DNA from: Sporohalobacter salinus
Lineage (GTDB): Bacteria > Bacillota > Halanaerobiia > Halobacteroidales > Acetohalobiaceae
Assembly: GCF_016908635.1 (NCBI RefSeq)
Contig: NZ_JAFBEG010000012.1
Location: forward strand, 1 to 64,000
Direction of reading: 5' to 3'
DNA: 64,000 bases
Each line of letters begins with the position of its first letter. Within the stretch, counting starts at the first letter, position 1. The notes beneath the pieces are model-generated. The model worked only from the letters and a program-made list of their open reading frames with translations. It was not told where the DNA came from and did not search any database. Of this stretch, positions 1-64,000 are shown piece by piece. A program made the translations under genes and the position numbers.

Positions 1-188
1 ATTTTAAAAACTTATCTATTCACTTTGGGGATTCTTAGCTCGAATTTATTTCCATTTTTTAACTTGTAAAACTTTTACTTGACATAGAACGTCTTAAAAC
101 AAATCTATGTTCTTTCTTATTATAATATATTTGCTATAGACTTAACAAATTTATATAGTTATCTCGTTCATTTCTGTATTCGCTTTAT

Positions 189-1379
189 TCACATTAAAAT
201 TCCAGCAATTGTAGCTGTCATATAAGTAGCCAATGAACCAGCAATTAAAGCCCTAATACCTAAAGCTGCAATTTCTCCTCTTCTTTCAGAAGCTAAACTA
301 CCAATTCCACCTACCTGAATAGCAATAGAAGAAAAATTAGAAAAACCACATAAAGCAAAAGTAGCAACAATTTCTGATTTAGCAGTTAAACTGCCTGCTT
401 TAATCATTTGAGATAATTTAGAATAGGCTACAAATTCATTAATTACCATCTTTTGCCCTAATAAACTTCCTACTTCAGTAATATCTTTTAAAGGTACCCC
501 CATCACAAATGATAAAGGTGAGAAAATATATCCTAAAATTTCTTCTAAGCTAGTTCCTAAAAAACCCAGTGGATAATTAATTAAAGCTATTAAAGAAACA
601 AAAGCAAGTAACATAGCTGCTACATTTAAAGCTAAATCTAATCCCTCACTTGCTCCTTCAGCAGCTGCATCAATCACATTAGCATTATCAATATCTAATT
701 CAATTTTAATATCACCAGAAGTTACTGATTCTTTAGTCTCAGGTATCACTATTTTAGCCATTAATAATGCAGCTGGAGCAGACATAATGCTAGCTGCTAA
801 TAAATAACCAGTGTCAATTCCCATACTAATATAACCAGCCATTACTCCACCTGCTACAGTAGACATTCCTCCTGTCATTAAAGCCATAATTTCAGAACGA
901 GTCATATCTGGTATATATTTCTTAACAACTAGCGGAGCTTCTGTTTGACCTACAAATACATTTGCAGCAGCAGATAAAGACTCTGCTCCACTTAAGTTCA
1001 TTGTTTTTTTCATAATTTTAGCCATAAATTCAACCACTTTTTGGACAATCCCTAAGTAATATAATACTGACATTAAAGAAGAAAAGAAAATAATTGTAGG
1101 AACTACTGATAAAGCAAAACTAAACCCAGTATCCATTAACGAACCGAATAGAAAATCAGCACCTTTGGTAGAAAAACTTAAAATCTTAGATACAAAATCA
1201 CTTAATTTTTCAAAAATTCGTTTTCCAATTGGTAATTTTAAAATTAAGAAAGCAAAAGTTAGTTGTAATATTAAACCACCAACAATAGGATGCCAATCAA
1301 TCTTTTTTCTATTCTCCGAAATACCATACGCTATTCCTAATAGTACAAATATTCCCAAAACTCCAATAAATCGCGTCAT
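189..1379 (-). CDS. nupC: Concentrative nucleoside transporter, NupC/CNT family
   Basis: This 396-residue inner-membrane protein would import nucleosides by cation symport. It is hydrophobic throughout, and family motifs are visible: GQTEAPLVV near residue 145, NEFVAYSKL near 315 and CGFSNFSSIAIQ near 345. The length is normal for bacterial CNT transporters. The start codon ATG is preceded by GAGGAGG about 11 bases upstream. It is a single-gene unit, divergent from the germination operon to its right. Assignment to the family is firm; substrate preference among nucleosides cannot be read from the sequence. Confidence 0.93.
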   Translation of the reverse strand: MTRFIGVLGIFVLLGIAYGISENRKKIDWHPIVGGLILQLTFAFLILKLPIGKRIFEKLSDFVSKILSFSTKGADFLFGSLMDTGFSFALSVVPTIIFFSSLMSVLYYLGIVQKVVEFMAKIMKKTMNLSGAESLSAAANVFVGQTEAPLVVKKYIPDMTRSEIMALMTGGMSTVAGGVMAGYISMGIDTGYLLAASIMSAPAALLMAKIVIPETKESVTSGDIKIELDIDNANVIDAAAEGASEGLDLALNVAAMLLAFVSLIALINYPLGFLGTSLEEILGYIFSPLSFVMGVPLKDITEVGSLLGQKMVINEFVAYSKLSQMIKAGSLTAKSEIVATFALCGFSNFSSIAIQVGGIGSLASERRGEIAALGIRALIAGSLATYMTATIAGILM

Positions 1380-1500
1380 ATCAATAAGCCTCCTCTATAA
1401 TATAATTAAATTACTTAACTTAAAAGAAAAATAGGTTACTTTATCTCTAATTTATTTCTAAAATTTAATGAATATGCAAAACTACCTCAACAAATAATCA

Positions 1501-1868
1501 ACCTAATTCCTCTAATTTGATTAGCTCTTTATTTTACCTAGATTTACAAATACATTTTAATGTTTAAAATTATTCCATACGTAACCATACACAGTTTTCT
1601 TTTCATTAAAATAAATTATAAAAATCTGAAAATAATTGAACTTATTACTATATATTCAATAAAAATTCTTGTTTTCCTAGAAAAAATTATAAAATATATG
1701 AAAAAAAGCCATCAATATCTTATTTTAAGAAAAAAAGAAAAAATCCTTTCTTATGTTAATAATTAACCAATAAATTACAATCTAAAATAGAATTTTCCCC
1801 TAATTTTGATTAATTCTCTATTTCAACCTAGCTTTACAAATATATTTTAATGTTTAAAATTATACCAT
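1501..1868. repeat. Two direct copies of a promoter-like segment upstream of the gerA operon
   Basis: The 536-base gap between nupC and gerAA holds no convincing gene. It contains a roughly 70-base segment twice, at about 1501-1575 and 1797-1868. Both copies share ACCTAG, TTTACAAATA and TTTTAATGTTTAAAATTAT in the same order. Each copy includes a possible sigma-A-like promoter, TTTACA, 16 bases, TAAAAT, reading right. The second copy lies about 50 bases before the gerAA start, so it is the more likely functional promoter; a sporulation sigma factor site was not recognised. Confidence 0.5.
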
Positions 1869-1915
1869 TCTTCTTATACTAATAAATGAATATTTAAAAT
1901 AAGGAGACTAAATCT

Positions 1916-3502
1916 ATGATCTGGAATAAAATCAAAAATTTTCTTCAAAATAAAGAAGAAAAAATTATTGAACGATTAATAACCGATGAACACGATGATA
2001 AGATCAAAAAAAATATAACAAAAAACCTAGATTATTTAAAGTCCAATCTTGCTCAAAGTGATGATCTAATCTTTAGAGAATTATTCATCGGCGGTCATCA
2101 AGAATTTAACGCCCAGATTATTTACATTGAAGAATTAATAAGTAAAGATGTATTACAACGTGAAGTATTAAAACCATTAATGTTTGAAATAGAGACTATT
2201 GATGAAAATACAAATATTAAAAAACAAATTAATAATACCTTATCTAAATTATCGATTCCTGTTAATAATGTTTCCATCTTAAACTCACTAAGTAAAGCTA
2301 TTGAGAACATTCTATCTGGAAATGCTGTACTATTTATAGATGGCGTAGCTAAAGCCTTCAATTTAGATATTAAAACCTATCGTGGTCGTAATGTACAAAG
2401 ATCTTTTATTGAAGCTACAACCCGCGGCCCACAAGAAGCCTTTAATGAAAGCTTAAAGATAAATACCGCTCTTATTAGAAAGAGACTTAAAGATAATAAT
2501 CTAGTAATAGAATCTAAACAGATAGGAGAAAGGACAAAAACAGATCTTGCATTAGCCTATATCAATGATATTGCTGATAAAGATATTGTAAAAAAGATTA
2601 AAGACAGATTAGATAACATAGAAATTGATGGAGTCTTGGATATTGGTGTGATAAGTCAATATTTAGAAGGAAATTGGGCTTCTCCTTTTCCTCAATTTAA
2701 AGAAACAGAACGTCCAGACAAAGCGGTAAGTAGTCTATTAGAAGGCAGAATTGTTCTCATCTTAAATGGAACTCCTTTTGTAACGATTGTACCAGCAAAC
2801 TTTATTCAGTTCTTTCAATCACCAGAAGATTACTATGATCGCTTCTATATTGGAACAGCTTTAAGAATATTACGATTAATGGCAGTCTTTATGGCAATCT
2901 CTCTACCTGCAATTTATATCTCTTTAGTATCCTTTCATCATGAACTTCTTCCTAGAGGGCTAGCTATGACAATTGCTGAAGCAAGACAAGGAATTCCCTT
3001 TCCTTCTTATTTAGAAGCACTCATTATGGAATTAAGTTTAGAACTTTTACGAGAAGCAGGAATTAGACTTCCTGGACCTATCGGACAAACTATTGGAATT
3101 GTAGGAGGTATTATATTAGGAGATGCAGCAGTTAGTGCTGGTTTAGTAAGCCCCCCAATGGTAATCATTGTTGCTTTAACAGCGATTGCTACCTTTGTAA
3201 TTCCTAGTTATTCGGCAGCAATTCCATTACGATTACTACGTTTTCCAATGATGCTTCTATCTGCTATATTTAGTGTATATGGTATAATGATTGGCTGGCT
3301 TTTAATATTAATTCATCTCTGTAGTTTAGAAAGCCTTGGACAGCCTTACTTTGCCCCCTTTGGACCGATCAAATGGGCAGATTTAAAAGATACAATCTTA
3401 AGAGTTCCCAGAAGGTTAATGGTAACGCGTCCAAAGTCAATATCAACTCAACAGAAAGATGAACAGGATAGAAAAGGAGATTACGATAAGGGAGGAGACT
3501 AA
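1916..3502 (+). CDS. gerAA: Spore germination receptor subunit A (GerAA family)
   Basis: This is the A subunit of a GerA-type germinant receptor, which sits in the inner spore membrane and helps sense germinants. The 528 residues have the expected order: a soluble N-terminal domain (about 1-280), then several membrane segments (about 310-470) including the family-typical stretch PGPIGQTIGIVGG, and a short charged C-terminus. AAGGAG lies 9 bases before the ATG. It is the first gene of a four-gene operon and ends only 4 bases before the first gerAB. The family is certain; the germinant is unknown. Confidence 0.95.
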   Translation: MIWNKIKNFLQNKEEKIIERLITDEHDDKIKKNITKNLDYLKSNLAQSDDLIFRELFIGGHQEFNAQIIYIEELISKDVLQREVLKPLMFEIETIDENTNIKKQINNTLSKLSIPVNNVSILNSLSKAIENILSGNAVLFIDGVAKAFNLDIKTYRGRNVQRSFIEATTRGPQEAFNESLKINTALIRKRLKDNNLVIESKQIGERTKTDLALAYINDIADKDIVKKIKDRLDNIEIDGVLDIGVISQYLEGNWASPFPQFKETERPDKAVSSLLEGRIVLILNGTPFVTIVPANFIQFFQSPEDYYDRFYIGTALRILRLMAVFMAISLPAIYISLVSFHHELLPRGLAMTIAEARQGIPFPSYLEALIMELSLELLREAGIRLPGPIGQTIGIVGGIILGDAAVSAGLVSPPMVIIVALTAIATFVIPSYSAAIPLRLLRFPMMLLSAIFSVYGIMIGWLLILIHLCSLESLGQPYFAPFGPIKWADLKDTILRVPRRLMVTRPKSISTQQKDEQDRKGDYDKGGD

Positions 3503-3506
3503 TTAA

Positions 3507-4601
3507 ATGAGAATAGATGAAATCAAAAAGTACCAACTTTCAAGTAATCAATTAATGTTTATTATTATTCAAGTATGTGTAGGAATAGGAATTCTCTCCC
3601 TACCACGAGCTATTTCCAGCACTAGTAAACAAAGTAGCTGGTTATCAATTATCATTGGAGGCTTAATGTGGGTAGCAGCAGTATTCATTATGTATAAACT
3701 GGGCAGTCTCTTCCCAAAAGATACAATTATTGAATATAGTCCTAAAATTTTAGGCAAATTCTTAGGAAGCATAATTGGGATTAGTTATTTTGCCTATAGT
3801 ACTTTTGCAGCAGCTATTATAGCTCGTCTCTTTATTACAGTCCTGACTAGATATATTTTACCCCAAACTCCCGTTTTAGTAACTATTATTATCTTAATCC
3901 TTACCTGTCTTTATTCTAGCAGTCTAGGATTCAAAACTATGGCTCGACTTCATCAATTTCTATTTTTTGCTCTAGTACCAACTTTTTTACTTTTAATACC
4001 TGCTAGTTTTAAGATTGATTTATTAAATTTACAACCTGTTTTTAATACGGGAATCAAGAGCATACTAAAAGGAAGTTATGATACTATGTCTAGTTATCTA
4101 GGAATAGAAATTATATTGTTGATATTCCCCTTTGTCAAACAAAAGAAAAAAGCATTTAAATACTCAGTAATTGGAATTGTCACTGTAATGTTAACTTATC
4201 TCTACATTGTAATAATTAATATCGGATTTTTTGGAAGTGATACATTACAACATATGATTTGGCCAACGATAAATATTCTTAAAGCAATTAGAATTCCTTT
4301 CTTTGGACGCCTAGAGTTTCTTTTTATCTTTTTCTGGATTGCCATAGTATTTACAACTGTTCAAGCCTATTGTCATAGAGCTAGTTATAGTTTAACTCAA
4401 TTATTTAACTGGGAAGATCATCGGCTTAGTAATTTTATTCTATTTCCTATAATTATTAGTCTTGCTTCTATACCTGATGATATTTGGGAAGCCTTTAACT
4501 ACATTAATTTGGTAGATCATTTGGGTACCATTTTGGCATTTGTTATTCCGAGTTCAATGTTACTAATTGCTAAATTAAGAGGAGTCAAAGGTAATCAATA
4601 G
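3507..4601 (+). CDS. gerAB: Spore germination receptor subunit B (GerAB family), copy 1
   Basis: This 364-residue protein with about ten membrane helices belongs to the GerAB/amino acid permease-like family and would be the ligand-binding membrane subunit of the receptor. It starts ATGAGAATAGATGAAATC directly after gerAA, with GGGAGGAG as ribosome site inside the end of gerAA. It is followed by a second, closely related gerAB. The two copies are nearly identical in long blocks and diverge mainly in the loop regions, so they could confer different germinant specificities on one receptor. Confidence 0.95.
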   Translation: MRIDEIKKYQLSSNQLMFIIIQVCVGIGILSLPRAISSTSKQSSWLSIIIGGLMWVAAVFIMYKLGSLFPKDTIIEYSPKILGKFLGSIIGISYFAYSTFAAAIIARLFITVLTRYILPQTPVLVTIIILILTCLYSSSLGFKTMARLHQFLFFALVPTFLLLIPASFKIDLLNLQPVFNTGIKSILKGSYDTMSSYLGIEIILLIFPFVKQKKKAFKYSVIGIVTVMLTYLYIVIINIGFFGSDTLQHMIWPTINILKAIRIPFFGRLEFLFIFFWIAIVFTTVQAYCHRASYSLTQLFNWEDHRLSNFILFPIIISLASIPDDIWEAFNYINLVDHLGTILAFVIPSSMLLIAKLRGVKGNQ

Positions 4602-4651
4602 TATGCTAGGAATAAGTTATAAATTCTTGAAACTAAAATTTATCATTAATC

Positions 4652-4703
4652 ACAGAAAGATTAACAGGACAAAATAGGAGATTACAATAAGGGAGGAGAC
4701 TAA
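4652..4703 (+). pseudogene. Remnant of the gerAA 3' end carried along by the gerAB duplication
   Basis: These 52 bases match the last 52 bases of gerAA (3451-3502), including the GGGAGGAGACTAA that serves as ribosome site for the gene behind it. The reading frame is lost here through a GATTAA change. The fragment shows that the tandem duplication unit ran from inside the end of gerAA through gerAB, about 1.2 kb, and that the fragment has been kept as a ribosome binding site. Confidence 0.85.
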
Positions 4704-4708
4704 TTAAG

Positions 4709-5812
4709 ATGAGAATAGATGAAATCAAAAAATATCAACTTTCAGCTAATCAATTAATGTTTATTATTATTCAAGTATGTGTAGGAACAGGCATTCTATC
4801 TTTACCACGAGCTATCTCCAAAACTAGTAGACAAGATAGCTGGTTGGCAATTATCATTGGGGCTTTAATGTGGGTAACAGCTTTATTCTTTATGGATAAA
4901 CTAGCTAGTCTCTTCCCAAAAGATACAATTATTGAATATAGTCCTAAAATTTTAGGCAAATTCTTAGGAAGCATAATTGCGATTAGTTACTCTGTCTATA
5001 GTACTATTACAGCTGCTATTATAGCTCGTCTTTTTATTACAGTTTTAACTAGCTATATATTACCCCAAACTCCCATTTTAGTAACTATTATTATCTTAAT
5101 CCTTACTTGTCTTTATTCTAGCAATCTAGGATTTAAAACTATGGCTCGGCTTCACCAATTTTTATTCTTTGCTCTGGTACCAACATTTTTACTTCTAATA
5201 CCTGCCAGCATTGAAATTGATTTACTAAATTTACGACCTGTCTTTAATACAGGAATCAAGAGCATATTAAAAGGAAGTTATGATACCATGTTTAGTTATG
5301 TAGGAATAGAAGTTCTGTTATTGATCTTCCCCTTTATCAAACAGAAGCAGAAGGTATTCAAATACTCAACAGCCGGAATCGGCGTCGTGACATTGACCTA
5401 TCTCTATATTGTAATGATTGGCATCGGCTTCTTTGGAAGTAATACACTACAACATATGATTTGGCCGACGATCAATATTCTTAAAGCAATTAGAATTCCT
5501 TTTTTCGGCCGACTAGAATTTCTTTTTATCTTTTTCTGGATTGCTATAGCCTTTACCACTGTTCAGGTCTATTGTCATATGGCTAACTATAGTTTAACTC
5601 AATTATTTAATTGGGAAGACCACCGGCTTAGCAACTTTATTCTATTTCCTATACTCATTGGTCTTGCTTTTTTACCTAATAATATTTTAGAAGTTTATGA
5701 CTATATTAATTTTATAGCTCAATTGGGAACTATTTTGGCTTTTGTCATTCCGCCTTCAATGTTATTAATTGCTAAATTGAGAGGAGTTAGAGGTGATCAA
5801 CAATATGATTAA
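4709..5812 (+). CDS. gerAB: Spore germination receptor subunit B (GerAB family), copy 2
   Basis: This 367-residue paralogue of the gene just before it has the same number of membrane helices and the same N-terminal MRIDEIKKYQLS. Differences concentrate in residues about 55-75, 90-115, 195-240 and the last 60. It overlaps the start of gerAC by 8 bases, so it is translationally coupled to it. Whether both B subunits enter the same receptor or make two alternative receptors cannot be told from sequence. Confidence 0.95.
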   Translation: MRIDEIKKYQLSANQLMFIIIQVCVGTGILSLPRAISKTSRQDSWLAIIIGALMWVTALFFMDKLASLFPKDTIIEYSPKILGKFLGSIIAISYSVYSTITAAIIARLFITVLTSYILPQTPILVTIIILILTCLYSSNLGFKTMARLHQFLFFALVPTFLLLIPASIEIDLLNLRPVFNTGIKSILKGSYDTMFSYVGIEVLLLIFPFIKQKQKVFKYSTAGIGVVTLTYLYIVMIGIGFFGSNTLQHMIWPTINILKAIRIPFFGRLEFLFIFFWIAIAFTTVQVYCHMANYSLTQLFNWEDHRLSNFILFPILIGLAFLPNNILEVYDYINFIAQLGTILAFVIPPSMLLIAKLRGVRGDQQYD

Positions 5813-6902
5813 AAAGTTTTTAATCTTGTTAATTATAATCTTTATTACATTTCCTTTAGCTGGATGCTGGGATATTACTGAAATAGAAAGAACCCAATTT
5901 CCAACCTATATTACTATTGATAAGGCTAAAAATGATAACCAAGCTCCTTATTTATTTTCAATCCAGTTTCCTATTTTACGTCCTAAAGCATCCAAAAAGG
6001 TTAATAATCTATCTGTTCCAGCTTACTCAATGGGGAATGCTATCAATGAGCTACAAGGCAGGAGCATGGGGCTTTTATCATTAGGAATGCTAAGAACAGT
6101 TATCTTCAGCAAAAAAGTCGCTAAAAAAGGTTTGTTACCTCACATTGATTCTATATGGAGAAATCCTATCGTTCCTGGTTCAGTCTTATTTGCTATTGTC
6201 CAAAATCGGGCAGAAAAAATTGAGAAAGTTAACGTCCCTACCACTAAAAATCTAGGTAATTATATTGATCTTCTATTTAAAACTACATCACGTAATGCTC
6301 TACTGCCTGAAAGAAATCTAGTTAATTTCTTTAGTAATCTAAAAACTCAAGGAATTGAACCCTCGATTCCATTAATCAAGTATGGTAAGACCGATATTAA
6401 AATTATAGGTACTGCACTCTTTAGAAAAGATAAAATGGTAGGAAAATTACAAGTTCCTGAAACTAGAGCTTTATCATTGCTTACAGAAAAATTTACTAAA
6501 GGAGAAATTCCACTTAAAGTTAATGACCATATGGTTACTTATTATATCCAACAAGTCAATTCTAATATTGAACCTAATTATCATAATAATCGATTTATCT
6601 TCGACATTAATCTAGAACTGGATGTTGATGTAGTAGAAGATACATCAAGTAAGCAATTGATAGATAATAAAAAGGCCCTAGCTAATATGGAAAACTATTT
6701 AGAAGTAGCTATTAAAAAAGAAATCGGCATCTTATTTAATAAATTACAAAAACATAAAAGTGATGTAATTGGAATCGGCCGCAAAGTAAAAATAAAAACT
6801 CCTAAAAAATTTAATGAAGATGAGTGGCCCCAAGACTTTCAGAATGCAGAAACCAAAATTAAAGTTATAGTCAACATTAGACGTTTTGGAATTTCTACCT
6901 AA
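5805..6902 (+). CDS. gerAC: Spore germination receptor subunit C lipoprotein (GerAC family)
   Basis: This is the third receptor subunit, a lipoprotein facing the outer side of the inner spore membrane. From the ATG at 5805 the product has 365 residues and begins with a signal peptide ending in the lipobox FPLAGC, followed by the family-typical GCWDITEIE. AGAGGTG lies about 8 bases before this ATG; an in-frame GTG at 5793 is the alternative start. It closes the operon, and a strong palindromic terminator follows at 6923. Confidence 0.94.
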   Translation: MIKKFLILLIIIFITFPLAGCWDITEIERTQFPTYITIDKAKNDNQAPYLFSIQFPILRPKASKKVNNLSVPAYSMGNAINELQGRSMGLLSLGMLRTVIFSKKVAKKGLLPHIDSIWRNPIVPGSVLFAIVQNRAEKIEKVNVPTTKNLGNYIDLLFKTTSRNALLPERNLVNFFSNLKTQGIEPSIPLIKYGKTDIKIIGTALFRKDKMVGKLQVPETRALSLLTEKFTKGEIPLKVNDHMVTYYIQQVNSNIEPNYHNNRFIFDINLELDVDVVEDTSSKQLIDNKKALANMENYLEVAIKKEIGILFNKLQKHKSDVIGIGRKVKIKTPKKFNEDEWPQDFQNAETKIKVIVNIRRFGIST

Positions 6903-6922
6903 GAAATATTACTCATAGAATA

Positions 6923-6962
6923 ATAAAGCAAAACTTCAATAATTATTGAAGTTTTGCTTTAT
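6923..6962. terminator. Bidirectional terminator after the gerA operon
   Basis: A perfect 40-base palindrome (arms ATAAAGCAAAACTTCAATAA) lies between gerAC and the convergent outer-membrane protein relic. Both strands end the stem in a run rich in T, so it can stop transcription from either side. Confidence 0.85.
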
Positions 6963-6971
6963 TTATGTAAA

Positions 6972-7383
6972 TTAAAACTTATAATTTACACCTACATCAA
7001 AGGTTACAATCTCTTGTGTATTTTCATAGTTAATTCCACTGTGTTTAATTATCATATTCTTATAATAAAAATACTGATCTTGTGTACCATCTAAATCAAA
7101 TTTAGATAGCTTCCCCCATTTTAAAATTATTAAAATCAGTCTATTCATATCTAATTTTGCCCATTAAACTATCAACAGGAAAGATAAGCTCACTTCGCCC
7201 CCAATCTCCTGAAATTTCATATTCTGTTTCTCCATCAAGTCTTTGTAATTCAAGGGTGAAATTTTTATCTAACTTTACGATAGAATCAGATAATTCATCT
7301 CCAAATTGCTGAGCAAATGTAAAACTTGATAATAATAATATTAATATTAATGCTAATACAATAGAAAATAATTTCTTTCCCAT
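6972..7383 (-). pseudogene. Broken outer-membrane beta-barrel protein gene, internally deleted
   Basis: The first 80 codons encode a signal peptide (cleavage near FTFAQQ) and the start of a beta-barrel with GETEYEISG and SELIFPVDS, a pattern I associate with an omptin-like porin family of diderm bacteria. A stop then follows at 7141. The gene tail continues in another phase to 6972 and ends in NYKF, the C-terminal phenylalanine typical of BAM-inserted outer-membrane proteins. The middle of the barrel is missing. A related broken gene lies at 27292-27860. The family name is tentative; the outer-membrane signature is clear. Confidence 0.7.
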
Positions 7384-7386
7384 CAC

Positions 7387-7736
7387 AATACTCCCCTTTC
7401 AATTGCAAATTTTATCTTTTATCTACCATTATTAGGATATAGTTAAATAAAAAACAATAATTACCTTTTAATTATAGCATTTTTTATAATTATTTCTATA
7501 AAAGGCAATATATTTAATATAACTGTAATCAGGATAGATAAAATAAAAACTGCATATTTCAACAGTCAACTAATTTCTTATTTCAAACTTAATATATTTA
7601 TTTTATAAAAAAGTTTATTTTTATACTCAATTACAACTTAACAATTTCAATATCAACTATTTTATATATAAACATAAATATCACTTATTAAAAATATGAT
7701 TATATAAAGTTAATAAATAGTTAAGGAGGTTTTATT
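7387..7736. other. Intergenic region, no gene seen
   Basis: This 350-base AT-rich gap lies between the outer-membrane protein relic (minus) and ylbJ (plus), so it must hold the ylbJ promoter. No clear promoter pair, repeat or RNA structure was recognised. AAGGAGG at 7723-7729 is the ribosome site of ylbJ and fixes its TTG start at 7737. Confidence 0.5.
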
Positions 7737-8987
7737 TTGAGTACAATAAAGAATAAAAAATCAATTTATTTTAAAGCTGCAATTGGAATCTTTATTACTA
7801 TTTCTTTAATTATATTTTCTGAACAAGGATTCGAAGCAGCAGTTCAGGGCTTACATACCTGGTGGGAGATAGTCTTTCCAGCTCTACTTCCTTTTTTTAT
7901 TATGGCGGAAATTCTTATGGGGTTAGGTGTAGTCCACTTCCTCGGAGCACTCTTAGAACCACTAATGCGGCCCCTCTTTAAATTACCAGGAGTTGGAGCT
8001 TTTGCATTTGCTATGGGATTAGCTTCCGGTTATCCTATTGGTGCTAAAATCACTGGTAATCTACGGCGAGATAAGTTATGTACGCAAGTGGAAGGAGAAC
8101 GATTAATTGCTTTTTGTAATACAGCAGACCCACTCTTTATGATAGGAGCTGTTGCAGTTGGGATGTTTTCTAAACCAGAATTAGGTTTAATATTAGCCAC
8201 TGCTCATTATATTTCTTGTATCATAATCGGACTAACTATGCGTTTTTATGATCCCCCCAATAGTAATGAAGATGTAACGACAAGTCCCTATGAAGAAAAG
8301 GGATTAATTAAACACGCTTTTGCAGAACTCTATCGTGCCCGTAAAAATGACGGACGACCATTAGGTAAATTAATGGGGGAATCTATAATGGAATCTGTTA
8401 ATACTTTACTTTTAATTGGCGGGTATATTATTCTTTTCTCTGTTTTTACAAAAATCCTACATTTAATGGGGATTACTAAGCTACTTACTTTCATCCTAAC
8501 ACCTATTTTAAAGCTTTTTAGCATAGATAAATCATTGATTTTACCAATTATTAGTGGCTTATTCGAAATTACTAATGGTGCAGATTTAGCCAGTCAAACT
8601 AATGCTCCTTTGATTCAACAGATAATTATTACTAGTGGAATTATAGCCTGGAGCGGTTTTTCGGTTCATGCTCAAGTAGCTACTATGGTTAATGGAACAG
8701 ATATCCGAACTAAACCTTATATCTGGGCAAGAGTTCTACACGGCATTGTAGCCAGTATAGTTACTGCAATTATTTTTAATCCACTTCGAAATATAAATTC
8801 ATTAAATGCAATTCCAGCCTTTGCTAATCAAGGCTACCAAATCAGCAAGCTTTCATTAAGAATTGATTATCTGCAGAGAATCGAGATATTAAGTTTAGGA
8901 ATGATAACTTTCCTAGGCGGATTAATTGCTATCTCTCTCATATTTTATATCATTCAAAAAATCACTATAATAACAATTAAAACTTAG
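7737..8987 (+). CDS. ylbJ: Sporulation integral membrane protein YlbJ
   Basis: This 416-residue membrane protein belongs to the YlbJ/nucleoside-recognition (gate) family, known from Bacillus to be needed for spore cortex or heat resistance. It has about eight hydrophobic helices, with the gate-type motifs MGLASGYPIGAK near residue 95 and ITNGADLASQTNAPL near 280. The start is TTG, chosen because AAGGAGG ends 7 bases upstream. It stands alone and is followed by an AT-rich hairpin at 8988-9011. Identification is by family pattern and fits the sporulation genes nearby. Confidence 0.9.
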   Translation: MSTIKNKKSIYFKAAIGIFITISLIIFSEQGFEAAVQGLHTWWEIVFPALLPFFIMAEILMGLGVVHFLGALLEPLMRPLFKLPGVGAFAFAMGLASGYPIGAKITGNLRRDKLCTQVEGERLIAFCNTADPLFMIGAVAVGMFSKPELGLILATAHYISCIIIGLTMRFYDPPNSNEDVTTSPYEEKGLIKHAFAELYRARKNDGRPLGKLMGESIMESVNTLLLIGGYIILFSVFTKILHLMGITKLLTFILTPILKLFSIDKSLILPIISGLFEITNGADLASQTNAPLIQQIIITSGIIAWSGFSVHAQVATMVNGTDIRTKPYIWARVLHGIVASIVTAIIFNPLRNINSLNAIPAFANQGYQISKLSLRIDYLQRIEILSLGMITFLGGLIAISLIFYIIQKITIITIKT

Positions 8988-9011
8988 AATATAATTTTAA
9001 AATTATATTCT
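8988..9011 (+). terminator. Putative terminator after ylbJ
   Basis: A 24-base palindrome with arms GAATATAATTTT begins right after the ylbJ stop codon and is followed by TCTATTTT. The stem is entirely AT-rich, so it is a weak terminator candidate. Confidence 0.5.
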
Positions 9012-9260
9012 CTATTTTAAATTCTTTCTCAATAATTATTAAATATTTATTTTTTAGTAGTACTTATATTAAACCATTTCATAGATGATTTTGATAATGT
9101 TCTGTCTTTATGCATTGCTTTAATTACCTTATTTCAGATATAAGTTTTAATTATATTCATATTAGAAAAATGATGGCTTTTTTGACCATCATCGATTAAC
9201 AAGATAATATCTCAGAATTAAAATTAAATTTAATGCTAATTTAATTTTAAAAAACAATTA

Positions 9261-11015
9261 TTAGCTGCCAGCACACAATTCATCCTTTGATGTTAATACA
9301 CAGTTTTTCCCTTCTAGCTTAGCTTGGTAAAGAGCCTGATCAGCTATACTAATTAACTCAGAAGAACTCTGCCCTTTAGAATAAGCTGCAACACCAATAC
9401 TAACAGTCATTTGAATAACTCCTCCATCACAATTAATCTTGTTATTTTCAATTAACTCTTTTAATCTCTCTCCTTTAACTACTGCTCCTTGAATATCACT
9501 ATCAACTAAAATAACTGCAAATTCTTCTCCCCCATAACGAGCTACTATATCACTACTACGAACATTTTCCCGCAGCAATTTTGCTAATTTTTTTAACATT
9601 TTATCCCCTGCTTGATGACCATAAGTATCATTTATCTCTTTAAAATCATCTATATCTAATAACAATAGAGCTAAATCTTGATCATAGCGCTCTGCTCGAT
9701 TAATTTCTTGTTTTAAAGCCTCTTTAAAATACCCATGATTATAAAGTTTAGTTAAACTATCTCGCAAGGCTAATTGCTTCATGCTCATAAATCTTTTAGC
9801 TGTTACATAAAGAATAGTTATTACAAAAGAAAGCATACCTAAAGATACAAAATCTGCTTTATTTAGTGAAATATTATTTATTATAGGTAGTAAAAAGTTG
9901 AAAACTTGGTATTGATAAGCAAAAGAATAAATTAAAGCCAAAATTATATTTGCTGCTGCAATAATAAATCCAATTCCAAAAGTTCTAACTTCAGTCCTAA
10001 CAAGTTTATACTCAACCTCCTCTATTCTATTATCCTCTTTTTCTAAAAAGGAAAACTTAATTATATAATAAGTAGAAATTAATAAAGAAATGAAAAGAGA
10101 AATATTATATATTTTTCCACTAATCATAACTGAATAAGGTTCAATAAAGTAGGTAATTACTGCTATTAAAATTTGACCTAAATAAAAAACAGCAATAATA
10201 TTAAACAATTTTTTTCTATAACGAATTAATTCACCTAAATAGAAAAAGAAACTAGCAACTCCAAAAAATAGATTAAAATAATAAATCAAATAAAGCTCAC
10301 GACTGAAATTTTTAAATAATAATCCAATTATAGTATTATAATTTAAAGTGTAAATAAATACTGAAGAAATGAACATCCCTAAATAAAGCAAAATCAGTTT
10401 TCGCCATTGAAATAAATACATTAATAGAATAGAAATTCCAATTAATAAATAAATTGAACTGAAAATAAGTCTTAAAATATTCTTGAAAAATATTCTTTCA
10501 ATTGCTAGTCGATAAGAAGAACTAAAATTAATTAATTTACTCCCAATAAACACCTTTTTCCTTTTATTATAAATCTTAATGTAAATATACTTGCCTTGAT
10601 ACTCTTCAGGTAAAGAAATAATCCGATGTGAAAATTGAGGCAATCTCAACTTTCCTGTCAAATTGCCATTTTTAAAAATTAAATTTTCCTCTAAATAAAT
10701 TTTGTAGGGAAAATATATATTAGGAATACCTGTTACATGTAAAACAGCATCTTCAGTTTCAGTAGAAGGTAATCTTTTCCTTAACCAAACATAATTATAC
10801 TTTTTTGTTTCTGACGGTAAATGCTTCCCTAAATTATAAGGCTGCCAATTTTGATTTTTTTTCTCATCAACTGATAGAGAAAAACCACCTAATTTATATT
10901 CCCAATTAGTTTCTTCAAGCTCTACTGCTTGAGTAACAGCCTGGCTGCTAAAAGAAATTAAAAGAATTAAAATAATTAACAAGATCATATTTCTAAATTT
11001 ACTCTGCAGCCTCAT
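9261..11015 (-). CDS. Membrane diguanylate cyclase with 7TMR-DISM sensor and GGDEF domain
   Basis: It is predicted to make cyclic di-GMP in response to an external or membrane signal. From N to C: signal sequence; a periplasmic jelly-roll-like region (about 30-165) with WLRKRLP, as in 7TMR-DISM sensors; seven membrane helices (about 175-400); and a GGDEF domain opening with DSLTKLYN and holding an intact GGEEF active site. The start at 11015 has AAGGAGAGG 7 bases upstream; an in-frame ATG at 11039 has no ribosome site. It is divergent from a second diguanylate cyclase, with about 315 bases between them. Confidence 0.88.
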   Translation of the reverse strand: MRLQSKFRNMILLIILILLISFSSQAVTQAVELEETNWEYKLGGFSLSVDEKKNQNWQPYNLGKHLPSETKKYNYVWLRKRLPSTETEDAVLHVTGIPNIYFPYKIYLEENLIFKNGNLTGKLRLPQFSHRIISLPEEYQGKYIYIKIYNKRKKVFIGSKLINFSSSYRLAIERIFFKNILRLIFSSIYLLIGISILLMYLFQWRKLILLYLGMFISSVFIYTLNYNTIIGLLFKNFSRELYLIYYFNLFFGVASFFFYLGELIRYRKKLFNIIAVFYLGQILIAVITYFIEPYSVMISGKIYNISLFISLLISTYYIIKFSFLEKEDNRIEEVEYKLVRTEVRTFGIGFIIAAANIILALIYSFAYQYQVFNFLLPIINNISLNKADFVSLGMLSFVITILYVTAKRFMSMKQLALRDSLTKLYNHGYFKEALKQEINRAERYDQDLALLLLDIDDFKEINDTYGHQAGDKMLKKLAKLLRENVRSSDIVARYGGEEFAVILVDSDIQGAVVKGERLKELIENNKINCDGGVIQMTVSIGVAAYSKGQSSSELISIADQALYQAKLEGKNCVLTSKDELCAGS

Positions 11016-11330
11016 CTTTTCCCTCTCCTTTTTCTGCATATTAACTTTAACTTGAAACTATTAAATAATTATTTATAATATATAATATTCATTTTAATTA
11101 ATATTTACATTCATTATAACAAATTCTGTAAGGAATAAATTATCTCCTTGTAATTTTTTAATTTATATTATTGTTTTCATTAAAGAAATCTGATATTATA
11201 AGGTTAAAAAATAATCTATTATTATAAAATAATATGCAATGAAATGTTTTTTTATGATAAAAATTCAATATAATTCTACTTTATCCGATAATTAACAAAT
11301 TAAAATATAATTATAATCTCAGGAGGATAA

Positions 11331-12425
11331 ATGATGTTAGTTAGTTTATTTCATAATATGACCTTAATTATTTCCTTTATATTTATAGGAGTTAGGCTAA
11401 GAAAATTTATCATGAGAAAAACAAATAATAATTCAATTTTTAGATTGATACTCCCTATTATAGTAGGTTTATTGTCAACTACAACTATGATGGAACCATT
11501 TAAATATAAAAAAATGATATTTGATTTAAGACATGTTCCCGTCTTTTTAATTACATATGGATTGGGCTGGAAAAAAGGACTATTTTCTATTATACCTCCA
11601 ACGATTTATCAAGTATATTTAGGAGAAAATACAGCCAAGCCAGGTGTTATACTTGGGCTTTTATTACCAGTTTTAATCGGACATATTTTTTATGATTATA
11701 AAAAAATAAAACCCCTATTAGTTAAAATTAATATAAAAGAAGTTTTAACTAGCTATTTAATTTTCAGTATCATTAAGTCAATATTACAATTTTTTGTAAT
11801 AGATATCCCTTTTAAATTATGGATTAAATTAACTATAAATGTAACTATATTTTCTTTAATATCTTTATTTATTATACTCTTGATTATTAAAGATATAAAT
11901 CAATCAACTGTACTTAAAAAAGAATTAGAACGAAAAGCTAACTATGATGTTATGACTGGCCTACCTAATCTAAATCATTTTAAAAATAAAGCCAAAGAAG
12001 CAATGAAATGTAAAACTCCAATAATAATTATAATGGTAGATATAGATAACTTTAAAGACTATAATGATATTCACGGCCATCCTGCTGGAAATAAAGCACT
12101 TCAAAGATTAGCTAAAATCTTAAAAAATAATACAAGAAATAGTGATTTAGTAGCTAGATATGGCGGAGAAGAATTTATTTTAGGAGTTCCTAATATTTCA
12201 AATAAAGAAGAGGCTTTTTTCGTTGCTAAAAGATTTAGAATGAAAGTAGAAAAATATCAATTTGAAGGAGAAGAAGCACTACCTAATAAAAATTTAACAA
12301 TTTCCCTTGGAATTAGTTCTATATCTTATAACAAATCACTAGATGAATTAATTCAAGAAGCCGATAAAGCTTTATATAGTTCAAAAAACAAAGGAAAAAA
12401 CTGCATAAACTTTTTTGATTTATAG
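11331..12425 (+). CDS. Membrane diguanylate cyclase with 5TM-type N-terminus and GGDEF domain
   Basis: The 364 residues begin with five or six membrane helices (about 1-190) that resemble the 5TM domain of LytS-type receptors (note MEPFKYKKMIFDLRHVP). A GGDEF domain follows, with intact GGEEF in ARYGGEEFILG and a typical MTGLPNLNHF opening. It should synthesise cyclic di-GMP. AGGAGG lies just before ATGATG; either ATG could be used. A bidirectional terminator follows. Together with the divergent gene at 9261 it forms a pair of cyclic di-GMP signalling genes. Confidence 0.88.
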   Translation: MMLVSLFHNMTLIISFIFIGVRLRKFIMRKTNNNSIFRLILPIIVGLLSTTTMMEPFKYKKMIFDLRHVPVFLITYGLGWKKGLFSIIPPTIYQVYLGENTAKPGVILGLLLPVLIGHIFYDYKKIKPLLVKINIKEVLTSYLIFSIIKSILQFFVIDIPFKLWIKLTINVTIFSLISLFIILLIIKDINQSTVLKKELERKANYDVMTGLPNLNHFKNKAKEAMKCKTPIIIIMVDIDNFKDYNDIHGHPAGNKALQRLAKILKNNTRNSDLVARYGGEEFILGVPNISNKEEAFFVAKRFRMKVEKYQFEGEEALPNKNLTISLGISSISYNKSLDELIQEADKALYSSKNKGKNCINFFDL

Positions 12426-12465
12426 ATTGTCTAAGAAAACAATAATGAATTAAAGTCTAATCACT

Positions 12466-12503
12466 AAAAATAAGGGACAACATCTAAGTTGCCCCTTATT
12501 TTT
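12466..12503. terminator. Bidirectional terminator between diguanylate cyclase and cysteine desulfidase genes
   Basis: The stem AAAAATAAGGGACAAC pairs with GTTGCCCCTTATTTTT around a 6-base loop. A- and T-runs on both sides allow it to act for both convergent genes. Confidence 0.85.
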
Positions 12504-12551
12504 ATTCCTTTTCTCATCCGATAAAATTAATATAAATAAGTTAAAGATTAT

Positions 12552-13835
12552 TTAGCTTACATTGCAATGAGATAACATGACCTCTATAATTTTATTATCC
12601 ATATTCTTCATGCCATCAACACAAATTGTTTCTAAATTTTGAATACTAGTCTCAACATTAGAATTAACTATACCATTACAATTAGATATTAAATTACCAT
12701 TAATCGCTAATTGTGCTGAAGTAACTGCTTCACAAGCAGAAGTAGCAATCTTTAAAGCACAATCATATTTAGCCCCATCACAAATCATTCCTGTCAAATT
12801 ACCAATCATATTTTGAACAGCACCAGCTATCTGTTCATCATTCCCCTCCAATAACCAAGTTATACCAGCACTAGCTCCCGAAGCAGCAGCAATTGAACAA
12901 CCACAAACTGGAGATAAAGTTCCAGTAAATTCTTTTACATAAGAAGTCACCAAATGACTTATAGCCAATGCTTTAATCAATTTTTCTTTACTTAATTGAT
13001 AATATTCTGCTACTACAGTTGGCGGAACTATAGCTGTTATACCATGGTTCCCACTACCTGAACTACTCATAACAGGTGACTTAATCCCACCCATTCTAGC
13101 ATCAACTGCAGCTGCACTCATCATTCTAACTTGACTAGATAAGTCATCATTTATTTTTCCTTCCTCAATTAATTTCTGTAGCCCACTTCCAATTCCTAAA
13201 CCAGGACTCTCTTTTAAACCTATTTCAGCCATTTTTTTATTCATTTCTGCCCCATTAAGTAGAAAATCTAATTCTTCAACAGATATCTGTTCTATATTTT
13301 GTCGCAATTCTTGTAAAGTCAAATTAGTGATATCAAAAGAGTCTTTACTTTCATCACAACTAACAATATCTTCATACTCTACTTCATCATTAACTTCAAT
13401 TTTAGTAATATTATCATGGAGACCCTCAATAGTTACCGCTGCCCAATCAGTTTCACTATAAACAACAGCATATACATAAACTTGTGGTACATTACTAGAT
13501 GACTCTATATTTATTAAATCTACAAGTTCTTCCGCTTTTTTAATGTCCTTTGAAGTATTATCTCTTAACACCTCTAGCCCTAAATTAGCATTACCTGCTA
13601 CTAATGATAAAGCTGCTGCAAAAGAAAGCCCCACTTCTGTTGTCCCAGGAATAGCAACATGCATTCCGTTTTTATAAATATTAGAACTAACAGTTACCTC
13701 AACCTTATTTATTTTTCCTTCTAATTTTGATTTAGCTTCAGCAACTGCTAAAGCAACAGCAATAGGTTCAGTACATCCAATAGCCGGTTTCACCTTATCT
13801 TTTAATAACTTAATTAACTCTTTTTGAATTGACAT
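12552..13835 (-). CDS. cyuA: L-cysteine desulfidase, CyuA/YhaM family
   Basis: This 427-residue protein belongs to the iron-sulfur L-cysteine desulfidase family, which cleaves cysteine to pyruvate, ammonia and sulfide in the cytoplasm. Family motifs are intact: PAIGCTEPIAVALA near the N-terminus, GSGNHGITA near 260, SPVCGCSIAAASGA near 305 and MICDGAKYDCALK near 345; these supply the conserved cysteines for the cluster. A sigma-54 promoter lies at 13878-13892 and the activator gene sits just upstream, so expression is probably controlled by cysteine or a related signal. Older annotations call this family serine dehydratase alpha subunit. Confidence 0.9.
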   Translation of the reverse strand: MSIQKELIKLLKDKVKPAIGCTEPIAVALAVAEAKSKLEGKINKVEVTVSSNIYKNGMHVAIPGTTEVGLSFAAALSLVAGNANLGLEVLRDNTSKDIKKAEELVDLINIESSSNVPQVYVYAVVYSETDWAAVTIEGLHDNITKIEVNDEVEYEDIVSCDESKDSFDITNLTLQELRQNIEQISVEELDFLLNGAEMNKKMAEIGLKESPGLGIGSGLQKLIEEGKINDDLSSQVRMMSAAAVDARMGGIKSPVMSSSGSGNHGITAIVPPTVVAEYYQLSKEKLIKALAISHLVTSYVKEFTGTLSPVCGCSIAAASGASAGITWLLEGNDEQIAGAVQNMIGNLTGMICDGAKYDCALKIATSACEAVTSAQLAINGNLISNCNGIVNSNVETSIQNLETICVDGMKNMDNKIIEVMLSHCNVS

Positions 13836-13877
13836 TCTTTTTCCCCCTTAATATTAATTTTCTATTAATATGATATT

Positions 13878-13892
13878 GCAAGTTATATACCA
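13878..13892 (-). promoter_or_regulatory. Sigma-54 (-24/-12) promoter for the cysteine desulfidase gene
   Basis: On the minus strand TGG and TTGC are separated by exactly 8 bases (TGGTATATAACTTGCA), the spacing required for sigma-54 RNA polymerase. The -12 element lies about 43 bases before the cyuA start codon. The neighbouring gene encodes a sigma-54 activator, which supports the call. Confidence 0.82.
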
Positions 13893-13998
13893 AAAAAACA
13901 TGAATAATATAAAATAATAAGGGGAAAATTCTATATATAAGTAATTTTTTGTATAATTAGCCTTCAGATTGAACTTGTTTTTAGTAATTTAAATTAAA

Positions 13999-14040
13999 AA
14001 CCAACTCTTTTTTTCTCAAAATTGAAAAAAAGAGTTGGTT
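13999..14040 (-). terminator. Terminator after the sigma-54 activator gene
   Basis: A 42-base hairpin with perfect 17-base arms starting AACCAACTC lies 70 bases beyond the activator stop codon. It separates the activator transcript from cyuA. Its loop, TCAAAATT with flanking bases, shares TTTCTCAA and ATTGAAAA with 14083-14099, so it may double as part of the activator binding region. Confidence 0.7.
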
Positions 14041-14072
14041 AATGAAAGAAAGATCTTTATCATTTATCAAAT

Positions 14073-14090
14073 TTGAGAATCGTTTCTCAA
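14073..14090. promoter_or_regulatory. Candidate upstream activator site for the sigma-54 regulator
   Basis: The inverted repeat TTGAGAATCGTTTCTCAA has 7-base arms around a 4-base centre. It lies about 180-195 bases before the sigma-54 promoter of cyuA, a usual distance for an enhancer bound by this type of activator. Function is inferred from position and symmetry only. Confidence 0.45.
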
Positions 14091-14108
14091 TATTGAAAAT
14101 AAAATATA

Positions 14109-15869
14109 TCATGAGTTATATTTTCTATACAAAGTTGCCATACTAATTCCTAATTTTTGAGCAATCTTTTTTTTAGCTTCAGTTGTTCTTCCATATTCTT
14201 GCAAGTATTGTTCAATAATGAAACTTTCAAACTCTTCTACTTGTTGTGCTAAATTACCATTAAATTGATCTAATATCTGTTCTTTATCTTGCTGATCACT
14301 TTCTTGTAAATATTTAGGTAAATCATTGAATTTTATAGTTGGCCCACTTGATAAGTTAATAGCATACTCTATCACATTCTCCAATTCTCTAACATTCCCC
14401 GGCCAAGAATAATTCAATAACTTTTTCTTTGCCTTAGAGGATAATTCTTTTTTTACCATCCCCATTAACTTAGCAAATTTACCTAAAAAATATTCACAAT
14501 AAAGCAGAATATCTCCCCGTTCCTGTAAAGTCGGAATATTAATTGGAATTACATTCAATCTATAATATAAATCTTTTCTAAACTCACCCTTGTCTATTAA
14601 TTTCTTCAAATCTCTATGTGTAGCTGAAATTATTCTCACATCTACATCTATTGGCCTATTATTACCTATTTTTTCTATCTTTCTTTCCTGAATTACTCGC
14701 AATAACTTAGGCTGTAACTGTAACGGCATATCTCCAATCTCATCTAAAAATATAGTCCCGCCATCTGCTATCTCAAACTTTCCTTTCTTTCCTCCTTTTT
14801 TGGCACCAGTAAAGGAACCAGCTTCATAACCAAAAAGTTCACTCTCTAAAAGAGAATCGGGAATTGCAGAACAATTAATTACTACAAAATCTTCTTCACT
14901 TCTATTACTTGTATTGTGTATTGCCTTAGCAAATAACTCTTTACCTGTCCCGCTTTCTCCTTGTAACAAAACATTAGAATTACTATTTGCTGCTCTTTTA
15001 GCCTTTTTCTTAACTTCTTTAAAAACTTCTGATTCACCAATAATTTCTTTAAAAGTAATATTTGAATGATCATGTACTAAATTATGAGCCAATGATACTA
15101 TATCTTTTATTTCTTTAAAAGATATAATTAAAGCCGTCTTTTGACCATCAATAATGATAGGAGTAATTGTATAATATACATTCAACTTTTTATTATTTGC
15201 TTTCCAAGTAGCATTCGAACCTGTTTCAAAATCTAAATGTTTAACATTTAATCCTTTAATTTTTTCATCATATCTAGTTCCAATAATATCTTCTCTATTT
15301 AAATCTAATATTTCTAATGCCTTTTTGTTTATATGTGAAATCATATCATGGGAATCAATTAAAATTACTCCTTCTTCCATTGAATCAATAATTGTATCTA
15401 CTTGCTTTTTTTCCAATTCTAATTTTTCTAGAGTATCCATCACAACTGCTTGACTTTCTAAGAGTTGTGACATTTCTTTAAGAAAAGATAATAATGACTC
15501 ACTCTTTAAATTAATATTATCACACTGCTTTTTATTAAAAGCTATTAACCCAATTACCCCCACAGTTTCTCCCCTGATCTGTATAGGATAACCCATTGTT
15601 GCTTCTTCTTTACATCTATCAAACTTATCACATTCTCGACATATTTGATTAGTCTTAGAATCAGTAATGAGCTTTGGATCACCTGTTTTTAATATCTGAT
15701 CAAATATAGAATTAGTAGGAACTTTGCTTCCAATCTCCTCTTTATAAGGACCAGTTCCCGCTAATCTAATAAAGTCTTGATTAACAATTGTTACTTCTAC
15801 TTCTAAAGAAACAGAAATCGCTACAGCTACTGACTGAACAATATCTTGGATTGAATCTAAAGTATTCAT
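14109..15869 (-). CDS. Sigma-54-dependent transcriptional activator (GAF/PAS-AAA+-Fis)
   Basis: This 586-residue activator drives sigma-54 promoters. Domains in order: an N-terminal sensory region with CRECDKFDRC near residue 70, whose clustered cysteines may bind metal or sense sulfur compounds; a PAS domain (about 150-260); an AAA+ ATPase (about 270-500) with Walker A GESGTGKE, the sigma-54 contact loop in the form GSFTGA, and Walker B GGTIFLDEIGD; and a C-terminal Fis-type helix-turn-helix. It starts 13 bases after the methyltransferase gene ends, so the two may be co-transcribed. Its likely target is cyuA, downstream. Confidence 0.9.
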   Translation of the reverse strand: MNTLDSIQDIVQSVAVAISVSLEVEVTIVNQDFIRLAGTGPYKEEIGSKVPTNSIFDQILKTGDPKLITDSKTNQICRECDKFDRCKEEATMGYPIQIRGETVGVIGLIAFNKKQCDNINLKSESLLSFLKEMSQLLESQAVVMDTLEKLELEKKQVDTIIDSMEEGVILIDSHDMISHINKKALEILDLNREDIIGTRYDEKIKGLNVKHLDFETGSNATWKANNKKLNVYYTITPIIIDGQKTALIISFKEIKDIVSLAHNLVHDHSNITFKEIIGESEVFKEVKKKAKRAANSNSNVLLQGESGTGKELFAKAIHNTSNRSEEDFVVINCSAIPDSLLESELFGYEAGSFTGAKKGGKKGKFEIADGGTIFLDEIGDMPLQLQPKLLRVIQERKIEKIGNNRPIDVDVRIISATHRDLKKLIDKGEFRKDLYYRLNVIPINIPTLQERGDILLYCEYFLGKFAKLMGMVKKELSSKAKKKLLNYSWPGNVRELENVIEYAINLSSGPTIKFNDLPKYLQESDQQDKEQILDQFNGNLAQQVEEFESFIIEQYLQEYGRTTEAKKKIAQKLGISMATLYRKYNS

Positions 15870-15882
15870 AGCTCTCCCCTTT

Positions 15883-17088
15883 TTATGCCTTATACTCCAT
15901 TATCTGTAGACAATTATTTTTTATTCTATCCAAATAATTATTTAATTCAGTCTTTTCTTCTTCTGTAAACCCTTTTAATATTATATTCTCTATTTTCTCC
16001 AACAGCGGCCATAGCTTAGCTAATAATTCTTCGCCTTTTTTAGTTATTTCAATTTCCTCATAATATTCTTTATTAATAAGTCCAGATTCATATAACGGAT
16101 TAATAAATTCTTTAAATCTATCTTCATAAAACCCAAATTGTTCTTTAATTTGGGGCTCGTTCATCTGTGATTCTCTCTTTAATACCATTAAAAATATAAT
16201 TTGATCTCCAGTAAAATCAGTTACCTTACTTTCTGATATTTTAATATTAAGAGCTTTTCGAATCAACTGTGAAGTTACATTTATTTCTCTACCAATTGTA
16301 TCTAATATCTTTTCCGCCAACATTATTAACGCCTCCTTTAATCTTAGCTCATAAATGCTAATCCCTGTAGCAACACCTACATTAAGAGATTCAACATCTG
16401 TATGCATTGGAATTTGCACAATATGATCTGCCTCCTCTAATACTTCATCTGATACTCCTGAACTTTCATTTCCTACTACTAAAGCTATTGGCTTCTTATC
16501 TAGATCAACCATCGATTGTAATGACTTACCATAAGGACTTGTAGCAACTATTTGGTACCCTTCTTTTTTAAGAGAGGAAACTGCTTTTTTAGGATCATTA
16601 TATCTTTTAAAATTAACTTTAAATGAAGTTCCTCGTGAAGCATCAATAGTTTTTGGAAAAAAGGGATCGAAATCCTCATTAGTTGCTATGAAATTATCAA
16701 TTCCATAGGCCCGTCCAGTTCTAATTATAGTTCCAATGTTACCATGATCTTTAACATTATCTAATAAAAGAACAAAATCATCTAAATAATAATCAGATGA
16801 ACTTTCTGCAACACCAACACAAGGAATTAAATAATTAGTTTCAGTGATTTTCTTTAAAATTCCATTTGAAGTTTGGTATACTGGTGCAGAAAATTCATTG
16901 TACTGATTGGGATCTTCATTTTTACCTATAAAAATACTTTTTATTGTTACTCTAGAATATTCTGCCCACCTTAATTGCTCTAATCCACGTAATTGAATTT
17001 TATTTTTCTTTCTTCTATTATTACTTTTAGCTAATTCTCTCGCTTCTTGTACTAAAGGATTTTTTAATTTTTCTATTTTTTTTACCAT
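15883..17088 (-). CDS. SpoU/TrmH-family RNA 2'-O-methyltransferase with C-terminal winged-helix-like extension
   Basis: Residues about 1-255 are an SpoU RNA ribose methyltransferase: an N-terminal substrate-binding part, then the knotted SAM domain with NVKDHGNIGTIIRTGRAYG, LVVGNESSGVSDEV and SLNVGVATGISIYE. Residues about 265-401 are unlike the usual family tail; they include ITKKGEELLAKLWPLLEKIE, which resembles the end of a MarR-type winged helix. The product could be an rRNA methylase with a regulatory or RNA-binding module. It lies upstream of the sigma-54 activator. The methylase part is secure and the tail is tentative. Confidence 0.82.
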   Translation of the reverse strand: MVKKIEKLKNPLVQEARELAKSNNRRKKNKIQLRGLEQLRWAEYSRVTIKSIFIGKNEDPNQYNEFSAPVYQTSNGILKKITETNYLIPCVGVAESSSDYYLDDFVLLLDNVKDHGNIGTIIRTGRAYGIDNFIATNEDFDPFFPKTIDASRGTSFKVNFKRYNDPKKAVSSLKKEGYQIVATSPYGKSLQSMVDLDKKPIALVVGNESSGVSDEVLEEADHIVQIPMHTDVESLNVGVATGISIYELRLKEALIMLAEKILDTIGREINVTSQLIRKALNIKISESKVTDFTGDQIIFLMVLKRESQMNEPQIKEQFGFYEDRFKEFINPLYESGLINKEYYEEIEITKKGEELLAKLWPLLEKIENIILKGFTEEEKTELNNYLDRIKNNCLQIMEYKA

Positions 17089-17326
17089 GCTTATATTACC
17101 TCCATTAACCTTTCTAATATCTACGCACTTTATATTATATCATAAGTAATTCAAATTTCATAAATTTAATCCTAAACTAACCAGTAAAAGTATAAATTCA
17201 GAATAGCTTTTTGCTCACAATATATAAATTTATATTTTTTAGTAATGTCAGAAATAGAATAAATCTTACTATAAAAGAAAACACTAAACAATAAAGTTTT
17301 AGAAGGCTAACAGGAGATGATATGTA

Positions 17327-17770
17327 ATGAAAGATAGATTTTATAATGGATTTATATCAGGTGTAATCGGAGGAATTACTCCCTTTATATTTAATTTCAG
17401 CAGTCTTGCATTAGAATTTACGACACTGACTTGGAAAGACTTTTTGGGATTATTCGTTATCGGCAAAATACCAAAAACTATCCTAGAAATTGCCTTTTTC
17501 ATAGGTATGCAATATGCATTTTTAGGTATCCTTGGAGCTATCTTTGCAATCATAATTCCTCATATCTCTAGTAAGCACCTAATTTTTAAGGGAGCACTAT
17601 ATGGTGCAGGCATGTGGTTTATCTTTTTATCAATTCCCTATCTTCTACAACTTCCTATGCTTCAAGAAATTCCTTTTAAAACTGCTATATCTAATCTTAT
17701 CGGCTCATCCCTTTGGGGGATAACATTAGCTTTAATACTTAAAAAAGTAGACAAAAAAGTATCAAACTAA
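17327..17770 (+). CDS. Conserved membrane protein of unknown function
   Basis: The 147 residues contain four hydrophobic helices (about 8-30, 50-80, 90-110, 118-140) and a short basic tail, so it is an inner-membrane protein. AGGAG precedes the ATG by about 11 bases. It stands alone and converges with the methyltransferase gene only 6 bases away. It resembles small firmicute proteins of the YqhR type in layout, but I do not recognise specific motifs. Confidence 0.75.
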   Translation: MKDRFYNGFISGVIGGITPFIFNFSSLALEFTTLTWKDFLGLFVIGKIPKTILEIAFFIGMQYAFLGILGAIFAIIIPHISSKHLIFKGALYGAGMWFIFLSIPYLLQLPMLQEIPFKTAISNLIGSSLWGITLALILKKVDKKVSN

Positions 17771-17775
17771 AAGTT

Positions 17776-18447
17776 TCAGTTCTTTTTAAGCGTTACTTGA
17801 AATAATTTTCTAGGAAGTTGTCCTTCTTCAAATTCATCAATATCAACTATTTCGAATCCTTTTGCTAAATGTCCTACCTTTTCTTTACTAAAAAAATGAA
17901 CAATAAATTCACCTACTTCATACATATCTTCTCCTCGATGAATTCCTGTCCCATAATCAGGATCATTTGTATTTCTAACCGTATATATATTGAATCCTCC
18001 TGGCTTTAATACTCGTCTAATCTCACTTGAAAGAAATTCTAATTCTGAAGTTGTAAGAGCCATACAATACAACATATGAGAGTAACAACAGTCAAAGACT
18101 TCATCTGCAAAAGAAAAAGAATCTCTAACATCATGACATCTTGCATTAATTAATTGTGATAAACCCATTTCCTCTGCTTTTTTATTTATTATTTCAACTC
18201 CACTTTCACAATAATCTAATACATAAACCTCAAAACCATTTTGGGCAAAGAAAATAGTATCTCTTCCCTGTCCACCACCAAGTTCAAGAATCTTCTTTTT
18301 CCCTTTTTCTTTAAATAATTTTGCCGCTCTTTGAGCAGAAATACTCGGTTCTACACCAAACATATCAGTTTTTTTAGTAAATGTGTTTTCCCAATGTTGA
18401 CTTTGTTTATTTAAAACCTCTTTTTCTATTAATTTATCTTGTTTCAT
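17776..18447 (-). CDS. Class I SAM-dependent methyltransferase
   Basis: The 223 residues have a Rossmann-type SAM-binding fold: motif I ILELGGGQGRDTIFFA near residue 58, an acidic residue ending the second strand (VYVLDYC), and a later post-I region LKPGGFNIYTVRN. The substrate is not identifiable. AAGGAGGAG lies before the ATG. It reads in the same direction as the next genes to the left in this stretch of single genes and ends 6 bases from the convergent 17327 gene. Confidence 0.82.
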   Translation of the reverse strand: MKQDKLIEKEVLNKQSQHWENTFTKKTDMFGVEPSISAQRAAKLFKEKGKKKILELGGGQGRDTIFFAQNGFEVYVLDYCESGVEIINKKAEEMGLSQLINARCHDVRDSFSFADEVFDCCYSHMLYCMALTTSELEFLSSEIRRVLKPGGFNIYTVRNTNDPDYGTGIHRGEDMYEVGEFIVHFFSKEKVGHLAKGFEIVDIDEFEEGQLPRKLFQVTLKKN

Positions 18448-18519
18448 TATTACTCCTCCTTATAAAATAGTATTTTTTGGTGCTTTATATATAAATTGGA
18501 ATTTCCTCACTTCTTTAAT

Positions 18520-18903
18520 CTAACTAAAGCTATTTATTACTTTTATATGCCATAACTCCAAACAAACACATAAAAAACTAATCATACCAAACGCTAAAGA
18601 CATACCTTGATGTCTATCTGTAATATAAAACATACTCATAATTAAATTAATTCCAAATAGTCCTCCAAAAATAATCATAATTATTCCAACTATTTTCTTC
18701 CACTTTTCAGAATTCACTAATTTTATTCCCATTAATAAACTAAATATAGCCGTCCCAATTAACTGCCCTGATAATTTTAAAATCCCCAGACTTATTCCAC
18801 TTCCATTTGATAAAGGTATAAATGCAACTAAAAAGCTAGCTAAAACAAATAAAGTCGCTACTACAAATAAAATTATTCCTAAAACTTTTTTAAACAACTT
18901 CAT
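18520..18903 (-). CDS. Small four-helix membrane protein, unknown function
   Basis: The 127 residues form four hydrophobic segments (about 5-30, 40-60, 70-95, 103-122) separated by short charged loops. GGGGGG precedes the ATG as ribosome site. No family motif was recognised. It lies between a methyltransferase and a metallo-hydrolase gene on the same strand, with gaps of about 70 bases on either side. Confidence 0.7.
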   Translation of the reverse strand: MKLFKKVLGIILFVVATLFVLASFLVAFIPLSNGSGISLGILKLSGQLIGTAIFSLLMGIKLVNSEKWKKIVGIIMIIFGGLFGINLIMSMFYITDRHQGMSLAFGMISFLCVCLELWHIKVINSFS

Positions 18904-18972
18904 TCCCCCCCTTATCCTTTACAGACACTTATACCTTCTTAATTTAGATATTACTAAATCTATACTATGTAT

Positions 18973-19665
18973 TTATTCTCCCCCTATTATATATTTCTGG
19001 ATTGTTTTGTCAAACTTTGCTAAGCCAAACTCTTTTCCATGTCCTGGATAATATTTTATACAATTATATTCTCTTAATTTATTCCAGCTTTTCAATAATT
19101 CATCTTGGTCATTTGCAAAAGGAGGATAAACTGAATTGGGAAGCATATTAAATAATGTATCACCTATTATACAATATTCATCTTGCAATATCACTGAAAT
19201 TGATCCTTCTGTATGTCCAGGAGTATGAATAATCCTACCATCTACTCCATGGTCCGATAAATTATACTCGTCACTTATAACAATATCAGCATTAACTGGC
19301 TTAAATTGATCTTTAGAAAAAAATAAATTATTTGCAATACTTGAAATAATTTTAGAAAAAAACATAGTTCCATCAGGAAATTTATTATATCCTTTATTTA
19401 AAGTCTTCTTTTCTTTTTCATGTATTAAGACTGATGCTTTTGATTTCTTCTTAATATCATACAGACTGCCAACATGGTCATTATGTACATGAGTTATTAT
19501 AATAAGATTAATATCACTAAAATTAGCATTACAATCATTTAAAGTTCTTTCTATAGTTTCGATTTTACCAGGCATACCCGCATCAACTAATATATATCCA
19601 TCCTCGCCTTTAATTAAATATGAATTTGATTTCCCCATTGGTATTCTAATTATTGTTCTTTTCAT
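18973..19665 (-). CDS. Metallo-beta-lactamase fold hydrolase
   Basis: This 230-residue cytoplasmic hydrolase has the metal-binding signature THVHNDHVGS near residue 60, a second histidine in HTPGHTEGSISV near 145, an aspartate in IIGDTLF and a last histidine in YYPGHGKEF. This pattern is typical of glyoxalase II-like or quorum-quenching-like enzymes. The substrate cannot be assigned. It sits among unrelated single genes on the same strand. Confidence 0.85.
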   Translation of the reverse strand: MKRTIIRIPMGKSNSYLIKGEDGYILVDAGMPGKIETIERTLNDCNANFSDINLIIITHVHNDHVGSLYDIKKKSKASVLIHEKEKKTLNKGYNKFPDGTMFFSKIISSIANNLFFSKDQFKPVNADIVISDEYNLSDHGVDGRIIHTPGHTEGSISVILQDEYCIIGDTLFNMLPNSVYPPFANDQDELLKSWNKLREYNCIKYYPGHGKEFGLAKFDKTIQKYIIGGE

Positions 19666-19740
19666 ATTAAATTACTCCTCAAAAAATTTATATTTAGATA
19701 ATCTGATATATTATCATTCTGCACATATTCTTATTTAAAT

Positions 19741-20214
19741 TCATTTATTCTCTATAATTTTTTTAGCATTCTTAAAATCAGAATCAACTGTTCTTTTATA
19801 AAAAAACCATAATACTAAATTAAAGTCTTCCCATCTTTCTCCAATATGAAGTGCTAAAGTCTTATTATCTTCTAAAGAAAGTAATCTTGTTCGAGATACT
19901 TCAGGCCCCATTTTTAAATTAATAATCCCTTTTTCTTTACCTAATTCTCGCTTAGCCTTATATATATTTCCATACTGTCCATTAATTTTAAAATAATTTT
20001 CTTCAATTTTTTCAACTTCACTTACCCATCCTGGATATAATTTTGGATATTTTTTCACATCTGAAAGAGAATCCCAAACTTTTTCATAACCTTCATTAAT
20101 AATTTCTTTAGTTATATGAACCTGTCGATTTCTCCTATTAATAAACTCTTCCCATAAAAATTTGCTTAAAAACCAAAATAATGTTGTACAAATAACTGTT
20201 ATTAATATTACCAT
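19741..20214 (-). CDS. Membrane-anchored SRPBCC-like protein
   Basis: One N-terminal membrane helix (about residues 2-22) is followed by a soluble domain beginning VHITKEIINEGYEKVWDSLSD, characteristic of the SRPBCC/polyketide cyclase fold, which binds hydrophobic ligands. From the ATG at 20214 the protein has 157 residues; a TTG at 20223 is an alternative, but it lies directly against the G-rich ribosome site. Copy A of a dispersed repeat sits just upstream. Function unknown. Confidence 0.7.
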   Translation of the reverse strand: MVILITVICTTLFWFLSKFLWEEFINRRNRQVHITKEIINEGYEKVWDSLSDVKKYPKLYPGWVSEVEKIEENYFKINGQYGNIYKAKRELGKEKGIINLKMGPEVSRTRLLSLEDNKTLALHIGERWEDFNLVLWFFYKRTVDSDFKNAKKIIENK

Positions 20215-20248
20215 AAATTCCAATCCCCCCCCCTTTCAAAATTATTCT

Positions 20249-20361
20249 ATTACATTACTACACCAAAAGGAACAAATTTCCTCTAAAAAAATATTCTATT
20301 ATTGCAATATCCGTTATTCCGTTAAAATATAATAACTCCAGCTGTTTAGCTGGAGCTTAAT
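20249..20361. repeat. Dispersed intergenic repeat, copy A
   Basis: About 113 bases resemble copies at 34213-34417 and 37204-37414. Shared parts are TTACACTATTACGAC-like sequence, CCTCTAAAGGAATTCTATTATTG-like sequence and a closing hairpin built on CTCCAG. All three copies lie in gaps between two minus-strand genes. This copy is the most diverged. Confidence 0.6.
20336..20355 (-). terminator. Hairpin terminator after the acetyltransferase gene
   Basis: CTCCAGCT and AGCTGGAG pair around GTTT. On the minus strand the stem is followed by TTATTATATTTT, so it can end the acetyltransferase transcript. It is the hairpin part of dispersed repeat copy A. Confidence 0.65.
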
Positions 20362-20382
20362 CTCATCCATTCAAACTATTAA

Positions 20383-20829
20383 CTAATATTTATTATATAA
20401 CATATCTAAATGAGGAATTCCATCTTCTAAATATACATCCGATACTACCTTAAAACCTAAACTTTTATAAAAATCGGTTAAATATTCCTGGCCTGAAATT
20501 TTAATACTATCTTGTTGTAACTCTTCTGTAATAAAATCCATTGCCCTTTTCATTAATTCCCTTGCTAGACCATTACCTCGATTTTCTTTATTAACCAAAA
20601 CCCTTCCAATTGATGCTTCTTTATAGGATATTCCAGGTAATAATACCCTAGCATAAGCAACTATTTGATCATCCTCCTTTGCATAAAGATGAAAACTCTT
20701 ATTATCTTTACCATCACATTCAAAATAAGGACACTCTTGTTCAACAACAAAAACATTTATCCGCTCTTGGATAATATTATACAACTCTTTAGTAGTTAGT
20801 TCATTAAAAAATTTTATATGCCATTCCAT
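20383..20829 (-). CDS. GNAT-family N-acetyltransferase, ElaA-like
   Basis: This 148-residue acetyl-CoA-dependent N-acyltransferase has the acetyl-CoA loop as IGRVLVNKENRGNGLARELM near residue 75 and the ElaA-like start WHIKFFNELTTKELYNIIQ with RINVFVVEQECPY. The ATG at 20829 is chosen because AAGGAGAAG lies 6 bases upstream; a longer frame to 20898 would run back through the terminator of the gene before it. The substrate is unknown. A second GNAT at 26783 shares the C-terminal EDGIPHL motif. Confidence 0.88.
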   Translation of the reverse strand: MEWHIKFFNELTTKELYNIIQERINVFVVEQECPYFECDGKDNKSFHLYAKEDDQIVAYARVLLPGISYKEASIGRVLVNKENRGNGLARELMKRAMDFITEELQQDSIKISGQEYLTDFYKSLGFKVVSDVYLEDGIPHLDMLYNKY

Positions 20830-20880
20830 TTTACTTCTCCTTTCTGTTAAATTTAAACAAGAATGAATTAACAAATAATA

Positions 20881-20912
20881 AAAAAAACGAGCTAACAAAT
20901 AGCCCGTTTTTT
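20881..20912 (-). terminator. Terminator after the DUF6263-like lipoprotein gene
   Basis: A hairpin with arms AAAAAACG-GCT and AGC-CGTTTTTT around a 10-base loop lies 12 bases beyond the lipoprotein stop codon. On the minus strand the stem ends in seven T residues, a standard intrinsic terminator. Confidence 0.85.
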
Positions 20913-20923
20913 AAATTAAATTT

Positions 20924-21871
20924 TTAATAACTTCCAGTCATTTTAATTTTAGATTTCATTTTCATCGGTATTTCCGTTGACTGGTCTCCTTTAATAATTG
21001 AAACTTTTCCATTTATTTTCTGGTTGAGTTTTGCTTTTTTCGTCCACAAGCTATTACTATCAAGAATAACCTCCCCTGTTTGGTTCCCATTCATATTACA
21101 TTTTATTTCTACTTCTTTTAGATGCGATAAACCCATATGTTTAGCTAAATTAGTTTTATCCATCTTGACAGTTCCCTTAGTTTTAATAACTACTTTATCT
21201 TTTTTATTTTTTTCTAAAGTATAAGTATTAACTACTATCATTGGTAAAGGTTTCTTAAACTTAATCTTTCTAGTCCAACTCTCACCTATTTCTACCGGCT
21301 TATCAGGTAAATAAGATAAATTTTGCTTCCACCTTTTTTTCAGAACTTCTTTATTAGCTAATTTTTTCACTCCTTTTGATGCACCAGGAGCATCCTCTTG
21401 AGATAAATTCTTCAGCATACCTTCCATTAACTTTTGATATCCATTAATCTTAACTATATCTCCTGTATCAGACATTATCACAGTAAACTTCTTATTTTCT
21501 AATGCCTTCATACTATTTTTTAATTTATTATTTATTTTTTTATTCATTCTTTCCTGTTGCATTTCTGACAAATAACTTTGTTTATTATTAACTTTCAAAT
21601 CTACATTATTGTATTTCACAGTTAAAACATAATTACCATCCTGATTAATCTTATCTACTTTAAATGAGTAATCCATATTCATCGTCTGATCTGAAGACAT
21701 TTTTTTACCCATAACTTCTCGATCAATGGTTTGATCCATATCAATATTTAACTTATATTCATGTCCTTGTGCTAAATTCAAACCTAAATCATATTCTTTC
21801 TTTCCACACCCAACTGTCATTGTTAGTGTTAATAATAAAACTAAAAGAATTAATAAACTTTTTTTCTTCAT
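20924..21871 (-). CDS. Lipoprotein, DUF6263-like
   Basis: The 315 residues start with a lipoprotein signal peptide ending in TVGCGKK, so the mature protein is anchored by Cys20. The rest is a beta-rich extracytoplasmic domain with GHEYKLNIDMDQTI near the start and repeated lysine-rich strands, resembling the DUF6263 family. Function is unknown. It forms a single-gene unit with its own terminator. Confidence 0.75.
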   Translation of the reverse strand: MKKKSLLILLVLLLTLTMTVGCGKKEYDLGLNLAQGHEYKLNIDMDQTIDREVMGKKMSSDQTMNMDYSFKVDKINQDGNYVLTVKYNNVDLKVNNKQSYLSEMQQERMNKKINNKLKNSMKALENKKFTVIMSDTGDIVKINGYQKLMEGMLKNLSQEDAPGASKGVKKLANKEVLKKRWKQNLSYLPDKPVEIGESWTRKIKFKKPLPMIVVNTYTLEKNKKDKVVIKTKGTVKMDKTNLAKHMGLSHLKEVEIKCNMNGNQTGEVILDSNSLWTKKAKLNQKINGKVSIIKGDQSTEIPMKMKSKIKMTGSY

Positions 21872-22107
21872 AAACTTTTTCTCCCCTCATAATTAAATTT
21901 CACTTTAAAAAAATAACTTATACAAAATGAAATACATAAGTCATTTTCTATTGTATTTTACATCATTATAACAAAATAATCAAATTTTTACACAAATAAA
22001 TATTAAAATATGAATTGCAAATCACATATTTTTATTAGCTTTGTATCCTTTTAATAATATCCATAATATAACAAAAAATAATTAAAGTAGATATTCTTTC
22101 AATTCAT

Positions 22108-23103
22108 CTATATCCAATTATCCAATATGCTAACTTTTTTGTCGATAGCATCTAATTCAATTTTTGAGCCAATCGGCAAAGTAAACATTGGATGCGTATG
22201 GCAACAATCAAATTTACCTAAAAATGGCATATCTTTTTCTCCTAAAACTTCTTTTAATATTTCATAAGGCTCTCTGCCAGTTCCCTGATCATCAAACAAC
22301 TCATGTTTACCCAAAATAATTCCGGATATTTTATCAAATACACCACTTACTCTAAGTAACGAAAATAATTTTTCCATATGTGAGGCTGTTTTCATTGTAT
22401 CTTCAATAAATAAAATATCTCCTTTCTTTATTGCAGGCATATAATTACTCTTCCAAATACCAGTCATAGCATTTAAATTTCCCCCAATTACTCTTCCAAC
22501 TACTTTACCTTCATTAACTGTTATCCACTCATTTTTATTCTTAATTTTTTCTCTTTCTTTCTCTTCCCAATTTATATGTTCATCAGTCCAATATTCTGGT
22601 GGGTTATAAACATAAGGTAATTTTTGTTCTTCTATTAAAATATCACTAAAATAATTATATGTATCATGAACAAAAGGAGGAAATTCTCCAAATGAAGGAA
22701 CTAATGCTGGTCCATAAAAAGTTTTTATCCCTGTTTTAGCATATATAGCTAACAAAATAGCAGTTACATCTGAATAACCTATCATAATCTTAGGATTCTC
22801 TTTAAATGCTTGATAATCAATATATGGTAATATTGAATTAGAATTTGTTCCTCCAATTACTGACATAATACATTTTACTTCCGGATTTCTAATTAATTCA
22901 TTCAATTCTTCGGCTCGCTTTTCTATATTACCTGACCTATAAGAATCTTTTTTTCCAGTCAATCTACCAGCTAATAACTTAAACCCTTTATTTCTAAGAT
23001 ATTCCTTAGCTCTTTTAAATCTCTTTGGAGCAGTATAAGTTGCTGGAGAAGATGGAGAATAAAAAGCTATTATATCTCCTTTTTTTAATTTTTTTAAACC
23101 CAT
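22108..23103 (-). CDS. LD-carboxypeptidase, peptidase family S66 (LdcA/MccF-like)
   Basis: This 331-residue serine peptidase of family S66 would cleave the terminal D-amino acid from muropeptides or hydrolyse microcin C-like compounds. The nucleophile lies in IMGYSDVTAIL near residue 103; VIGGNLNAMTGI, ILFIEDT and CHTHPMFTLPIGS are family-typical, the last supplying the catalytic histidine region. The ATG at 23103 has AAGGAGAG upstream; the frame can be extended to a TTG at 23121, but that would include the ribosome site. The closer match is to the MccF-like branch. Confidence 0.87.
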   Translation of the reverse strand: MGLKKLKKGDIIAFYSPSSPATYTAPKRFKRAKEYLRNKGFKLLAGRLTGKKDSYRSGNIEKRAEELNELIRNPEVKCIMSVIGGTNSNSILPYIDYQAFKENPKIMIGYSDVTAILLAIYAKTGIKTFYGPALVPSFGEFPPFVHDTYNYFSDILIEEQKLPYVYNPPEYWTDEHINWEEKEREKIKNKNEWITVNEGKVVGRVIGGNLNAMTGIWKSNYMPAIKKGDILFIEDTMKTASHMEKLFSLLRVSGVFDKISGIILGKHELFDDQGTGREPYEILKEVLGEKDMPFLGKFDCCHTHPMFTLPIGSKIELDAIDKKVSILDNWI

Positions 23104-23207
23104 AACAATCTCTCCTTTCAAACAAAGCAGTATAACAATCTACCCTACGTAATTTTAAATACTTTAATTTTTCTTTTTCAAAACAAACCTAATCTGTTCT
23201 ATTTGTT

Positions 23208-24059
23208 TTAAACATTACTATAATTTTTAATCTCATCACCTATATCTTCTAGCTTTTCATCCAAAACTACATGATTAGTCCTTCTAATAATCTCTTCAAT
23301 TAATCCTTTCATATCTTCTAAATTAGAAATTATCATTTTCTTATCTATTCTTCTTTTCCCTCTTTTATCTGTTCCAGATTCCTGCTGATGATAACTAATA
23401 ACTGTAATAGACCTAATCCCAAACAAACCTCTTTTGGCCTTAATAGAGTTAACTTCCTTCCACTTTAAAAATTGAGTTAAAAAACAACTTACATTATGTT
23501 TAATATAAATATCATTAGTGATAACTTTAGGAACTTTTAAACCTCTAATCATTCTAATTAAACCAATTACCATTGCTATACTTCCAATTACTATATTCAT
23601 TATATAACTTAAATCATTATCGCCAATTAATAAAAAATATCCCATTGCAATTAAACCTATCATTCCTTGAAAATAACAACTTAGTTTTGTAATTCTATAT
23701 TCAATTGAAGTACTGACTTTCTTCTTAAATTTAGTAAATACTTTCTTTCGTTTTGAAGTAACAAATAAAAGTTTCATAAGAACTATCAAACCAATAATAA
23801 ATAAAATAACACTTATTCCAGTAATAATTTCAGTACTAATTTTTTGTTTAATTAAAAAAAACAAAAGAAGAGGATACAGCATTTGAATAGAAATAAACAA
23901 ACCAAAAATTATAGCAGAAATTAATCTATTAAATCTAAATTTTTTGTTACTTGCTCTTATAATTTTTTCTCCTTTACCTAATAAAATATAGCTTGTTAAA
24001 CTAATTAAACAAAAAAACATGAATGTCATTGAAATAATTATTTTTAATTTTAAATACAC
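23208..24059 (-). CDS. Membrane protein of unknown function
   Basis: The 283 residues have about five membrane helices (7-28, 45-70, 78-100, 130-150, 155-172) and a soluble C-terminal third with IKAKRGLFGIRSITVISYHQ, which looks like a PH-like strand pattern. No family was recognised with confidence. It is followed, 50 bases upstream on the same strand, by another membrane protein gene, and the two may be one unit. Confidence 0.65.
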   Translation of the reverse strand: MYLKLKIIISMTFMFFCLISLTSYILLGKGEKIIRASNKKFRFNRLISAIIFGLFISIQMLYPLLLFFLIKQKISTEIITGISVILFIIGLIVLMKLLFVTSKRKKVFTKFKKKVSTSIEYRITKLSCYFQGMIGLIAMGYFLLIGDNDLSYIMNIVIGSIAMVIGLIRMIRGLKVPKVITNDIYIKHNVSCFLTQFLKWKEVNSIKAKRGLFGIRSITVISYHQQESGTDKRGKRRIDKKMIISNLEDMKGLIEEIIRRTNHVVLDEKLEDIGDEIKNYSNV

Positions 24060-24109
24060 TTTTCAAATCCTCTCTTAATTTTTTTATTATACAGTAAAGA
24101 TCATAATTA

Positions 24110-24700
24110 TTAGTCACTTATTTTATTTAAAATCAACCACATAATCAGACCAAAGATAGTTCCACCAACTGAAAAAATGCTAATAGTTATAATAAAAGAA
24201 AATATAATACCAGGAAAAGAAATTTGGTTGTAATTAAATATAGTTTCAGCTATAAATACAAAAATCCCAGTGGGAACTCCCCAACTTAAAATCCCGTATT
24301 TGAAAATATAATATAAAATACCTTTTTCTTTTAATTTACTCCATGTTTCTTCTTGATAATTAACTTTTTGTTCCTTTGAATAATGTTCTAAATATATAAA
24401 CTTATTTTTAGAAAAAAGATAAAATAAAGCTAACCATTTTTTCCAACCTACTAATTTACTACCACAAATTAATTTTTTCTTTTCTCCTGGTTCTAAATTT
24501 AAAGTTATTTTTTGACTCTTACACCAATCAATTTTTGCTAAAACAGTATGCTTTCCTGAAGATACTTTAATTATTTTTTCTGACCCATTAGATATTTTAG
24601 TTTTTAACTTATCATCAATATAAATTTCAGCTTTTCTTCCACTATTAACAGATTGTGAAGTGCGAATTAATTTAATTTTAGCTTGCTCCAAAACAAACAC
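24110..24700 (-). CDS. Membrane protein with PEGA-like N-terminal domain
   Basis: Residues about 5-80 form a PEGA-like beta-domain (AEIYIDDKLKTKI, then VSSGKHTVLAKID and LNLEPGEKKKL). Two or three membrane helices follow near 130-195. This layout suggests a surface-interaction domain tethered to the membrane, though here the soluble part lacks a signal peptide and may face the cytoplasm. Function unknown. Confidence 0.65.
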   Translation of the reverse strand: MFVLEQAKIKLIRTSQSVNSGRKAEIYIDDKLKTKISNGSEKIIKVSSGKHTVLAKIDWCKSQKITLNLEPGEKKKLICGSKLVGWKKWLALFYLFSKNKFIYLEHYSKEQKVNYQEETWSKLKEKGILYYIFKYGILSWGVPTGIFVFIAETIFNYNQISFPGIIFSFIITISIFSVGGTIFGLIMWLILNKISD

Positions 24701-25041
24701 CTCTTTTTAAATATGTCGTCTAATATTTCTAGGCCTCAAAATGTTCATTCAGCCCCTAATTACTTAAATAGCAACTACTATCTAAATCTACGCTCTAATA
24801 TTATAGTTAAATACTTATATCATTAATCCTTTAATATCTTCCTAGTTTTAATTTTTCTTCAATCATACTTAATCTATTCCTAATATGATTAATAATTCCA
24901 TTTGGTTATAAAAGAATATGTTGACTAAAATCCTAACCTCTAAATAAGATTCTACCTACTTACGTAAGTCTTTATATCAAGCTACTACTGCTACAATTAG
25001 AAAAATAACAAAAAAATTATTATATTTTATATAATAAATTG
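24701..25041. other. AT-rich intergenic stretch, no gene seen
   Basis: No reading frame with a ribosome site, repeat or stable structure was recognised here. It separates the PEGA-like membrane protein from the small membrane peptide gene, both on the minus strand. Confidence 0.4.
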
Positions 25042-25063
25042 ACCAGGGGTATCATCCCCTGGT
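25042..25063 (-). terminator. Terminator after the 45-residue peptide gene
   Basis: ACCAGGGG pairs with CCCCTGGT around a 6-base loop, the most GC-rich hairpin of the neighbourhood, 14 bases after the peptide stop codon. The following minus-strand bases are AT-rich but not a pure T-run. Confidence 0.65.
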
Positions 25064-25077
25064 ATTGACTTTGGAAT

Positions 25078-25215
25078 TTAGGACATCATATCTCTAGTTA
25101 TTCGACCTATAGCAAAAGCTCCCATTGTTAATAGAGCTATTTTCCCGTAATACATCATTGGCTTTGACGATAAGAATCTCATATCCTGCCTTCTTTTTTT
25201 GTTTATTAGGTCCAA
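25078..25215 (-). CDS. Small membrane protein, 45 residues
   Basis: This short gene starts with TTG preceded by AAGGAGG at 7 bases, ends in TAA and is followed by a GC-rich hairpin terminator, so it has the full set of expression signals. The product has a basic N-terminus (KKRRQD), then SSKPMMYYGKIALLTMGAFA, one short membrane helix, and a final GRITRDMM. An in-frame ATG at codon 12 is an alternative start. Function is unknown; it may be a small membrane-bound regulator or a stress peptide. Confidence 0.65.
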   Translation of the reverse strand: MDLINKKRRQDMRFLSSKPMMYYGKIALLTMGAFAIGRITRDMMS

Positions 25216-25377
25216 GTATTTTCCTCCTTTCCAAAGTCATTTATTATTGTTTATTTGGTATCAAATTTTATTCAGGTAAAAATAACTAGTTTATAATTTT
25301 TAGAAAAAGATATAATATTTTAATTGAATAAAAAATCTGATAAAATATATACAAATAAGTGAAAGGAGTTGAGTGCA

Positions 25378-26733
25378 GTGATAGCCGGTAAAACTATAAA
25401 TCAATGGCAGGAAAAGTATCCACTACTAAAAGATATAATTAATAAACAAGAAGTATTTTGGGTTAATCCTAATAGAAAGAAAATTAATAAAGTTAAAGAT
25501 AAGTTACCATTAGATTTAGAAGATGTAAAAGAAACTGAAAAAAGACTTAAAAGATTTGCTCCTTTTATTGCTGAAAAATTTCCAGAAACAGCTCCAAATG
25601 AGGGAATCATTGAATCAAATTTAGAAAATATTAATAGCTTTAAATCAGTTTTAGAAAATATTTATTCAACTAACATAACGGGAGATCTTTTTTTGAAATG
25701 TGATCATCAACTACCTATTGCCGGTTCCATAAAAGCTCGTGGAGGTATATACGAAGTTTTAAAGCATGCAGAAAATCTAGCAATAAAAGAAGGTTTACTT
25801 ACTAAAAATGACGATTATAGTGTTTTAGCTAAAGATAAATTCAAAAACTTTTTTTCTCAATACTCTCTTGCAGTAGGATCAACTGGTAATTTAGGTTTGA
25901 GTATTGGAATTAGCGGTTCTGCATTGGGATTTAGAACAACAGTACATATGTCACATGATGCTAAAGAGTGGAAAAAAGAATTACTTAAAGATCATGGAGT
26001 TATCGTAAAAGAATATGAATCAGATTTTAGTCAAGCAGTAAAAGAAGGTAGAAGTGAATCAAAAAAGGATCCTAAATCATATTTTATAGATGATGAAAAA
26101 TCTAAAGATTTATTTTTAGGTTATGCTGTTGCTGGTCTTAGATTAAAAAAGCAATTTATAAATAAAAATATAACTGTTGATGAAGATAACCCACTTTTTG
26201 TATATCTTCCCTGTGGAGTTGGAGGGAGTCCCGGAGGAATCTGTTTTGGACTACGATTAGTATTTGGAGATAATGTTCATTGCTTTTTTGCAGAACCTAC
26301 TCATTCTCCCGCAGTATTATTAGGTATGTTAACTGGAAAACATGAGAAAATATCTGTTCAAGATTTTGGCATTGATAACATAACTGCCGCTGATGGATTA
26401 GCAGTAGGAACGCCTTCTTCTCTTGTTGGAAGGATGATGGAAAATTTGCTTTCCGGAATTTATACAACAGAGGATGATATTTTATTTTATCTATTATCTT
26501 CCTTAAAAGATAATGAAGGCTTTGAACTTGAGCCTTCTGCATTGGCTGGCTTTCCAGGAATAGCCAAGCTTTTTAGAGAAAAAAATGCAAAAAAATATTT
26601 AATGGAACATAACTTTAATAACAATAACGAAAATTCAACTCATATTGTTTGGGCAACAGGTGGTAGTATGGTGCCTGATGAAATTAAAAGAAATTACTAT
26701 AGAAGAGGTAAGGAAATACAGAAAAATATCTAA
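25378..26733 (+). CDS. dsdA: D-serine dehydratase (D-serine ammonia-lyase)
   Basis: This PLP enzyme deaminates D-serine to pyruvate and ammonia. The 451 residues begin MIAGKTINQWQEKYPLL, the usual DsdA start, and include the PLP lysine in AGSIKARGG near residue 120, the phosphate-binding SVGSTGNLGLSIG region, and YLPCGVGGSPGG near 280. The GTG at 25378 is chosen because AAGGAG lies 9 bases upstream; a TTG at 25369 abuts the ribosome site. A GNAT acetyltransferase gene follows after 50 bases and is probably co-transcribed. Confidence 0.92.
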   Translation: MIAGKTINQWQEKYPLLKDIINKQEVFWVNPNRKKINKVKDKLPLDLEDVKETEKRLKRFAPFIAEKFPETAPNEGIIESNLENINSFKSVLENIYSTNITGDLFLKCDHQLPIAGSIKARGGIYEVLKHAENLAIKEGLLTKNDDYSVLAKDKFKNFFSQYSLAVGSTGNLGLSIGISGSALGFRTTVHMSHDAKEWKKELLKDHGVIVKEYESDFSQAVKEGRSESKKDPKSYFIDDEKSKDLFLGYAVAGLRLKKQFINKNITVDEDNPLFVYLPCGVGGSPGGICFGLRLVFGDNVHCFFAEPTHSPAVLLGMLTGKHEKISVQDFGIDNITAADGLAVGTPSSLVGRMMENLLSGIYTTEDDILFYLLSSLKDNEGFELEPSALAGFPGIAKLFREKNAKKYLMEHNFNNNNENSTHIVWATGGSMVPDEIKRNYYRRGKEIQKNI

Positions 26734-26782
26734 AATTAATCTAAACAACTATACAAACTGTTAAGTGAAAGGAATGATCTCT

Positions 26783-27208
26783 ATGATAGCAAAACATATT
26801 AAAAATCAATCAGAACTTGAAATCTGTTTTGATATAAGAAAAAAAGTTTTTGTTGAAGAACAAGGTGTTCCATTAGAAGATGAATTTGATAAATATGAAA
26901 ATACAGCTGAACATATACTTGGGTATTATAATGATAAACCTGTTGGTACTGGAAGAATGAGAATTGTCGATGGAATAGCAAAATTAGAAAGAATCTGTAT
27001 TTTAGCTTCTTATCGAAAATATGGTCTTGGAAAGATTCTTGTCCAAAAACTTGAAAAAATTGCCAAAGAAAAAGATATTGTAAAATCAAAACTCCACGGA
27101 CAAACACACGCACAGCAATTTTATGAGAAATTAGGTTATCATAAAGCATCACAAGTATTTATGGAAGATGGCATTCCACACCTTTTAATGGTAAAAAACT
27201 TATCCTAA
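26783..27208 (+). CDS. GNAT-family N-acetyltransferase
   Basis: The 141-residue acetyltransferase has RKKVFVEEQGVPLEDEFD near the N-terminus, ERICILASYRKYGLGKILV as acetyl-CoA loop near 75, and KLHGQTHAQQFYEKLGY near 110, the pattern of YjcF/ElaA-like GNATs. The ATG at 26783 fits the AAAGGA site best; ATG at 26774 is too close. It follows dsdA directly and ends before a terminator. Substrate unknown. Confidence 0.86.
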   Translation: MIAKHIKNQSELEICFDIRKKVFVEEQGVPLEDEFDKYENTAEHILGYYNDKPVGTGRMRIVDGIAKLERICILASYRKYGLGKILVQKLEKIAKEKDIVKSKLHGQTHAQQFYEKLGYHKASQVFMEDGIPHLLMVKNLS

Positions 27209-27251
27209 AGATACTTAAAATCGATTTTTTCTCAAAATCCTATAGAAAATC

Positions 27252-27284
27252 AAAACCAACTACCATTTAAAAATAGTTGGTTTT
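27252..27284. terminator. Terminator after dsdA-GNAT
   Basis: Arms AAAACCAACTA and TAGTTGGTTTT enclose an 11-base loop and are followed by a T-rich stretch. It may serve both the plus-strand acetyltransferase and the convergent outer-membrane relic. Confidence 0.75.
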
Positions 27285-27291
27285 ATTAAAT

Positions 27292-27860
27292 CTAGAATTT
27301 ATAATTTAATTCGATATCAAAAGAGATAACTTCTTGTTCATTTTCGTAATAAATATTATTATTTCTGTGTCCTGTCTCATCTCCTGAAGTTGAAGGATCA
27401 TCATAAAGTATATTTATTATTATTTTCATTAATTGCTTTCCAATCAAATCTAAATTTTAAATCAAAAATTTCACTATCTATATCAACATCTCCTATACTA
27501 TAGACATCTTTAGAACCTCCACCAGTCCAATCACTATCTTCAAATCCACTCACATCATCATCATTAGCTATTGTTTTACCAAATTCAAAAGAAAATCCAC
27601 CTACATTTAGAAAATCATTTTTCCAGTTGTTTTCATATTTCAATAATGCTAAAGTACTATCAACAGGAAAAATCAATTCACTCTTCCATATATATCTAGA
27701 AATAGAATACTAAGTTTCTCCGTCTAATTGCTGCAAACCAACACTAAAATTATTACTTAACTTCACCTAAATCATCTGTCGAAGCAGCACTAGCTCCTAA
27801 ACTCGTTACTAAAATTGTTGTTAAAACCATCATTAATACTGCCGTTTTCTTAACATTCAT
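27292..27860 (-). pseudogene. Broken outer-membrane beta-barrel protein gene, full length but frameshifted
   Basis: A signal peptide (ends GASAAS) starts at 27860. The phase shifts after about 30 codons, a TAG interrupts LDGETxYSIS where the related gene at 6972 has GETEYEIS, then a long open part carries KSELIFPVDS and acidic barrel strands, and a one-base loss near 27405 shifts the end. Restored, the protein would be about 185 residues and end in NYKF, the outer-membrane C-terminal phenylalanine. Three separate lesions make sequencing error unlikely. Confidence 0.75.
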
Positions 27861-27889
27861 TGTCCCCCCCTTTTTTTTATCTTTCCAAT

Positions 27890-28024
27890 ATATTAATATA
27901 TATGTCCAGCCTCACAACGTCTCTGCTAACGCTTCCTAATCCATAATTAAAACTGAAGCCTTATGTAGTCCACCTTACCTTCATTTATACTTATAGCTTA
28001 AATGTCGTTAATCTGCTGTTATAT
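27890..28024 (-). repeat. Degenerate attC-like site with a scrap of intron 5' end
   Basis: On the minus strand CATATAAC (R'' box) is followed by AGATTAACGACATTTAAG and, about 80 bases on, by AGACGTTGTGAGG, matching the arms of the intact attC-like sites at lower fidelity. Next to it TGGACATATATAT resembles the intron 5' region, with the first bases deleted. This is a decayed relic of the cassette array found at 38.5-59 kb. Confidence 0.6.
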
Positions 28025-28787
28025 GGTGTGTCTGTTTATCTTTATTATTTTGAGTACTCTCAAGAAGATTATTATTTTGGTTATAATCTAAATTTAAAAA
28101 TAATACAACTGTTACTATAATAAAATAAGAGCTTAAAGCTTTTATAGATGAGTTAAGTATCATGTTTGATATTATATTATTTGGCAAAAACAAACCTAAA
28201 ACAGCAGTTATTTTGCTAAATATCACACTTAATATAGCAACAACTAAAATCACTCCAAATATACTCCACCATCTTCCTTTAACAAGTGACTTACTATATT
28301 TTAAAGCTTCCCTACCTTTCAAGCCTCTTAAAGCTACTATTGGTATAATGAAACAATAATAGATCATCCATATAACGCCTGGTATTATTAATAATAATGA
28401 CCATAAAAGTATAACAGCAAGAGATAAGATACTCGTCCATATAAGACTCCCAAGTCTACTAAAGATTTTACTAAATATCTAAGTTAACTTAATTTGTTTT
28501 TTATCTAACTCTCGTTCAGCAATTACTGAAATCCCCATAGTAATTATAAGTCTTACTAAAAAACCAAATATTACTATAAGTCCCATACCTATTTTAACTT
28601 TTGGATCTTCGATGCTTATTCCTTTTAAAAAATTTAAAATTAGATTACTAATTAAACTAAGAAAAAAATATATCAAAAAAGTAAACTTAAAAATAGTTTT
28701 AAACCTATTTGTATATATTCTCCAACTACTAGATAGAAGCTCCGATAATCCACATTCTCATTTACTTATTTCTTCATAATAATTCAT
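28008..28787 (-). pseudogene. Membrane protein gene with two in-frame stop codons
   Basis: One reading frame of 260 codons runs from an ATG with GGAGG upstream to a TAA inside the attC relic, with TGA at codon 10 and TAG near codon 104 as the only interruptions. The restored product has several membrane helices and includes GREALKYSKSLVKGRWWSIF, seen in proteins with glycerophosphodiester phosphodiesterase-type membrane domains. It looks like an old cassette gene killed by nonsense mutations, because its 3' end runs into the recombination site as cassette genes often do. Confidence 0.65.
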
Positions 28788-28796
28788 TTTTATAAT

Positions 28797-28856
28797 CCTC
28801 CCTCTTTAAACCGTACGTATAGTTCTCCAACATATGAGTTTCCTATTAATTTTGTT
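28797..28856 (-). mobile_element. Relic of group II intron domain V region
   Basis: AAACCGTACGTATAGTTCTC and TTTCCTATTAATTTT match the domain V region of the intron copies at 40.9, 43.0 and 47.3 kb with several substitutions. It overlaps the 3' end of the DUF3999 gene and touches the start of the broken membrane protein gene. No other intron sequence remains here. Confidence 0.65.
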
Positions 28857-30114
28857 TTTCAGATAGGTTTAACTTTTTTAATAACACTATAATCAATAAT
28901 AAAGAAACTAAAATTATCACTCCATTAAAAATATACTTTAACTTAATTTCAGAATCTTTTTTAGACAATTTAGTAACTTTTTTTGTCTGCTTATGAATTT
29001 TACCTAAAGTTGCCCTACCTTGTTCAGATTGGCCAATATACTGTTGATATGATTGAAGATCATAATTTGGTTTATCAGCGTGTTTAAATCCAAAATAAAT
29101 TTGATAAGGTGCCTTCCCTGCAGATTCAAAAATTAATTTATGTCGATAATATTTAACTATTATATCCTCTAGAGCTAAAGGGCGGTCATCATTATCTATA
29201 ATTTTTATATATAGTTTAGAATCAGAAACTGGAGATCGCCCAAAATCAATAGTTTGATCATTAATTTCAAATTCCTTAAACTGTAAATTATAAACTTTCC
29301 CTTGTTTAATTGAATGTTTAATATTATCCTGTTTCCGATACACTAAATAACGCCGCTTATAATTCTCAGCAGTACATAGTTTGATTTCTTTAATTTTTAA
29401 TCGATTAATATTATCTAATTTAATGATTGTATATTCATCTTTAGGAACTATTTTATAATCAATTTTTTCTTGAGCAGTAAAATTAAGTTTTTCTTTGTTT
29501 TGAATTGTATATAATAATTTTAAATCTTTGATCTTAATCTGTTCTACGTTATCCTTCACCTTAATTCGATAATAATGATATTTCTGCACTTGCTTTAAAT
29601 TTATTACTTCCTTAGCTAAACCATCAACTTTATAAATTTTATCCTTAGTGATTTTTTCCCATTTTTCTCCTCCATAACTTCCAAATAAAACAATTTTTTT
29701 AAGATAATTTTGAGTTGGGATAGTTAATACTATTTTATCCCCCACTATATCTTTATTTTTCGCTAAAGGGTTAACTTTAAAATCAAAATAACTATCTTCT
29801 TTTTTTTGAAATGAAAATATCTGCTGAGCATTATAACTAATTTCTTTTTTCTTAGTTACTCCATAACCTTGCTTAATATAGTAAGGAACAAATTGATCCT
29901 GTTGATTTACAATTCTAATATCAGCAAAATCCTCCCTAGCATAACGATAAATATCTTGGTCTAGAAAAAAAGCCTGATATTTTTGCTCTCCTTGCCAATT
30001 AATTTTCTTATAATAGCTCCAATTATCAAACTTTTCAGCTTTTACTATCCCTCCCATTACTCCTAGCAAAACAATTATTAATAAAATACCACCTTTAAAT
30101 CTGGTCTTGTACAT
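28846..30114 (-). CDS. DUF3999-family exported protein
   Basis: The 422 residues have a signal peptide (cleavage near VKAEKF), a large extracytoplasmic beta-rich domain with DIYRYAREDFADIRIVNQQ near residue 55, and one C-terminal membrane helix (about 395-415). This matches DUF3999, which is commonly encoded next to DUF2339 proteins, as here. The gene overlaps the end of the DUF2339 gene by 20 bases. The pair may act in cell envelope biology; the biochemical role is unknown. Its last codons lie in an intron relic, so the native C-terminus may have changed. Confidence 0.8.
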   Translation of the reverse strand: MYKTRFKGGILLIIVLLGVMGGIVKAEKFDNWSYYKKINWQGEQKYQAFFLDQDIYRYAREDFADIRIVNQQDQFVPYYIKQGYGVTKKKEISYNAQQIFSFQKKEDSYFDFKVNPLAKNKDIVGDKIVLTIPTQNYLKKIVLFGSYGGEKWEKITKDKIYKVDGLAKEVINLKQVQKYHYYRIKVKDNVEQIKIKDLKLLYTIQNKEKLNFTAQEKIDYKIVPKDEYTIIKLDNINRLKIKEIKLCTAENYKRRYLVYRKQDNIKHSIKQGKVYNLQFKEFEINDQTIDFGRSPVSDSKLYIKIIDNDDRPLALEDIIVKYYRHKLIFESAGKAPYQIYFGFKHADKPNYDLQSYQQYIGQSEQGRATLGKIHKQTKKVTKLSKKDSEIKLKYIFNGVIILVSLLLIIVLLKKLNLSEKQN

Positions 30115-32650
30115 TATAATCCTCCATAAACTCTTTCATTTTTTGGTAGATAAATGAAATAGCCAATAATATTAATCCAAAGATAAAATAAGCTATAATC
30201 TTCCCTCCAGTTCCTAAAAAAGATAAATCATATAAAAATAGCTTTCCTGTAGCAAATAGTGACATTCCTAATCCTAATCTTCTTTGATACATAAATTTGT
30301 GCTTAAAACCATATATGATAAAGGCTATAGCTAAAATCAAATAAATACTACTAAATAATAAATTATTTCCTCCTAAATCAAATTGTACAATTAAAAAAGA
30401 AGTTATAACCCCTAACAAGTAAATACTCAATGCTACTGGGAACCACTCAAAAGCATACCTCTCTTTTTTAAACAATAAAACTAATAAATCTTTTATATTA
30501 AAAAAGACAAATAAATTATAAACTATTAATACTAACAAAGAAAACCATTTCAAGGCTTGACTTTGAGGTTGAAGAAAAACTGGTAGTGCTACATTAATTC
30601 CTAAACAAATTATATCTCCTAATAAATATAAAAAGATACTAAAGTATTTAACAACTTCATCATAAATTATTTTAAGCTTACTAATCAGATAAGCAAATCC
30701 TATAGAAATCAAGGCTATGACTAACAAATAATAAAAAGAAGAATTAGCAGTAATAGAAATTAAGTTATCATAAACCTTATCTCCTAAATACAATAAATAA
30801 ATCCAAGCATTAGCAACTACAAAATATTTATAGTTATTAATCCAGCGGCCTTGTTTACTATAAATAGAAATTTTTTCTTCCTTAATATCAACTAAATAAT
30901 GAGCTAACAAAATAATTTGACCTATGATTACAGCGAAATATTTACTATCAAAATAATATCCCTTTCCTGCTAGAGCTTGTGGTAGGTCAATTAACCCAAA
31001 TACAACTATACAAAAAACAAATATAACTAAACCACCTAATTCTAATTTTTTCAACTGATTTCTATGCCCATATACTGCTAAAATCAATCCTTCGACTAAC
31101 CAACCAATTGTTAGCCACTGAATACCAAATTGAAACGGAATCATCAATACAGCAAAGGTTAAAGAAGTCCCATAAAACAAAAATAATGTATGCTTTTCCA
31201 TAGTCATTTTCTGCTGCACAAACTGACCTAAAGCTAAATAAACCAAACAAAAGATTAAAGCAACTAAACCAATTAACATATCTAACCCAGCTTTAATCAG
31301 CAAATTATATAATAAAACACCATTTACCATAGTATTTATTCCTAACAATGCTACATCTAATGTTTTAAGACTCATTTTATATTTAAATGGATAAGCTAAA
31401 ATTATAGTTAAATAAATTATAAACATCAACAAAGCATAAATAATCCCCAAGAATTCATTTTCCACAGCCAAAACTAAAAAAACTAAAGCAGGTAAATTAG
31501 TAAAGAAACTAATATAATTTAATAAAATCCAACGTTTTTTAAATGACATAATCAAAACTGCTATCGTTAAAACTAACAAATAAACCATAGCTACACCCAA
31601 ACCAGATTGCAACTGAAACCAATGGTAATAAGCAGCATAAGTTATAAAAGTTAAATAACCACCAAATAAACCTAAACAACAGACAGTCCGTGAATCATAA
31701 CGCAAAGCAGAAATAATAGTAGCAAAAGTAACTAACATCATTACTACAAAAGCTACTACTAAATCCATTATTCCTAATAAAAAATAACTGTAAAAAATTG
31801 AAGCATATAAAATAGAAATACCTCCGCCCAATAAACCTAAAGCAAAAACTTCTTTCTTTTGACGATAAAACCATTCACCCCCAGCAATAAATCCTCCACC
31901 TAATAAGAAAAAGGCAATCCCTTTCATGTAATCATTAAACCAGCTACTTACCCAATGAGAATAAGAATATTTAAACCCTGCTATTACACCAAATAAAATT
32001 AATAAAACTCCTAGTTTGTTGACCCAATTTAATCCAATCTTCATCTCAATTTGATTTTGTTCCATTCTTTTTTGCATCGTTTCTTGGTCTACTTCTTCAT
32101 TTTCGAGCTCCTGCATCCTAGTTTGAACTTCTTGTTTTATAGTTTTTTCCTTTTCTAACATTTTTTCTTTTTGATCTATAATATCTTCTTTTAATTCCTT
32201 ATATAACTCAGCAAATCTTTCTTTATATTCTTCTTCTTTAGCTATTAATTCCTGTTCACATTTTACCTGAGCCTGGTTTATCTCTTCTTTAGCCTTTTCT
32301 TCTAAAGCCAATAACTGATTATTAAATTTATCTTTCTGATTTGCAAAATAAGTATCTAATTTTTTGCGAGAAATTTTTAAAATATTTAATTTTTCACTTA
32401 CTATTTGTTCTTGTAAAGCAGATTTTAATTTTTGATTTTCTGCTACAACATTTTGTTGTTCTTCTTCTAATTCTCCAATTAATTTCTGCGACTGCTCTAA
32501 CTCTTCTTTCAAAACTTGATTTTCTTGAATAAAATTACTATTCTCAAATTCATTAATTAGTTTTTCATATTCGGCTAATAACTGATCCTGTTGTTGATCA
32601 AAATCATCTAATTTCTCTTTAATTTCTTTTAATCTATCCTTAATCTCCAA
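30095..32650 (-). CDS. DUF2339-family polytopic membrane protein with N-terminal coiled coil
   Basis: Residues about 1-200 are a long, highly charged coiled coil (many Glu/Lys/Gln heptads). The remaining 650 residues contain more than twenty hydrophobic helices, the DUF2339 architecture. Start is TTG with AGGAGG 7 bases upstream. It is translationally coupled to the DUF3999 gene by a 20-base overlap. Function is unknown in the family. Confidence 0.82.
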   Translation of the reverse strand: MEIKDRLKEIKEKLDDFDQQQDQLLAEYEKLINEFENSNFIQENQVLKEELEQSQKLIGELEEEQQNVVAENQKLKSALQEQIVSEKLNILKISRKKLDTYFANQKDKFNNQLLALEEKAKEEINQAQVKCEQELIAKEEEYKERFAELYKELKEDIIDQKEKMLEKEKTIKQEVQTRMQELENEEVDQETMQKRMEQNQIEMKIGLNWVNKLGVLLILFGVIAGFKYSYSHWVSSWFNDYMKGIAFFLLGGGFIAGGEWFYRQKKEVFALGLLGGGISILYASIFYSYFLLGIMDLVVAFVVMMLVTFATIISALRYDSRTVCCLGLFGGYLTFITYAAYYHWFQLQSGLGVAMVYLLVLTIAVLIMSFKKRWILLNYISFFTNLPALVFLVLAVENEFLGIIYALLMFIIYLTIILAYPFKYKMSLKTLDVALLGINTMVNGVLLYNLLIKAGLDMLIGLVALIFCLVYLALGQFVQQKMTMEKHTLFLFYGTSLTFAVLMIPFQFGIQWLTIGWLVEGLILAVYGHRNQLKKLELGGLVIFVFCIVVFGLIDLPQALAGKGYYFDSKYFAVIIGQIILLAHYLVDIKEEKISIYSKQGRWINNYKYFVVANAWIYLLYLGDKVYDNLISITANSSFYYLLVIALISIGFAYLISKLKIIYDEVVKYFSIFLYLLGDIICLGINVALPVFLQPQSQALKWFSLLVLIVYNLFVFFNIKDLLVLLFKKERYAFEWFPVALSIYLLGVITSFLIVQFDLGGNNLLFSSIYLILAIAFIIYGFKHKFMYQRRLGLGMSLFATGKLFLYDLSFLGTGGKIIAYFIFGLILLAISFIYQKMKEFMEDYNVQDQI

Positions 32651-32853
32651 TATAGATCCTCCTAAAATTTATAATTCTGAGCTGAAATTATTCTTTGCTC
32701 ATCATAATTAATATTAATCCACCATTATCTTTATTACTAGATAATAACTAAATTTCCTCTTTTATACTTGGAAATTTAGCAAAAAATTGTATTTGAATTT
32801 ATTTTTGAACGAAGCAAGATGCTTTTTTAACTTTAAAATCAAATCTAAACTTT

Positions 32854-34185
32854 TTAGTCAATAAATTCAATAGAATTAATAACTTTTTCCATAGTTTTTA
32901 TTTTATTATTATATATATCTTTACGCCCATAAAACGATATTCTCAATTTGAAATTTTCTTTATAAACAACTATAGATTTACTCATATATTTAAATGCCTT
33001 ATCTTTTCTCAAATTATAATCAATCCGATCAGTCAATCCTTCAATTCTATTGATCAAAGCTATTTTTTCATCGTTAAGATCAATTGAAGATTCTTTATTT
33101 TGAATTGAATGAAATATGGCTTTTAATTCTTTTAGTTTATCAGAATCATTTTTAATATCACTAATAAAATCTCTAACATCCCCATATTGATTTATATATT
33201 CTTCCAATTTATTACAAGTCTTTATTTTTTTCAATTCATTATATAATTGTTCAATTATATTAAACTCAAAAACTAAATTCTTACCTTCTTTATTATCTAT
33301 ATCAATTTCCTCATAATAAATTACTTTACCAAATTTTAATTTTTTAGCCTTTTCAAACAATTTCTTTAAAAACATTTTTTTATTTTCTTTATTTGTTCTT
33401 CCTCTCATTTCAATCATAAGCTTGAGAATTTCATTTTTCTCTTTAAAATATATTATTTTATTAAAATTACCATATTCATCAACTTGCTTATTCCAAGCCT
33501 CAGGATAACTTAATCTAATATGGTCACCAGTATATTCTTCATATTTTTTATTATGTGCTAAAGTATTTTTTTGCTTAATATTTTGCATTCTATATTTTAA
33601 TTTGCAAAGACATAATTGTTTTACGGGTTCTAAAGAACTCTTAATTTCCACTTCTTCTAAAGCATTATAACGTTTTTTTAATTCTACATACTGTTTTTTT
33701 AACTCATCAACATATTCTGTACCTAAATTACCTAAAATAGCGTCAAGTCTTTTTATATGTTCAAAGTTTTTATCCACAGCTAAAAGAAATTGTTTAGGAA
33801 ACTTTCGTATTAATGAGCCAGTAAGAATAAATAGATGTGTACTGTAAGCTCCATCGGTAAGATATTTGAGCCTAAATAAAATACTAAACATTCGCACATC
33901 TCCTTGCTGAACTGCTTTTTCCTTTAATTTAGAAAAATTATCAGGGGAAAAAATTAAATCTATTTCTTCTTTTCCATGTGAAATTTCTTTGGACGAAAGT
34001 TTTCTTTTAGGTAAAAATTCAAGGAATTCTTTATCATAGCTAGCGTTGTTTTTTTCAATAAATCTATTATATTTTTCTTCAAATTTATCCCAATCGTATT
34101 TACTTCTAGCCATTAAATTTTGACTAAAACTTACAAAAATAATTAGAATCAATATAAATCCAATCAAAACTTTTTTAAAATTCAT
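32854..34185 (-). CDS. Exported protein of unknown function
   Basis: The 443 residues start with a signal peptide (residues 1-26, ending LMARS). The rest is hydrophilic, mostly helical and lysine/glutamate-rich in the first half, with a beta-containing part from about residue 215 (IRLSYPEAWNKQV). No lipobox and no recognised family. Copy B of the dispersed repeat lies directly upstream, between this gene and a broken fic gene. Confidence 0.65.
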   Translation of the reverse strand: MNFKKVLIGFILILIIFVSFSQNLMARSKYDWDKFEEKYNRFIEKNNASYDKEFLEFLPKRKLSSKEISHGKEEIDLIFSPDNFSKLKEKAVQQGDVRMFSILFRLKYLTDGAYSTHLFILTGSLIRKFPKQFLLAVDKNFEHIKRLDAILGNLGTEYVDELKKQYVELKKRYNALEEVEIKSSLEPVKQLCLCKLKYRMQNIKQKNTLAHNKKYEEYTGDHIRLSYPEAWNKQVDEYGNFNKIIYFKEKNEILKLMIEMRGRTNKENKKMFLKKLFEKAKKLKFGKVIYYEEIDIDNKEGKNLVFEFNIIEQLYNELKKIKTCNKLEEYINQYGDVRDFISDIKNDSDKLKELKAIFHSIQNKESSIDLNDEKIALINRIEGLTDRIDYNLRKDKAFKYMSKSIVVYKENFKLRISFYGRKDIYNNKIKTMEKVINSIEFID

Positions 34186-34212
34186 ATTATCTCTCCTCTA
34201 ATAATTGAATTG

Positions 34213-34417
34213 AAAACTACTTTAGACTTGGCCCTTTACACTATTACGACAAAAGGAATAATTCCCCTCTAAAGGAATTCTATTATTGCAATTTCTCTTA
34301 AAATACAATAACTCCAGCTATTAACTGGAGCTTTGATTCGTCATACTATGTAAGTTACATTTAAATAAGCTTAGTTTTCCTGCGTAATTTTAAGTGCTTT
34401 ATCTTTTTTTAATTAAT
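34213..34417. repeat. Dispersed intergenic repeat, copy B
   Basis: About 205 bases closely match copy C at 37204-37414, including TTACACTATTACGA, ATTCCCCTCTAAAGGAATTC, a CTCCAG hairpin at 34312-34330, GATTCGTCATACTATGTAAG and a pyrimidine-rich end. It fills most of the gap between two minus-strand genes. A short match to its outer end is also visible near 23144-23172. Confidence 0.75.
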
Positions 34418-34454
34418 TCTTGATATCTATTAGCTGGTTTATGTGAAATCAGAA

Positions 34455-35086
34455 TTAATCTATCAACTCCAAATATAAATCTAAACTTCTATTTAATGCT
34501 TTTCTTATTATTTTTATAAAATCTTCATGATCTCCTGTAGTATGAGCCTTATCTAATGATTCATAATAACTTACTCTATCTTCATTTCTAATAATAACTG
34601 GAGGATATCCGTTCTTCATAAGTTCAAAGTTTAATAGTAATCTTGCTGTTCTACCGTTCCCATCAATAAATGGATGTATCTTTACTAAATCAGTATGCAA
34701 TCTTGCAGCTCTTTCAACAGTGTGAAGTTCCTGCCCTTCGTTTTTATACCATTCTACTAAATTTTCCATTTTGGGTTTTATATTATGAATATTTTTTATT
34801 TGTTTTTCTGATAATGCTTCATTTTCTTTAACAATATCCTCTATATATAAAATTGCTTCTTTATGATTTACAACTTCAAGATGCTCTTTTAATGTTTTAC
34901 CACCAATTGTTATTCCACCTCTAAAACTACCTTTGTTTCAGATAAAGTTAATGTATTTCCTTCAATAGCATTAGAATTATATGTCCAATCCAACATTAAT
35001 TCTTCTCTTATACTTTCTACAGTTTTATTAGGCAAAGGTCTTTTTTCTTCAATCTTTCTTTTCTTCTTATCAATTTCTTCAAACAT
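34455..35086 (-). pseudogene. Broken Fic-family gene
   Basis: The ATG at 35086 with AAGGAGGGG upstream opens a Fic N-terminus that includes the class II inhibitory motif SNAIEGN. The frame then shifts near 34930 and continues with GGITIGGKTLKEHLEVVNHKEA. About 40 residues seem to be missing before KPKMENLVEWY, and the catalytic motif HPFIDGNGRTARLLLN is intact near the end. The damaged order matches a Fic AMP-transferase of about 250 residues. An intact, different Fic gene lies at 41671. Confidence 0.75.
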
Positions 35087-35194
35087 AAATCCCCTCCTTA
35101 TATTTGTAATATATCAATAAAATTCACAACCAATTTATACTAAAATTACCACTTTAAAAGCTACCTTTATATATTAAGTATACTATTATCATAA

Positions 35195-35264
35195 CGTCAT
35201 ACCGGTAATTCTGATTTCACCTGCTAGAATACGTGCCCACCGCTAAACCTTTATTATATGACTT
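35195..35264 (-). repeat. Possible decayed attC-like junction
   Basis: On the minus strand GTCATATAATA and GGTTTAGCG resemble an R'' box and L'' arm, but the central part is lost. The 16 bases AGGTGAAATCAGAATT (35207-35222) are identical to the start of the cassette at 47140-47155. It is therefore probably a deleted cassette junction downstream of the S41 peptidase gene. Evidence is partial. Confidence 0.4.
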
Positions 35265-35279
35265 GTAGCTGTTTTAAAA

Positions 35280-36491
35280 TTATTCATCACTTCTATCTAT
35301 AATATTAAGTACTTTCTTTAAAGGAGTATTAGTCCTTATATCAGGAACAGTATGATATTCTTCATTGGCTTTCCCATTAGGTTTTAATCCCATATCTACT
35401 GGAAATCTTATTAAAAGACCACTATTAGGAAGGGAAAAGAAAATAGGATCAAATCCTATTCCATCTCCACCTGTTTTTTCTCCAATTAAAGTAGCCCAAT
35501 TAGTTGATTTACAGAATACAGAAAAGGTCTCAGAAGCTGAATAAACAGCTTTATCCACTAAAACATATATATCACCACTAAACTTTATTGAGTTTTTAGG
35601 TTCTATCTTCTTAATTTTTTTACTAAAATACTTAAAATTTTTCTCAACTTCTGGCGGATAATTTTTACTATTAGGTAATTCTTCTGTCGAATATAATTTA
35701 TCTACTCTGGCTTTTATAAAGGGAATTGAATAGTTGCCACCTTTATAAGCAGAATAAGTTTTGAACTCAATTGGGTTTATAAGTAGAGGCTGCACGATAT
35801 TTTTTATCCAATAAAAGTCTGATCCCCCTGAATTACCTCTAATGTCTATAATTAAATGAGAATAATCTTTTGTTTTCTTCCAAAACTCAATCAATTTATT
35901 ATAATCCTTTTTTCTCTTATCTTGACTAAACCTAGGAATCTTAACATATGCAATTTTATTATCTTTTATAATTTTAAACTTTAATTTATCTTCTGGATAT
36001 GAAGATTTATTACTAACATCCTTTTGATTATCTTTATATTCTCTAAATTGTTTTAACAAAAGAGAATAAGTCTCTTTCGTTTTTTCATTATTTATTACTT
36101 TTACCCAAGGAACTACTTTATCTTTATATTTTTCTTTTTTACTAACATTATTATATAATTTTTTTAACTTTTGATAAGATTGAGGACCAACAACTTTTGT
36201 ATGACCATTTTCCACTTTTTGTACTATCTTTTTCAGCACTTCATAAAACTCAACATTATTTTGTGTATTAGCTATCATTGTCTCAAATTTATCTTTATGA
36301 GCTAACCAATTATAACCTGTTTTTCTTTTTTGCACTTTAAAATAAGGGTAATTTTCTTTCAACACTTTATATAGTTTATTAAAATCCTCTAATTTTTCTT
36401 TCTTAGATAATTCACTATTTTTAGCACAACCACTTATCACTAAAATCAAAGTCAACCCTAACAATAAAAAGATTTTTATTCTTTTTTTCAT
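35280..36491 (-). CDS. S41-family peptidase, lipoprotein
   Basis: The 403 residues begin with a lipoprotein signal ending in VISGCAK. The C-terminal half is a tail-specific-protease (S41) domain with LIIDIRGNSGGSDFYW near residue 210 and the nucleophile serine in DKAVYSASETFSVF near 315, followed by GEKTGGDGIG. No PDZ domain is obvious. It probably acts on the outer face of the membrane. It may be an old cassette gene, as a decayed attC-like junction follows it. Confidence 0.84.
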   Translation of the reverse strand: MKKRIKIFLLLGLTLILVISGCAKNSELSKKEKLEDFNKLYKVLKENYPYFKVQKRKTGYNWLAHKDKFETMIANTQNNVEFYEVLKKIVQKVENGHTKVVGPQSYQKLKKLYNNVSKKEKYKDKVVPWVKVINNEKTKETYSLLLKQFREYKDNQKDVSNKSSYPEDKLKFKIIKDNKIAYVKIPRFSQDKRKKDYNKLIEFWKKTKDYSHLIIDIRGNSGGSDFYWIKNIVQPLLINPIEFKTYSAYKGGNYSIPFIKARVDKLYSTEELPNSKNYPPEVEKNFKYFSKKIKKIEPKNSIKFSGDIYVLVDKAVYSASETFSVFCKSTNWATLIGEKTGGDGIGFDPIFFSLPNSGLLIRFPVDMGLKPNGKANEEYHTVPDIRTNTPLKKVLNIIDRSDE

Positions 36492-36562
36492 TAAAATCCC
36501 TCTCTTAAAAATTAAATCTAAGTCAGATGTGTAGAGTAGAAGGCAAGAATTAATTATTTACA

Positions 36563-37096
36563 TTAACCAATATTTTTTTCTAATATCCTTTCCAATTTTT
36601 CTTCCTCCCCTTTTGAAACTTTAATCGAATATGTTTTTTTGGAATCTAATAAATTAATATTTAATATATCTTCGTTAGTAAGACCTTCAGTTTGTAAATC
36701 ATAAGATTTGATCTGCTTCCAGCCTATAAAATTAGAAAAAGTATTGATTCCCCTCTTAGTTACTACTAATTTTCGATGATTTTTTGAATTTATAAACCCT
36801 GCACATGAACTTGCAAATACAAAATAGGTCTCTGTTAATTCAATATTAAAAAATATAAACTGAATTATTTCAACTATAATAATTCCCAACCATAAAACAA
36901 TCAAACCATTAACCATTGTACTCTCCTTAAATAAAAACAAATTAAATAATTTATTTCTACAATACCTAGTTCCTTGATAGTACAAAACCTCTTTTGCATT
37001 CCATAATCTTAATTTAAACCGTAAATGATAAAATAAAGAAATACTCAATAATACTGTTACTACAAAAGATAAAACTCCATAAAAGGATAATTGCAA
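36563..37096 (-). CDS. Membrane protein, DUF5673-like, paralogue of the cassette gene at 46339
   Basis: Two membrane helices near residues 5-25 and 60-115 flank a loop with VLYYQGTRYCRNKLFNLF, followed by a soluble PH-like end with INTFSNFIGWKQIKSYDL. The same motifs occur in the 182-residue protein at 46339-46887, so the two are paralogues. The C-terminal pattern resembles DUF5673. Copy C of the dispersed repeat lies upstream. Function unknown. Confidence 0.7.
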   Translation of the reverse strand: MQLSFYGVLSFVVTVLLSISLFYHLRFKLRLWNAKEVLYYQGTRYCRNKLFNLFLFKESTMVNGLIVLWLGIIIVEIIQFIFFNIELTETYFVFASSCAGFINSKNHRKLVVTKRGINTFSNFIGWKQIKSYDLQTEGLTNEDILNINLLDSKKTYSIKVSKGEEEKLERILEKNIG

Positions 37097-37203
37097 ATTT
37101 TTTCTCCTTTCTATAATTTATTAATTTTATGTATTAATTACCATTATGTAAAAATTAAAGATAGTAATTGAAATAATCAGTATTGCAAATATCCATTATC
37201 TAT

Positions 37204-37414
37204 AAAACTACTCTAGACATATCCCATTACACTATTACGATAAAAGAAATAATTCCCCTCTAAAGGAATTCTATTATTGAAATTTATCTTTAAACACAAT
37301 AACTCCAGCTATTAACTGGAGCTTTGATTCGTCATACTATGTAAGTTACATTTTAAGTAAGCTTAGTTTTCCTGCATAATTTTAACTACTTTATCTTTTT
37401 TAAATTAGTTCTTT
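37204..37414. repeat. Dispersed intergenic repeat, copy C
   Basis: About 211 bases closely match copy B, with the hairpin CTCCAG...CTGGAG at 37303-37321. The gap from 37097 to 37522 holds no gene apart from this repeat. Like copies A and B it separates two minus-strand genes, so the hairpin could serve as terminator for the gene behind it. Confidence 0.75.
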
Positions 37415-37522
37415 TTATTTATTGTCCCTTATCTTAATACCAACTCTACAATTTTTTAATCCACTGCTATTTACTAATTTTTCTGCTTAATCCAAAATTT
37501 CAAAACCTAAAAAACTAAATTC

Positions 37523-38443
37523 CTACTTCGTCTTGCAAATACGAAAACCATAATTGGGGCTAAAAAAATCTGGAAGTGTTTTGTGCCTACCTCTGCCTAC
37601 CTCAAGATAACCAAAGAGAGTGCTACCAAAGCTACCACCGCACAAAAATCGCCTAGAGCGACCGAGAGAATTAGTCCATTCCCAAACATTACCAGACATA
37701 TCATATATCCCAAGTTCATTAGCTTGCTTCTGCCCAACTGGATGAGGCTTCCATTTAGCATTTTCAGGATACCATGCCACGTCATCAATCGTATTACTTC
37801 CTGCATATGTTGTTGCCTCTCCATTAGCTCCACCACGAGCTGCATACTCCCATTCTTTTTTTGTAGGTAATCTATATCCATCTAAAGTAGATTTATCTGA
37901 ACTTTTGAGTTCCCAACTGCTTAAATCATAAGCTGGAATCAATCCCTCCTGCTTACTCAACCAGTTACAATAAGCTACTGCTCCATACCATGATACTTTT
38001 ATTACTGGAGTATCTTTATTCAGTGCATTATCCATACCATTTAACTTACCTGTAAAATAAAATCTACCATCATAACTTACTGGAGAAGAAAGAGGATTAT
38101 CTATATCTATTATTTTTTTCCCTTGATAACTACCATCACTTGCTACTCCAGCACTGTTTAAAAACTTGATGAATTCTGCATAAGTTACTTCATACTTACC
38201 TATTTCTATATCATAATTTAGATTAATACTCCCATTATCAGCTGATGTTGTTCCTGCTGCTACTGTTACCATCGCACCTAAATTTACCGAATCATTTCGA
38301 TCAACTATTACTTCGCCTCTTTTATCTCTCTTAGATCCTGTTGCTAAATCATGTTTCGTTGAATTATCATCATTTAAACACCCGACCAAACCTAATAACA
38401 AAATCAAAACTAAACTTAATACTGCTAATTTCTTTATTTCCAT
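37523..38443 (-). CDS. SUMF1/formylglycine-generating-enzyme-like lipoprotein
   Basis: The 306 residues have a lipoprotein signal ending in LVGCLND and a sulfatase-modifying-factor (FGE-sulfatase) fold: IGKYEVTYAEFIKFLN near 80, VSWYGAVAYCNWLS near 150, YRLPTKKEWEYAARGG near 195, GIYDMSGNVWEWTNS near 250 and NYGFRICK at the end. Such lipoproteins are usually binding proteins rather than sulfatase activators. It lies right after the intron fragment at 38502, so it occupies the position of a ninth cassette, but no attC site follows it. Confidence 0.85.
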   Translation of the reverse strand: MEIKKLAVLSLVLILLLGLVGCLNDDNSTKHDLATGSKRDKRGEVIVDRNDSVNLGAMVTVAAGTTSADNGSINLNYDIEIGKYEVTYAEFIKFLNSAGVASDGSYQGKKIIDIDNPLSSPVSYDGRFYFTGKLNGMDNALNKDTPVIKVSWYGAVAYCNWLSKQEGLIPAYDLSSWELKSSDKSTLDGYRLPTKKEWEYAARGGANGEATTYAGSNTIDDVAWYPENAKWKPHPVGQKQANELGIYDMSGNVWEWTNSLGRSRRFLCGGSFGSTLFGYLEVGRGRHKTLPDFFSPNYGFRICKTK

Positions 38444-38501
38444 TTAACTGCCTCCTATATTATTTTAAATTTATATATAAGCACTAAACAAGATTTCTGA
38501 T

Positions 38502-38697
38502 ATAAAGTCGAAGTCCGGTTCCTTAACTTAGACTGATGTTATGGTCTGCATACTTACTCGATCCCCTATAGATACCTTGCGCAATGGACTTCAATGTTCA
38601 AAATTTCCTATCAACATTGCCATTCAGCTATAGAGTCTTAACTTTTACCCTAATAGGACTTACACCTATTGGATATGTCCAGCTTCGCTGGACATGC
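38502..38697 (-). mobile_element. Group II intron fragment, copy d (5' part and 3' terminus only)
   Basis: The 196 bases keep the intron 5' region, starting GCATGTCCAGCG on the minus strand, and a short 3' end, ACTTCGACTTTAT; the middle, including domain V, is missing. It splits attC8 exactly after GTT, the same site used by the other three copies. It cannot be active by itself. Confidence 0.8.
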
Positions 38698-38824
38698 AAC
38701 GTCCCTGAGCTTCACGACGTCTCATCAATGCTCCTAACTCCAATTAAGTACAAAAACTTTCATATATCATTCCCAGTTTTCATGTATGCTCAATAGTTTA
38801 GATGTCGTTAAGCTCATATTATGT
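38698..38824 (-). repeat. attC8-like recombination site, interrupted by intron copy d
   Basis: R'' reads ACATAAT on the minus strand, so its last base is off consensus. The arms AGCTTAACGACATCT and AGACGTCGTGAAGCT pair, and GACGTT is followed by the intron. The R'' box matches the start of its own cassette, GTT(intron)ATGTGAA at 40756. It ends the MarR/hydrolase cassette. Confidence 0.78.
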
Positions 38825-38924
38825 GAAGTACCCTACTCACCTAAAGTATATCTATTTTTCCATATTACTATTAATAATTCTATTTTATATTTTTTATTGT
38901 TCTTATTCAAATCAATCAAATAAA

Positions 38925-39998
38925 TCATTTTGACTTATTCGTTTCATTTAATACTTTATTTACAATAACATCATAAAATTTATCAGGTTCGTCATTAGGA
39001 ACAGTATGCGCTGAATTTTCGAAAATAATAAAATCTTTTCCTTTGGGAGCCTTTAAAAATTTATAATACTTTTGAGCAGTTTCCCAAGGAACTGTAAAAT
39101 CATATTTACCTTCAAGAAAATATACAGGAACTTCTATTTTAGGTACTGTTTTAAAGAAATTAGTCCAATTAGCTTCTTCCCAAAGACAATTCAAAGCAAA
39201 GTGTCCATGCAATGCAACATTAATAATATCTTTAATACTATACTCTGGTGAAACTAATATTCTTTTTAATATATGGGTTGTAAAATTTAAACCACTCTTA
39301 CTAAATCCTTCAAAATTAATTACCCATTTTCGCTCTTTTCTAACCTCTTCTGAATTATATGGTGGCATACCAATTTCTTCTAGTTCTTTTATAGCTTCCT
39401 TATTATTTCTCTTTCTAGCAATATCTAAAACTTTTTGATATGAAATTTTTTCAGCTCCTTTGGAATAAGCAACTTGACCAACTCCAATATATGCATAGTA
39501 ATCATTTGGATATTTTGCTACACTAAGAGTACCTATTATTGTTCCCCAAGATCTCCCTAATAAATATATTTTAGGAACATCAAACCGTTCTTTTAACTTT
39601 TGAGTTAGTTCATGAATATCAGAGACATACTGCTCGATTGTCATTGTATCTTTTGAAATTTTTGAGCTATATGATTTACCAACCCCTCTTTGATCCCAAT
39701 ATACCATAACAAACTTTTCTTCTAAACCAGTTTCATATCCCATATCCCTTGCATAAGAAATCAAAGGTTCGCCTGGTCCACCATCAAGCCAAAGAAGTAC
39801 AGGTTTTGAGTTATCCTTTCCTCGAATTAAAATATATTGTTCTAAATCTCCTAATCTGATTCTTTCTAAAGATTCTATTCCATTTTGAGTATCTATCTTA
39901 GTAGTAATTTTGATTTTATACTGAATTAATAAACGAATTAAATATAGAATTGCAACAAAAACACATACTGAAACTACACTGATTTTTAGATATTTCAT
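38925..39998 (-). CDS. Membrane-anchored alpha/beta hydrolase, proline iminopeptidase-like
   Basis: An N-terminal membrane helix (about 4-24) precedes an alpha/beta hydrolase of the S33 type. It has the oxyanion motif DGGPGEP near 73, the MVYWDQRGVGKS strand near 98, the nucleophile in LLGRSWGTIIG near 147, the acid in GKYDFTVP near 297 and the histidine in NSAHTVPND near 327. It shares a cassette with the MarR gene upstream, and a palindrome like the MarR operator lies between them at 40095-40114, so MarR probably controls it. Substrate unknown. Confidence 0.85.
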   Translation of the reverse strand: MKYLKISVVSVCVFVAILYLIRLLIQYKIKITTKIDTQNGIESLERIRLGDLEQYILIRGKDNSKPVLLWLDGGPGEPLISYARDMGYETGLEEKFVMVYWDQRGVGKSYSSKISKDTMTIEQYVSDIHELTQKLKERFDVPKIYLLGRSWGTIIGTLSVAKYPNDYYAYIGVGQVAYSKGAEKISYQKVLDIARKRNNKEAIKELEEIGMPPYNSEEVRKERKWVINFEGFSKSGLNFTTHILKRILVSPEYSIKDIINVALHGHFALNCLWEEANWTNFFKTVPKIEVPVYFLEGKYDFTVPWETAQKYYKFLKAPKGKDFIIFENSAHTVPNDEPDKFYDVIVNKVLNETNKSK

Positions 39999-40094
39999 AA
40001 TCTTTATCCTCCTAATTAAGTAATTATTTTAATTAACATAACTTTGAAGCTAAGATACTCTTTAATTAAGCACCTTCTCTTCTTTAATGTAGTA

Positions 40095-40114
40095 ATTAGT
40101 TAACTTAAACTAAT
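40095..40114. promoter_or_regulatory. Candidate MarR operator upstream of the hydrolase gene
   Basis: ATTAGTT and AACTAAT face each other across 6 bases, about 100 bases before the hydrolase start. The same TTAGT/ACTAA arms occur upstream of the MarR gene at 40625. Regulation is inferred from the shared motif and the position next to the regulator. Confidence 0.5.
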
Positions 40115-40180
40115 TATCTATTTAAAAAAAGAGAGTATTCTAATTAATTTTAAAACACCTCTTTTCTACCAATTAATTTA

Positions 40181-40603
40181 CTATAGATTATTCAAAATTT
40201 TAGCCAAAATATCATTAAGTTTTTTTAGTTGTGATTCATTTAAAATACTTTTGATTTGTCTAATAAACTCATTATATGCTTTGGTTTCAACATCAATGAT
40301 TTTTTTACCTTTATCTTTTAAATATAAGTGAAAAACCCGACCATCTTCAACTGATCGTTCTTTATAAACATAACCTTCTGCAATTAATTTATTAACCATT
40401 GTTGATACAGAAGGTTTAGTTACATTTAATTCTTCTGCTAAATCAGTAAAAGTAGGTTTTTTTAACTTTTCAATAGCATCAATATAATAAAAATGATTAA
40501 CTGTTAGAGAAGATAATTCATCTTTTAAAAACTCCTCTTTTTTTTGTTTTTGTAAACTTATAAAATAATTAATAATTTGAACTAATGATTTTTTCAACTT
40601 CAT
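40181..40603 (-). CDS. MarR-family transcriptional regulator
   Basis: The 140-residue winged-helix protein has a typical MarR layout: helix-turn-helix in PTFTDLAEELNVTKPSVSTMVNKLIAEGYVYKE (about 52-84, only the outline of the motif is meant) and the wing with RSVEDGRVFHLYLKDKGKK. It lies first in a two-gene cassette with the alpha/beta hydrolase. TTAGT/ACTAA palindromes lie before both genes, suggesting autoregulation and control of the hydrolase. Confidence 0.88.
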   Translation of the reverse strand: MKLKKSLVQIINYFISLQKQKKEEFLKDELSSLTVNHFYYIDAIEKLKKPTFTDLAEELNVTKPSVSTMVNKLIAEGYVYKERSVEDGRVFHLYLKDKGKKIIDVETKAYNEFIRQIKSILNESQLKKLNDILAKILNNL

Positions 40604-40624
40604 ACTAACTCACTTCCTATTATG

Positions 40625-40638
40625 TTAGTTTAGACTAA
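40625..40638. promoter_or_regulatory. Candidate MarR autoregulatory operator
   Basis: TTAGTTTAGACTAA, with TTAGT/ACTAA arms around 4 bases, lies 22 bases before the MarR start codon, where it would overlap the promoter. The same arm sequence recurs at 40095-40114. Confidence 0.5.
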
Positions 40639-40756
40639 CTAATATAATAGTAGCATATTTTATTTTTTATGTCAATAAATCATTAGTTATGATTGTATCA
40701 TATTTTTATAGATAGAACTTAATATAATCTTGACCATCATGTAGAATATTTCACAT

Positions 40757-41525
40757 ATAGGGTCGAAGTCTGATGCCTTAACTTAGGTTGATATTTGTTT
40801 TCGCCGTTTGTTCACCCTTTCGTCTGTGAGTGCCACAATATCTCATCCTTATCAGGTTCCCAGTCCCCGCCTCATCAAACCGTACGTACGGTTCTCCCGC
40901 ATACGGCTTTCCTATTAATTTCTTCTCAAACTCTATAAGCATAATCCTTCTTAGATTTAAGATATATTCTCTTCCTCAAATCTTGTAAACTTATGGACGC
41001 TTTTATCATTTAGCCCTTACCTCCTGTCTTGTCCGAGAAATCATCAATAGTAGGGCTCCTTTGCTATATGAAGTTATACTTTCTTCATAATCTTAGCTAA
41101 TACGAACCCATCCGTCACCCTCTTCTTTTCCAATTCATTTCCTAGGTCTTAGTTATAGAATTTTCTTTGCTCAAGTGATTTCTCACAGGAAGAAGTAAGG
41201 TTTCTCCAGTTCCAGACATATCCGTGTATACATACCACCGCTAATACTCCGTTGGTGTGTATAAATGTATCAGTCAATTTTCATTTATACATTCTGTCTT
41301 CACTCAGACGTTAAAAGTTCGACCACCAAATTTACCCCTTTCGAAGCTACTGTGCGTTCACTGATGTTATGGTCTGCATACTTGCTCGATATCCTATAGA
41401 TATCTTTGTCAATGGACTTCAATGTTTAAAGTTTCCTATCAACATTGCCATTCAGCTATAGAGTCTTAACTTTTACTCTAATAGAACTTACACCTATTGG
41501 ATATGTCCAGCTTCGCTGGACATGC
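40757..41525 (-). mobile_element. Group II intron, copy c, maturase gene deleted
   Basis: This 769-base copy has the full 5' region, the ribosome site and first codons of the maturase gene (MIKASISLQDLRKRIYLKSKK), then jumps directly to domain V (CCGTATGCGGGAGAACCG, near 40880-40913) and a long 3' tail ending GACTTCGACCCTAT. It splits attC7 after GTT. The ORF-less form could be mobile only with a maturase supplied in trans. Confidence 0.85.
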
Positions 41526-41654
41526 AACGTCCCGAGGCTTCGCGACGTCTGCGGAATATCCACTGCAACCTTTTCCTAAACCTCTGTGTTTCATAAGTCA
41601 GCTCCCGATCTCGATTACGCTCCATTACCAGATGTCGCTAAGCTGCTGTTAGCC
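41526..41654 (-). repeat. attC7-like recombination site, interrupted by intron copy c
   Basis: On the minus strand R'' is GGCTAAC, the L'' arm AGCTTAGCGACATCT pairs with AGACGTCGCGAAGCC, and R' is GTT, then the intron, then ATGT. R'' is complementary to the start of its own cassette, GTT(intron)AGCC at 42874. It ends the Fic cassette. Confidence 0.82.
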
Positions 41655-41670
41655 GATCGTGTCTCTGGTT

Positions 41671-42717
41671 TTATTCTAACCTCTTCCATTTAGCATTTCT
41701 CCCCTTACCTAATAACTCAATTACTCCTTCTTCTTTCAATTTTTTAAATACTCTATTAATTGTAGACTCTGAAACATCAGGACAAGCATTTCTTATATCT
41801 TCTTTTTCAAACTTTCCTAATGTACTTTTAATAGCTTGTTCTACTCTATAACTTTTGTTTCCTTTTTTATTTCTTACTAATCCTACTTTATCTTCAAACT
41901 CTTTATACGCTGCTAATAATGTCCCTAAAAAATAATTTAACCAGATAAAAATATTATGATCTCCTTCATGCCAACCTACAGAAGATTTATTCAAAGCCTC
42001 ATAATAGTTTGATTTACTTTCCGCTATAACTTTTTCTAAACTTATATATCTTCCAACTTTATAATCATATTTATATAATAATAACAATGTTAATAATCTT
42101 GCCATTCTGCCATTTCCATCATTAAAAGGATGAATACTTAGAAAATCTAATACAAAAGCACCTATCAAAATCAAAGATTCAATATTTTCCTCTTTCATTT
42201 CTCTATTTAAACAATTACATAATTCTTCAATAGCTGCTGGAGTTTTGGCTGCAGATAAAGGTTTAAACCTCACATATCTTTCTCCATTAGGTAATATCTC
42301 TTCAATAACGTTATCTTGGTTTTTCCATTTTCCACCTTCAGGAGAAACAAATTTATATAGATCTCTATGGAATTGTAAAATTATATTTGGTTTTATGGGA
42401 ATAGCATCATAAGAAGTGTGGATTGTATTTAACACATCTCTATATCCTGCAATTTCTCCTTCAGAACGATCTTCAGGTACGGTATTATCTTGCATTATTT
42501 CTTTTAAACGTTTATCAGTAATAACTATTCCTTCTATACTATTTGAAGCTTTAGTACTTTGAACAATTGCTACCTCTTTTAATTTTTCTAAAACTTGTGG
42601 AGATTGATCTAAATATAAATTCTGTTTTCCTTTATATTCATTTATTTTTCCAATCAACTTCACAATATCCATTGGAACTTCTTCATTTTTTAACTTTTCA
42701 TTTCTAAATGACATCAT
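41671..42717 (-). CDS. Fic-family AMP-transferase with C-terminal winged helix
   Basis: This Fic protein of about 348 residues would transfer AMP from ATP to a target protein. It has the inhibitory-helix motif SNSIEG near residue 60, as in class II self-inhibited Fic proteins, and the active site HPFNDGNGRMARL near 200. The last 60 residues (FEKEDIRNACPDVSESTINRVFKKLKEEGVIE) form a winged-helix-like tail, outline only, possibly for autoregulation. The ATG at 42717 fits GGAGAGG better than the GTG at 42729. It is the sole gene of its cassette; TATTCATTTA repeats in the leader could be operators. Confidence 0.88.
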   Translation of the reverse strand: MMSFRNEKLKNEEVPMDIVKLIGKINEYKGKQNLYLDQSPQVLEKLKEVAIVQSTKASNSIEGIVITDKRLKEIMQDNTVPEDRSEGEIAGYRDVLNTIHTSYDAIPIKPNIILQFHRDLYKFVSPEGGKWKNQDNVIEEILPNGERYVRFKPLSAAKTPAAIEELCNCLNREMKEENIESLILIGAFVLDFLSIHPFNDGNGRMARLLTLLLLYKYDYKVGRYISLEKVIAESKSNYYEALNKSSVGWHEGDHNIFIWLNYFLGTLLAAYKEFEDKVGLVRNKKGNKSYRVEQAIKSTLGKFEKEDIRNACPDVSESTINRVFKKLKEEGVIELLGKGRNAKWKRLE

Positions 42718-42739
42718 AAATATATTCACCTCTCCATAA

Positions 42740-42832
42740 ACATATTCATTTAATGCTTTTATGACAATGTTTATTATACCACAAACCTATTCACTTTACC
42801 ATAAAAGTATTCATTTAAACTATTAATGAATA
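42740..42832. promoter_or_regulatory. Repeated TATTCATTTA-type motifs upstream of the Fic gene
   Basis: TATTCATTTA occurs at about 42743 and 42806, TATTCACTTTA lies between them, and an inverted TAATGAATA follows near 42822. The spacing is about 30 bases. They overlap the expected promoter and may be operators for the winged-helix tail of the Fic protein; this is inference. Confidence 0.4.
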
Positions 42833-42874
42833 CGTTTAAGAAAATATAAACATGTTTATAAAGGCATGTCGGCT

Positions 42875-43496
42875 GTAGGGTCGAAGTCTAGTGCCTTAAC
42901 TTAGGTTGATATTTGTTTTCGCCGTTTGTTCACCCTTTCGTCTGTGAGTGCCACAATATCTCATCCTTATCAGGTTCCCAGTCCCCGCCTCATCAAACCG
43001 TACGTACGGTTCTCCCGTATACGGCTTTCCTATTAATTTCTTCTTAACCTCTATAAGCATAATCCTTCTTAGATTTAAGATATATTCTCTTCCTCAAGTC
43101 TTGTAGACTTATGTAGGTCTTAGTTATAGAATTTTCTTTGCTCAAGTGATTTCTCACAGGAAGAAGTAAGGTCTCTCCAGTTCCAGACATATCCGTGTAT
43201 ACATACCACCGCTAATACTCCGTTGGTGTGTATAAATGTATCAGTCAATTTTCATTTATACATTCTGTCTTCACTCAGACGTTAAAAGTTCGACCACCAA
43301 ATTTACCCCTTTCGAAGCTACTGTGCGTTCACTGATGTTATGGTCTGCATACTTGCTCGATATCCTATAGATATCTTTGTCAATGGACTTCAATGTTTAA
43401 AGTTTCCTATCAACATTGCCATTCAGCTATAGAGTCTTAACTTTTACTCTAATAGAACTTACACCTATTGGATATGTCCAGCTTCGCTGGACATGC
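42875..43496 (-). mobile_element. Group II intron, copy b, maturase gene deleted
   Basis: This 622-base copy has the intron 5' region and domain V (near 42998-43031), with the same 3' tail ending GACCCTAC, but has lost the maturase gene and part of the domains before it. It splits attC6 after GTT. It is nearly identical to copies a and c in shared parts, which indicates recent spread. Confidence 0.85.
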
Positions 43497-43625
43497 AACG
43501 TCCCGCAGCTTCGCGACGTCCTCGCTATTCCTCTGTAACCTAATTTAATACAACCTAAGTTTCATAAGTCAGCTCCAGCTCTCATTCATGCACTGTAACT
43601 GGATGTCGCTAAGCTGCTGTTATAT
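43497..43625 (-). repeat. attC6-like recombination site, interrupted by intron copy b
   Basis: R'' is ATATAAC on the minus strand, the arms AGCTTAGCGACATCC and GGACGTCGCGAAGCT pair, and R' is GTT, then the intron, then AGCC. R'' with flank (GTCATATAAC) is complementary to the start of its own cassette (GTTATATGAC at 44585). It ends the small membrane protein cassette. Confidence 0.82.
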
Positions 43626-43969
43626 GACGGATGGCACGCTTTAAGCTCAAATTTATAAATACAAATTATTGATATGTAAAGGAACATGATTAAAATAAAT
43701 TTACTTGTAGCAACTACTTTATCACCAATTATAGCTAATCAAATTCTAAATTTACCATTATTAATATTATTTTAAAATAATTATATAATCTATCTTCAAG
43801 CTTTAATATTCATCATGCCTTGTTATCTTCCATATTTCTTCTAACAAACAAATCTTAAATTAACTAATGACTTAATATCATTATTATTCGCTTAAACAAT
43901 TTTAAAATTTTCTATACATTCATCTATAACATCCCTTCAACCATTTTGTATTTTATCATATAACCTCAA
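43626..43969. other. Non-coding 3' part of a cassette
   Basis: These 344 bases lie between the membrane protein stop and attC6. No gene with adequate signals was seen; a 29-codon hydrophobic frame on the plus strand at 43686-43775 has only a poorly spaced AAAGGA. Confidence 0.4.
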
Positions 43970-44521
43970 TCAACCTGCTTTGAAAAAAAGACTAGCAATT
44001 ATAATTCCTAATATAATATATAAAAGACCATACCACGAAAAATTTTTATTAGAAGAATTAAATTTATATTTCATATCAGCCTTTAAGTCATTATATAATT
44101 TAGTTCTTATAAGTTTTCTTAAATCTATTGTTATTGTATCTAAGATTGACTTATATTTTATTTTATATTTTTCATTCAAAGTAAAATACTTCTCATTTAA
44201 AACATACTCGTTATGATAATTATAATTTATATTTTTTTCTTCCAATATCTTTTTAAAGGACTCTACAAATTCTTTTTCCTTGACACCAAATAAAACAAAT
44301 TTCCCAAATGAAAAAAAGATAGAAAAAATCAACAATCCTAATATCGTAAAACTAAACAAATAAGGTGCTTCAGTAAAATCTTTTAACAAATTACCAGATA
44401 AAAATATAACAAAAATAACACTTTTATTAACTTTTGAAAACATAATTTTTCTACCAATTAACATATTTATACCTCTCCAAATAACAATTAAACCTATTAT
44501 TAAGTAAAATAAACTAATCAT
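43970..44521 (-). CDS. Cassette-borne membrane protein of unknown function
   Basis: The 183 residues contain four membrane helices (about 3-20, 30-45, 50-70 and 160-180) around a soluble, lysine/tyrosine-rich middle with NEKYFTLNEKYKIKYKSIL. The ATG at 44521 has GGAGG 7 bases upstream; the longer frame to 44551 would include the ribosome site. It is the only gene of its cassette. No family recognised. Confidence 0.68.
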   Translation of the reverse strand: MISLFYLIIGLIVIWRGINMLIGRKIMFSKVNKSVIFVIFLSGNLLKDFTEAPYLFSFTILGLLIFSIFFSFGKFVLFGVKEKEFVESFKKILEEKNINYNYHNEYVLNEKYFTLNEKYKIKYKSILDTITIDLRKLIRTKLYNDLKADMKYKFNSSNKNFSWYGLLYIILGIIIASLFFKAG

Positions 44522-44578
44522 ACAAATTCCTCCATCCAGTAATTCTTTCAAATAACATCAGCATTTGTGCCATCTGTC

Positions 44579-44715
44579 ATATAACGTCTTAGAAATATTT
44601 CCGATGTCTCAACAAAAAAAATTAAAGTTTTTATTTAATACACTCTTCCTTTTATAAGTTAGCTGAATTTTTATTTGATTAGCTATTAAGATGTCGGAAA
44701 ATATTCTTGTTGTAC
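44579..44715 (-). repeat. attC5-like recombination site
   Basis: R'' is GTACAAC, L'' AGAATATTTTCCGACATCTT pairs with AGACATCGGAAATATTTCT, and R' is GTTATAT. The arm sequence differs from the other sites while the fold is kept. R'' is complementary to the odd core GTTGTAC at the start of its own cassette (46178), which supports a true cassette end. It closes the transposase cassette. Confidence 0.8.
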
Positions 44716-44943
44716 GAAGCGCGAAGCGCTTTTCCGCTCCAGTCCCCGCTATGGAATTTTATGTTTGTTCTTACTATCTTCAGTAATTAAATTTTCATTA
44801 TTAATTACTCCTTCCTGAATATTAACTCCCTTTATTTTCTACTCTTAATCTCTCTTATCCATAATTCAACCTTTTATATGCAGTTTGAACATACTTCTTC
44901 CTAATAACTTTAATAGTTTCTTATTTTGATCATCATAACCTAC

Positions 44944-46113
44944 CTAACTACCTGCAGTTTTCCTCTTTAATTTAGCTTTCACTATTGGAGTTTCTTCTGA
45001 GTCAAATTTTCTTCCTTTAATCAACTCTTTGCCACATACCGGACAGTTTTGTAGATCTTCTCCTCCTTTTTCTTTACAGTACTCCTGCCACTTTATCTCT
45101 TCTGGCTCTTTAACTTTAGCTTGTCCAAGTTCCTTACGACATTTATTTAATGTCTCTCGCTTACAACTAGCATACAATCCGTAATAACGTACTACTTTTA
45201 AATTAGGTTTGGGGACATGAAGTAGAAATCTACGTATAAATTCTTCTGTATCTAATGTCATTACTTTTTTCTTTCCATTCTCTTTGTTATCTTTATAATT
45301 AAATTTAATTTCATTCTCATTATAGTTTATTACCCGATGATTAGATATTGACCCACCTTTAATGTAGTTACCTAAATATTTGATGACGCCCTCACCATAA
45401 GCATACTTTTCGCAAACATATACATTCCACTTTTTTATTCTCAATTTTCTTAACATCTTATGTATCTGACTATAGCTCATTCCTTCTGGTTTCTTTATCT
45501 CACCGTTATAAACTAAGTTATGTAATCTATCTAAGAATTTACCTCTAAAGATTTCTTGTAATACTGTAACTGGTATTAAATAGCCTTTCTTACTTGGTTT
45601 CCACTCTTCGTTATCTGTCATTCCTCCGCCAGTAACTAAACAATGAAGATGAGGATGTAAATTTAACGTTTCTCCCCATGTCTGTAAAGTAGCTATCACT
45701 ACTGGATTAGCTCCCAGAAATTTATCATTTTCTAACATCCCAAACAGAGAATCTTTAGCAGACTTAAATAATAGGCCAGTCATCTTTCTAGAGTTTAACA
45801 TCCACAATTCACTTAATTTATGAGGAAGTGTAAATATTACATGATAATGGTCAGCATCTAAAACTCTTTCCAGCTGCTTATTTATCCATTCTTGCTTTTG
45901 AATACCTGAACATTGCGGACATGATCTGTGCTTACATGAGTTATACCAGATACGGTGATAATGCTCATCAGGACACTTTTGAACATGGCCGCCTAAAGCT
46001 GAAGTCCGGCAATTAATTATACTCCACGCTGCTTTTCGAGCATGCTCAGCTATTAAATTATTCTGCTCATATTCTGGATAATGCTCAGTAAAAATATCTT
46101 GAATTACACTCAT
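44944..46113 (-). CDS. IS91-family transposase
   Basis: The 389-residue HUH-type transposase has an N-terminal zinc-binding region with CKHRSCPQCSG near residue 60, the HUH motif in NLHPHLHCLVTGGG near 160 and a tyrosine region in YLGNYIKGGSISNHRV near 250. This is the IS91 pattern of rolling-circle elements. The ATG at 46113 is chosen because AAGAGGAAG precedes it; the frame opens further upstream to 46203, through the attC site. It lies exactly between two attC-like sites, so it now behaves as a cassette. No IS91 target GTTC/GAAC junction was confirmed. Confidence 0.88.
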   Translation of the reverse strand: MSVIQDIFTEHYPEYEQNNLIAEHARKAAWSIINCRTSALGGHVQKCPDEHYHRIWYNSCKHRSCPQCSGIQKQEWINKQLERVLDADHYHVIFTLPHKLSELWMLNSRKMTGLLFKSAKDSLFGMLENDKFLGANPVVIATLQTWGETLNLHPHLHCLVTGGGMTDNEEWKPSKKGYLIPVTVLQEIFRGKFLDRLHNLVYNGEIKKPEGMSYSQIHKMLRKLRIKKWNVYVCEKYAYGEGVIKYLGNYIKGGSISNHRVINYNENEIKFNYKDNKENGKKKVMTLDTEEFIRRFLLHVPKPNLKVVRYYGLYASCKRETLNKCRKELGQAKVKEPEEIKWQEYCKEKGGEDLQNCPVCGKELIKGRKFDSEETPIVKAKLKRKTAGS

Positions 46114-46171
46114 ATTTGCACTTCCTCTTAAAAGATTATCATACCCAACTTTTGCTACGCGAAGCGTTTCT

Positions 46172-46304
46172 GTACAACGTCCCGCAGCTTCGCGACGTCC
46201 CACTCATGTTTCATGACCTAATTTAATGCAACCTAAATTTCATAAGTCATCCCCAACTGTCATTTTATGCACTACAACTGGATGTCGCTAAGCCTCTGTT
46301 AGGT
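46172..46304 (-). repeat. attC4-like recombination site
   Basis: R'' is ACCTAAC, the arms AGGCTTAGCGACATCC and GGACGTCGCGAAGCT pair, and R' is GTTGTAC. R'' plus flank (TTCACCTAAC) matches the start of its own cassette, GTT(intron)AGGTGAA at 47155. It closes the DUF5673-like cassette. Confidence 0.83.
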
Positions 46305-46338
46305 GAAGTCAGAATGAACATATTACTTTCATAAAAAA

Positions 46339-46887
46339 CTATCCCTCAATGTTTTCTTCAAATATTTTTTTTAATTCTTCTTCATTCTTTTCTGAAACTT
46401 TAATTGAATATATTTTTTCTGAATTTAACAAATTAATCTTTAACATCTTTTTATTGTTATTAGATTGTACTTGAAAATCATAAGATTTAATTTGTTCCCA
46501 ATTTATAAAATTAGAAAAAGTGATTATTCCATTTTTATTTATTATTAATTTTTGATGTTTTGCTAAACCTATAAATACTCCTGCTGAAATTGCAATTACA
46601 GCATAATCCTCCAAAAACATAGTCACTTTAATATTAAAAAACATGAATTGAATTATTTTAACTATACTAGCCCCAAGGCATAAAATAATTAAACTATTAA
46701 CTATTATACTTTCATTAAAGAAAAACAAATTAAATAATCTATTCTTATAATATCTCGTTCCTTGATAATACAAAATGTTTTTTGAATTTGATAACTTCAA
46801 TTGACCTTTTATATGATACATTAAAAAAACACTCAATAATATTGTTGCTGCAACAGATAAAATTCCATAAAAAAATAAATTCCACAT
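46339..46887 (-). CDS. Cassette-borne membrane protein, DUF5673-like
   Basis: The 182 residues have membrane helices near 5-25 and 60-115 and a soluble PH-like end with IITFSNFINWEQIKSYDF. It is a clear paralogue of the protein at 36563-37096 (shared ILYYQGTRY, KIYSIKVS). It is the only gene of its cassette and ends 35 bases before the R'' box. Function unknown; the C-terminal pattern resembles DUF5673. Confidence 0.72.
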   Translation of the reverse strand: MWNLFFYGILSVAATILLSVFLMYHIKGQLKLSNSKNILYYQGTRYYKNRLFNLFFFNESIIVNSLIILCLGASIVKIIQFMFFNIKVTMFLEDYAVIAISAGVFIGLAKHQKLIINKNGIITFSNFINWEQIKSYDFQVQSNNNKKMLKINLLNSEKIYSIKVSEKNEEELKKIFEENIEG

Positions 46888-47155
46888 CTTTTTTCTCCTC
46901 TCTATAATTTATCAATTTATTATCCCCTATCCATCAATTTGTATAAATAATTAGAAATATTAGTCAAAATAATAACAACTAAATACTATTAGAAACATTT
47001 TTACTTTTTATATCATCTCATACGTCAAATTTTATTTGCAATTATAAAAAGATCAAAGAAAAATTATATAATCATTTTAACACTGAAACCTTTTAAGAAT
47101 TTAATTATTTTTTTATCACATTAAAATATAAACTCGCAAAATTCTGATTTCACCT
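46888..47155. other. Cassette leader, no gene seen
   Basis: These 268 AT-rich bases run from the cassette start AGGTGAAATCAG to the membrane protein gene and must hold its promoter. The first 16 bases recur at 35207-35222. Confidence 0.45.
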
Positions 47156-49056
47156 GTAGGGTCGAAGTCTGATGCCTTAACTTAGATTGATGTTTGTTTT
47201 CGCCGTTTGCTCACCCTTTCGTCTGTGAGTGCCACAATATCTCATCCCTATCAGGTTCCCAGTCCCCGCCTCATCAAACCGTACGTACGGTTCTCCCGTA
47301 TACGGCTTTCCTATTAATTTTTTTCTTAAATCTTATAAGTTTAAGCTGGTTTAACTTTCGCTATAGCAAGCTAATTTATAACTATCAAATAAACCTATTT
47401 CATCATATAACTACTCGCTACTCCATCTCTTCCAGCCATATCCCTTTTTACCTCGCTGCTTCATGAGATACCTTCTTACTTTCTTTTCTACATAATCTCT
47501 TATATAAGAAAAGCAATTCTCTGAGTTTCCTATGGAAAAGTAATTTACCCAACCTCTTAATATTGCATTTAATTCTGTTATCATCATCTCAAATATTCCT
47601 GTTGTCCTATGCTTTCGGATTATTTCCTTTATTTTCTGCAATAATGCTGTTCTTTTCTTCATTTGAGGTACTGTCAGAACACCCCATTTTCCACTGAAAG
47701 TCTTTCTTCTTTTCAAAGTAAATCCGAGAAAGCTTATTCTTTCTCCTTTTTCTAGGTTTACTACCTTGGTTTTCTCCTTGTTTACTTTTACCTTTATTTT
47801 ATCTAGTTCTGTATATTTACCTTTACTCTTTGTTACTTCTTTTGCTCTCTCAAGCATTTTATCTACTTCATTTAAATATAGATTAGCAAATAGTGGTGAA
47901 ATTACTCCACCTTGTGGTACACCTTCTTTTCCACTAGCCTTAAGCATCAGCTTAATTAAGTGCATTATTTCTTTATCGACTACTCTTTTAGCAATCTTAG
48001 ATAGCAATATATGGTGCTTTACTGTATCGAAGTAACTCGATAAGTCAAGATCTATCACTTTCCTCTTTCCACTTACTATTGCTTTTTCTATTTTCTTTAC
48101 TGCTTGATGAGCTGTTCGTTTTGGTCGATATCCATAAGAACCTTCTTGAAAATCTGCTTCAAATATTGGCTCTAATATTAACTTTAATGCTCCCTGTACT
48201 ATTCTATCTTTGATGGTTGGTATACCTAATACTCTTACTTTTCCATTTCCTTTAGGTATCTCTTGTTTTCGGTTTTCCTGTGGCTTGTATGTCTTATTTA
48301 CTAGTTCTTCTCTTATCTTTTGAAGATATTTTAATATTCCTATCTCTTCAATATCTTCAGAAGTTATTCCATCTATTCCTGAAGAACCTTTCTTCTTTCT
48401 TGCAATTGTATAAGCTTTTAGTAACGTATCTAACTTACATATATGAACATACCCCCCCAAAATTTATGGGATTCTTCCTTCTTAGATTTAAGATATATTC
48501 TCTTCCTCAAGTCTTGTAAACTTATGGACGCTTTTATCATTTCGCCCTTACCTCCTATCTTGTCCGAGAAATCATCAATAGTAGGGCTCCTTTGCTATAT
48601 GAAGTTATACTCTCTTCATAATCTTCGCTAATACGAACCCATCCGTCACCCTCTTCTTTTCCAATTCATTTCCTAGGTCTTAGTTATAGAATTTTCTTTG
48701 CTCAAGTGATTTCTCACAGAAAGAAGTAAGGTTTCTCCAGTTCCAGACATATCCGTGTATACATACCACCGCTAATACTCCGTTGGTGTGTATAAATGTA
48801 TCAGTCAATTTTCATTTATACATTCTGTCTTCACTCAGACGTTAAAAGTTCGACCACCAAATTTACCCCTTTCGAAGCTACTGTGCGTTCACTGATGTTA
48901 TGGTCTGCATACTTGCTCGATATCCTATAGATATCTTTGTCAATGGACTTCAATGTTCAAAGTTTCCTATCAACATTGCCATTCAGCTATAGAGTTTTAA
49001 CTTTTACTCTAATAGGACTTACACCCATTGGATATGTCCAGCTTCGCTGGACATGC
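47156..49056 (-). mobile_element. Group II intron, copy a, with degenerate maturase gene
   Basis: This 1,901-base copy is inserted after GTT of attC3. It starts GCATGTCCAGCGAAGC on the minus strand and ends CGACCCTAC. Domain V (AGCCGTATACGGGAGAACCG, continuing into ACGTACGG) lies near 47278-47312, with about 120 bases of 3' sequence behind it. The 5' exon is the attC hairpin followed by GTT. The maturase gene inside is a pseudogene, so this copy also needs help in trans. Intron class is not determined; insertion into attC resembles published group IIC-attC introns. Confidence 0.88.
47344..48540 (-). pseudogene. ltrA: Group II intron reverse transcriptase/maturase, inactivated
   Basis: The gene starts at ATG 48540 after GGAGG (MIKASISLQDLRKRIYL). 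A run of seven G near 48455 shifts the frame in the middle of HKFWG/GYVHICK. An open part at 47411-48460 has RT motifs (KVRVLGIPTIKDRIVQGALK, FEADFQEGSYGYRPKRTAHQ, VPQGGVISPL), but about 35 residues with the catalytic YADD box are missing between KGKYT and ELDKIKV. A TAG then cuts off WSSE from LYDEIGLFDSYKLA at the end. Three independent lesions mean no active enzyme. Confidence 0.9.
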
Positions 49057-49188
49057 AACGTCCGTCCCGCAGCTTCGCGACGTCCCATCAATGCTCTATA
49101 GCCTTATTTAATGCAACCTGAGTTTCATAAGTCAGCTTTAGCTCCCATTTTTGCACTGCAACTGGATGTCGCTAAGCTGCTGTTAGGT
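49057..49188 (-). repeat. attC3-like recombination site, interrupted by intron copy a
   Basis: R'' is ACCTAAC, the arms AGCTTAGCGACATCC and GGACGTCGCGAAGCT pair, and R' is GTT, then the intron, then AGGT. A 4-base GGAC duplication lies next to R'. R'' with flank (GTCACCTAAC) matches the start of its own cassette (GTTAGGTGAC at 52726). It ends the two-gene membrane system cassette, whose second gene stops 10 bases before R''. Confidence 0.84.
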
Positions 49189-49197
49189 GACGTTGGT

Positions 49198-50112
49198 TCA
49201 AAATTGCATTAAATAATCCACAACTTCAGTTAATTTCATTTCTCCTTTTATTAAATCTTTTTTTGTTTTTAATATATCAGAAGATGTAGGTAATCCTGAC
49301 ACACTAATTTCACAATCTAAATTAAGATTTTCAATTAATTCATTTAAACTATCTATAATATATTCTCTTAATATTGTTTGATACCAACTAAATCTTACTT
49401 CCCTTAAAACAACATAAAATTCCGTCTTATATTCTGAAGACCAATCTCTTTTATTCCAACCTATTTTTTTAAATAATTTCTCTACATATATTTTGAATTC
49501 TTCTTTATATTTATTAATATTAAAATATGATCCTTTTTTATATAAATTATCTTTCAAGAACTGTGGATTTAATTCTTTAAATTTTTTTAATTTTTTTAAA
49601 TATTTTTTGTACTCTTTAACCCCACCAAATTGAGAAGGCATACTAATGTACCATACTATATCTGAAGGTAAAATATTTAAAAACTTACCCCACTTATCAT
49701 AATCAGATATCGGTATTGCTTGGATATAATATTTAGGAATTTGAAAAAGTCTTCTAGTAGTAAAATTATGCAAATAATAATTTATTTTATCTTCTTTTCT
49801 ATATGACATAATTTCATATGCAGCTTCTCCATTCCAAGCTAACTTCTGAGCAATTTGCTGTACTACATCACATATAAGTTGGGAATTATTATGTTCAGTA
49901 TGACGATTAAATGAATTTAACATTATTTTAACTTTTTCTTCGTTGGAACCAATTATTTTTGCCGAAAAAGAATCAATTGAATTAGCCTGTATAGGTATTA
50001 CACCCCCATATAAATCTTCAACAAACATATTTAAATTTAAATTAGAACGTCGTTCATGAGAAGGATTAGAAAAATGAGCAATGGATTTGGGAGCAAAATC
50101 AATATTTTTCAT
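49198..50112 (-). CDS. Unrecognised cassette protein, partner of the large membrane protein
   Basis: The 304-residue soluble protein has no recognised family. Visible parts are an N-terminal segment with HERRSNLNLNMFVEDLYGGV, a helical region with VVQQIAQKLAWNGEAAYEIM near 85, a lysine-rich middle (about 165-215) and VRFSWYQTILREYIIDSLNELIENL near 245 (outline only). It starts 3 bases after the 854-residue gene and shares its cassette, so the two proteins likely work together. The AAYEI region faintly recalls phage portal proteins, but this is not enough to name it. Confidence 0.7.
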   Translation of the reverse strand: MKNIDFAPKSIAHFSNPSHERRSNLNLNMFVEDLYGGVIPIQANSIDSFSAKIIGSNEEKVKIMLNSFNRHTEHNNSQLICDVVQQIAQKLAWNGEAAYEIMSYRKEDKINYYLHNFTTRRLFQIPKYYIQAIPISDYDKWGKFLNILPSDIVWYISMPSQFGGVKEYKKYLKKLKKFKELNPQFLKDNLYKKGSYFNINKYKEEFKIYVEKLFKKIGWNKRDWSSEYKTEFYVVLREVRFSWYQTILREYIIDSLNELIENLNLDCEISVSGLPTSSDILKTKKDLIKGEMKLTEVVDYLMQF

Positions 50113-50115
50113 TTT

Positions 50116-52680
50116 TTATTCCTCTCCTTTAGAAGACATATATTCTTGATAGGACTCTTTCTCTTTATTTACCTTTTCTTCTAAATCATCTTTTTTCCAT
50201 CCAAAATCAATATCGCTAACTGGGTCACGTTTTGATAAGTACATCCCTACAAAAATATCTATCCCATTATACAAACTTCCCAGCCCCCCATCACAAAAAA
50301 TACGCACTAAGGGACTTTCATGAAGTACTATTTTTTCACCCGGAATACCCCCTCTGTATTCTTCCGGAATGCTAGAAAAAAGCTTTTCTATCTTCTGATT
50401 CCATTCAGTACGTACTAATTCTCTATTGGAAAGTTCAAGACTATTTTCTGATAATTGCACAACACTTGAAAATATTTTTTCTTTAGAAAATGAACTTTCA
50501 CCTGAAGTTTCTAAATATTCTTCCCAAACTTTTTTTATTTCTTTCCATAACTGATCCTTTTCATGAAATTCAGATAAAATTAAACCATAACCAGAAATAT
50601 CCATAAGATCTAACAAAGGAGCTACTGCAACTTTGAGTTTGTTTGTTGTTCTCCAACCCCCATCACCTAATTCTTCAGGCTTCAAAGAATCAAATTTATT
50701 TATACTTCCATAGAAAAAAGGTTTAAACAATTTTTCTATGGGTTCTATTTCTCCTTCAATTAAAGCATTAATAATTGATTCAGCTGTAGCATGCAAAAAT
50801 TGGCCAACATAATCAGGAAAATCATTTGAACGAGTTGGTGAAGATAATAAAACTATATGCTCTGCCATTTTACTAATAACAAATAATCTTTTATCTTCAA
50901 TAAATTCTTTTAAGTCTTCTTCCTCCAACTCTCTCCAAGACAAATCAATCCGACATTTTTTTTGTAAATTATTTAATGTGTTTTTAAATATATCAAAGAA
51001 ACGTAACAACTTATACAAATATTCTCTTTCCCGACTTAAAATGGCCGCTGTTAACCAAGGACGATTTTCCATATCAATCCTATCAAGCCAATATTCATAC
51101 TGACCAATAATATCCTTTACTAAGATATTAATATTGTTTACTATTTCTTCAGCTTTTATATTAGCTATAACTTCCGTTTGATACCATAAGGGGGTCATTA
51201 ATGAGTCTTCAATGTTAATTTCATAATTTATTTTGTCTTTAAGTTCTTCTAACTTAGGTAAAACACTTGAAGAAAAGTCATGATAATATAAATCTTTATT
51301 CGATTTCCACTTTAGTTTAGAAAGGTTTTTAGAAATTTCTTTTTTATTTGTTTTGTTAATAAGTTCTTTGTACACTAAAAATAATTCTATAGAAATTGAT
51401 GATAAAAATTCTATTAAAGTAATACTTTCTAAATCCTCATTTTTTAAAATAAATTCATCCTTTGAATTAATAATTTTATCTAATATAATCTCAGAAAGTT
51501 TATTTAAATAATTTAAGGCTTGTCTAAGTTCGCCATGATTAGATAGATTTTTTAAATAATTTTTAAATAAATTAGTTAACTCTAAAACTATTTCATCTCT
51601 CCCCTGGTTAAGATTAATCTTGATGCATCTAAATACTATAGGAATAATTTCTTTTTCAATCCAAAATTTATCATTTGAGATCTTAGGTTTAGTAAATGTA
51701 GCAGTTTGATTAGCTAAAGATGTAAACGTATCCTCTGTAAGATACCAATCTTTATGTTTATATTTTTGTTCATACCATTTACTTTTAGAAGGAATCTTAG
51801 ATTTTGAGTTTTGATAATAGTTCAAAAACCTAATAATGCTCTTAGATAACTCTGCAAAAGATTTTCCGTTTAAATTATCTTCTTGGCTTACTATATCTGC
51901 CAAGGTCTTTAAAGTATAAATGTTATCCTTAGTTTGTTTATATGCATGATTTTGAAAAGACTCATCTTTCCATTGAAATCCTCCAGCTTTAACCATATTA
52001 GTATATTTTCTAAAGTCTTGAAAAATAGAATAAGATAATTGAGTAGGGTCAAATAAATAAAAAGCTCGTTGACCTAATTTTACAAAAGAAATCAACCCAA
52101 CTCCTGTCATAGGCACAATAATTAAAACTGCTAAATGAATTCGAGGATATCCTAAAATTCGCATTAAAATTATAACCAAACTAAAAAAAGTGAGAAAAGA
52201 CATATAATTCATATAAACAATACCCATTCTTTCTTTAGCTAATAAATCACGAATGTTATTCGGAACCCGTGAGTATATAGAACTCCCAACCATATTAAGA
52301 CTTGCATAATAAAGACCAATTAAAACTCCTCCAATACTAATTATAGCAGTAAATAACATAATATAATTACTACTCTCTAGAAAACTGAAATCTAATCCAT
52401 AATATCTCAAATTGAATTTATTATCTAAATAATTACATAATTTTATAAAGTAGGGGTTTATAATTTGCAATAATATAACCGCAAAAATTGCAGCAAAAAT
52501 TTGTCCAATTGTTGCTTTTAATAATCGATATAATGAATTAACATTTTCTTTTCCATCAATGCTAGCATATCTTATCTTAAAAATATTCTTCTTAATCCAA
52601 AATAATATTTTCTTTATTATTTTTCTTAATTTCCAAAATAATTGCTTCTGTGCTAAAGAAAGAAATAAATTATTCTTCAT
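50116..52680 (-). CDS. Large membrane protein of unknown function, cassette two-gene system
   Basis: The 854 residues have a basic N-terminus, then about five membrane helices between residues 60 and 215, and a soluble C-terminal region of some 640 residues that is mostly helical, with no recognised catalytic motif. It is co-encoded with the 304-residue protein downstream. A membrane sensor or pore with a big cytoplasmic domain plus a small partner, carried as a mobile cassette beside a restriction system, suggests anti-phage defence; this is inference. Confidence 0.72.
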   Translation of the reverse strand: MKNNLFLSLAQKQLFWKLRKIIKKILFWIKKNIFKIRYASIDGKENVNSLYRLLKATIGQIFAAIFAVILLQIINPYFIKLCNYLDNKFNLRYYGLDFSFLESSNYIMLFTAIISIGGVLIGLYYASLNMVGSSIYSRVPNNIRDLLAKERMGIVYMNYMSFLTFFSLVIILMRILGYPRIHLAVLIIVPMTGVGLISFVKLGQRAFYLFDPTQLSYSIFQDFRKYTNMVKAGGFQWKDESFQNHAYKQTKDNIYTLKTLADIVSQEDNLNGKSFAELSKSIIRFLNYYQNSKSKIPSKSKWYEQKYKHKDWYLTEDTFTSLANQTATFTKPKISNDKFWIEKEIIPIVFRCIKINLNQGRDEIVLELTNLFKNYLKNLSNHGELRQALNYLNKLSEIILDKIINSKDEFILKNEDLESITLIEFLSSISIELFLVYKELINKTNKKEISKNLSKLKWKSNKDLYYHDFSSSVLPKLEELKDKINYEINIEDSLMTPLWYQTEVIANIKAEEIVNNINILVKDIIGQYEYWLDRIDMENRPWLTAAILSREREYLYKLLRFFDIFKNTLNNLQKKCRIDLSWRELEEEDLKEFIEDKRLFVISKMAEHIVLLSSPTRSNDFPDYVGQFLHATAESIINALIEGEIEPIEKLFKPFFYGSINKFDSLKPEELGDGGWRTTNKLKVAVAPLLDLMDISGYGLILSEFHEKDQLWKEIKKVWEEYLETSGESSFSKEKIFSSVVQLSENSLELSNRELVRTEWNQKIEKLFSSIPEEYRGGIPGEKIVLHESPLVRIFCDGGLGSLYNGIDIFVGMYLSKRDPVSDIDFGWKKDDLEEKVNKEKESYQEYMSSKGEE

Positions 52681-52719
52681 ATTTTTTAACTCCTAACTCT
52701 TAGTTTTTGAACCAATGTC

Positions 52720-52851
52720 ACCTAACGTCCCTGGGCTTCGCGACGTCCCATCAATGCTCTATAACCTAATCTAATGCAATCTGAATTTCATAAGTCATTC
52801 CCAACCCTCATTTATGCACTATAACTGGATGTCGCTAAGCCCATGTTAGGC
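52720..52851 (-). repeat. attC2-like recombination site
   Basis: R'' is GCCTAAC, L'' GGGCTTAGCGACATCC pairs with L' GGACGTCGCGAAGCCC, and R' is GTTAGGT. The spacers next to R'' and R' differ in length, as in known attC sites. R'' with flank (GTCGCCTAAC) matches the start of its own cassette (GTTAGGCGAC at 57014). It ends the restriction-modification cassette. Confidence 0.86.
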
Positions 52852-52954
52852 GACGTACGTGTTCAAAAAAATTAAATCTCAATTTGTTTTAATAAAAAAA
52901 TCTCCCAATGAATAATAAACCAGCAATTAATTCATGGGAGAATTTTATCATTTA

Positions 52955-54352
52955 TTAAATCTCTCTCTTATTAATATAATTTATTATTTCATTTTCTCGG
53001 TATTTTTCTAATTTCTTAATCTTCTTTTTGCAAATATTAACTAATTTAATAGCCTGATCATACTTTGTAGCAATTTCCAGTTGAATATCTTCACTTGGAA
53101 TAGGAATATCTATTTTATTAAAGATATCTAATGTTATACCACCTTGTGCACCGCCGCTTATATATCTTTTTATTTGTTCCTGTCCAAAATCACTATTTAA
53201 TATTGCAAAAATATATTTAGCATTATATTCTGAGAGAATTGATATTCTATATAGATGCTCATTAGTAGCAGCTAAATCATATTTGAAATTTTCATTCACT
53301 ATAGCAACTTTACCTGTTGTTGCTCCATCTTTACATATTAGTATATCCATTTCATTTATTTTTATATTTGGATTATCTTTATAAAATCTTTTGGTAACAT
53401 ACTTCATATCATTGTAAACTATCTCACCATTTAAATTTATATGCTCTCCTCCTAAACTAGGAACACCTTCTTTTATATATTTAACCCCACCTTTTGGTCG
53501 CTTACCACTAGATATATTCCATACAACTTCTTTTAGTTTTTTGATATCCATTTCACTATTTTTTACTTCATAATCATAGTTTTTTAAATGGAATGAAACA
53601 TCAAATCTTTCTTTTAATTTATCCAATTCAATAGAATTTGTTTTCTTTATCTCTACAATAGACTGTTTTTTAATACTAACTTTCTCATATAAAATATTCT
53701 CAAATATTTTATATATTAACTTTATTCTGTTTTTATACTTTTTTATCTTATTAGTTATTCTTTTGTAAAAATCAATTATTTCTTGTTGAAGCTCTTTTTT
53801 AGGAACAATAACTTTTATATTTTTTATATCTTCTAAATGTAAATCTGGAACACCTATTCCTTTAATAAATTTATCTATTTGAATTTTAGTAAAAAAAGAA
53901 TTTAAATAGATTGCTAAATATTCAGGAATACATTTATCCTTAAAAACATCTTTTAATACTGCAACACTAACATAAATACTAAAATGATCATCTATATCTG
54001 GTACTACTGTAGAAACTCCTATAGTCCCTACCTTAGTAAGTAAAACATCTTCAGGTTTTGGATTAGACCCACTTAACTTCTCATATAAATACTTTGATAC
54101 ATACTTTACATCGCCAAATTCTATCTCCGTTGGCTTTATATCCTTAGAAGAAATAAATGGAACACCTTCTTCATGATAGATAGGAGTTTGATGAGACCCA
54201 TCTCTTACATCATAAACTAATTCACTTAAGGTATATACATTATGGTATTTGGAAGGATTTTTAAATCTTTTTTTTACAATGTCTTCAGCAATTATAGTTT
54301 CTACTGAAAGACGGTTGCATAAATTTTTTGCATTATTTGAAAAACACTTCAT
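52955..54352 (-). CDS. hsdS: Type I-like restriction specificity subunit (HsdS)
   Basis: The 465 residues hold two target recognition domains, about 30-190 (LSELVYDVRDGSHQTP) and 265-430 (LKEVVWNISSGKRPKGG), separated and followed by helical spacers, the standard HsdS plan. It reads DNA sequence for the methylase-nuclease subunit encoded just before it (3 bases between stop and start). It is second in the cassette; the pair resembles BcgI-type systems, which have no separate HsdR. Confidence 0.9.
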   Translation of the reverse strand: MKCFSNNAKNLCNRLSVETIIAEDIVKKRFKNPSKYHNVYTLSELVYDVRDGSHQTPIYHEEGVPFISSKDIKPTEIEFGDVKYVSKYLYEKLSGSNPKPEDVLLTKVGTIGVSTVVPDIDDHFSIYVSVAVLKDVFKDKCIPEYLAIYLNSFFTKIQIDKFIKGIGVPDLHLEDIKNIKVIVPKKELQQEIIDFYKRITNKIKKYKNRIKLIYKIFENILYEKVSIKKQSIVEIKKTNSIELDKLKERFDVSFHLKNYDYEVKNSEMDIKKLKEVVWNISSGKRPKGGVKYIKEGVPSLGGEHINLNGEIVYNDMKYVTKRFYKDNPNIKINEMDILICKDGATTGKVAIVNENFKYDLAATNEHLYRISILSEYNAKYIFAILNSDFGQEQIKRYISGGAQGGITLDIFNKIDIPIPSEDIQLEIATKYDQAIKLVNICKKKIKKLEKYRENEIINYINKREI

Positions 54353-54355
54353 AAT

Positions 54356-56926
54356 TTAAACCCCTTTATAAGTATGTTTACTTTTAATAAATTTATTCCA
54401 TTGTCCTAAAATAGTACCTTCTGCTTCTAAATCAGCTAATTTTGAATTAGATTTTTTCTTAAATAATTCATTTTTAGTCTTTTTTCCAGTAGCATCATAA
54501 CCAATATGCTCAGCTTCAGCCATAAAAACAGGTCTGTTCCATTTTTTCAGAACTTCCTTATGAGCTTCATACTCAACATCCATTTTAGTAATTTCATCTT
54601 TTTCAATTTCTAATTCTCTAATTTCTAATTGATAGTCTTCTAAAATATCATATCCTAGTCGTTTTAAAAAGTTAATTATCGTTTTAGTATAACTATTAAA
54701 TTTCTTCTCAGCAAGTTCTCTTTGAGAATATTTTTTCCTACTACTTCCTCTATTCTTCCAAGTTCTTAATCCTTTCCTAACAAAGCGATTAGAAAAATCA
54801 TTATATAAATTAACTAAACTCTCATACAATACAATAACTTCTTGTTCTAAATCATTATCTAAATAATCTATATCTACTTTTTTACCTATTTTATCATATA
54901 AACTAATAATCTTATTTTTAATTTCACTCAAATCTTCAAATTCATCATCTATACTCTTGTTAACTACTTTCTCTTTTTCTCCTCCAATCCCTAATATTTC
55001 TCCTTCTTCTTCTAATATTTCAATTTCTCCTATTTCTTGATATAAATCTTCAATTTTATCAAATATATTTTGTAAAAATGACTCTAATCCATTATTATCA
55101 ATAAATATCTGTAATTCTTCTGTTAAATTATCTATTAAACTTATTTTTTCTTTTTCCTTATTCAATATATAACGTTCTTTATCTTTTTTCCAACGATTAA
55201 ATTCATCATTTGTAAATTTCTTTATTATTAATATAGAAGTCTTTGAACCAGATCCTGTTTTCTTAAAAGCAAAATCAGGCAGAGAAATAATACCTAAAAT
55301 GTGGGCTCTTTCTTGAATATATTTTCTTACATACCAAAATGAAGAATTGTTTAATATTCCATCAGGTACTATAATAGCCATATGTCCTGGCTGAGAATTA
55401 TCTTTTCCATCATGTTTAGGTTTTAAAAGATCAATATTTCGTTCTAAAAATAAAACATCAGAAGCTTGTTTAGTTTTATCCATTCCTCCACCTAAATCAA
55501 AATCTTTCACATAAGGCTGATCTGTTTCATCATCATCTGCTTTACTACCAAAAGGAGGATTAGATAAAACAATGTCAAATGTACCTTTTTTTATTCCTTC
55601 CACATCATAAGATTCAAAATCTTGTAAACCATCTCCTATCTCAATATTAGTATGACCATCATCAAATATAATCATATCCATCATTGCAACACGAGCAATT
55701 TTTTCGTTTTTTTCTATCCCAAATACTTTGTCATTAAAATTTCTTTCTCTTCTATATCTATGATTTTGATTACTAACATTTAATCTTAACTTTTCTCTTA
55801 CATAAATCAAACTATGTAATAAAAAACCTGCTGAACCACAACTTGGATCTATAATTTTTAAATTTTCAACATTATTATCATCATATAATGACATAATTAA
55901 ATTTACAATAAATACAACCAGATTTCTATCAGTAAAATATTGTCCAAGCTTTTGCTTGAATACCGTGTCTAAAAATTGTTCAAATGCCCTTCCCTTAGCA
56001 TCTGGATCAGTATCAACTAAATTTATATGTTGCATCAAAAGAACAATCTTATATATTTTACTATCATCAGCTTTTAAATCTTCCGTAAAAACACTAGGTT
56101 TCTCATTCTTTATTTTTTTATATTTATTTCTTATTCGCTTAGCTACTTTCTTTCTATTATTAATTTCATGATTCCCTATTTGAAAATCATATGCTTCTTT
56201 ATCATTAGTTCCTAATTCATCTTGAGTCTTTATAAAAATTATCTTACTCATCTCATCAAAAGCCTCTGCTGGATCTTTTGCACCATGATCCCATAAAATT
56301 TGATGACATTTTCTAAAAAGTTTTAACAATTTACTTTGAGTTATCGTTTGTAATTCTCTTTCAGAAGTTGCTTTAATATATTTATATCTTTTAGGCTTCC
56401 CATATTCTTCTGGTAAATCAGTAACAATATTTTTCTTTCTCTCTTTTGCTCCCCACTTTTCTTTTTTCTCATCATCTTTATATAAAGAAAACACTTTTCG
56501 CTTTTCAGTTTGATTATTATCAACAATATAATATTCAGCTGCTAAGTTTAATGCATATACATATTGGTCATTTTTAGCTTTTCTCATTTCTTTTTTAGGA
56601 GCATTTTCTTCTTTAGTCTCAATAACAGCATATACATTATCAGAATTTTTATGTCTTATAACTATATCAGCTCTTTCTTTAGTAACTTTTGGTACAGTCT
56701 CTTCTATTGTAATATCTGATGGATCATATTTATATTGATATAATAATTCAGAATAAACTAAAGCCCTTACATGTTCTTCAGGATTACTAGGACCATAATT
56801 TTGCTCATTCCTTCCTTTAGCATTTACATATTTAATTTTTCCACCATTAATAATAATCTCTCTATTGTCTCTAGCTTTTTGAAAATACTCATTTCTTTTA
56901 TCAACTCTTGATTTCATATAAATCAC
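54356..56926 (-). CDS. Restriction-modification protein: nuclease-like N-terminus fused to N6-adenine methyltransferase
   Basis: Residues about 30-150 resemble the HsdR N-terminal nuclease domain: ERADIVIRH and YAVIETKEEN give the D...ExK pattern. Residues about 300-600 are an HsdM-type methyltransferase with motif I IDPSCGSAGFLL and motif IV LSNPPFGSKAD. A long coiled-coil C-terminus follows. A cut-and-methylate subunit with a separate HsdS is the BcgI (type IIB) or type IIG arrangement. There is no HsdR ATPase gene nearby. It would protect against phage or plasmid DNA. It is first in cassette 2. Confidence 0.85.
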   Translation of the reverse strand: MIYMKSRVDKRNEYFQKARDNREIIINGGKIKYVNAKGRNEQNYGPSNPEEHVRALVYSELLYQYKYDPSDITIEETVPKVTKERADIVIRHKNSDNVYAVIETKEENAPKKEMRKAKNDQYVYALNLAAEYYIVDNNQTEKRKVFSLYKDDEKKEKWGAKERKKNIVTDLPEEYGKPKRYKYIKATSERELQTITQSKLLKLFRKCHQILWDHGAKDPAEAFDEMSKIIFIKTQDELGTNDKEAYDFQIGNHEINNRKKVAKRIRNKYKKIKNEKPSVFTEDLKADDSKIYKIVLLMQHINLVDTDPDAKGRAFEQFLDTVFKQKLGQYFTDRNLVVFIVNLIMSLYDDNNVENLKIIDPSCGSAGFLLHSLIYVREKLRLNVSNQNHRYRRERNFNDKVFGIEKNEKIARVAMMDMIIFDDGHTNIEIGDGLQDFESYDVEGIKKGTFDIVLSNPPFGSKADDDETDQPYVKDFDLGGGMDKTKQASDVLFLERNIDLLKPKHDGKDNSQPGHMAIIVPDGILNNSSFWYVRKYIQERAHILGIISLPDFAFKKTGSGSKTSILIIKKFTNDEFNRWKKDKERYILNKEKEKISLIDNLTEELQIFIDNNGLESFLQNIFDKIEDLYQEIGEIEILEEEGEILGIGGEKEKVVNKSIDDEFEDLSEIKNKIISLYDKIGKKVDIDYLDNDLEQEVIVLYESLVNLYNDFSNRFVRKGLRTWKNRGSSRKKYSQRELAEKKFNSYTKTIINFLKRLGYDILEDYQLEIRELEIEKDEITKMDVEYEAHKEVLKKWNRPVFMAEAEHIGYDATGKKTKNELFKKKSNSKLADLEAEGTILGQWNKFIKSKHTYKGV

Positions 56927-57007
56927 TCCTTACTTTTAAGATTATATTATACATTGTCTTATTTAGTCAAATATATAACTATCAATTTAAAACAAAATTA
57001 GTATGTC

Positions 57008-57138
57008 GCCTAACGTCCCTAGGGTTCGCGACGTCTAGTTCAACCCTACTATAACTTGTCCATATTCTAAAGATTACATATCTAATCTTTAATTTCACCT
57101 ATCCTCCTAGTCTAGATGTCGCTAACCCTATGTTAGGT
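57008..57138 (-). repeat. attC1-like recombination site
   Basis: R'' is ACCTAAC, L'' AGGGTTAGCGACATCTAG pairs with L' CTAGACGTCGCGAACCCT, and R' is GTTAGGC. The pairing keeps only an A/C mismatch and one A/G difference, and the spacers are 2 and 6 bases. R'' with flank (TTCACCTAAC) matches the start of its own cassette at the candidate attI (GTTAGGTGAA at 59033). It closes the first cassette. Confidence 0.87.
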
Positions 57139-57154
57139 GAAGTATGAATGGACA

Positions 57155-58984
57155 TTATGAAAGTTTAATTTCGGAAAATGCAGCTTTATTATCTATTCTT
57201 TTTAACTCATATTTTATGTTATCAGAACTCAAATTTTCCATTCTACTATTTAACTGATTCTCTGCTACATTAGCTCCATTACACATGTTTTTAGCTTCAA
57301 TAACAATTAGAAAAGCTCCATCTTTTTTATTAGGTAAAATTATAATACCATCAAATTCTGCTAAAGGAGTGCTTGAGGTTTTCTTCCAGACTTCTGTAGA
57401 ACCCCCAAATACAATCATGTATCCTTGATAATCTAAATCTAATAACAATTCATTTACCATTCTTATTTCATTCAATTCATCATCAGATAAAAATCCATCT
57501 GCTTTTTCAATATACTTCTGAACCTTTTCAGCAATCTTTTTAGAACCTCTATCACTAAAATACGGTTTCAAAATTGTATTTTGCAATTTCACTGTAGATA
57601 ATTTGAAATTCAAATCCCAGCCAAATACCGTTTTTAAAGCATAATTAATAACACTCTTCTTATTTTCATAAAAATTATCATTTGGATAATTAGTTTTATT
57701 TAAATTGTAATCTAATTTTATTGTTTCAGAAATAAAATTCATACAACTATTTAGTTTGTTTTCATATTTTCTATTATTTTTCAATGCAAAAGCAATTTTG
57801 AAAATATTCCCTTTTGGGTTTTTAAATCCTGAAACTATACAAGTTCGCCTACCACATTTTTCTCTGATTTTCTCCTCCCAAGATATTAAATCTTCTGGAA
57901 ACAAATCTTTATAATTATTAACATTTGAATAAACTAAATCTAAACAATTATTAGAATCCCAATTAACTTCAGGAAAAGTATGCTCTTTATAATTATTAAA
58001 TATATTAACTAATTTATTAGAATCTTTACTCTTAGGTTCTAAAAGCTTTCTTATAACTGAAACATTTTTAAATGTATGTTCATCCTCATATTTATTAAAC
58101 TTTTTCTTTAACTCAATAGCTTTATTAGTAGAAGTTATCATAGAATTACCAGATAAATATAATGAATCCTGTAGTAATATATTTATTTGTTCAATAGTGC
58201 TTTTTAATGTCTTAGCATTATTCGATAATCCACTAAATATTTGTTTTAAATTAACAACAACAGATGATAATTCTAACTTAAAAGGGAGTGGAGCATAAGT
58301 AGAATCTAATAATAGATATGATAACTTTCTAATAACTGAATATATATCCCAATATCTTTTTAAATTACTTTCCTTTTTATTTATATAATCAAGTAAAAGC
58401 TTTATTGATAATTTCAAAAGTCCTTCCTTATCTTTATAATTTGTATATCTATTTAAAAGAAATATAGCATTTATCAAATGAATATTATATATATCAAAAT
58501 CTTCTATCATTTCATCTAGTATGTCTTTTGTCTCTTGATTATTTAGTCCATTTTTTAATCCAGATCTAACTTTAGCTTTATTTTGCTTTAATAAATCTAT
58601 CCAAACCTTTGATGCAGCAAAAGTATCAGGAAAATGCCCCATATTAGCTAAGATAGAAAGACATTGAAATAATTCTCCAACTGTAGGTTTTTCACCAATA
58701 TATTCTACTTCTCCAAAATCATCTTTTTTACTTCCTAATCCAAGTCCTTCTACAGTACTCTTTAATTCATGTATGAGGTGCCATTGTAATATTATGTACT
58801 CATATCTAGTATAATGAGCACCATGAAGGCTATCTGTCAGTGCCCCTAGCTGATTAGTATAATGAAATTTTGCATCAAAATTTAAAGTAGCTAAAAAATT
58901 ATAAAGTTCATTAGCATATGGATAGACATATGTTGATATTAAACCATGTCCATTTAAATTATAACTGATTCTGTTTGCATTCAT
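57155..58984 (-). CDS. Putative defence protein with HD-like region and C-terminal PD-(D/E)xK nuclease motif
   Basis: The 609 residues are not a recognised family. Residues about 45-135 look like a degenerate HD domain: DSLHGAHYTRYEYI and ILANMGHFPDTFAAS mirror the RxH and HDxGH regions, but the HD pair itself is replaced. The middle is helical. Residues about 545-590 contain EFDGIIILPNKK and FLIVIEAKNM, the D...ExK arrangement of PD-(D/E)xK nucleases. As the first cassette it is probably the most recent arrival or the best expressed. A nucleic acid-cleaving defence effector is a reasonable guess. Confidence 0.7.
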   Translation of the reverse strand: MNANRISYNLNGHGLISTYVYPYANELYNFLATLNFDAKFHYTNQLGALTDSLHGAHYTRYEYIILQWHLIHELKSTVEGLGLGSKKDDFGEVEYIGEKPTVGELFQCLSILANMGHFPDTFAASKVWIDLLKQNKAKVRSGLKNGLNNQETKDILDEMIEDFDIYNIHLINAIFLLNRYTNYKDKEGLLKLSIKLLLDYINKKESNLKRYWDIYSVIRKLSYLLLDSTYAPLPFKLELSSVVVNLKQIFSGLSNNAKTLKSTIEQINILLQDSLYLSGNSMITSTNKAIELKKKFNKYEDEHTFKNVSVIRKLLEPKSKDSNKLVNIFNNYKEHTFPEVNWDSNNCLDLVYSNVNNYKDLFPEDLISWEEKIREKCGRRTCIVSGFKNPKGNIFKIAFALKNNRKYENKLNSCMNFISETIKLDYNLNKTNYPNDNFYENKKSVINYALKTVFGWDLNFKLSTVKLQNTILKPYFSDRGSKKIAEKVQKYIEKADGFLSDDELNEIRMVNELLLDLDYQGYMIVFGGSTEVWKKTSSTPLAEFDGIIILPNKKDGAFLIVIEAKNMCNGANVAENQLNSRMENLSSDNIKYELKRIDNKAAFSEIKLS

Positions 58985-59026
58985 ATTTAACCCCTCACTA
59001 TTTAGAATTTAACTAATTCATATTTC

Positions 59027-59154
59027 ACCTAACTTGATTCTTCATGACACTATATTCATATGTAGTGTCGCAAATACTCTATATTTAGATATATTACGAA
59101 ATAGTGTCGCAAACACTCACTATATCTTAGTATTTATGTCTGTCGTAAATACTC
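59027..59154 (-). other. Candidate attI recombination site
   Basis: Between the recombinase stop and the first cassette lie three direct repeats of about 17 bases, at 59063-59079, 59102-59118 and 59138-59154 (plus strand TAGTGTCGCAAATACTC and variants), spaced 36-39 bases. A core GTTAGGT follows on the minus strand at 59033-59027, exactly where the first cassette begins. GACACTA/TAGTGTC also form an inverted repeat around 59046-59069. Integron attI sites likewise pair direct recombinase-binding repeats with a core. Binding is inferred. Confidence 0.6.
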
Positions 59155-59178
59155 ATTATCTATAAAATATTCCTCTTA

Positions 59179-60267
59179 CTAATCTAAATAATCCAGTGGG
59201 CTTTTAATATCCTCAATATTTTTCTTACTGACGTGTGTATATCTTTCAGTAGTTTTAAGATTCTTATGTCCCAATAATTTTTGAATATACCGCAAATCAG
59301 TCCCCTTTTCTAGTAAATGAGTAGCAAAAGAATGTCTTAATGAATGAATTCCTACTTCTTTTTTAATCCCAGCCTTTCTACAAGCTTTTTTAAACACTCT
59401 CTGTACAGAACGCTCTGTTAAATAAGTTCCTTCCTTACCACCTGGAAAAAGCCATCCTTCCTCTATACGGTATTTTTTAGAATATCTTCTAAGTTCCTTA
59501 AGAGCAACTTCAGACAATAGAGTATAACGATCTTTCTTACCTTTTCCCTGCTTTACCCGTATTAACATCCTTTCACTATCAATATCTTCTACTTTTAAAG
59601 AAACTACTTCACTAACCCGTAACCCTGCCGAATAAACTAAATTTAAAATAGCACGATGTTTATAATTTTTTAAAACACTTAATATCTCAGCTACCTCTTC
59701 TTCACTTAATACATTAGGAAGTTTTCTTCCCTTCTTAGGACGTGGAATATTAACAGTTACTCTTTCTTTCTCTAATACTTCATTATAAAGAAATTTAATT
59801 GCACTTAAAGCCTGATTAGTATAACCAGAAGATCGTTCTTGCTTCTCCAAAAGTAATAATAAATATTCTCGTACATCATTCTCTTTTAATTCTTTTGGTT
59901 TTTTCGCATGGTATTCTACATATCTTCTAATATGTCCTAGATAAACATCACAAGTCTTAGAACTATAATTTTGTAATTTAATCTCATCTTTCACTTCTTG
60001 CAAAAAACTTCTCATCCATAATTTTTCAAGTTGCTTCTCTGTTTGATTAACTTCAATATTAAGACTTGAATCTATCACTATTTCTTCATTAGCAAAAATA
60101 TCTAAAAGTTTATTAACTGCATCCTTAGTATAAGGAATAGTCCAAAACTTCTCTTCAGGATGCCACTGGCGACCATAAATTAGCTTAATCTTCTCTACCC
60201 GTTCAGGTGTATAATCAAACTCAACAATTATTTCTTTCTCTTCACCTTTTTTAATCTCAATCCCCAT
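59179..60267 (-). CDS. Tyrosine recombinase, candidate integron integrase lacking the IntI insertion
   Basis: The 362-residue recombinase starts with a roughly 80-residue domain including GRQWHPEEKFWTIPYT. A core-binding domain (about 90-175, with NQALSAIKFLYNEVL) and a catalytic domain follow, with the arginine in AGLRVSEV, lysine in KGKKDR, HSLRHSF, LGHKNLKTTERY and the nucleophilic tyrosine in RYTHV, ending in SPLD as IntI proteins do. The 16-20 residue insertion before the HxxR motif that marks IntI is absent. The ATG at 60267 has AGAGGG upstream; the frame is open to 60378 without a ribosome site. Confidence 0.9.
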   Translation of the reverse strand: MGIEIKKGEEKEIIVEFDYTPERVEKIKLIYGRQWHPEEKFWTIPYTKDAVNKLLDIFANEEIVIDSSLNIEVNQTEKQLEKLWMRSFLQEVKDEIKLQNYSSKTCDVYLGHIRRYVEYHAKKPKELKENDVREYLLLLLEKQERSSGYTNQALSAIKFLYNEVLEKERVTVNIPRPKKGRKLPNVLSEEEVAEILSVLKNYKHRAILNLVYSAGLRVSEVVSLKVEDIDSERMLIRVKQGKGKKDRYTLLSEVALKELRRYSKKYRIEEGWLFPGGKEGTYLTERSVQRVFKKACRKAGIKKEVGIHSLRHSFATHLLEKGTDLRYIQKLLGHKNLKTTERYTHVSKKNIEDIKSPLDYLD

Positions 60268-60519
60268 TCTATCGCCCTCTTTATTTTCGTAAAAAATACT
60301 ATTATTGAAATTTTTTCTACCTAATAATGTTATTAGATAATTAAATACATAATCCCTGTTCAAAATTAAAATTGACACCTTATTTTTCCAAAATGTGATA
60401 AATAGATTATTTATTTAAAGATTATATTAAAAACAATCTTGTTGAATCATTGACAGAAAATCCTACAAATCTTTTCTATAGTTCTTCATATACTAAGTTG
60501 TAAGGAGGTAGGAATAAAA

Positions 60520-60840
60520 ATGACAGAAGAAAACTTAGAAGATAAAGAAAAAGAAGAAAAAACAAAGAATTATGTAGACAAAAATCTTGGCCCAGTAGAT
60601 AACGAGGTTGGCGAAGAAGTTATGCCAGGCATTAAAGAAAACATGAAAACCGAAGAAGATGACGTCTTAACTAATGAAAAGCTAAACGATAATGAATTTG
60701 GAAACGAAGTATTAGGTAACGACCTAAAGGATAATGAAATAATGAACAATAATATTTTGAAAGACGAAACTAATAATAAAAATACTAACAAAGAAAACAC
60801 CTTAACTTCAAAAAAAGAAAAAGACAAAAAAGAAAAGTAA
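60520..60840 (+). CDS. Acidic, hydrophilic, low-complexity protein
   Basis: The 106 residues are rich in Glu, Asp, Asn and Lys, with no hydrophobic core and no recognised domain; it is probably intrinsically disordered. GGAGG ends 13 bases before the ATG (TAAGGAGGTAGGAATAAAA lies upstream), and a perfect palindrome follows, so expression is likely. It is divergent from the recombinase. The acidic composition fits a halophile; function unknown. Confidence 0.68.
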   Translation: MTEENLEDKEKEEKTKNYVDKNLGPVDNEVGEEVMPGIKENMKTEEDDVLTNEKLNDNEFGNEVLGNDLKDNEIMNNNILKDETNNKNTNKENTLTSKKEKDKKEK

Positions 60841-60864
60841 AAATCACTGCCTAATAAACACTTC

Positions 60865-60888
60865 ATCCCCTCACAATTGTGAGGGGAT
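60865..60888. terminator. Bidirectional terminator between the acidic protein gene and pyrE
   Basis: A perfect 24-base palindrome with arms ATCCCCTCACAA lies between the convergent genes. T-richness after the stem is modest, but position and symmetry support terminator function for both. Confidence 0.75.
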
Positions 60889-60913
60889 ACATAACTCATC
60901 TCCTAAATTAAAT

Positions 60914-61486
60914 TTATATATCCCGACTACCTGGTTTATCAATCGGCAGTCCCTTTTCGCATAATGGACATTCCTCTGGTTCATAAGCCTCTACCTCTAC
61001 AGTCAGTAATGCTTCCTTTTGAACACCAAAGTCCACTTCACCGCCACTACGGTCAACTAAGATACCTACGCCTACTAAATCTCCGCCGTTCTTTTCCACA
61101 ACATCAATTACTTCCCGAACCGAACCACCAGTAGTAGTTACATCTTCAACTAATAAAACTTTATCTCCCTCATTAATTCTAAAACCACGGCGCAAAGTCA
61201 TTTCTCCCTCTTCTCGTTCAGCAAAGATTGTCTTCTTACCTAATGCAGCTCCCATAGCATAAGACATAATAATACCGCCAATAGCCGGAGCAATCACCAC
61301 ATCAATCTCCCGCTCATCAAATCGGCTGGCCAATTCTTCACATAACTCCTTTACATATTCCGGATACTGGAACACCTGTGCGCACTGTAAGTATTGACTG
61401 CTATGTTTCCCTGAAGTTAACTTAAAATGTCCTCCCTGTAATACACCTGTCTTTTTAAATATTTCTCTTACTCTCGATTCATTCAT
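60914..61486 (-). CDS. pyrE: Orotate phosphoribosyltransferase
   Basis: The enzyme joins orotate to PRPP to give OMP in pyrimidine synthesis. The 190 residues include LTSGKHSSQYLQCA near 24 and the PRPP motif VLLVEDVTTTGGS near 110. The C-terminal CPLCEKGLPIDKPGSR is typical of the longer firmicute/archaeal-type PyrE. It is last in the carB-pyrK-pyrD-pyrE order but separated from pyrD by 278 bases with an inverted-repeat element. Confidence 0.95.
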   Translation of the reverse strand: MNESRVREIFKKTGVLQGGHFKLTSGKHSSQYLQCAQVFQYPEYVKELCEELASRFDEREIDVVIAPAIGGIIMSYAMGAALGKKTIFAEREEGEMTLRRGFRINEGDKVLLVEDVTTTGGSVREVIDVVEKNGGDLVGVGILVDRSGGEVDFGVQKEALLTVEVEAYEPEECPLCEKGLPIDKPGSRDI

Positions 61487-61596
61487 AATCTATCACTCCT
61501 TATTAGGTTCATTTGCCACAAGACACTTAAATAATATTACAAGTTGTTACAATAATATAATTTAAAAACGCATCACGATAATTCTGCACTATTATT

Positions 61597-61744
61597 GTTG
61601 ATATATTTCAAAAAGCAACTTAAAGCAGCCCCAGAGTGAAAAATAATTAACATATAATAAAAGAAAGATTTATAGTTTAGCTCTGTATCTAATTTATTGC
61701 TAGTTAACTAGGGCTGATTTTGGCAGCGTTTGAAATATATCAAC
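61597..61744. repeat. 148-bp inverted-repeat element between pyrD and pyrE
   Basis: Perfect 16-base terminal inverted repeats, GTTGATATATTTCAAA and its complement, bound the element. Partial pairing continues inward (AGCAGCCCC against AGGGCTG) to about 35 bases. It could be a miniature inverted-repeat transposable element or a large RNA hairpin in the pyr transcript. No second copy was seen in the window. Confidence 0.65.
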
Positions 61745-61764
61745 TCTCACCTGCAACAATTCAT

Positions 61765-62682
61765 CTACTTTATAGCCCTGCCAACTATCTCCTGAACTGA
61801 ATCATATCCATGCTCACACAAATACTCCTCAATCCCATCAATGATCTCCATTGTAACTCTAGGATTACTAAAATTAGCTGTACCTATAGCTACAGCACTA
61901 GCTCCTGCCAGTAAGAACTCCACGGCATCACGACTATTCATAATTCCACCCATTCCGATAATCGGTAGGTCAACAGCCTGAGCCACCTGATAAATCATCC
62001 GTACAGCTACTGGTCGAATCGCTGGCCCTGATAATCCACCAATAGTATTAGCCAGAATTGGTTCTTGTTTATCAATATCTATCTTCATGCCAACCAAAGT
62101 ATTAATTAAAGATATAATATCACTACCAGCTTCCTCCACTGCTTTGGCTATTTCCGTAATATCCGTCACATTCGGCGACAACTTTGTAATCACCGGCAGA
62201 TCAGTATTCTTAGTTACTGCCTCTACTACGCCTGCCGCCATCTCAGGTTCAGTACCAAAGGCTAGACCGCCCTTCTTTACATTAGGACAGGAAATATTAA
62301 CTTCCAAAGCAGCTATTCCCTCCGGTTTCGATAGCTTTTCAGCTAACTTTTGATACTCCTCAATAGTATTAGCTGACATATTAACAATAGTCCGAAACTC
62401 ATAATCTCTAATTTTCGGAAGAATCTCAGCAATAAAGTAATCCACCCCAGGATTTTGCAGGCCAATAGCATTTAACATACCAGCCGGTGTTTCCGCAATT
62501 CGCGGCGTAGGATTGCCCTGTTTCGGCTCTAAAGTAGTACCTTTCACCATCACTCCGCCTAATCTATCCAAATCTACATACTCCTCATATTCTTCGCCAA
62601 AACCAAAAGTCCCAGAAGCCGTAAATACCGGATTACTTAATTGTAACCCACTAAGATCAACTGTTAAGTCAGGTTTATTCAT
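61765..62682 (-). CDS. pyrD: Dihydroorotate dehydrogenase B, catalytic subunit
   Basis: The 305-residue flavoprotein oxidises dihydroorotate to orotate with NAD+ through PyrK. Key parts are [11 protein letters not shown] near 20, NVSCPN-type motif as [12 protein letters not shown] near 130 (catalytic cysteine of class 1B), [11 protein letters not shown] near 165, [10 protein letters not shown] near 215 and [11 protein letters not shown] near 245. It overlaps pyrK by 8 bases, in keeping with a two-subunit complex. Confidence 0.96.
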
Positions 62683-63472
62683 CTAAAATCACCTCACTTG
62701 CCTCAAAAACTGGACCGTCAGTACAGGCCTTGCGATATTCAAATCCTTCGTCATTCTCCACCTTCACTTTACAAACACAAGAAAGACAGGCTCCAGTTCC
62801 ACACCCCATTCGTTCCTCTAAAGAAACCTGTATTTCTATATCCTTCGTATTCACCAAAGATTGCATAGCCTTCAACATAGGTGTCGGCCCACAGGCAAAG
62901 ACCTGTTCATATTTATCTTTGTCTAATTCCTGTTCTACTAATCTAGTTACATAACCCTTCTGACCAGCACTTCCGTCATTGGTAGCCACCTTTAATCCAA
63001 CTGACAACTTTTCTAATTTATCTGTACAAAGCAACTGTTCTTTCCTTCTAGCCCCTAATAAAACCATTACCTCTTTATTTAATTCAACTAACTTCTCAAC
63101 TAAAGCCATCAACGGAGCAAAACCGATACCTCCGCCGACAACCAAAATCTTGTTCTCAAGCTCTGTTAAATCAAATCCATTACCCAAAGGCCCCATTACA
63201 TCAAGTTTCTTGCCAGCTTCTCTTTTAGCCAACTGTTTAGTTCCTTTTCCAAAAACTCGATAAAGCAGCACTATCTCTCCCCGATCTTGATTATATTGAT
63301 GAACACTAATCGGTCGCCGCAATAAAGGATCAAGTCCCGGACCGCACTTAACATGTAAGAATTGGCCCGACTTTATTTCATCCACAAGCTCCGGCAGCGA
63401 AAGTACCAATCTATAATCAGATTCATTTAACTGCTTATTAGCCAGAATCTCTCCTTCTATCTGTTTAGACAT
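62675..63472 (-). CDS. pyrK: Dihydroorotate dehydrogenase B, electron transfer subunit
   Basis: The 265-residue iron-sulfur flavoprotein passes electrons from PyrD to NAD+. It has the FAD site in [10 protein letters not shown] near 52, the nucleotide site [11 protein letters not shown] near 111, ACGPTPML near 198 and the [2Fe-2S] ligands in [15 protein letters not shown] near 223, with a fourth cysteine in YRKACTDGP. Length and order match the family. It lies 15 bases after carB in the same operon. Confidence 0.96.
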
Positions 63473-63487
63473 TTCCTCTCCTCCTTA

Positions 63488-64000
63488 CTAATCCATATAA
63501 TCCTGCAAGGCTAGATATTTAAACTGATCCCTTCCTTCATTCTTAATCTCTTCTAATACATGCAAGATAGCTTCCGTAGTATCCAGAGACGTCAAACAAG
63601 GTAAGCCATATTCTACAGCATTCCTTCTAATCTTAAAACCATCTCGTTTAGGCTCCTTACCCTTCGTTAAAGTATTAACTACTAAATCAATTTCATCATC
63701 GCGAATTAAATCAACTACATGTGGTGATCCCTCAGAGATCTTATTAACAGGCTCTGCTTCTATTCCTGTCTCTTGTAAGGCTTTAGCCGTTCCTTTCGTA
63801 GCTACAATATTAAATCCTAAATCAGCAAAGCGCTTAATAAATGGAATTGCTTCCTTCTTATCCTTATCAGCAATAGTAGCTAAAATCGTACCATCTTCCG
63901 GAATATCAATTCCGCCAGCAACAAAGGCCTTATAGAGAGCCTTAGCATAATCATAATCAATCCCCAACACCTCTCCTGTTGACTTCATCTCAGGTCCTAG
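63488..64000 (-). CDS. carB: Carbamoyl phosphate synthase large subunit, C-terminal part (gene runs off the window)
   Basis: The frame is open to the window edge, and the visible 170 residues are the C-terminal end of CarB. GPEMKSTGEVLGID marks the end of the second ATP-grasp unit, and an MGS-like allosteric domain follows (ATIADKDKKEAIPFIKRFADLG, outline, then ATKGTAKAL and LVVNTLTKGK). The full protein is normally about 1,070 residues, so the missing part lies to the right. It supplies carbamoyl phosphate for pyrimidines. Confidence 0.94.
   Translation of the reverse strand, partial: LGPEMKSTGEVLGIDYDYAKALYKAFVAGGIDIPEDGTILATIADKDKKEAIPFIKRFADLGFNIVATKGTAKALQETGIEAEPVNKISEGSPHVVDLIRDDEIDLVVNTLTKGKEPKRDGFKIRRNAVEYGLPCLTSLDTTEAILHVLEEIKNEGRDQFKYLALQDYMD

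Follow-up and report, generated by a model that had tools for sequence, protein, structure and literature searches.

Integrons are established reservoirs of anti-phage cassettes, both in Vibrio and in mobile integrons (PMC12409362). Among the known systems, the one nearest in architecture to the locus presented here is Kiwa (KwaA and KwaB), which is likewise made of two genes, one for a multi-helix membrane protein and one for a soluble partner of about 315 aa (as judged from KwaA- and KwaB-type ORFs). In this study, we followed up two adjacent genes found in a 64,000-nucleotide stretch of DNA from Sporohalobacter salinus (hereafter, the window; all coordinates refer to it unless another locus is named). 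The pair is carried as an integron gene cassette, and we examine here its genetic setting, its homologues and their neighbours, and the predicted structure of its two products.

Results

A two-gene operon on an integron cassette

The two genes of the pair are as follows:

50116-52680, minus strand: big gene, 854 aa, ATG start
49198-50112, minus strand: small gene, 304 aa, soluble product, ATG start

The stop codon of the big gene and the start codon of the small gene are separated by 3 nt, and a plausible ribosome-binding site precedes each ORF (TTAGGAGTT and GGAGAGG). The initial annotation had listed ORFs of 854 and 304 residues at this spacing, and both are found on the minus strand at the positions it gave. 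Since full-length homologues of both occur in four other lineages (31-39% identity for the big protein, 28-39% for the small protein), the two ORFs are real genes. The annotation had further described the pair as moving as one cassette and had assigned it to 49198-52680. These coordinates are those of the genes; the mobile unit, which runs from attC to attC, is slightly larger. The cassette and the attC sites around it are the following:

about 49059-52725, minus strand: integron gene cassette with both genes, about 3.67 kb, with a 40-nt leader, the 3-nt gap and an 11-nt tail before attC
49053-49187, minus strand: attC of the pair cassette; the arms pair well, and the R' end is replaced (GTTGCAT) at a group II intron insertion
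52720-52851, minus strand: upstream attC, which closes the preceding hsdM/hsdS cassette; canonical RYYYAAC...GTTRRRY, paired arms
57008-57138, minus strand: intact canonical attC between the first and second cassettes of the array; RYYYAAC/GTTRRRY ends, paired arms

The attC sites on both sides of the pair, the upstream one canonical and the downstream one recognisable but interrupted by the intron, are strong support for its mobility as a single cassette. The pattern GATGTCGCTAA-N(4-8)-GTTA occurs at six sites (41631, 43602, 46281, 49165, 52828 and 57115), where the expectation by chance is 0, and a control for canonical attC sites on shuffled sequence gave 0 per 64 kb. Compact spacing between gene and attC is typical of integron cassettes, and the compact attC-to-attC spacing found here means that the two genes are moved jointly.

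The array and its recombinase

The array consists, in order, of a recombinase, a cassette for a 609-aa protein, the hsdM/hsdS cassette, the pair, a group II intron, an IS91-type transposase and a SoFic-like Fic protein. Its main features are listed below:

59179-60378, minus strand: tyrosine recombinase heading the array, codirectional with the cassettes, with an N-terminal extension of about 120 aa
59020-59150, minus strand: attI-like region, recognised by inspection, with short direct repeats (GAGTATTTACGACA and similar) and GTTAGGT
57155-58984, minus strand: first cassette, 609-aa protein with no family match and the C-terminus FDGIIILP...FLIVIEAKN
52955-56926, minus strand: second cassette, type I-like restriction-modification (RM), with a specificity subunit (52955-54352) and an N6 methyltransferase carrying an HSDR_N_2 domain (54356-56926)
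47156-49052, minus strand: group II intron at the attC of the pair cassette, with an RT/maturase ORF (47411-48460) and matches to RF02003 (48893-49030) and RF00029 (47156-47310)
41671-42729: SoFic-like Fic protein (PADLOC SoFic, E 2.2e-37)

The restriction system previously reported beside the pair is confirmed as the type I-like RM of the neighbouring cassette. In its methyltransferase the HSDR_N_2 domain is N-terminal and the specificity subunit adjoins, and the cassette is devoid of a separate HsdR; methyltransferase and specificity subunit together are perhaps a compact RM enzyme. By eye, the C-terminus of the 609-aa protein looks like a PD-(D/E)XK nuclease, and the protein may be regarded as a candidate defence nuclease. 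An inverted repeat followed by a T run lies between hsdS and the attC of the RM cassette. Because the pair is third in the array, behind this terminator-like repeat and with a leader of 40 nt, its cassette may be silent or weakly expressed. The group II intron at its other end belongs to a type of which four copies of the 5' part are present (38534-38671, 41362-41499, 43333-43470 and 48893-49030). At least three of the four are at attC sites, and two have in common a 300-nt block that is 100% identical.

The catalytic residues of the recombinase appear to be intact. Compared with the integron integrase model TIGR02249, the protein aligns in two pieces that score below the cut-off, with model positions 181-235 skipped across about 15 residues, and the IntI-specific insertion was not found in this comparison. 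With the XerA-type model NF040815, its score exceeds the cut-off. An integron whose recombinase has no IntI-specific insertion and carries an N-terminal extension of about 120 aa possibly represents a distinct integron class. Related recombinases are present in 27 of the 61 genomes searched, this genome included. Within the same order, a locus from another genus (G012, L049) has a recombinase (15346-16512 of that locus) that carries an N-terminal extension of this type and heads an attC-like array with sites of the same core at 11912-12043, 10568-10698, 8753-8882 and 3030-3160. One of the cassettes there encodes a Shedu protein (SduA, E 1.7e-29). This type of integron is therefore found in at least two genera of the order, with defence genes in both. 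The L049 array also contains, at 3191-7471, a gene for a 1426-aa ATPase-like protein with a weak match to mad8 (1.7e-4). The integron itself may be no less interesting than the pair.

Homologues of the pair and their neighbours

A search of 150 other genomes identified a single relative, in Peptococcaceae bacterium UBA5757. Syntrophaceae bacterium UBA5764 came from a scan of the collection, and three plasmid records, those of Paenibacillus lautus, Paenibacillus sp. Cedars and Burkholderia glumae, came from tblastn. The two Paenibacillus copies are near-identical and were therefore counted once, which gives four further lineages: Peptococcaceae, Syntrophaceae, the Paenibacillus plasmids and the Burkholderia glumae plasmid. 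The lineages with the pair span Bacillota, a Syntrophaceae MAG and Pseudomonadota. According to the initial annotation, a defence role would be contradicted if the two genes rarely occurred together or if homologues had an established non-defence role. In all five lineages both genes are adjacent, in the same order and on the same strand, and none of the homologues found has such a role. The Syntrophaceae small gene is cut by a contig end, with profile positions 2-95 at the end of contig C73 and positions 95-308 at the end of C89, and these two contigs presumably join within the gene.

The pair is present in 2 of 398 sampled Bacillota genomes (its own genome included) and in 3 of 72,556 plasmids; in the phylum to which the Syntrophaceae MAG belongs, 1 of 345 genomes has it, namely the MAG. 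No relative was found among 50,697 phage records, nor in viral contigs by a pattern scan with both proteins, and further genome searches gave no extra homologue. Such a patchy and rare distribution fits horizontal transfer. Beside the other homologous pairs, no attC-like sites above chance were detected at the threshold used. The two genes form an accessory operon that moves horizontally and resides on an integron cassette in this genome and on plasmids or islands elsewhere.

A defence gene is found next to the pair in four of the five loci (a raw count, n=5), each time of a different type, and this is suggestive of a defence role. Besides the RM cassette described above, the start of a type III Mod gene (a 47-aa ORF) follows the small gene by about 50 nt in Peptococcaceae; this ORF is 89% identical to a site-specific DNA-methyltransferase of Aminobacter, which is there followed by a DEAD/DEAH helicase, the arrangement of type III RM. 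In Syntrophaceae, the gene just downstream of the pair codes for a PLD nuclease that matches PLDc_2 and RE_NgoFVII of Pfam as well as DrmC of PADLOC. Pair and nuclease are inserted between the gene for an MrfA-type helicase and that for an RNase_H_2 exonuclease, which we take to be MrfB-like, and the gap between these two genes is a possible insertion hotspot. In Burkholderia, the big gene is immediately preceded by a C-terminal remnant of GajB (E 8.5e-28), and VapBC is encoded further upstream. The matches near the Paenibacillus copies are weak (DzbB, 7e-8; Csx1/Csm6, 8e-4).

Neighbouring integron cassettes are acquired independently, which counts against reading defence from neighbours. The pair could instead be a mobile accessory membrane system of a non-defence kind, with an envelope or stress function or as a module that stabilises the cassette or plasmid, and could have spread on islands and plasmids that also carry defence genes. 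Three of the pair records are indeed plasmids, integron cassettes carry many functions, the pair is preceded by VapBC in Burkholderia, and a search of the pair for known effector domains detected none. However, such a role hardly explains why the pair directly adjoins a different type of defence gene in each of four lineages (again as a raw count), and the Peptococcaceae and Syntrophaceae copies are located on short MAG contigs with no sign of a plasmid. On balance, we consider a non-defence role of this sort unlikely, though it deserves to be kept in mind.

Comparison with known protein families and predicted structures

The earlier observation that neither protein has a recognisable family is upheld. 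Neither the two proteins nor their homologues or the profiles of these gave an above-threshold match in Pfam, NCBIfam or PDB sequences. PADLOC-DB 2.0.0 returned no match for either protein at E up to 1, and the matches obtained in PDB profile searches, and in PHROGs with the small protein, were at chance level. A match of the small protein to AAA_23 was discarded (E 0.0095, below the cut-off and in one of four members). No catalytic motif was recognised in either protein.

The alignment behind each structure model consists of three sequences. For the big protein, hydropathy peaks are found at residues 56-74, 106-124 and 181-199, and the model places helices near the N-terminus at 46-89, 104-136, 141-175 and 181-208. 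The N-terminal membrane helices proposed initially are thus retained; their number is about four rather than about five. They are predicted to be followed by an all-helical soluble region of solenoid type (aa ~210-850) in a model of weak confidence (mean pLDDT 53), for which Foldseek and VIA-align returned importins, other solenoids and designed helical repeats. The small protein gave no usable model (pLDDT 35), so fold searches with it are uninformative.

The size and order of the two products bear on whether the pair might be a module of the toxin-antitoxin type, in which a toxic membrane protein would be restrained by its small partner and the cassette would stabilise the array, with defence maybe as a by-product. 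The tight two-gene operon, its conserved order and a membrane protein as possible toxin can all be accommodated in this way, and toxin-antitoxin systems were found to be abundant in hypersaline integrons (PMC7923331). Yet 854 aa is far above the typical size of a membrane toxin, the putative antitoxin is encoded second in the operon and is larger than usual, and no toxin-antitoxin family is matched. A module of this type is, in our view, improbable.

A further thought concerns the small protein. By eye, the order of motifs in its middle and C-terminal parts is like that of HK97-type portals, and the C-terminal segments come out in register with theirs under hhalign. One could thus imagine that a phage portal-type protein was domesticated and now serves at the membrane to capture virion parts or to mimic them. 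The hhalign comparison, made with HK97-type, P2 and Mu portals and with reversed and shuffled controls, gave a probability of 0.1%, the same as for the reversed control, and a score of 14.3 against 15.8 +/- 2.8 for column-shuffled controls, with a method that has little power here, as it also misses the Mu portal. Neither Pfam nor PHROGs contains a portal match of the small protein. A phage-portal origin is unsupported by these comparisons, and we give it hardly any credence.

Discussion

Since the pair is mobile as a single cassette and lies beside known defence genes in unrelated bacteria, it is a good candidate anti-phage system. We favor the interpretation that it is a two-component anti-phage or anti-plasmid defence system, with a probability of roughly 55%. 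A new defence system had been suggested in the initial annotation, and this suggestion gains from the conserved pairing, the mobility of the cassette and the defence neighbours in four of five loci; the role as such remains putative, with a small set of five loci, weak structural models and no recognised catalytic motif. A fuller and more tentative proposal, to which we would assign slightly less than an even chance, is that of a new two-component anti-phage system made up of a helical solenoid anchored in the membrane and a dedicated soluble partner working with it, carried on an unusually large cassette of a defence-storing Bacillota integron with a recombinase other than classical IntI.

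How might such a defence system work? According to the prediction, about four helices anchor the big protein in the inner membrane, and its large alpha-solenoid faces the cytoplasm. The soluble partner could dock on this solenoid, and both might jointly sense a cue of infection. The membrane part may then permeabilise the membrane, halting the infected cell before phages are released; alternatively, it may block incoming DNA at the membrane. The attC boundaries define the exact functional DNA unit, and a simple test could therefore be made on one 3.67-kb cassette. If the pair protects against phage, it would constitute a defence system whose two protein families have no match among the models of the libraries searched, and which occurs in Pseudomonadota as well as in Bacillota. 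The view of integrons as stores of phage defence, for which reviews have so far drawn mainly on Vibrio and on mobile integrons, would then also take in Bacillota and large cassettes of two genes.

How does the pair compare with what has been described? Kiwa differs in that KwaA has no large soluble domain. Membership in this system was rejected: neither protein matches the Kiwa models of PADLOC or Pfam, and the small protein, when aligned with two KwaB sequences by hhalign, gave a probability of 0.8%, which is not significant. The big protein resembles DUF2254 (PF10011) in that its N-terminal part has several membrane helices, the second of which is followed by a short loop, and hhalign aligns the two in the same register. 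The score (18.4 versus 15.9 +/- 3.1 for shuffled controls) is not significant and membership was not accepted; the five big-protein homologues have no match to PF10011 at E up to 1. The all-helical soluble part of the big protein aligns best to solenoid and designed helical-repeat proteins and is in this respect similar to HEAT/ARM-type alpha-solenoids, but with Foldseek TM values of at most 0.18 and a model of low confidence the likeness is to a generic helical arrangement only. The defence cassettes of Vibrio and mobile integrons are similarly attC-bounded genes without assigned function, a proportion of which are anti-phage, and they have been described as streamlined to small size (PMC12409362). 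The pair differs from these in being a two-gene cassette of 3.67 kb, in residing in a Bacillota genome, in its association with a different recombinase and in that its activity is that of a candidate. Integron cassettes with anti-phage activity are already known, and the novelty here lies in the two protein families and in their setting.

Follow-up and report, generated by a model that had tools for sequence, protein, structure and literature searches.

Does the DNA between a tyrosine recombinase gene and an array of unrelated genes in Sporohalobacter salinus constitute the site at which an integron takes up its cassettes? At positions 59027-59154 of the 64,000-nt stretch analysed here (the window), an attI site composed of three 17-bp direct repeats and a GTTAGGT core had been predicted from the letters of the sequence, lying beside a recombinase gene that reads toward the cassettes. 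In canonical attC sites the folded strand displays extrahelical bases, one of which is contacted by the I2 helix of the integrase (PMC3053210), and Escudero et al. ascribed single-strand attC recombination to the acquisition of I2, a proposal for which direct proof is lacking because deletion of I2 kills IntI1 (PMC7790495). The profile of the additional domain that holds this helix has also been used for searching (PMC8352920), and wherever searches demand this domain, recombinases of a family devoid of I2 would be overlooked. For the Firmicutes, IntegronFinder 2.0 yielded one complete integron (Limnochorda pilosa) and a few CALINs (PMC9024848), and our search for integrons in Halanaerobium, Halanaerobi- and Acetohalobium returned nothing relevant in open-access full texts, subscription papers being outside its scope.

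In this work, we analysed the candidate site, its recombinase and its array, and compared them with those of related genomes. Taken together, the evidence makes it very probable that a halanaerobial bacterium here carries a sedentary, chromosomal integron-like platform with 59027-59154 as its attI site. This platform would act like an integron, although its recombinase lacks a domain that defines IntI, and it apparently belongs to a large and unreported integron variant of the Bacillota which is also found in Flavobacterium.

Organization of the candidate site

The repeat region is intergenic and AT-rich, and its repeats lie between the recombinase gene and the core (Table 1). The three 17-mers start exactly where the original prediction had placed them, with spacings of 39 and 36 nt, and the GTTAGGT core is present next to them; the truly shared part comprises 13 nt plus partial flanks. 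On the plus strand, the 13-mers read GTCGCAAATACTC (59067), GTCGCAAACACTC (59106) and GTCGTAAATACTC (59142). Each repeat can also be read as one arm of a weak inverted pair, as in AGTATTTA...TAAATACT at 59153-59129, where the repeat at 59138-59154 and TAAATACT (59136-59129) form such a pair.

Table 1. Coordinates of the attI site, the recombinase gene and the cassette array in the window. R1, attC covariance model trained on 13 sites, two of them from the window; G001, complete genome from the same genus.
Feature	Position	Strand	Remarks
attI core GTTAGGT (R box)	59027-59033	-	Seen in the sequence; identity with G001 collapses directly 3'
Degenerate inverted L box GTCATGAA of the simple site	59041-59048	-	15 nt ahead of the core G
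Direct repeat	59063-59079; 13-nt part GAGTATTTGCGAC at 59067-59079	-	Conserved in G001
Direct repeat	59102-59118; 13-nt part GAGTGTTTGCGAC at 59106-59118	-	Conserved in G001
Direct repeat	59138-59154; 13-nt part GAGTATTTACGAC at 59142-59154	-	Conserved in G001
Tyrosine recombinase, about 364 aa	59179-60273	-	Longest ORF from 60378
First-cassette gene, 609 aa	57155-58984	-	No family match
attC, first cassette (R' CACCTAAC ... R'' GTTAGGCG)	57007-57139	-	R1 129 bits, in model-building set
attC, second cassette (type I methylase and specificity subunit)	52719-52852	-	R1 132 bits, in model-building set
attC	49059-49189	-	R1 97.5 bits, outside model-building set
attC	46171-46305	-	R1 97.5 bits
attC	43492-43626	-	R1 115.9 bits
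attC	41521-41655	-	R1 80.6 bits
attC	38693-38825	-	R1 102.3 bits
attC, most decayed	27895-28025	-	R1 49.2 bits

When no more than one mismatch to a reference was tolerated, three copies were found in none of 2000 shuffles of such a stretch, and in one of the 638 stretches tiled over the whole window, a tiling that includes the region of the site. Elsewhere in the 64-kb window, GTCGYAAAYACTC has no exact match, and two distant matches carry 2 mismatches each. A looser test, allowing 2 mismatches in 13, was not significant (16 of 2000 shuffles, 8 of 638 stretches), and the case for the repeats therefore rests on the exact copies and, above all, on their conservation. GTTAGGT by itself is not rare in the window, with 7 occurrences found and 5.8 expected. 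Since this heptamer is common and the looser test is weak, we regard the repeats and the core as real features whose meaning comes only from comparison.

Conservation of the site and position of the cassette junction

The locus, part of a 2.68-Mb draft genome, was compared with G001. Identity between both genomes reaches 82% over the 3' end of the recombinase gene and 79% over the repeat region, and past the core drops to 45%, as expected of unrelated AT-rich DNA; the drop comes directly after GTTA(G/T)G(T/C)GAAAT. All three repeats are recognisable in G001, where the recombinase is reduced to its last 93 residues and the site is nonetheless kept. The L box, degenerate in the window, is intact in G001 (GTCGTAAA, 15 nt ahead of the core), and in relatives it reads GTCGTAAA or TTCGCAAA.

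Relatives of the recombinase occur across the whole class and beyond it in the phylum, many of them in draft or metagenome assemblies. In 35 loci, a GTTA core lies past the recombinase stop codon, and an inverted box, [GTA]TCGNNA, stands at -14 to -16 from the core in 18 of these (mean 0.46 and maximum 4 in 1000 shuffles); the 17 loci that fail this strict L-box pattern are mostly from divergent Clostridia. Further boxes recur near -55 and -69 from the core. Rather than exactly three direct repeats, relatives usually carry pairs of inverted boxes spaced by about 40 nt, with varying number and layout. As the patterns for box and core were drawn up post hoc, after inspection of the data, the weight of this comparison lies on the fixed spacing and not on the motif search.

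Within one genus, eight genomes average 0.70 identity ahead of the core and 0.50 past it, and in two Flavobacterium species the attI-like region is shared as far as the core, with divergence beyond. Two genomes of the Halanaerobiia (G032 and G045) have near-identical attI sites followed by different first cassettes, and this comparison, which is of the kind originally suggested for the interval, locates the junction at the core. Homologous recombinases are accompanied by similar repeats or boxes, and at other loci the first-cassette junction also falls on the corresponding GTTA core; both findings support the reading of the site as attI. The crossover would fall at G^TT within the core, that is, at the first-cassette junction. 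In a further genome, G004 (contig L071, 3695-3740), GTTATATGACA occurs twice, 25 nt apart, past the attI boxes, possibly representing a core duplication or a very small, empty cassette.

A recombinase of the IntI/Xer group devoid of the additional domain

The adjacent recombinase is a member of the IntI/Xer group, with an N-terminal EEHEEH domain, a SAM-like domain and a Phage_integrase catalytic domain (Pfam PF00589, PF13495). It passes the cut-off of NF040815 (XerA/integron integrase), and its match to TIGR02249 (integron integrase) is split into residues 1-180 and 236-314 and remains under the cut-off. The additional domain of IntI (I2 helix) is absent from the window protein and from every relative aligned, and present in five of five IntI controls; compared with IntI4 of PDB 2a3v, a segment of 53 residues (188-240, I2 included) has only about 15 counterparts. 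Because this domain is absent, the recombinase should not be filed as IntI. An AlphaFold2 model (mean pLDDT 84, pTM 0.52) nevertheless finds its best PDB match in the integron integrase 2a3v. In the phylogenetic tree, the five I2-bearing controls, a small sample of canonical IntI diversity, form one group (100/99); as its root is not fixed, the tree does not distinguish loss of I2 from its primary absence.

The N-terminal domain, of about 80 residues and predicted as EEHEEH, has a weak similarity to known folds, its best VIA-align matches being the N-terminal domain of T4 UvsW (Z 7.3) and XPB (Z 5.0). When this domain was used by itself as a Foldseek query, no match reached E<=0.001, matches to HARP were seen only in relatives of the recombinase and were weak (E 0.0099 and 0.093, below the cut-off), and no link between HARP and integrases was found in open-access full texts. 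A role of this domain in structure-specific DNA binding is plausible.

The attC array and its relation to the site

With R1 at E<=0.001, 10 sites were found in the whole 2.68-Mb genome, 8 of them in the array of the window; a weak ninth match in the window (44578-44716) is very AT-rich and may be due to chance. A generic attC filter was dropped, as it missed true sites. The array displays the features that define integron attC sites, namely RYYYAAC...GTTRRRY, R and L boxes, a folding bottom strand and a single orientation. In the predicted folds of 75 sites, L' and L'' pair mostly without a one-base bulge, which did not improve 63 of them; the asymmetry of the hairpin appears to reside mostly in a one-sided spacer bulge of 3-4 nt. 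Outside the array, two attC were observed in the same genome (C6:98504-98630 and 73574-73698, the second one weak).

One box is common to both types of site, being found in L'' (GTCGCGAA) and L' (TTAGCGAC) of attC and in the attI repeat (TTTGCGAC); as the arms of attC carry the box of attI, both sites and the enzyme are tied together. In 24 loci, all 81 attC matches are on the strand of the recombinase and 80 are on its 3' side. Four attC matches also follow the recombinase in a Flavobacterium (L020). The recombinase does read toward the cassettes, as originally noted, yet this orientation, then held to be rare, is the rule in this recombinase family. In an Atribacterota contig (L002, 2712-6000), attC-like sites lie 5' of the recombinase as well, perhaps reflecting two platforms in tandem.

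An explanation that we consider improbable, although it survives best among the alternatives, is that the array consists of relic attC sites (CALIN) of a canonical IntI, with an unrelated Xer-like neighbour whose dif-like site is formed by the repeats. The recombinase would suit such a scenario in lacking I2 and in passing the cut-off of NF040815 and not that of TIGR02249, as would the boxes of some relatives, which are near-palindromic at dif length (e.g., GGTATTAACGACATATGTCGTTAATACC in G005), but no canonical IntI over the TIGR02249 cut-off is found in any of the 59 genomes of the class. Across these genomes, moreover, recombinase and attC co-occur (23/27 versus 7/32, Fisher p ~1e-6) with the strand and side described above, first cassettes begin exactly at the core beside the recombinase, and attI and attC have a box in common. 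Chromosome resolution of the Xer/dif type was likewise disfavoured, given the attC array on the 3' side and the other Xer-like recombinases encoded elsewhere in the genome.

It is still less credible that the repeats are operators or promoter elements for the recombinase or the first cassette instead of recombinase-binding sites. The positions of the boxes are fixed to the core and not to the start codon in genera with different first genes, and the same box is found inside attC, even if intergenic, AT-rich DNA with repeats every ~36-39 nt upstream of the first-cassette gene is where such elements could be expected. A scan for the cassette promoter Pc returned 9 promoter-like sites against 9.0 expected, and a LexA scan was also at chance level, with no LexA-type box close to the repeats. 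That an ordinary tyrosine recombinase uses the site for attachment of a prophage or transposon, as a repeat-bearing site adjoining such a gene might suggest, is barely conceivable in view of the arrays of attC-like hairpins with unrelated genes that follow, up to dozens per genome, and of 2a3v as the best solved-structure match of the enzyme.

On the preferred reading of 59027-59154 as attI, the recombinase would bind the double-stranded boxes (TTTRCGAC and their inverted partners) and the simple site formed by the L box and GTTAGGT. Exchange of a single strand at G^TT with attC, folded from its bottom strand, would bring in new cassettes directly at the core, beside the recombinase gene. The upstream repeats may act as extra binding arms, in the manner of DR1 and DR2 of attI1. 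A point against this reading is that the recombinase is devoid of the domain on which canonical IntI depend for attC.

Comparison with known integrons and significance

The site resembles attI1 of IntI1 in its simple site with L and R boxes, its GTTRRRY core and the attC cassettes entering at the core, and its repeats are the probable equivalents of the recombinase-binding direct repeats DR1 and DR2, which favour attI1 x attC recombination (PMC8946536). It differs in its boxes (TTTRCGAC-type, ~40-nt spacing), in the 3-4-nt one-sided bulge of the attC hairpins, and in a recombinase without the additional domain but with an extra N-terminal one, whose gene points toward the cassettes. The chromosomal integron of Treponema denticola shares the transcription of intI toward attI and the cassettes, but Treponema IntI possess the additional domain, absent here, and the hosts of the present platform are Bacillota. 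In T. brennaborense, a relative of T. denticola, a GTTAGGT segment adjoins intI (PMC3607928). The superintegron of Vibrio cholerae (VchIntIA, 2a3v) provides the best structural and sequence match and also contains long attC arrays, although residues 188-240 of its integrase, with I2, are largely without counterpart in our protein. Archaeal XerA and Xer/dif systems have in common with the platform a domain make-up without I2, an NF040815 score over the cut-off and dif-like inverted boxes such as those of attI, and they differ from it by the cassette array with attC hairpins and the extra N-terminal domain found here. In archaeal integrons, attI is also located directly downstream of intI and conserved across hosts, whereas archaeal IntI retain the additional domain (PMC9668308).

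This family may predate I2, may have lost it or may have had a separate origin. We tentatively propose, as a possibility somewhat short of an even chance, a large lineage of Bacillota integrons (partly of Bacteroidota and Atribacterota) whose integrase never had I2, and which would recognise hairpins through the structure-specific DNA-binding N-terminal domain and the 3-4-nt bulge instead of extrahelical bases, representing either an ancestral stage that preceded I2 or integrons that arose independently. A natural family with attI and attC and without I2 makes the question of the I2 requirement directly testable, and also adds natural relatives with a conserved attI for the study of accessory-repeat function.

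Cassette cargo and neighbouring elements

The cassettes are unusually large and bear defence-type genes, among them a type I methylase with its specificity subunit (MADS2/MAD5-like; cassette 52955-56926) and a Fic protein (SoFic; cassette 41671-42729). Matches to group II intron D1-D4 (RF02003) are located on the minus strand at 38534-38671, 41362-41499, 43333-43470 and 48893-49030, each just beyond the R'' end of an attC, and three of these four attC ends read ...GGGACGTTGCATG, which suggests group IIC introns targeting attC sites; a maturase gene is found at 47411-48460. An IS91-type Y2 transposase gene (44944-46203) adjoins the attC at 46171-46305, whose R'' is changed to GTTGTACA.

Follow-up and report, generated by a model that had tools for sequence, protein, structure and literature searches.

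A probable integron-type cassette platform headed by a tyrosine recombinase outside the IntI lineage

Introduction

Integrons hold swappable gene cassettes and spread antibiotic resistance. The IntI domain serves as the operational definition of the integron integrase, and surveys filter by it; criteria for IntI are set out in PMC9668308 and PMC2426708. IntegronFinder 2.0 (PMC9024848) reported that integrons are extremely rare in Firmicutes, with a single complete integron in Bacteroidetes proper. Passages of Smyshlyaev et al. 2021 (PMC8138268) describe the IntI-specific insertion as essential to integron function, and also as "not fully conserved" within the integron-like subgroup of simple tyrosine recombinases. 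Insertion-less recombinases with a HARP-like N-terminal domain, here called HARP-type, may therefore already have been seen.

Here we analyze a 64,000-nt stretch of Sporohalobacter salinus (contig NZ_JAFBEG010000012.1, positions 1 to 64,000; hereafter the window) in which a recombinase of this kind precedes a series of attC-like sites on its own strand. An initial annotation had proposed that the protein lacks the IntI-specific insertion, carries an added N-terminal domain that might replace it, and may represent a separate recombinase lineage using attC-like sites.

Results

The recombinase ORF is intact (362 aa), running on the minus strand from an ATG at 60267 to a stop codon ending at 59179; a GTG at 60378 provides an alternative start, the frame being open from there too.

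59179..60267, minus strand: tyrosine recombinase; HARP-like N-terminal domain (residues ~1-68), core-binding domain (88-168), catalytic domain (186-349), no IntI insertion

Pfam recognizes a SAM-like core-binding domain at residues 88-168 and Phage_integrase (PF00589) at 186-349 (E 5e-44). The R, K, H, R, H, Y catalytic set of tyrosine recombinases is complete in the window protein, and the corresponding residues (R217, K242, H308, R311, H334, and Y343) do not vary across 17 homologues. The motifs quoted in the initial annotation (GRQWHPEEKFWTIP, NQALSAIKFLYNEVL, VGIHSLRHSF, and SPLD) are all present in the ORF. The nearest solved structure, in sequence and fold alike, is IntI4 (2a3v, the best PDB sequence match, E 1.3e-44), and the alignment to it splits into two segments at the IntI-specific insertion, where residues 266 to 282 of the query stand against 187 to 241 of IntI4. 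The distance from catalytic Arg I to the H of HxxR is 89 to 94 aa (median 90) in 30 homologues versus 131 to 132 in 10 IntI proteins; therefore, some 41 residues are absent from the recombinase. Alignment gap and spacing thus bear out the proposed absence of the insertion. The short spacing is also found in seven relatives without the N-terminal domain.

The N-terminal domain is real and conserved. Of 24 family members, 12 give a hit to the HARP profile (PF07443; best E 1.8e-5), the window recombinase's own domain lying below the threshold for this profile, with no match at E 0.1. AlphaFold predicts a b-b-a-b-b-a-b fold (mean pLDDT 84), for which the top Foldseek match is the XPB N-terminal domain (E 0.055), the HARP domain of SMARCAL1 being further down the list. 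These profile and predicted-fold matches are suggestive, not conclusive.

In a maximum-likelihood tree of 66 sequences, which includes only five Xer and ten IntI proteins, IntI forms a single clade (100/100) with the window recombinase outside it, and Xer is separate from the recombinase family (100/98). The family groups with insertion-less recombinases, some of them beside IS91-type transposase sequence, in a clade (99/96) that is sister to IntI; the HARP-type members do not form a single resolved group of their own. The recombinase scores 237 bits against TIGR02249 (IntI), under the curated cut-off of 265. Given the tree and this shortfall, the recombinase is not an IntI by the criteria of the field, and the anticipated alternative, placement among the XerC/D proteins of chromosome dimer resolution, did not occur. 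The lineage may belong to the insertion-less members of the integron-like subgroup (PMC8138268). Two recombinases that group with the HARP-type family and not with IntI (L079 and L120) have neither insertion nor N-terminal domain and are followed directly by IS91-type transposase-like sequence.

Directly behind the recombinase gene lies a module of about 160 bp made of repeated GTGTTTGCGACACTA-type boxes and ending in GTTAGGTGAAATATG.

59020..59178, minus strand: attI-like module; recombinase-type boxes, then insertion core GTTAGGTGAAATATG

The boxes include a palindrome at 59129-59153 and TAGTGTCGCAAA at 59063-59074 and 59102-59113. The GTT of the insertion core is at 59033, and the core pairs at 14 of 15 bases with the 5' end of attC1. 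Since cassette 1 starts inside this module and pairs with its own end (see below), we take the module to be the attI, with crossover at the GTT. Equivalent modules are present 3' of the recombinase genes of homologues. Palindromes of at least 9 bp are not specific to the 3' side of the gene, occurring at 32/82 loci downstream, 25/81 upstream, and 2/61 at 1 kb.

Downstream of the recombinase, seven attC-like sites follow on the same strand between 57138 and 38698. They measure 127 to 132 nt and read NNNNAAC-AGCAG-CTTAGCGACATCC ... GGGACGTCGCGAAGCTG-CGGGAC-GTTNNNN, a layout of R''-L''...L'-R' with spacers that are unequal on the two sides.

57008..57138, minus strand: attC1; covariance model 118 bits, E 4.6e-24 (site in training set)
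52720..52851, minus strand: attC2; 127 bits, E 4.8e-26 (site in training set)
49057..49188, minus strand: attC3; E 5.9e-19; group II intron (Rfam RF02003) after the GTT of R'
46176..46304, minus strand: attC4; E 9.6e-20; split at R' by an IS91-family element
43497..43625, minus strand: attC5; E 1.1e-22; split by an ORF-less group II intron (RF02003)
41526..41654, minus strand: attC6; E 5.4e-15; split by an ORF-less group II intron (RF02003)
38698..38824, minus strand: attC7; E 3.9e-21; R'' decayed to ATAAT; group II intron fragment (RF02003)
27916..28024, minus strand: attC remnant found by motif search, possibly the far end of the array

With the strict canonical pattern RYYYAAC/GTTRRRY, no more than two intact sites are found in the window, and few outside it: some cores read GTTATGT instead, and introns or an IS split several sites. 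The remaining sites were located by a relaxed scan and then by the L'' box.

attC1 is predicted to fold as a single-stranded DNA hairpin (z -3.6 and -6.2 for the two strands). For the stem, we compared 17 intact sites, taken from the window and from three related genomes. Across its 19 pairs, 97% of cells are paired, double changes occur in 7 of the 19, and covariation reaches 0.32, versus 0.11 in shuffled controls and at most 0.05 in slid controls. Because of these compensatory double changes and of covariation above both controls, the stem is, to judge from the alignment, under selection. Predicted fold energies show no consistent strand bias, the bottom strand being the more stable in 8 of 17 sites. 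A bias had been expected after the first two sites, since an A.C mismatch becomes a G.T wobble on the other strand; this expectation failed on the 17.

The cassettes delimited by these sites carry the following genes, the pairing of each cassette start with its own attC 5' end being given out of 15 bases.

57009..59033, minus strand: cassette 1; ORF 58984..57155 (609 aa, no Pfam match); 14/15
52721..57011, minus strand: cassette 2; type I restriction-modification, hsdM 56926..54356 (with HSDR_N_2 domain) and hsdS 54352..52955; 11/15
49198..52723, minus strand: cassette 3; ORFs of 854 aa (52680..50116) and 304 aa (50112..49198); 14/15
46305..47156, minus strand: cassette 4; DUF5673 protein 46887..46339; begins past the intron 3' end; 14/15
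43626..44590, minus strand: cassette 5; ORF 44551..43970 (193 aa); 14/15
41655..42876, minus strand: cassette 6; Fic-like by sequence, 42729..41671; weak pairing, 7/15
38825..40758, minus strand: cassette 7; MarR-like regulator 40603..40181 and hydrolase 39998..38925, by sequence; 12/15

Cassette 5 starts with GTTATATGACAGATGGCAC at about 44590, downstream of the IS91 element. Cassette 2, at more than 4 kb and with two genes, is long for a cassette. The array region also holds diverged duplicates of the DUF5673 gene (36563-37108 and 46347-46896, 73-77%) and of an intergenic segment of about 220 bp (34213-34431 and 37204-37423, 88-92%).

Group II introns split four of the seven attC-like sites immediately 3' of the GTT, and the IS91-family element splits one. 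The introns (RF02003; 49056-47156, 43497-42876, 41526-40758, and 38698-38494) have inserted repeatedly at one point, after the GTT of R', in cassette orientation; only the one in attC3 has a reverse transcriptase ORF (48460..47411). The IS91-family ORF (46203..44944; Y2_Tnp, E 2.7e-61) belongs to an insertion that starts at the attC4 crossover, the attC sequence encoding the predicted N terminus of the transposase. Since several attC sites are split in this way, the window array may be partly frozen.

Since the attC of an integron is complete only in the circular cassette, the partner of a cassette's start has to be the 5' end of the attC of that cassette and not the site that the start abuts. 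We applied this rule to the 15 bases beyond the GTT in 21 cassettes from three arrays, those of the window and of loci L041 and L045 (Halanaerobacter jeridensis). The mean own-end match is 12.0/15, versus 6.7 for other pairings and 6.75 for the adjoining site; the sum of own-end matches (253) was reached by none of 100,000 shuffles, the best of which gave 192, and the own attC is the best or tied partner for 18 of the 21 cassettes. Cassette 1, which starts in the attI-like module, fits the rule in all three arrays (14, 14, and 12 of 15 in the window, L041, and L045).

In a form of this test that needs no attC model, every GTT lying up to 250 nt past the recombinase stop codon was taken and its 14-mer compared with downstream reverse-complement partners ending in AAC; controls paired one locus with another (n = 975). 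With at most two mismatches, pairing was found at 45 of 98 loci whose recombinase has an N-terminal extension, versus 52 of 975 controls (5%; p 1.5e-25). Homologues without the extension gave 3 of 32 loci, none at one mismatch or fewer. The extension class was set by length (that of the HARP domain), and some of the 98 may therefore bear a different N-terminal domain. In 44 of the 45 paired loci the mismatch occupies a single position, base 11 of GTTNNNNNNNA, where A faces G. The other 53 extension loci gave no pairing in this test, for which truncation by the contig end, a platform that is empty or decayed, or an extension of unrelated origin may account. The paired loci span Bacteroidota, Bacillota, Spirochaetota, and other groups, including Flavobacterium, Algoriphagus, Aquimarina, Paenibacillus, and a viral contig (L138, IMGVR_UViG_3300000568_000548) in which an N-domain recombinase has the full cassette signature and a cassette 1 of 1,538 bp. 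Across 44 paired loci, only 1 of 903 pairs of first cassettes is homologous, versus 903 of 903 recombinase pairs, and 41 of 43 ORFs lie on the recombinase strand.

Recombinase homologues are present in 34 of 121 related genomes at E <= 1e-40, some of those counted being fragments and others proteins without the N-terminal domain, and also in many other phyla. The covariance model finds attC-like sites in 28 of the 121 genomes, in long same-strand runs; in one (G012), at least 12 attC lie on a single strand in the 31 kb directly downstream of the recombinase. Recombinase and attC occur together in 23 genomes, attC without recombinase in 5, recombinase without attC in 11, and neither in 82 (p = 5e-12, a value that ignores kinship and is inflated by shared ancestry). 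The homologues thus do neighbor attC-like sites, both by genome co-occurrence and by the signature directly after the gene at 45 of 98 loci, contrary to one outcome that would have spoken against the initial annotation. Its proposal of a separate lineage using such sites is supported by the tree, which places the recombinase in a sister lineage to monophyletic IntI and outside Xer, together with this co-occurrence and pairing. In another genome (G007), at least 17 attC-like sites on one strand (C2:440327-479163) form a CALIN-like cluster with no recombinase nearby on the contig, the recombinase being located on a different one.

Discussion

The co-occurrence with attC, the own-end pairing, the unrelated first cassettes, and the lack of IntI above the family cut-off in 61 relatives, the window's own genome included, argue for reading the recombinase as the integrase of an integron-type cassette platform not built on IntI, and we regard this as very probable. 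Weighing against it are the description of the IntI insertion as essential to integron function (PMC8138268), the lack of a consistent fold-energy strand preference, and the 53 extension loci at which no pairing was detected. According to the mechanism that we propose, the integrase would bind two kinds of site: the boxes of attI, in double-stranded form, immediately 3' of the integrase gene, and the folded attC stem on cassettes; attI and attC would then be joined at the GTT core by the HARP-type integrase, and the cassettes would be inserted in a single orientation beside the integrase gene, with re-excision possible. The window recombinase would catalyze both attI x attC and attC x attC recombination, presumably with single-stranded, folded attC as the substrate.

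HARP/XPB-type domains are known in proteins that act on branched DNA. A domain of this kind would suit a role in folded-attC recognition, and the suggestion that it takes over structure recognition from the IntI insertion would fit a HARP/XPB-type fold. The support for such a role is the distribution of the pairing signature, found at 45 of 98 loci with the extension versus 3 of 32 without.

The reading that survives best among the alternatives, though we consider it improbable, is that the cassettes are real integron cassettes but the array was built by a canonical IntI, since lost or acting in trans, the recombinase being a bystander or serving excision only. CALINs without a local IntI are indeed common (PMC9668308), and three metagenome-assembled genomes, two of Nitrospirae and one of Ignavibacteria (L237, L238, and L239), contain a canonical IntI above the cut-off together with a HARP-type recombinase, which shows that coexistence of the two systems is possible. 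However, no IntI passes the cut-off in any of the 61 relatives, where arrays abound; the insertion point lies just 3' of the HARP-type gene at 44 loci in several phyla; the boxes of attI (TTAACGACAT) look like the arms of attC (TTAGCGACATC and GTTAGGTGACAT); and the invariant A/G mismatch recurs across the family.

We find it very unlikely that the protein is a host Xer-type recombinase for chromosome dimer resolution or an invertase of the adjacent type I restriction-modification specificity gene. The recombinase does pass the NCBIfam cut-off of recomb_XerA_Arch (236 versus 220 bits), a model whose name covers Xer and integron integrases, and hsdM and hsdS do lie inside cassette 2. Nevertheless, it is far under the cut-offs of XerC (200 versus 335 bits) and XerD (203 versus 330), the tree, with five Xer sequences, sets Xer apart, and the genome has further tyrosine recombinases (about 31% identity to this one); no second hsdS half was found among the window ORFs, and the restriction-modification genes make up a single cassette amid unrelated ones. 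On these grounds both functions were rejected.

Finally, it is hardly credible that the repeats represent inverted repeats at transposon ends, or folded repeats between genes, instead of recombination sites: the attC-like sites are imperfect palindromes and IS91 and group II introns do lie within the array, but the ends differ between cassettes and match within each, where transposon ends would be alike, and the R''-L''...L'-R' stem is conserved between neighboring cassettes.

Beyond the integron-type integrase proposed for the window, we lean towards the broader view that a second integrase lineage, sister to IntI and with a putative HARP-like DNA-structure-binding domain in place of the insertion, runs widespread integrons in Bacteroidota, Bacillota, Spirochaetota, and other groups. 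If this is true, Firmicutes and Bacteroidetes have been reported as nearly devoid of integrons largely through an artefact of detection, and recognition of folded attC evolved as more than one solution. Since surveys require the IntI domain, a HARP-type system would be missed or be counted as a CALIN. The combination of an attI beside the recombinase, own-end pairing, and the fixed A/G mismatch offers a simple genome-scale test for hidden integrons. HARP-type arrays would open a so far unread reservoir of mobile genes, and the system would be a natural experiment on the protein features required for recombination of folded attC. Our literature search, which left preprints and most subscription papers outside its scope, found no account of HARP-type arrays, and a cassette-collecting system of several bacterial phyla appears to have been overlooked.

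Compared with IntI integrons (class 1-5 and chromosomal), the window likewise has a tyrosine recombinase with same-direction, mostly single-gene cassettes downstream, R''/L''/L'/R' attC boxes with unequal central spacers and a GTT crossover core, an attI adjoining the integrase gene, and IntI4 as the nearest solved structure. The family differs in lacking the insertion (90 versus 131 residues), in its extra HARP-like domain, and in its separate clade. Taking the canonical side from general knowledge, the family also differs in an attI that in many members is built of palindromic boxes, in cassette ends that pair over 12 to 19 nt with an invariant A/G mismatch rather than over a 7-nt core, and in a core that can be GTTATGT rather than GTTRRRY. 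Moreover, a bottom-strand bias is reported for canonical attC, whereas predicted folding shows no consistent strand preference across the 17 sites analyzed here.

The insertion-less members of the integron-like subgroup (PMC8138268) are, in the passages of that paper drawn on here, not tied to attC arrays, an attI, or an N-terminal domain. Those beside IS91-type transposase (L079 and L120) share with the window protein the tree clade and the missing insertion but have no HARP-like domain, and relatives without that domain give no clear cassette signature. The N-terminal domain itself weakly resembles the HARP of SMARCAL1 and the N-terminal domain of XPB in profile and fold, differing from them in being fused to a recombinase, where it is a putative DNA binder. 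IntI-requiring tools would label arrays of the window type as CALINs, if the attC sites were detected at all; the window array differs from a CALIN in having a recombinase at its head, one that is invisible only to the IntI profile.
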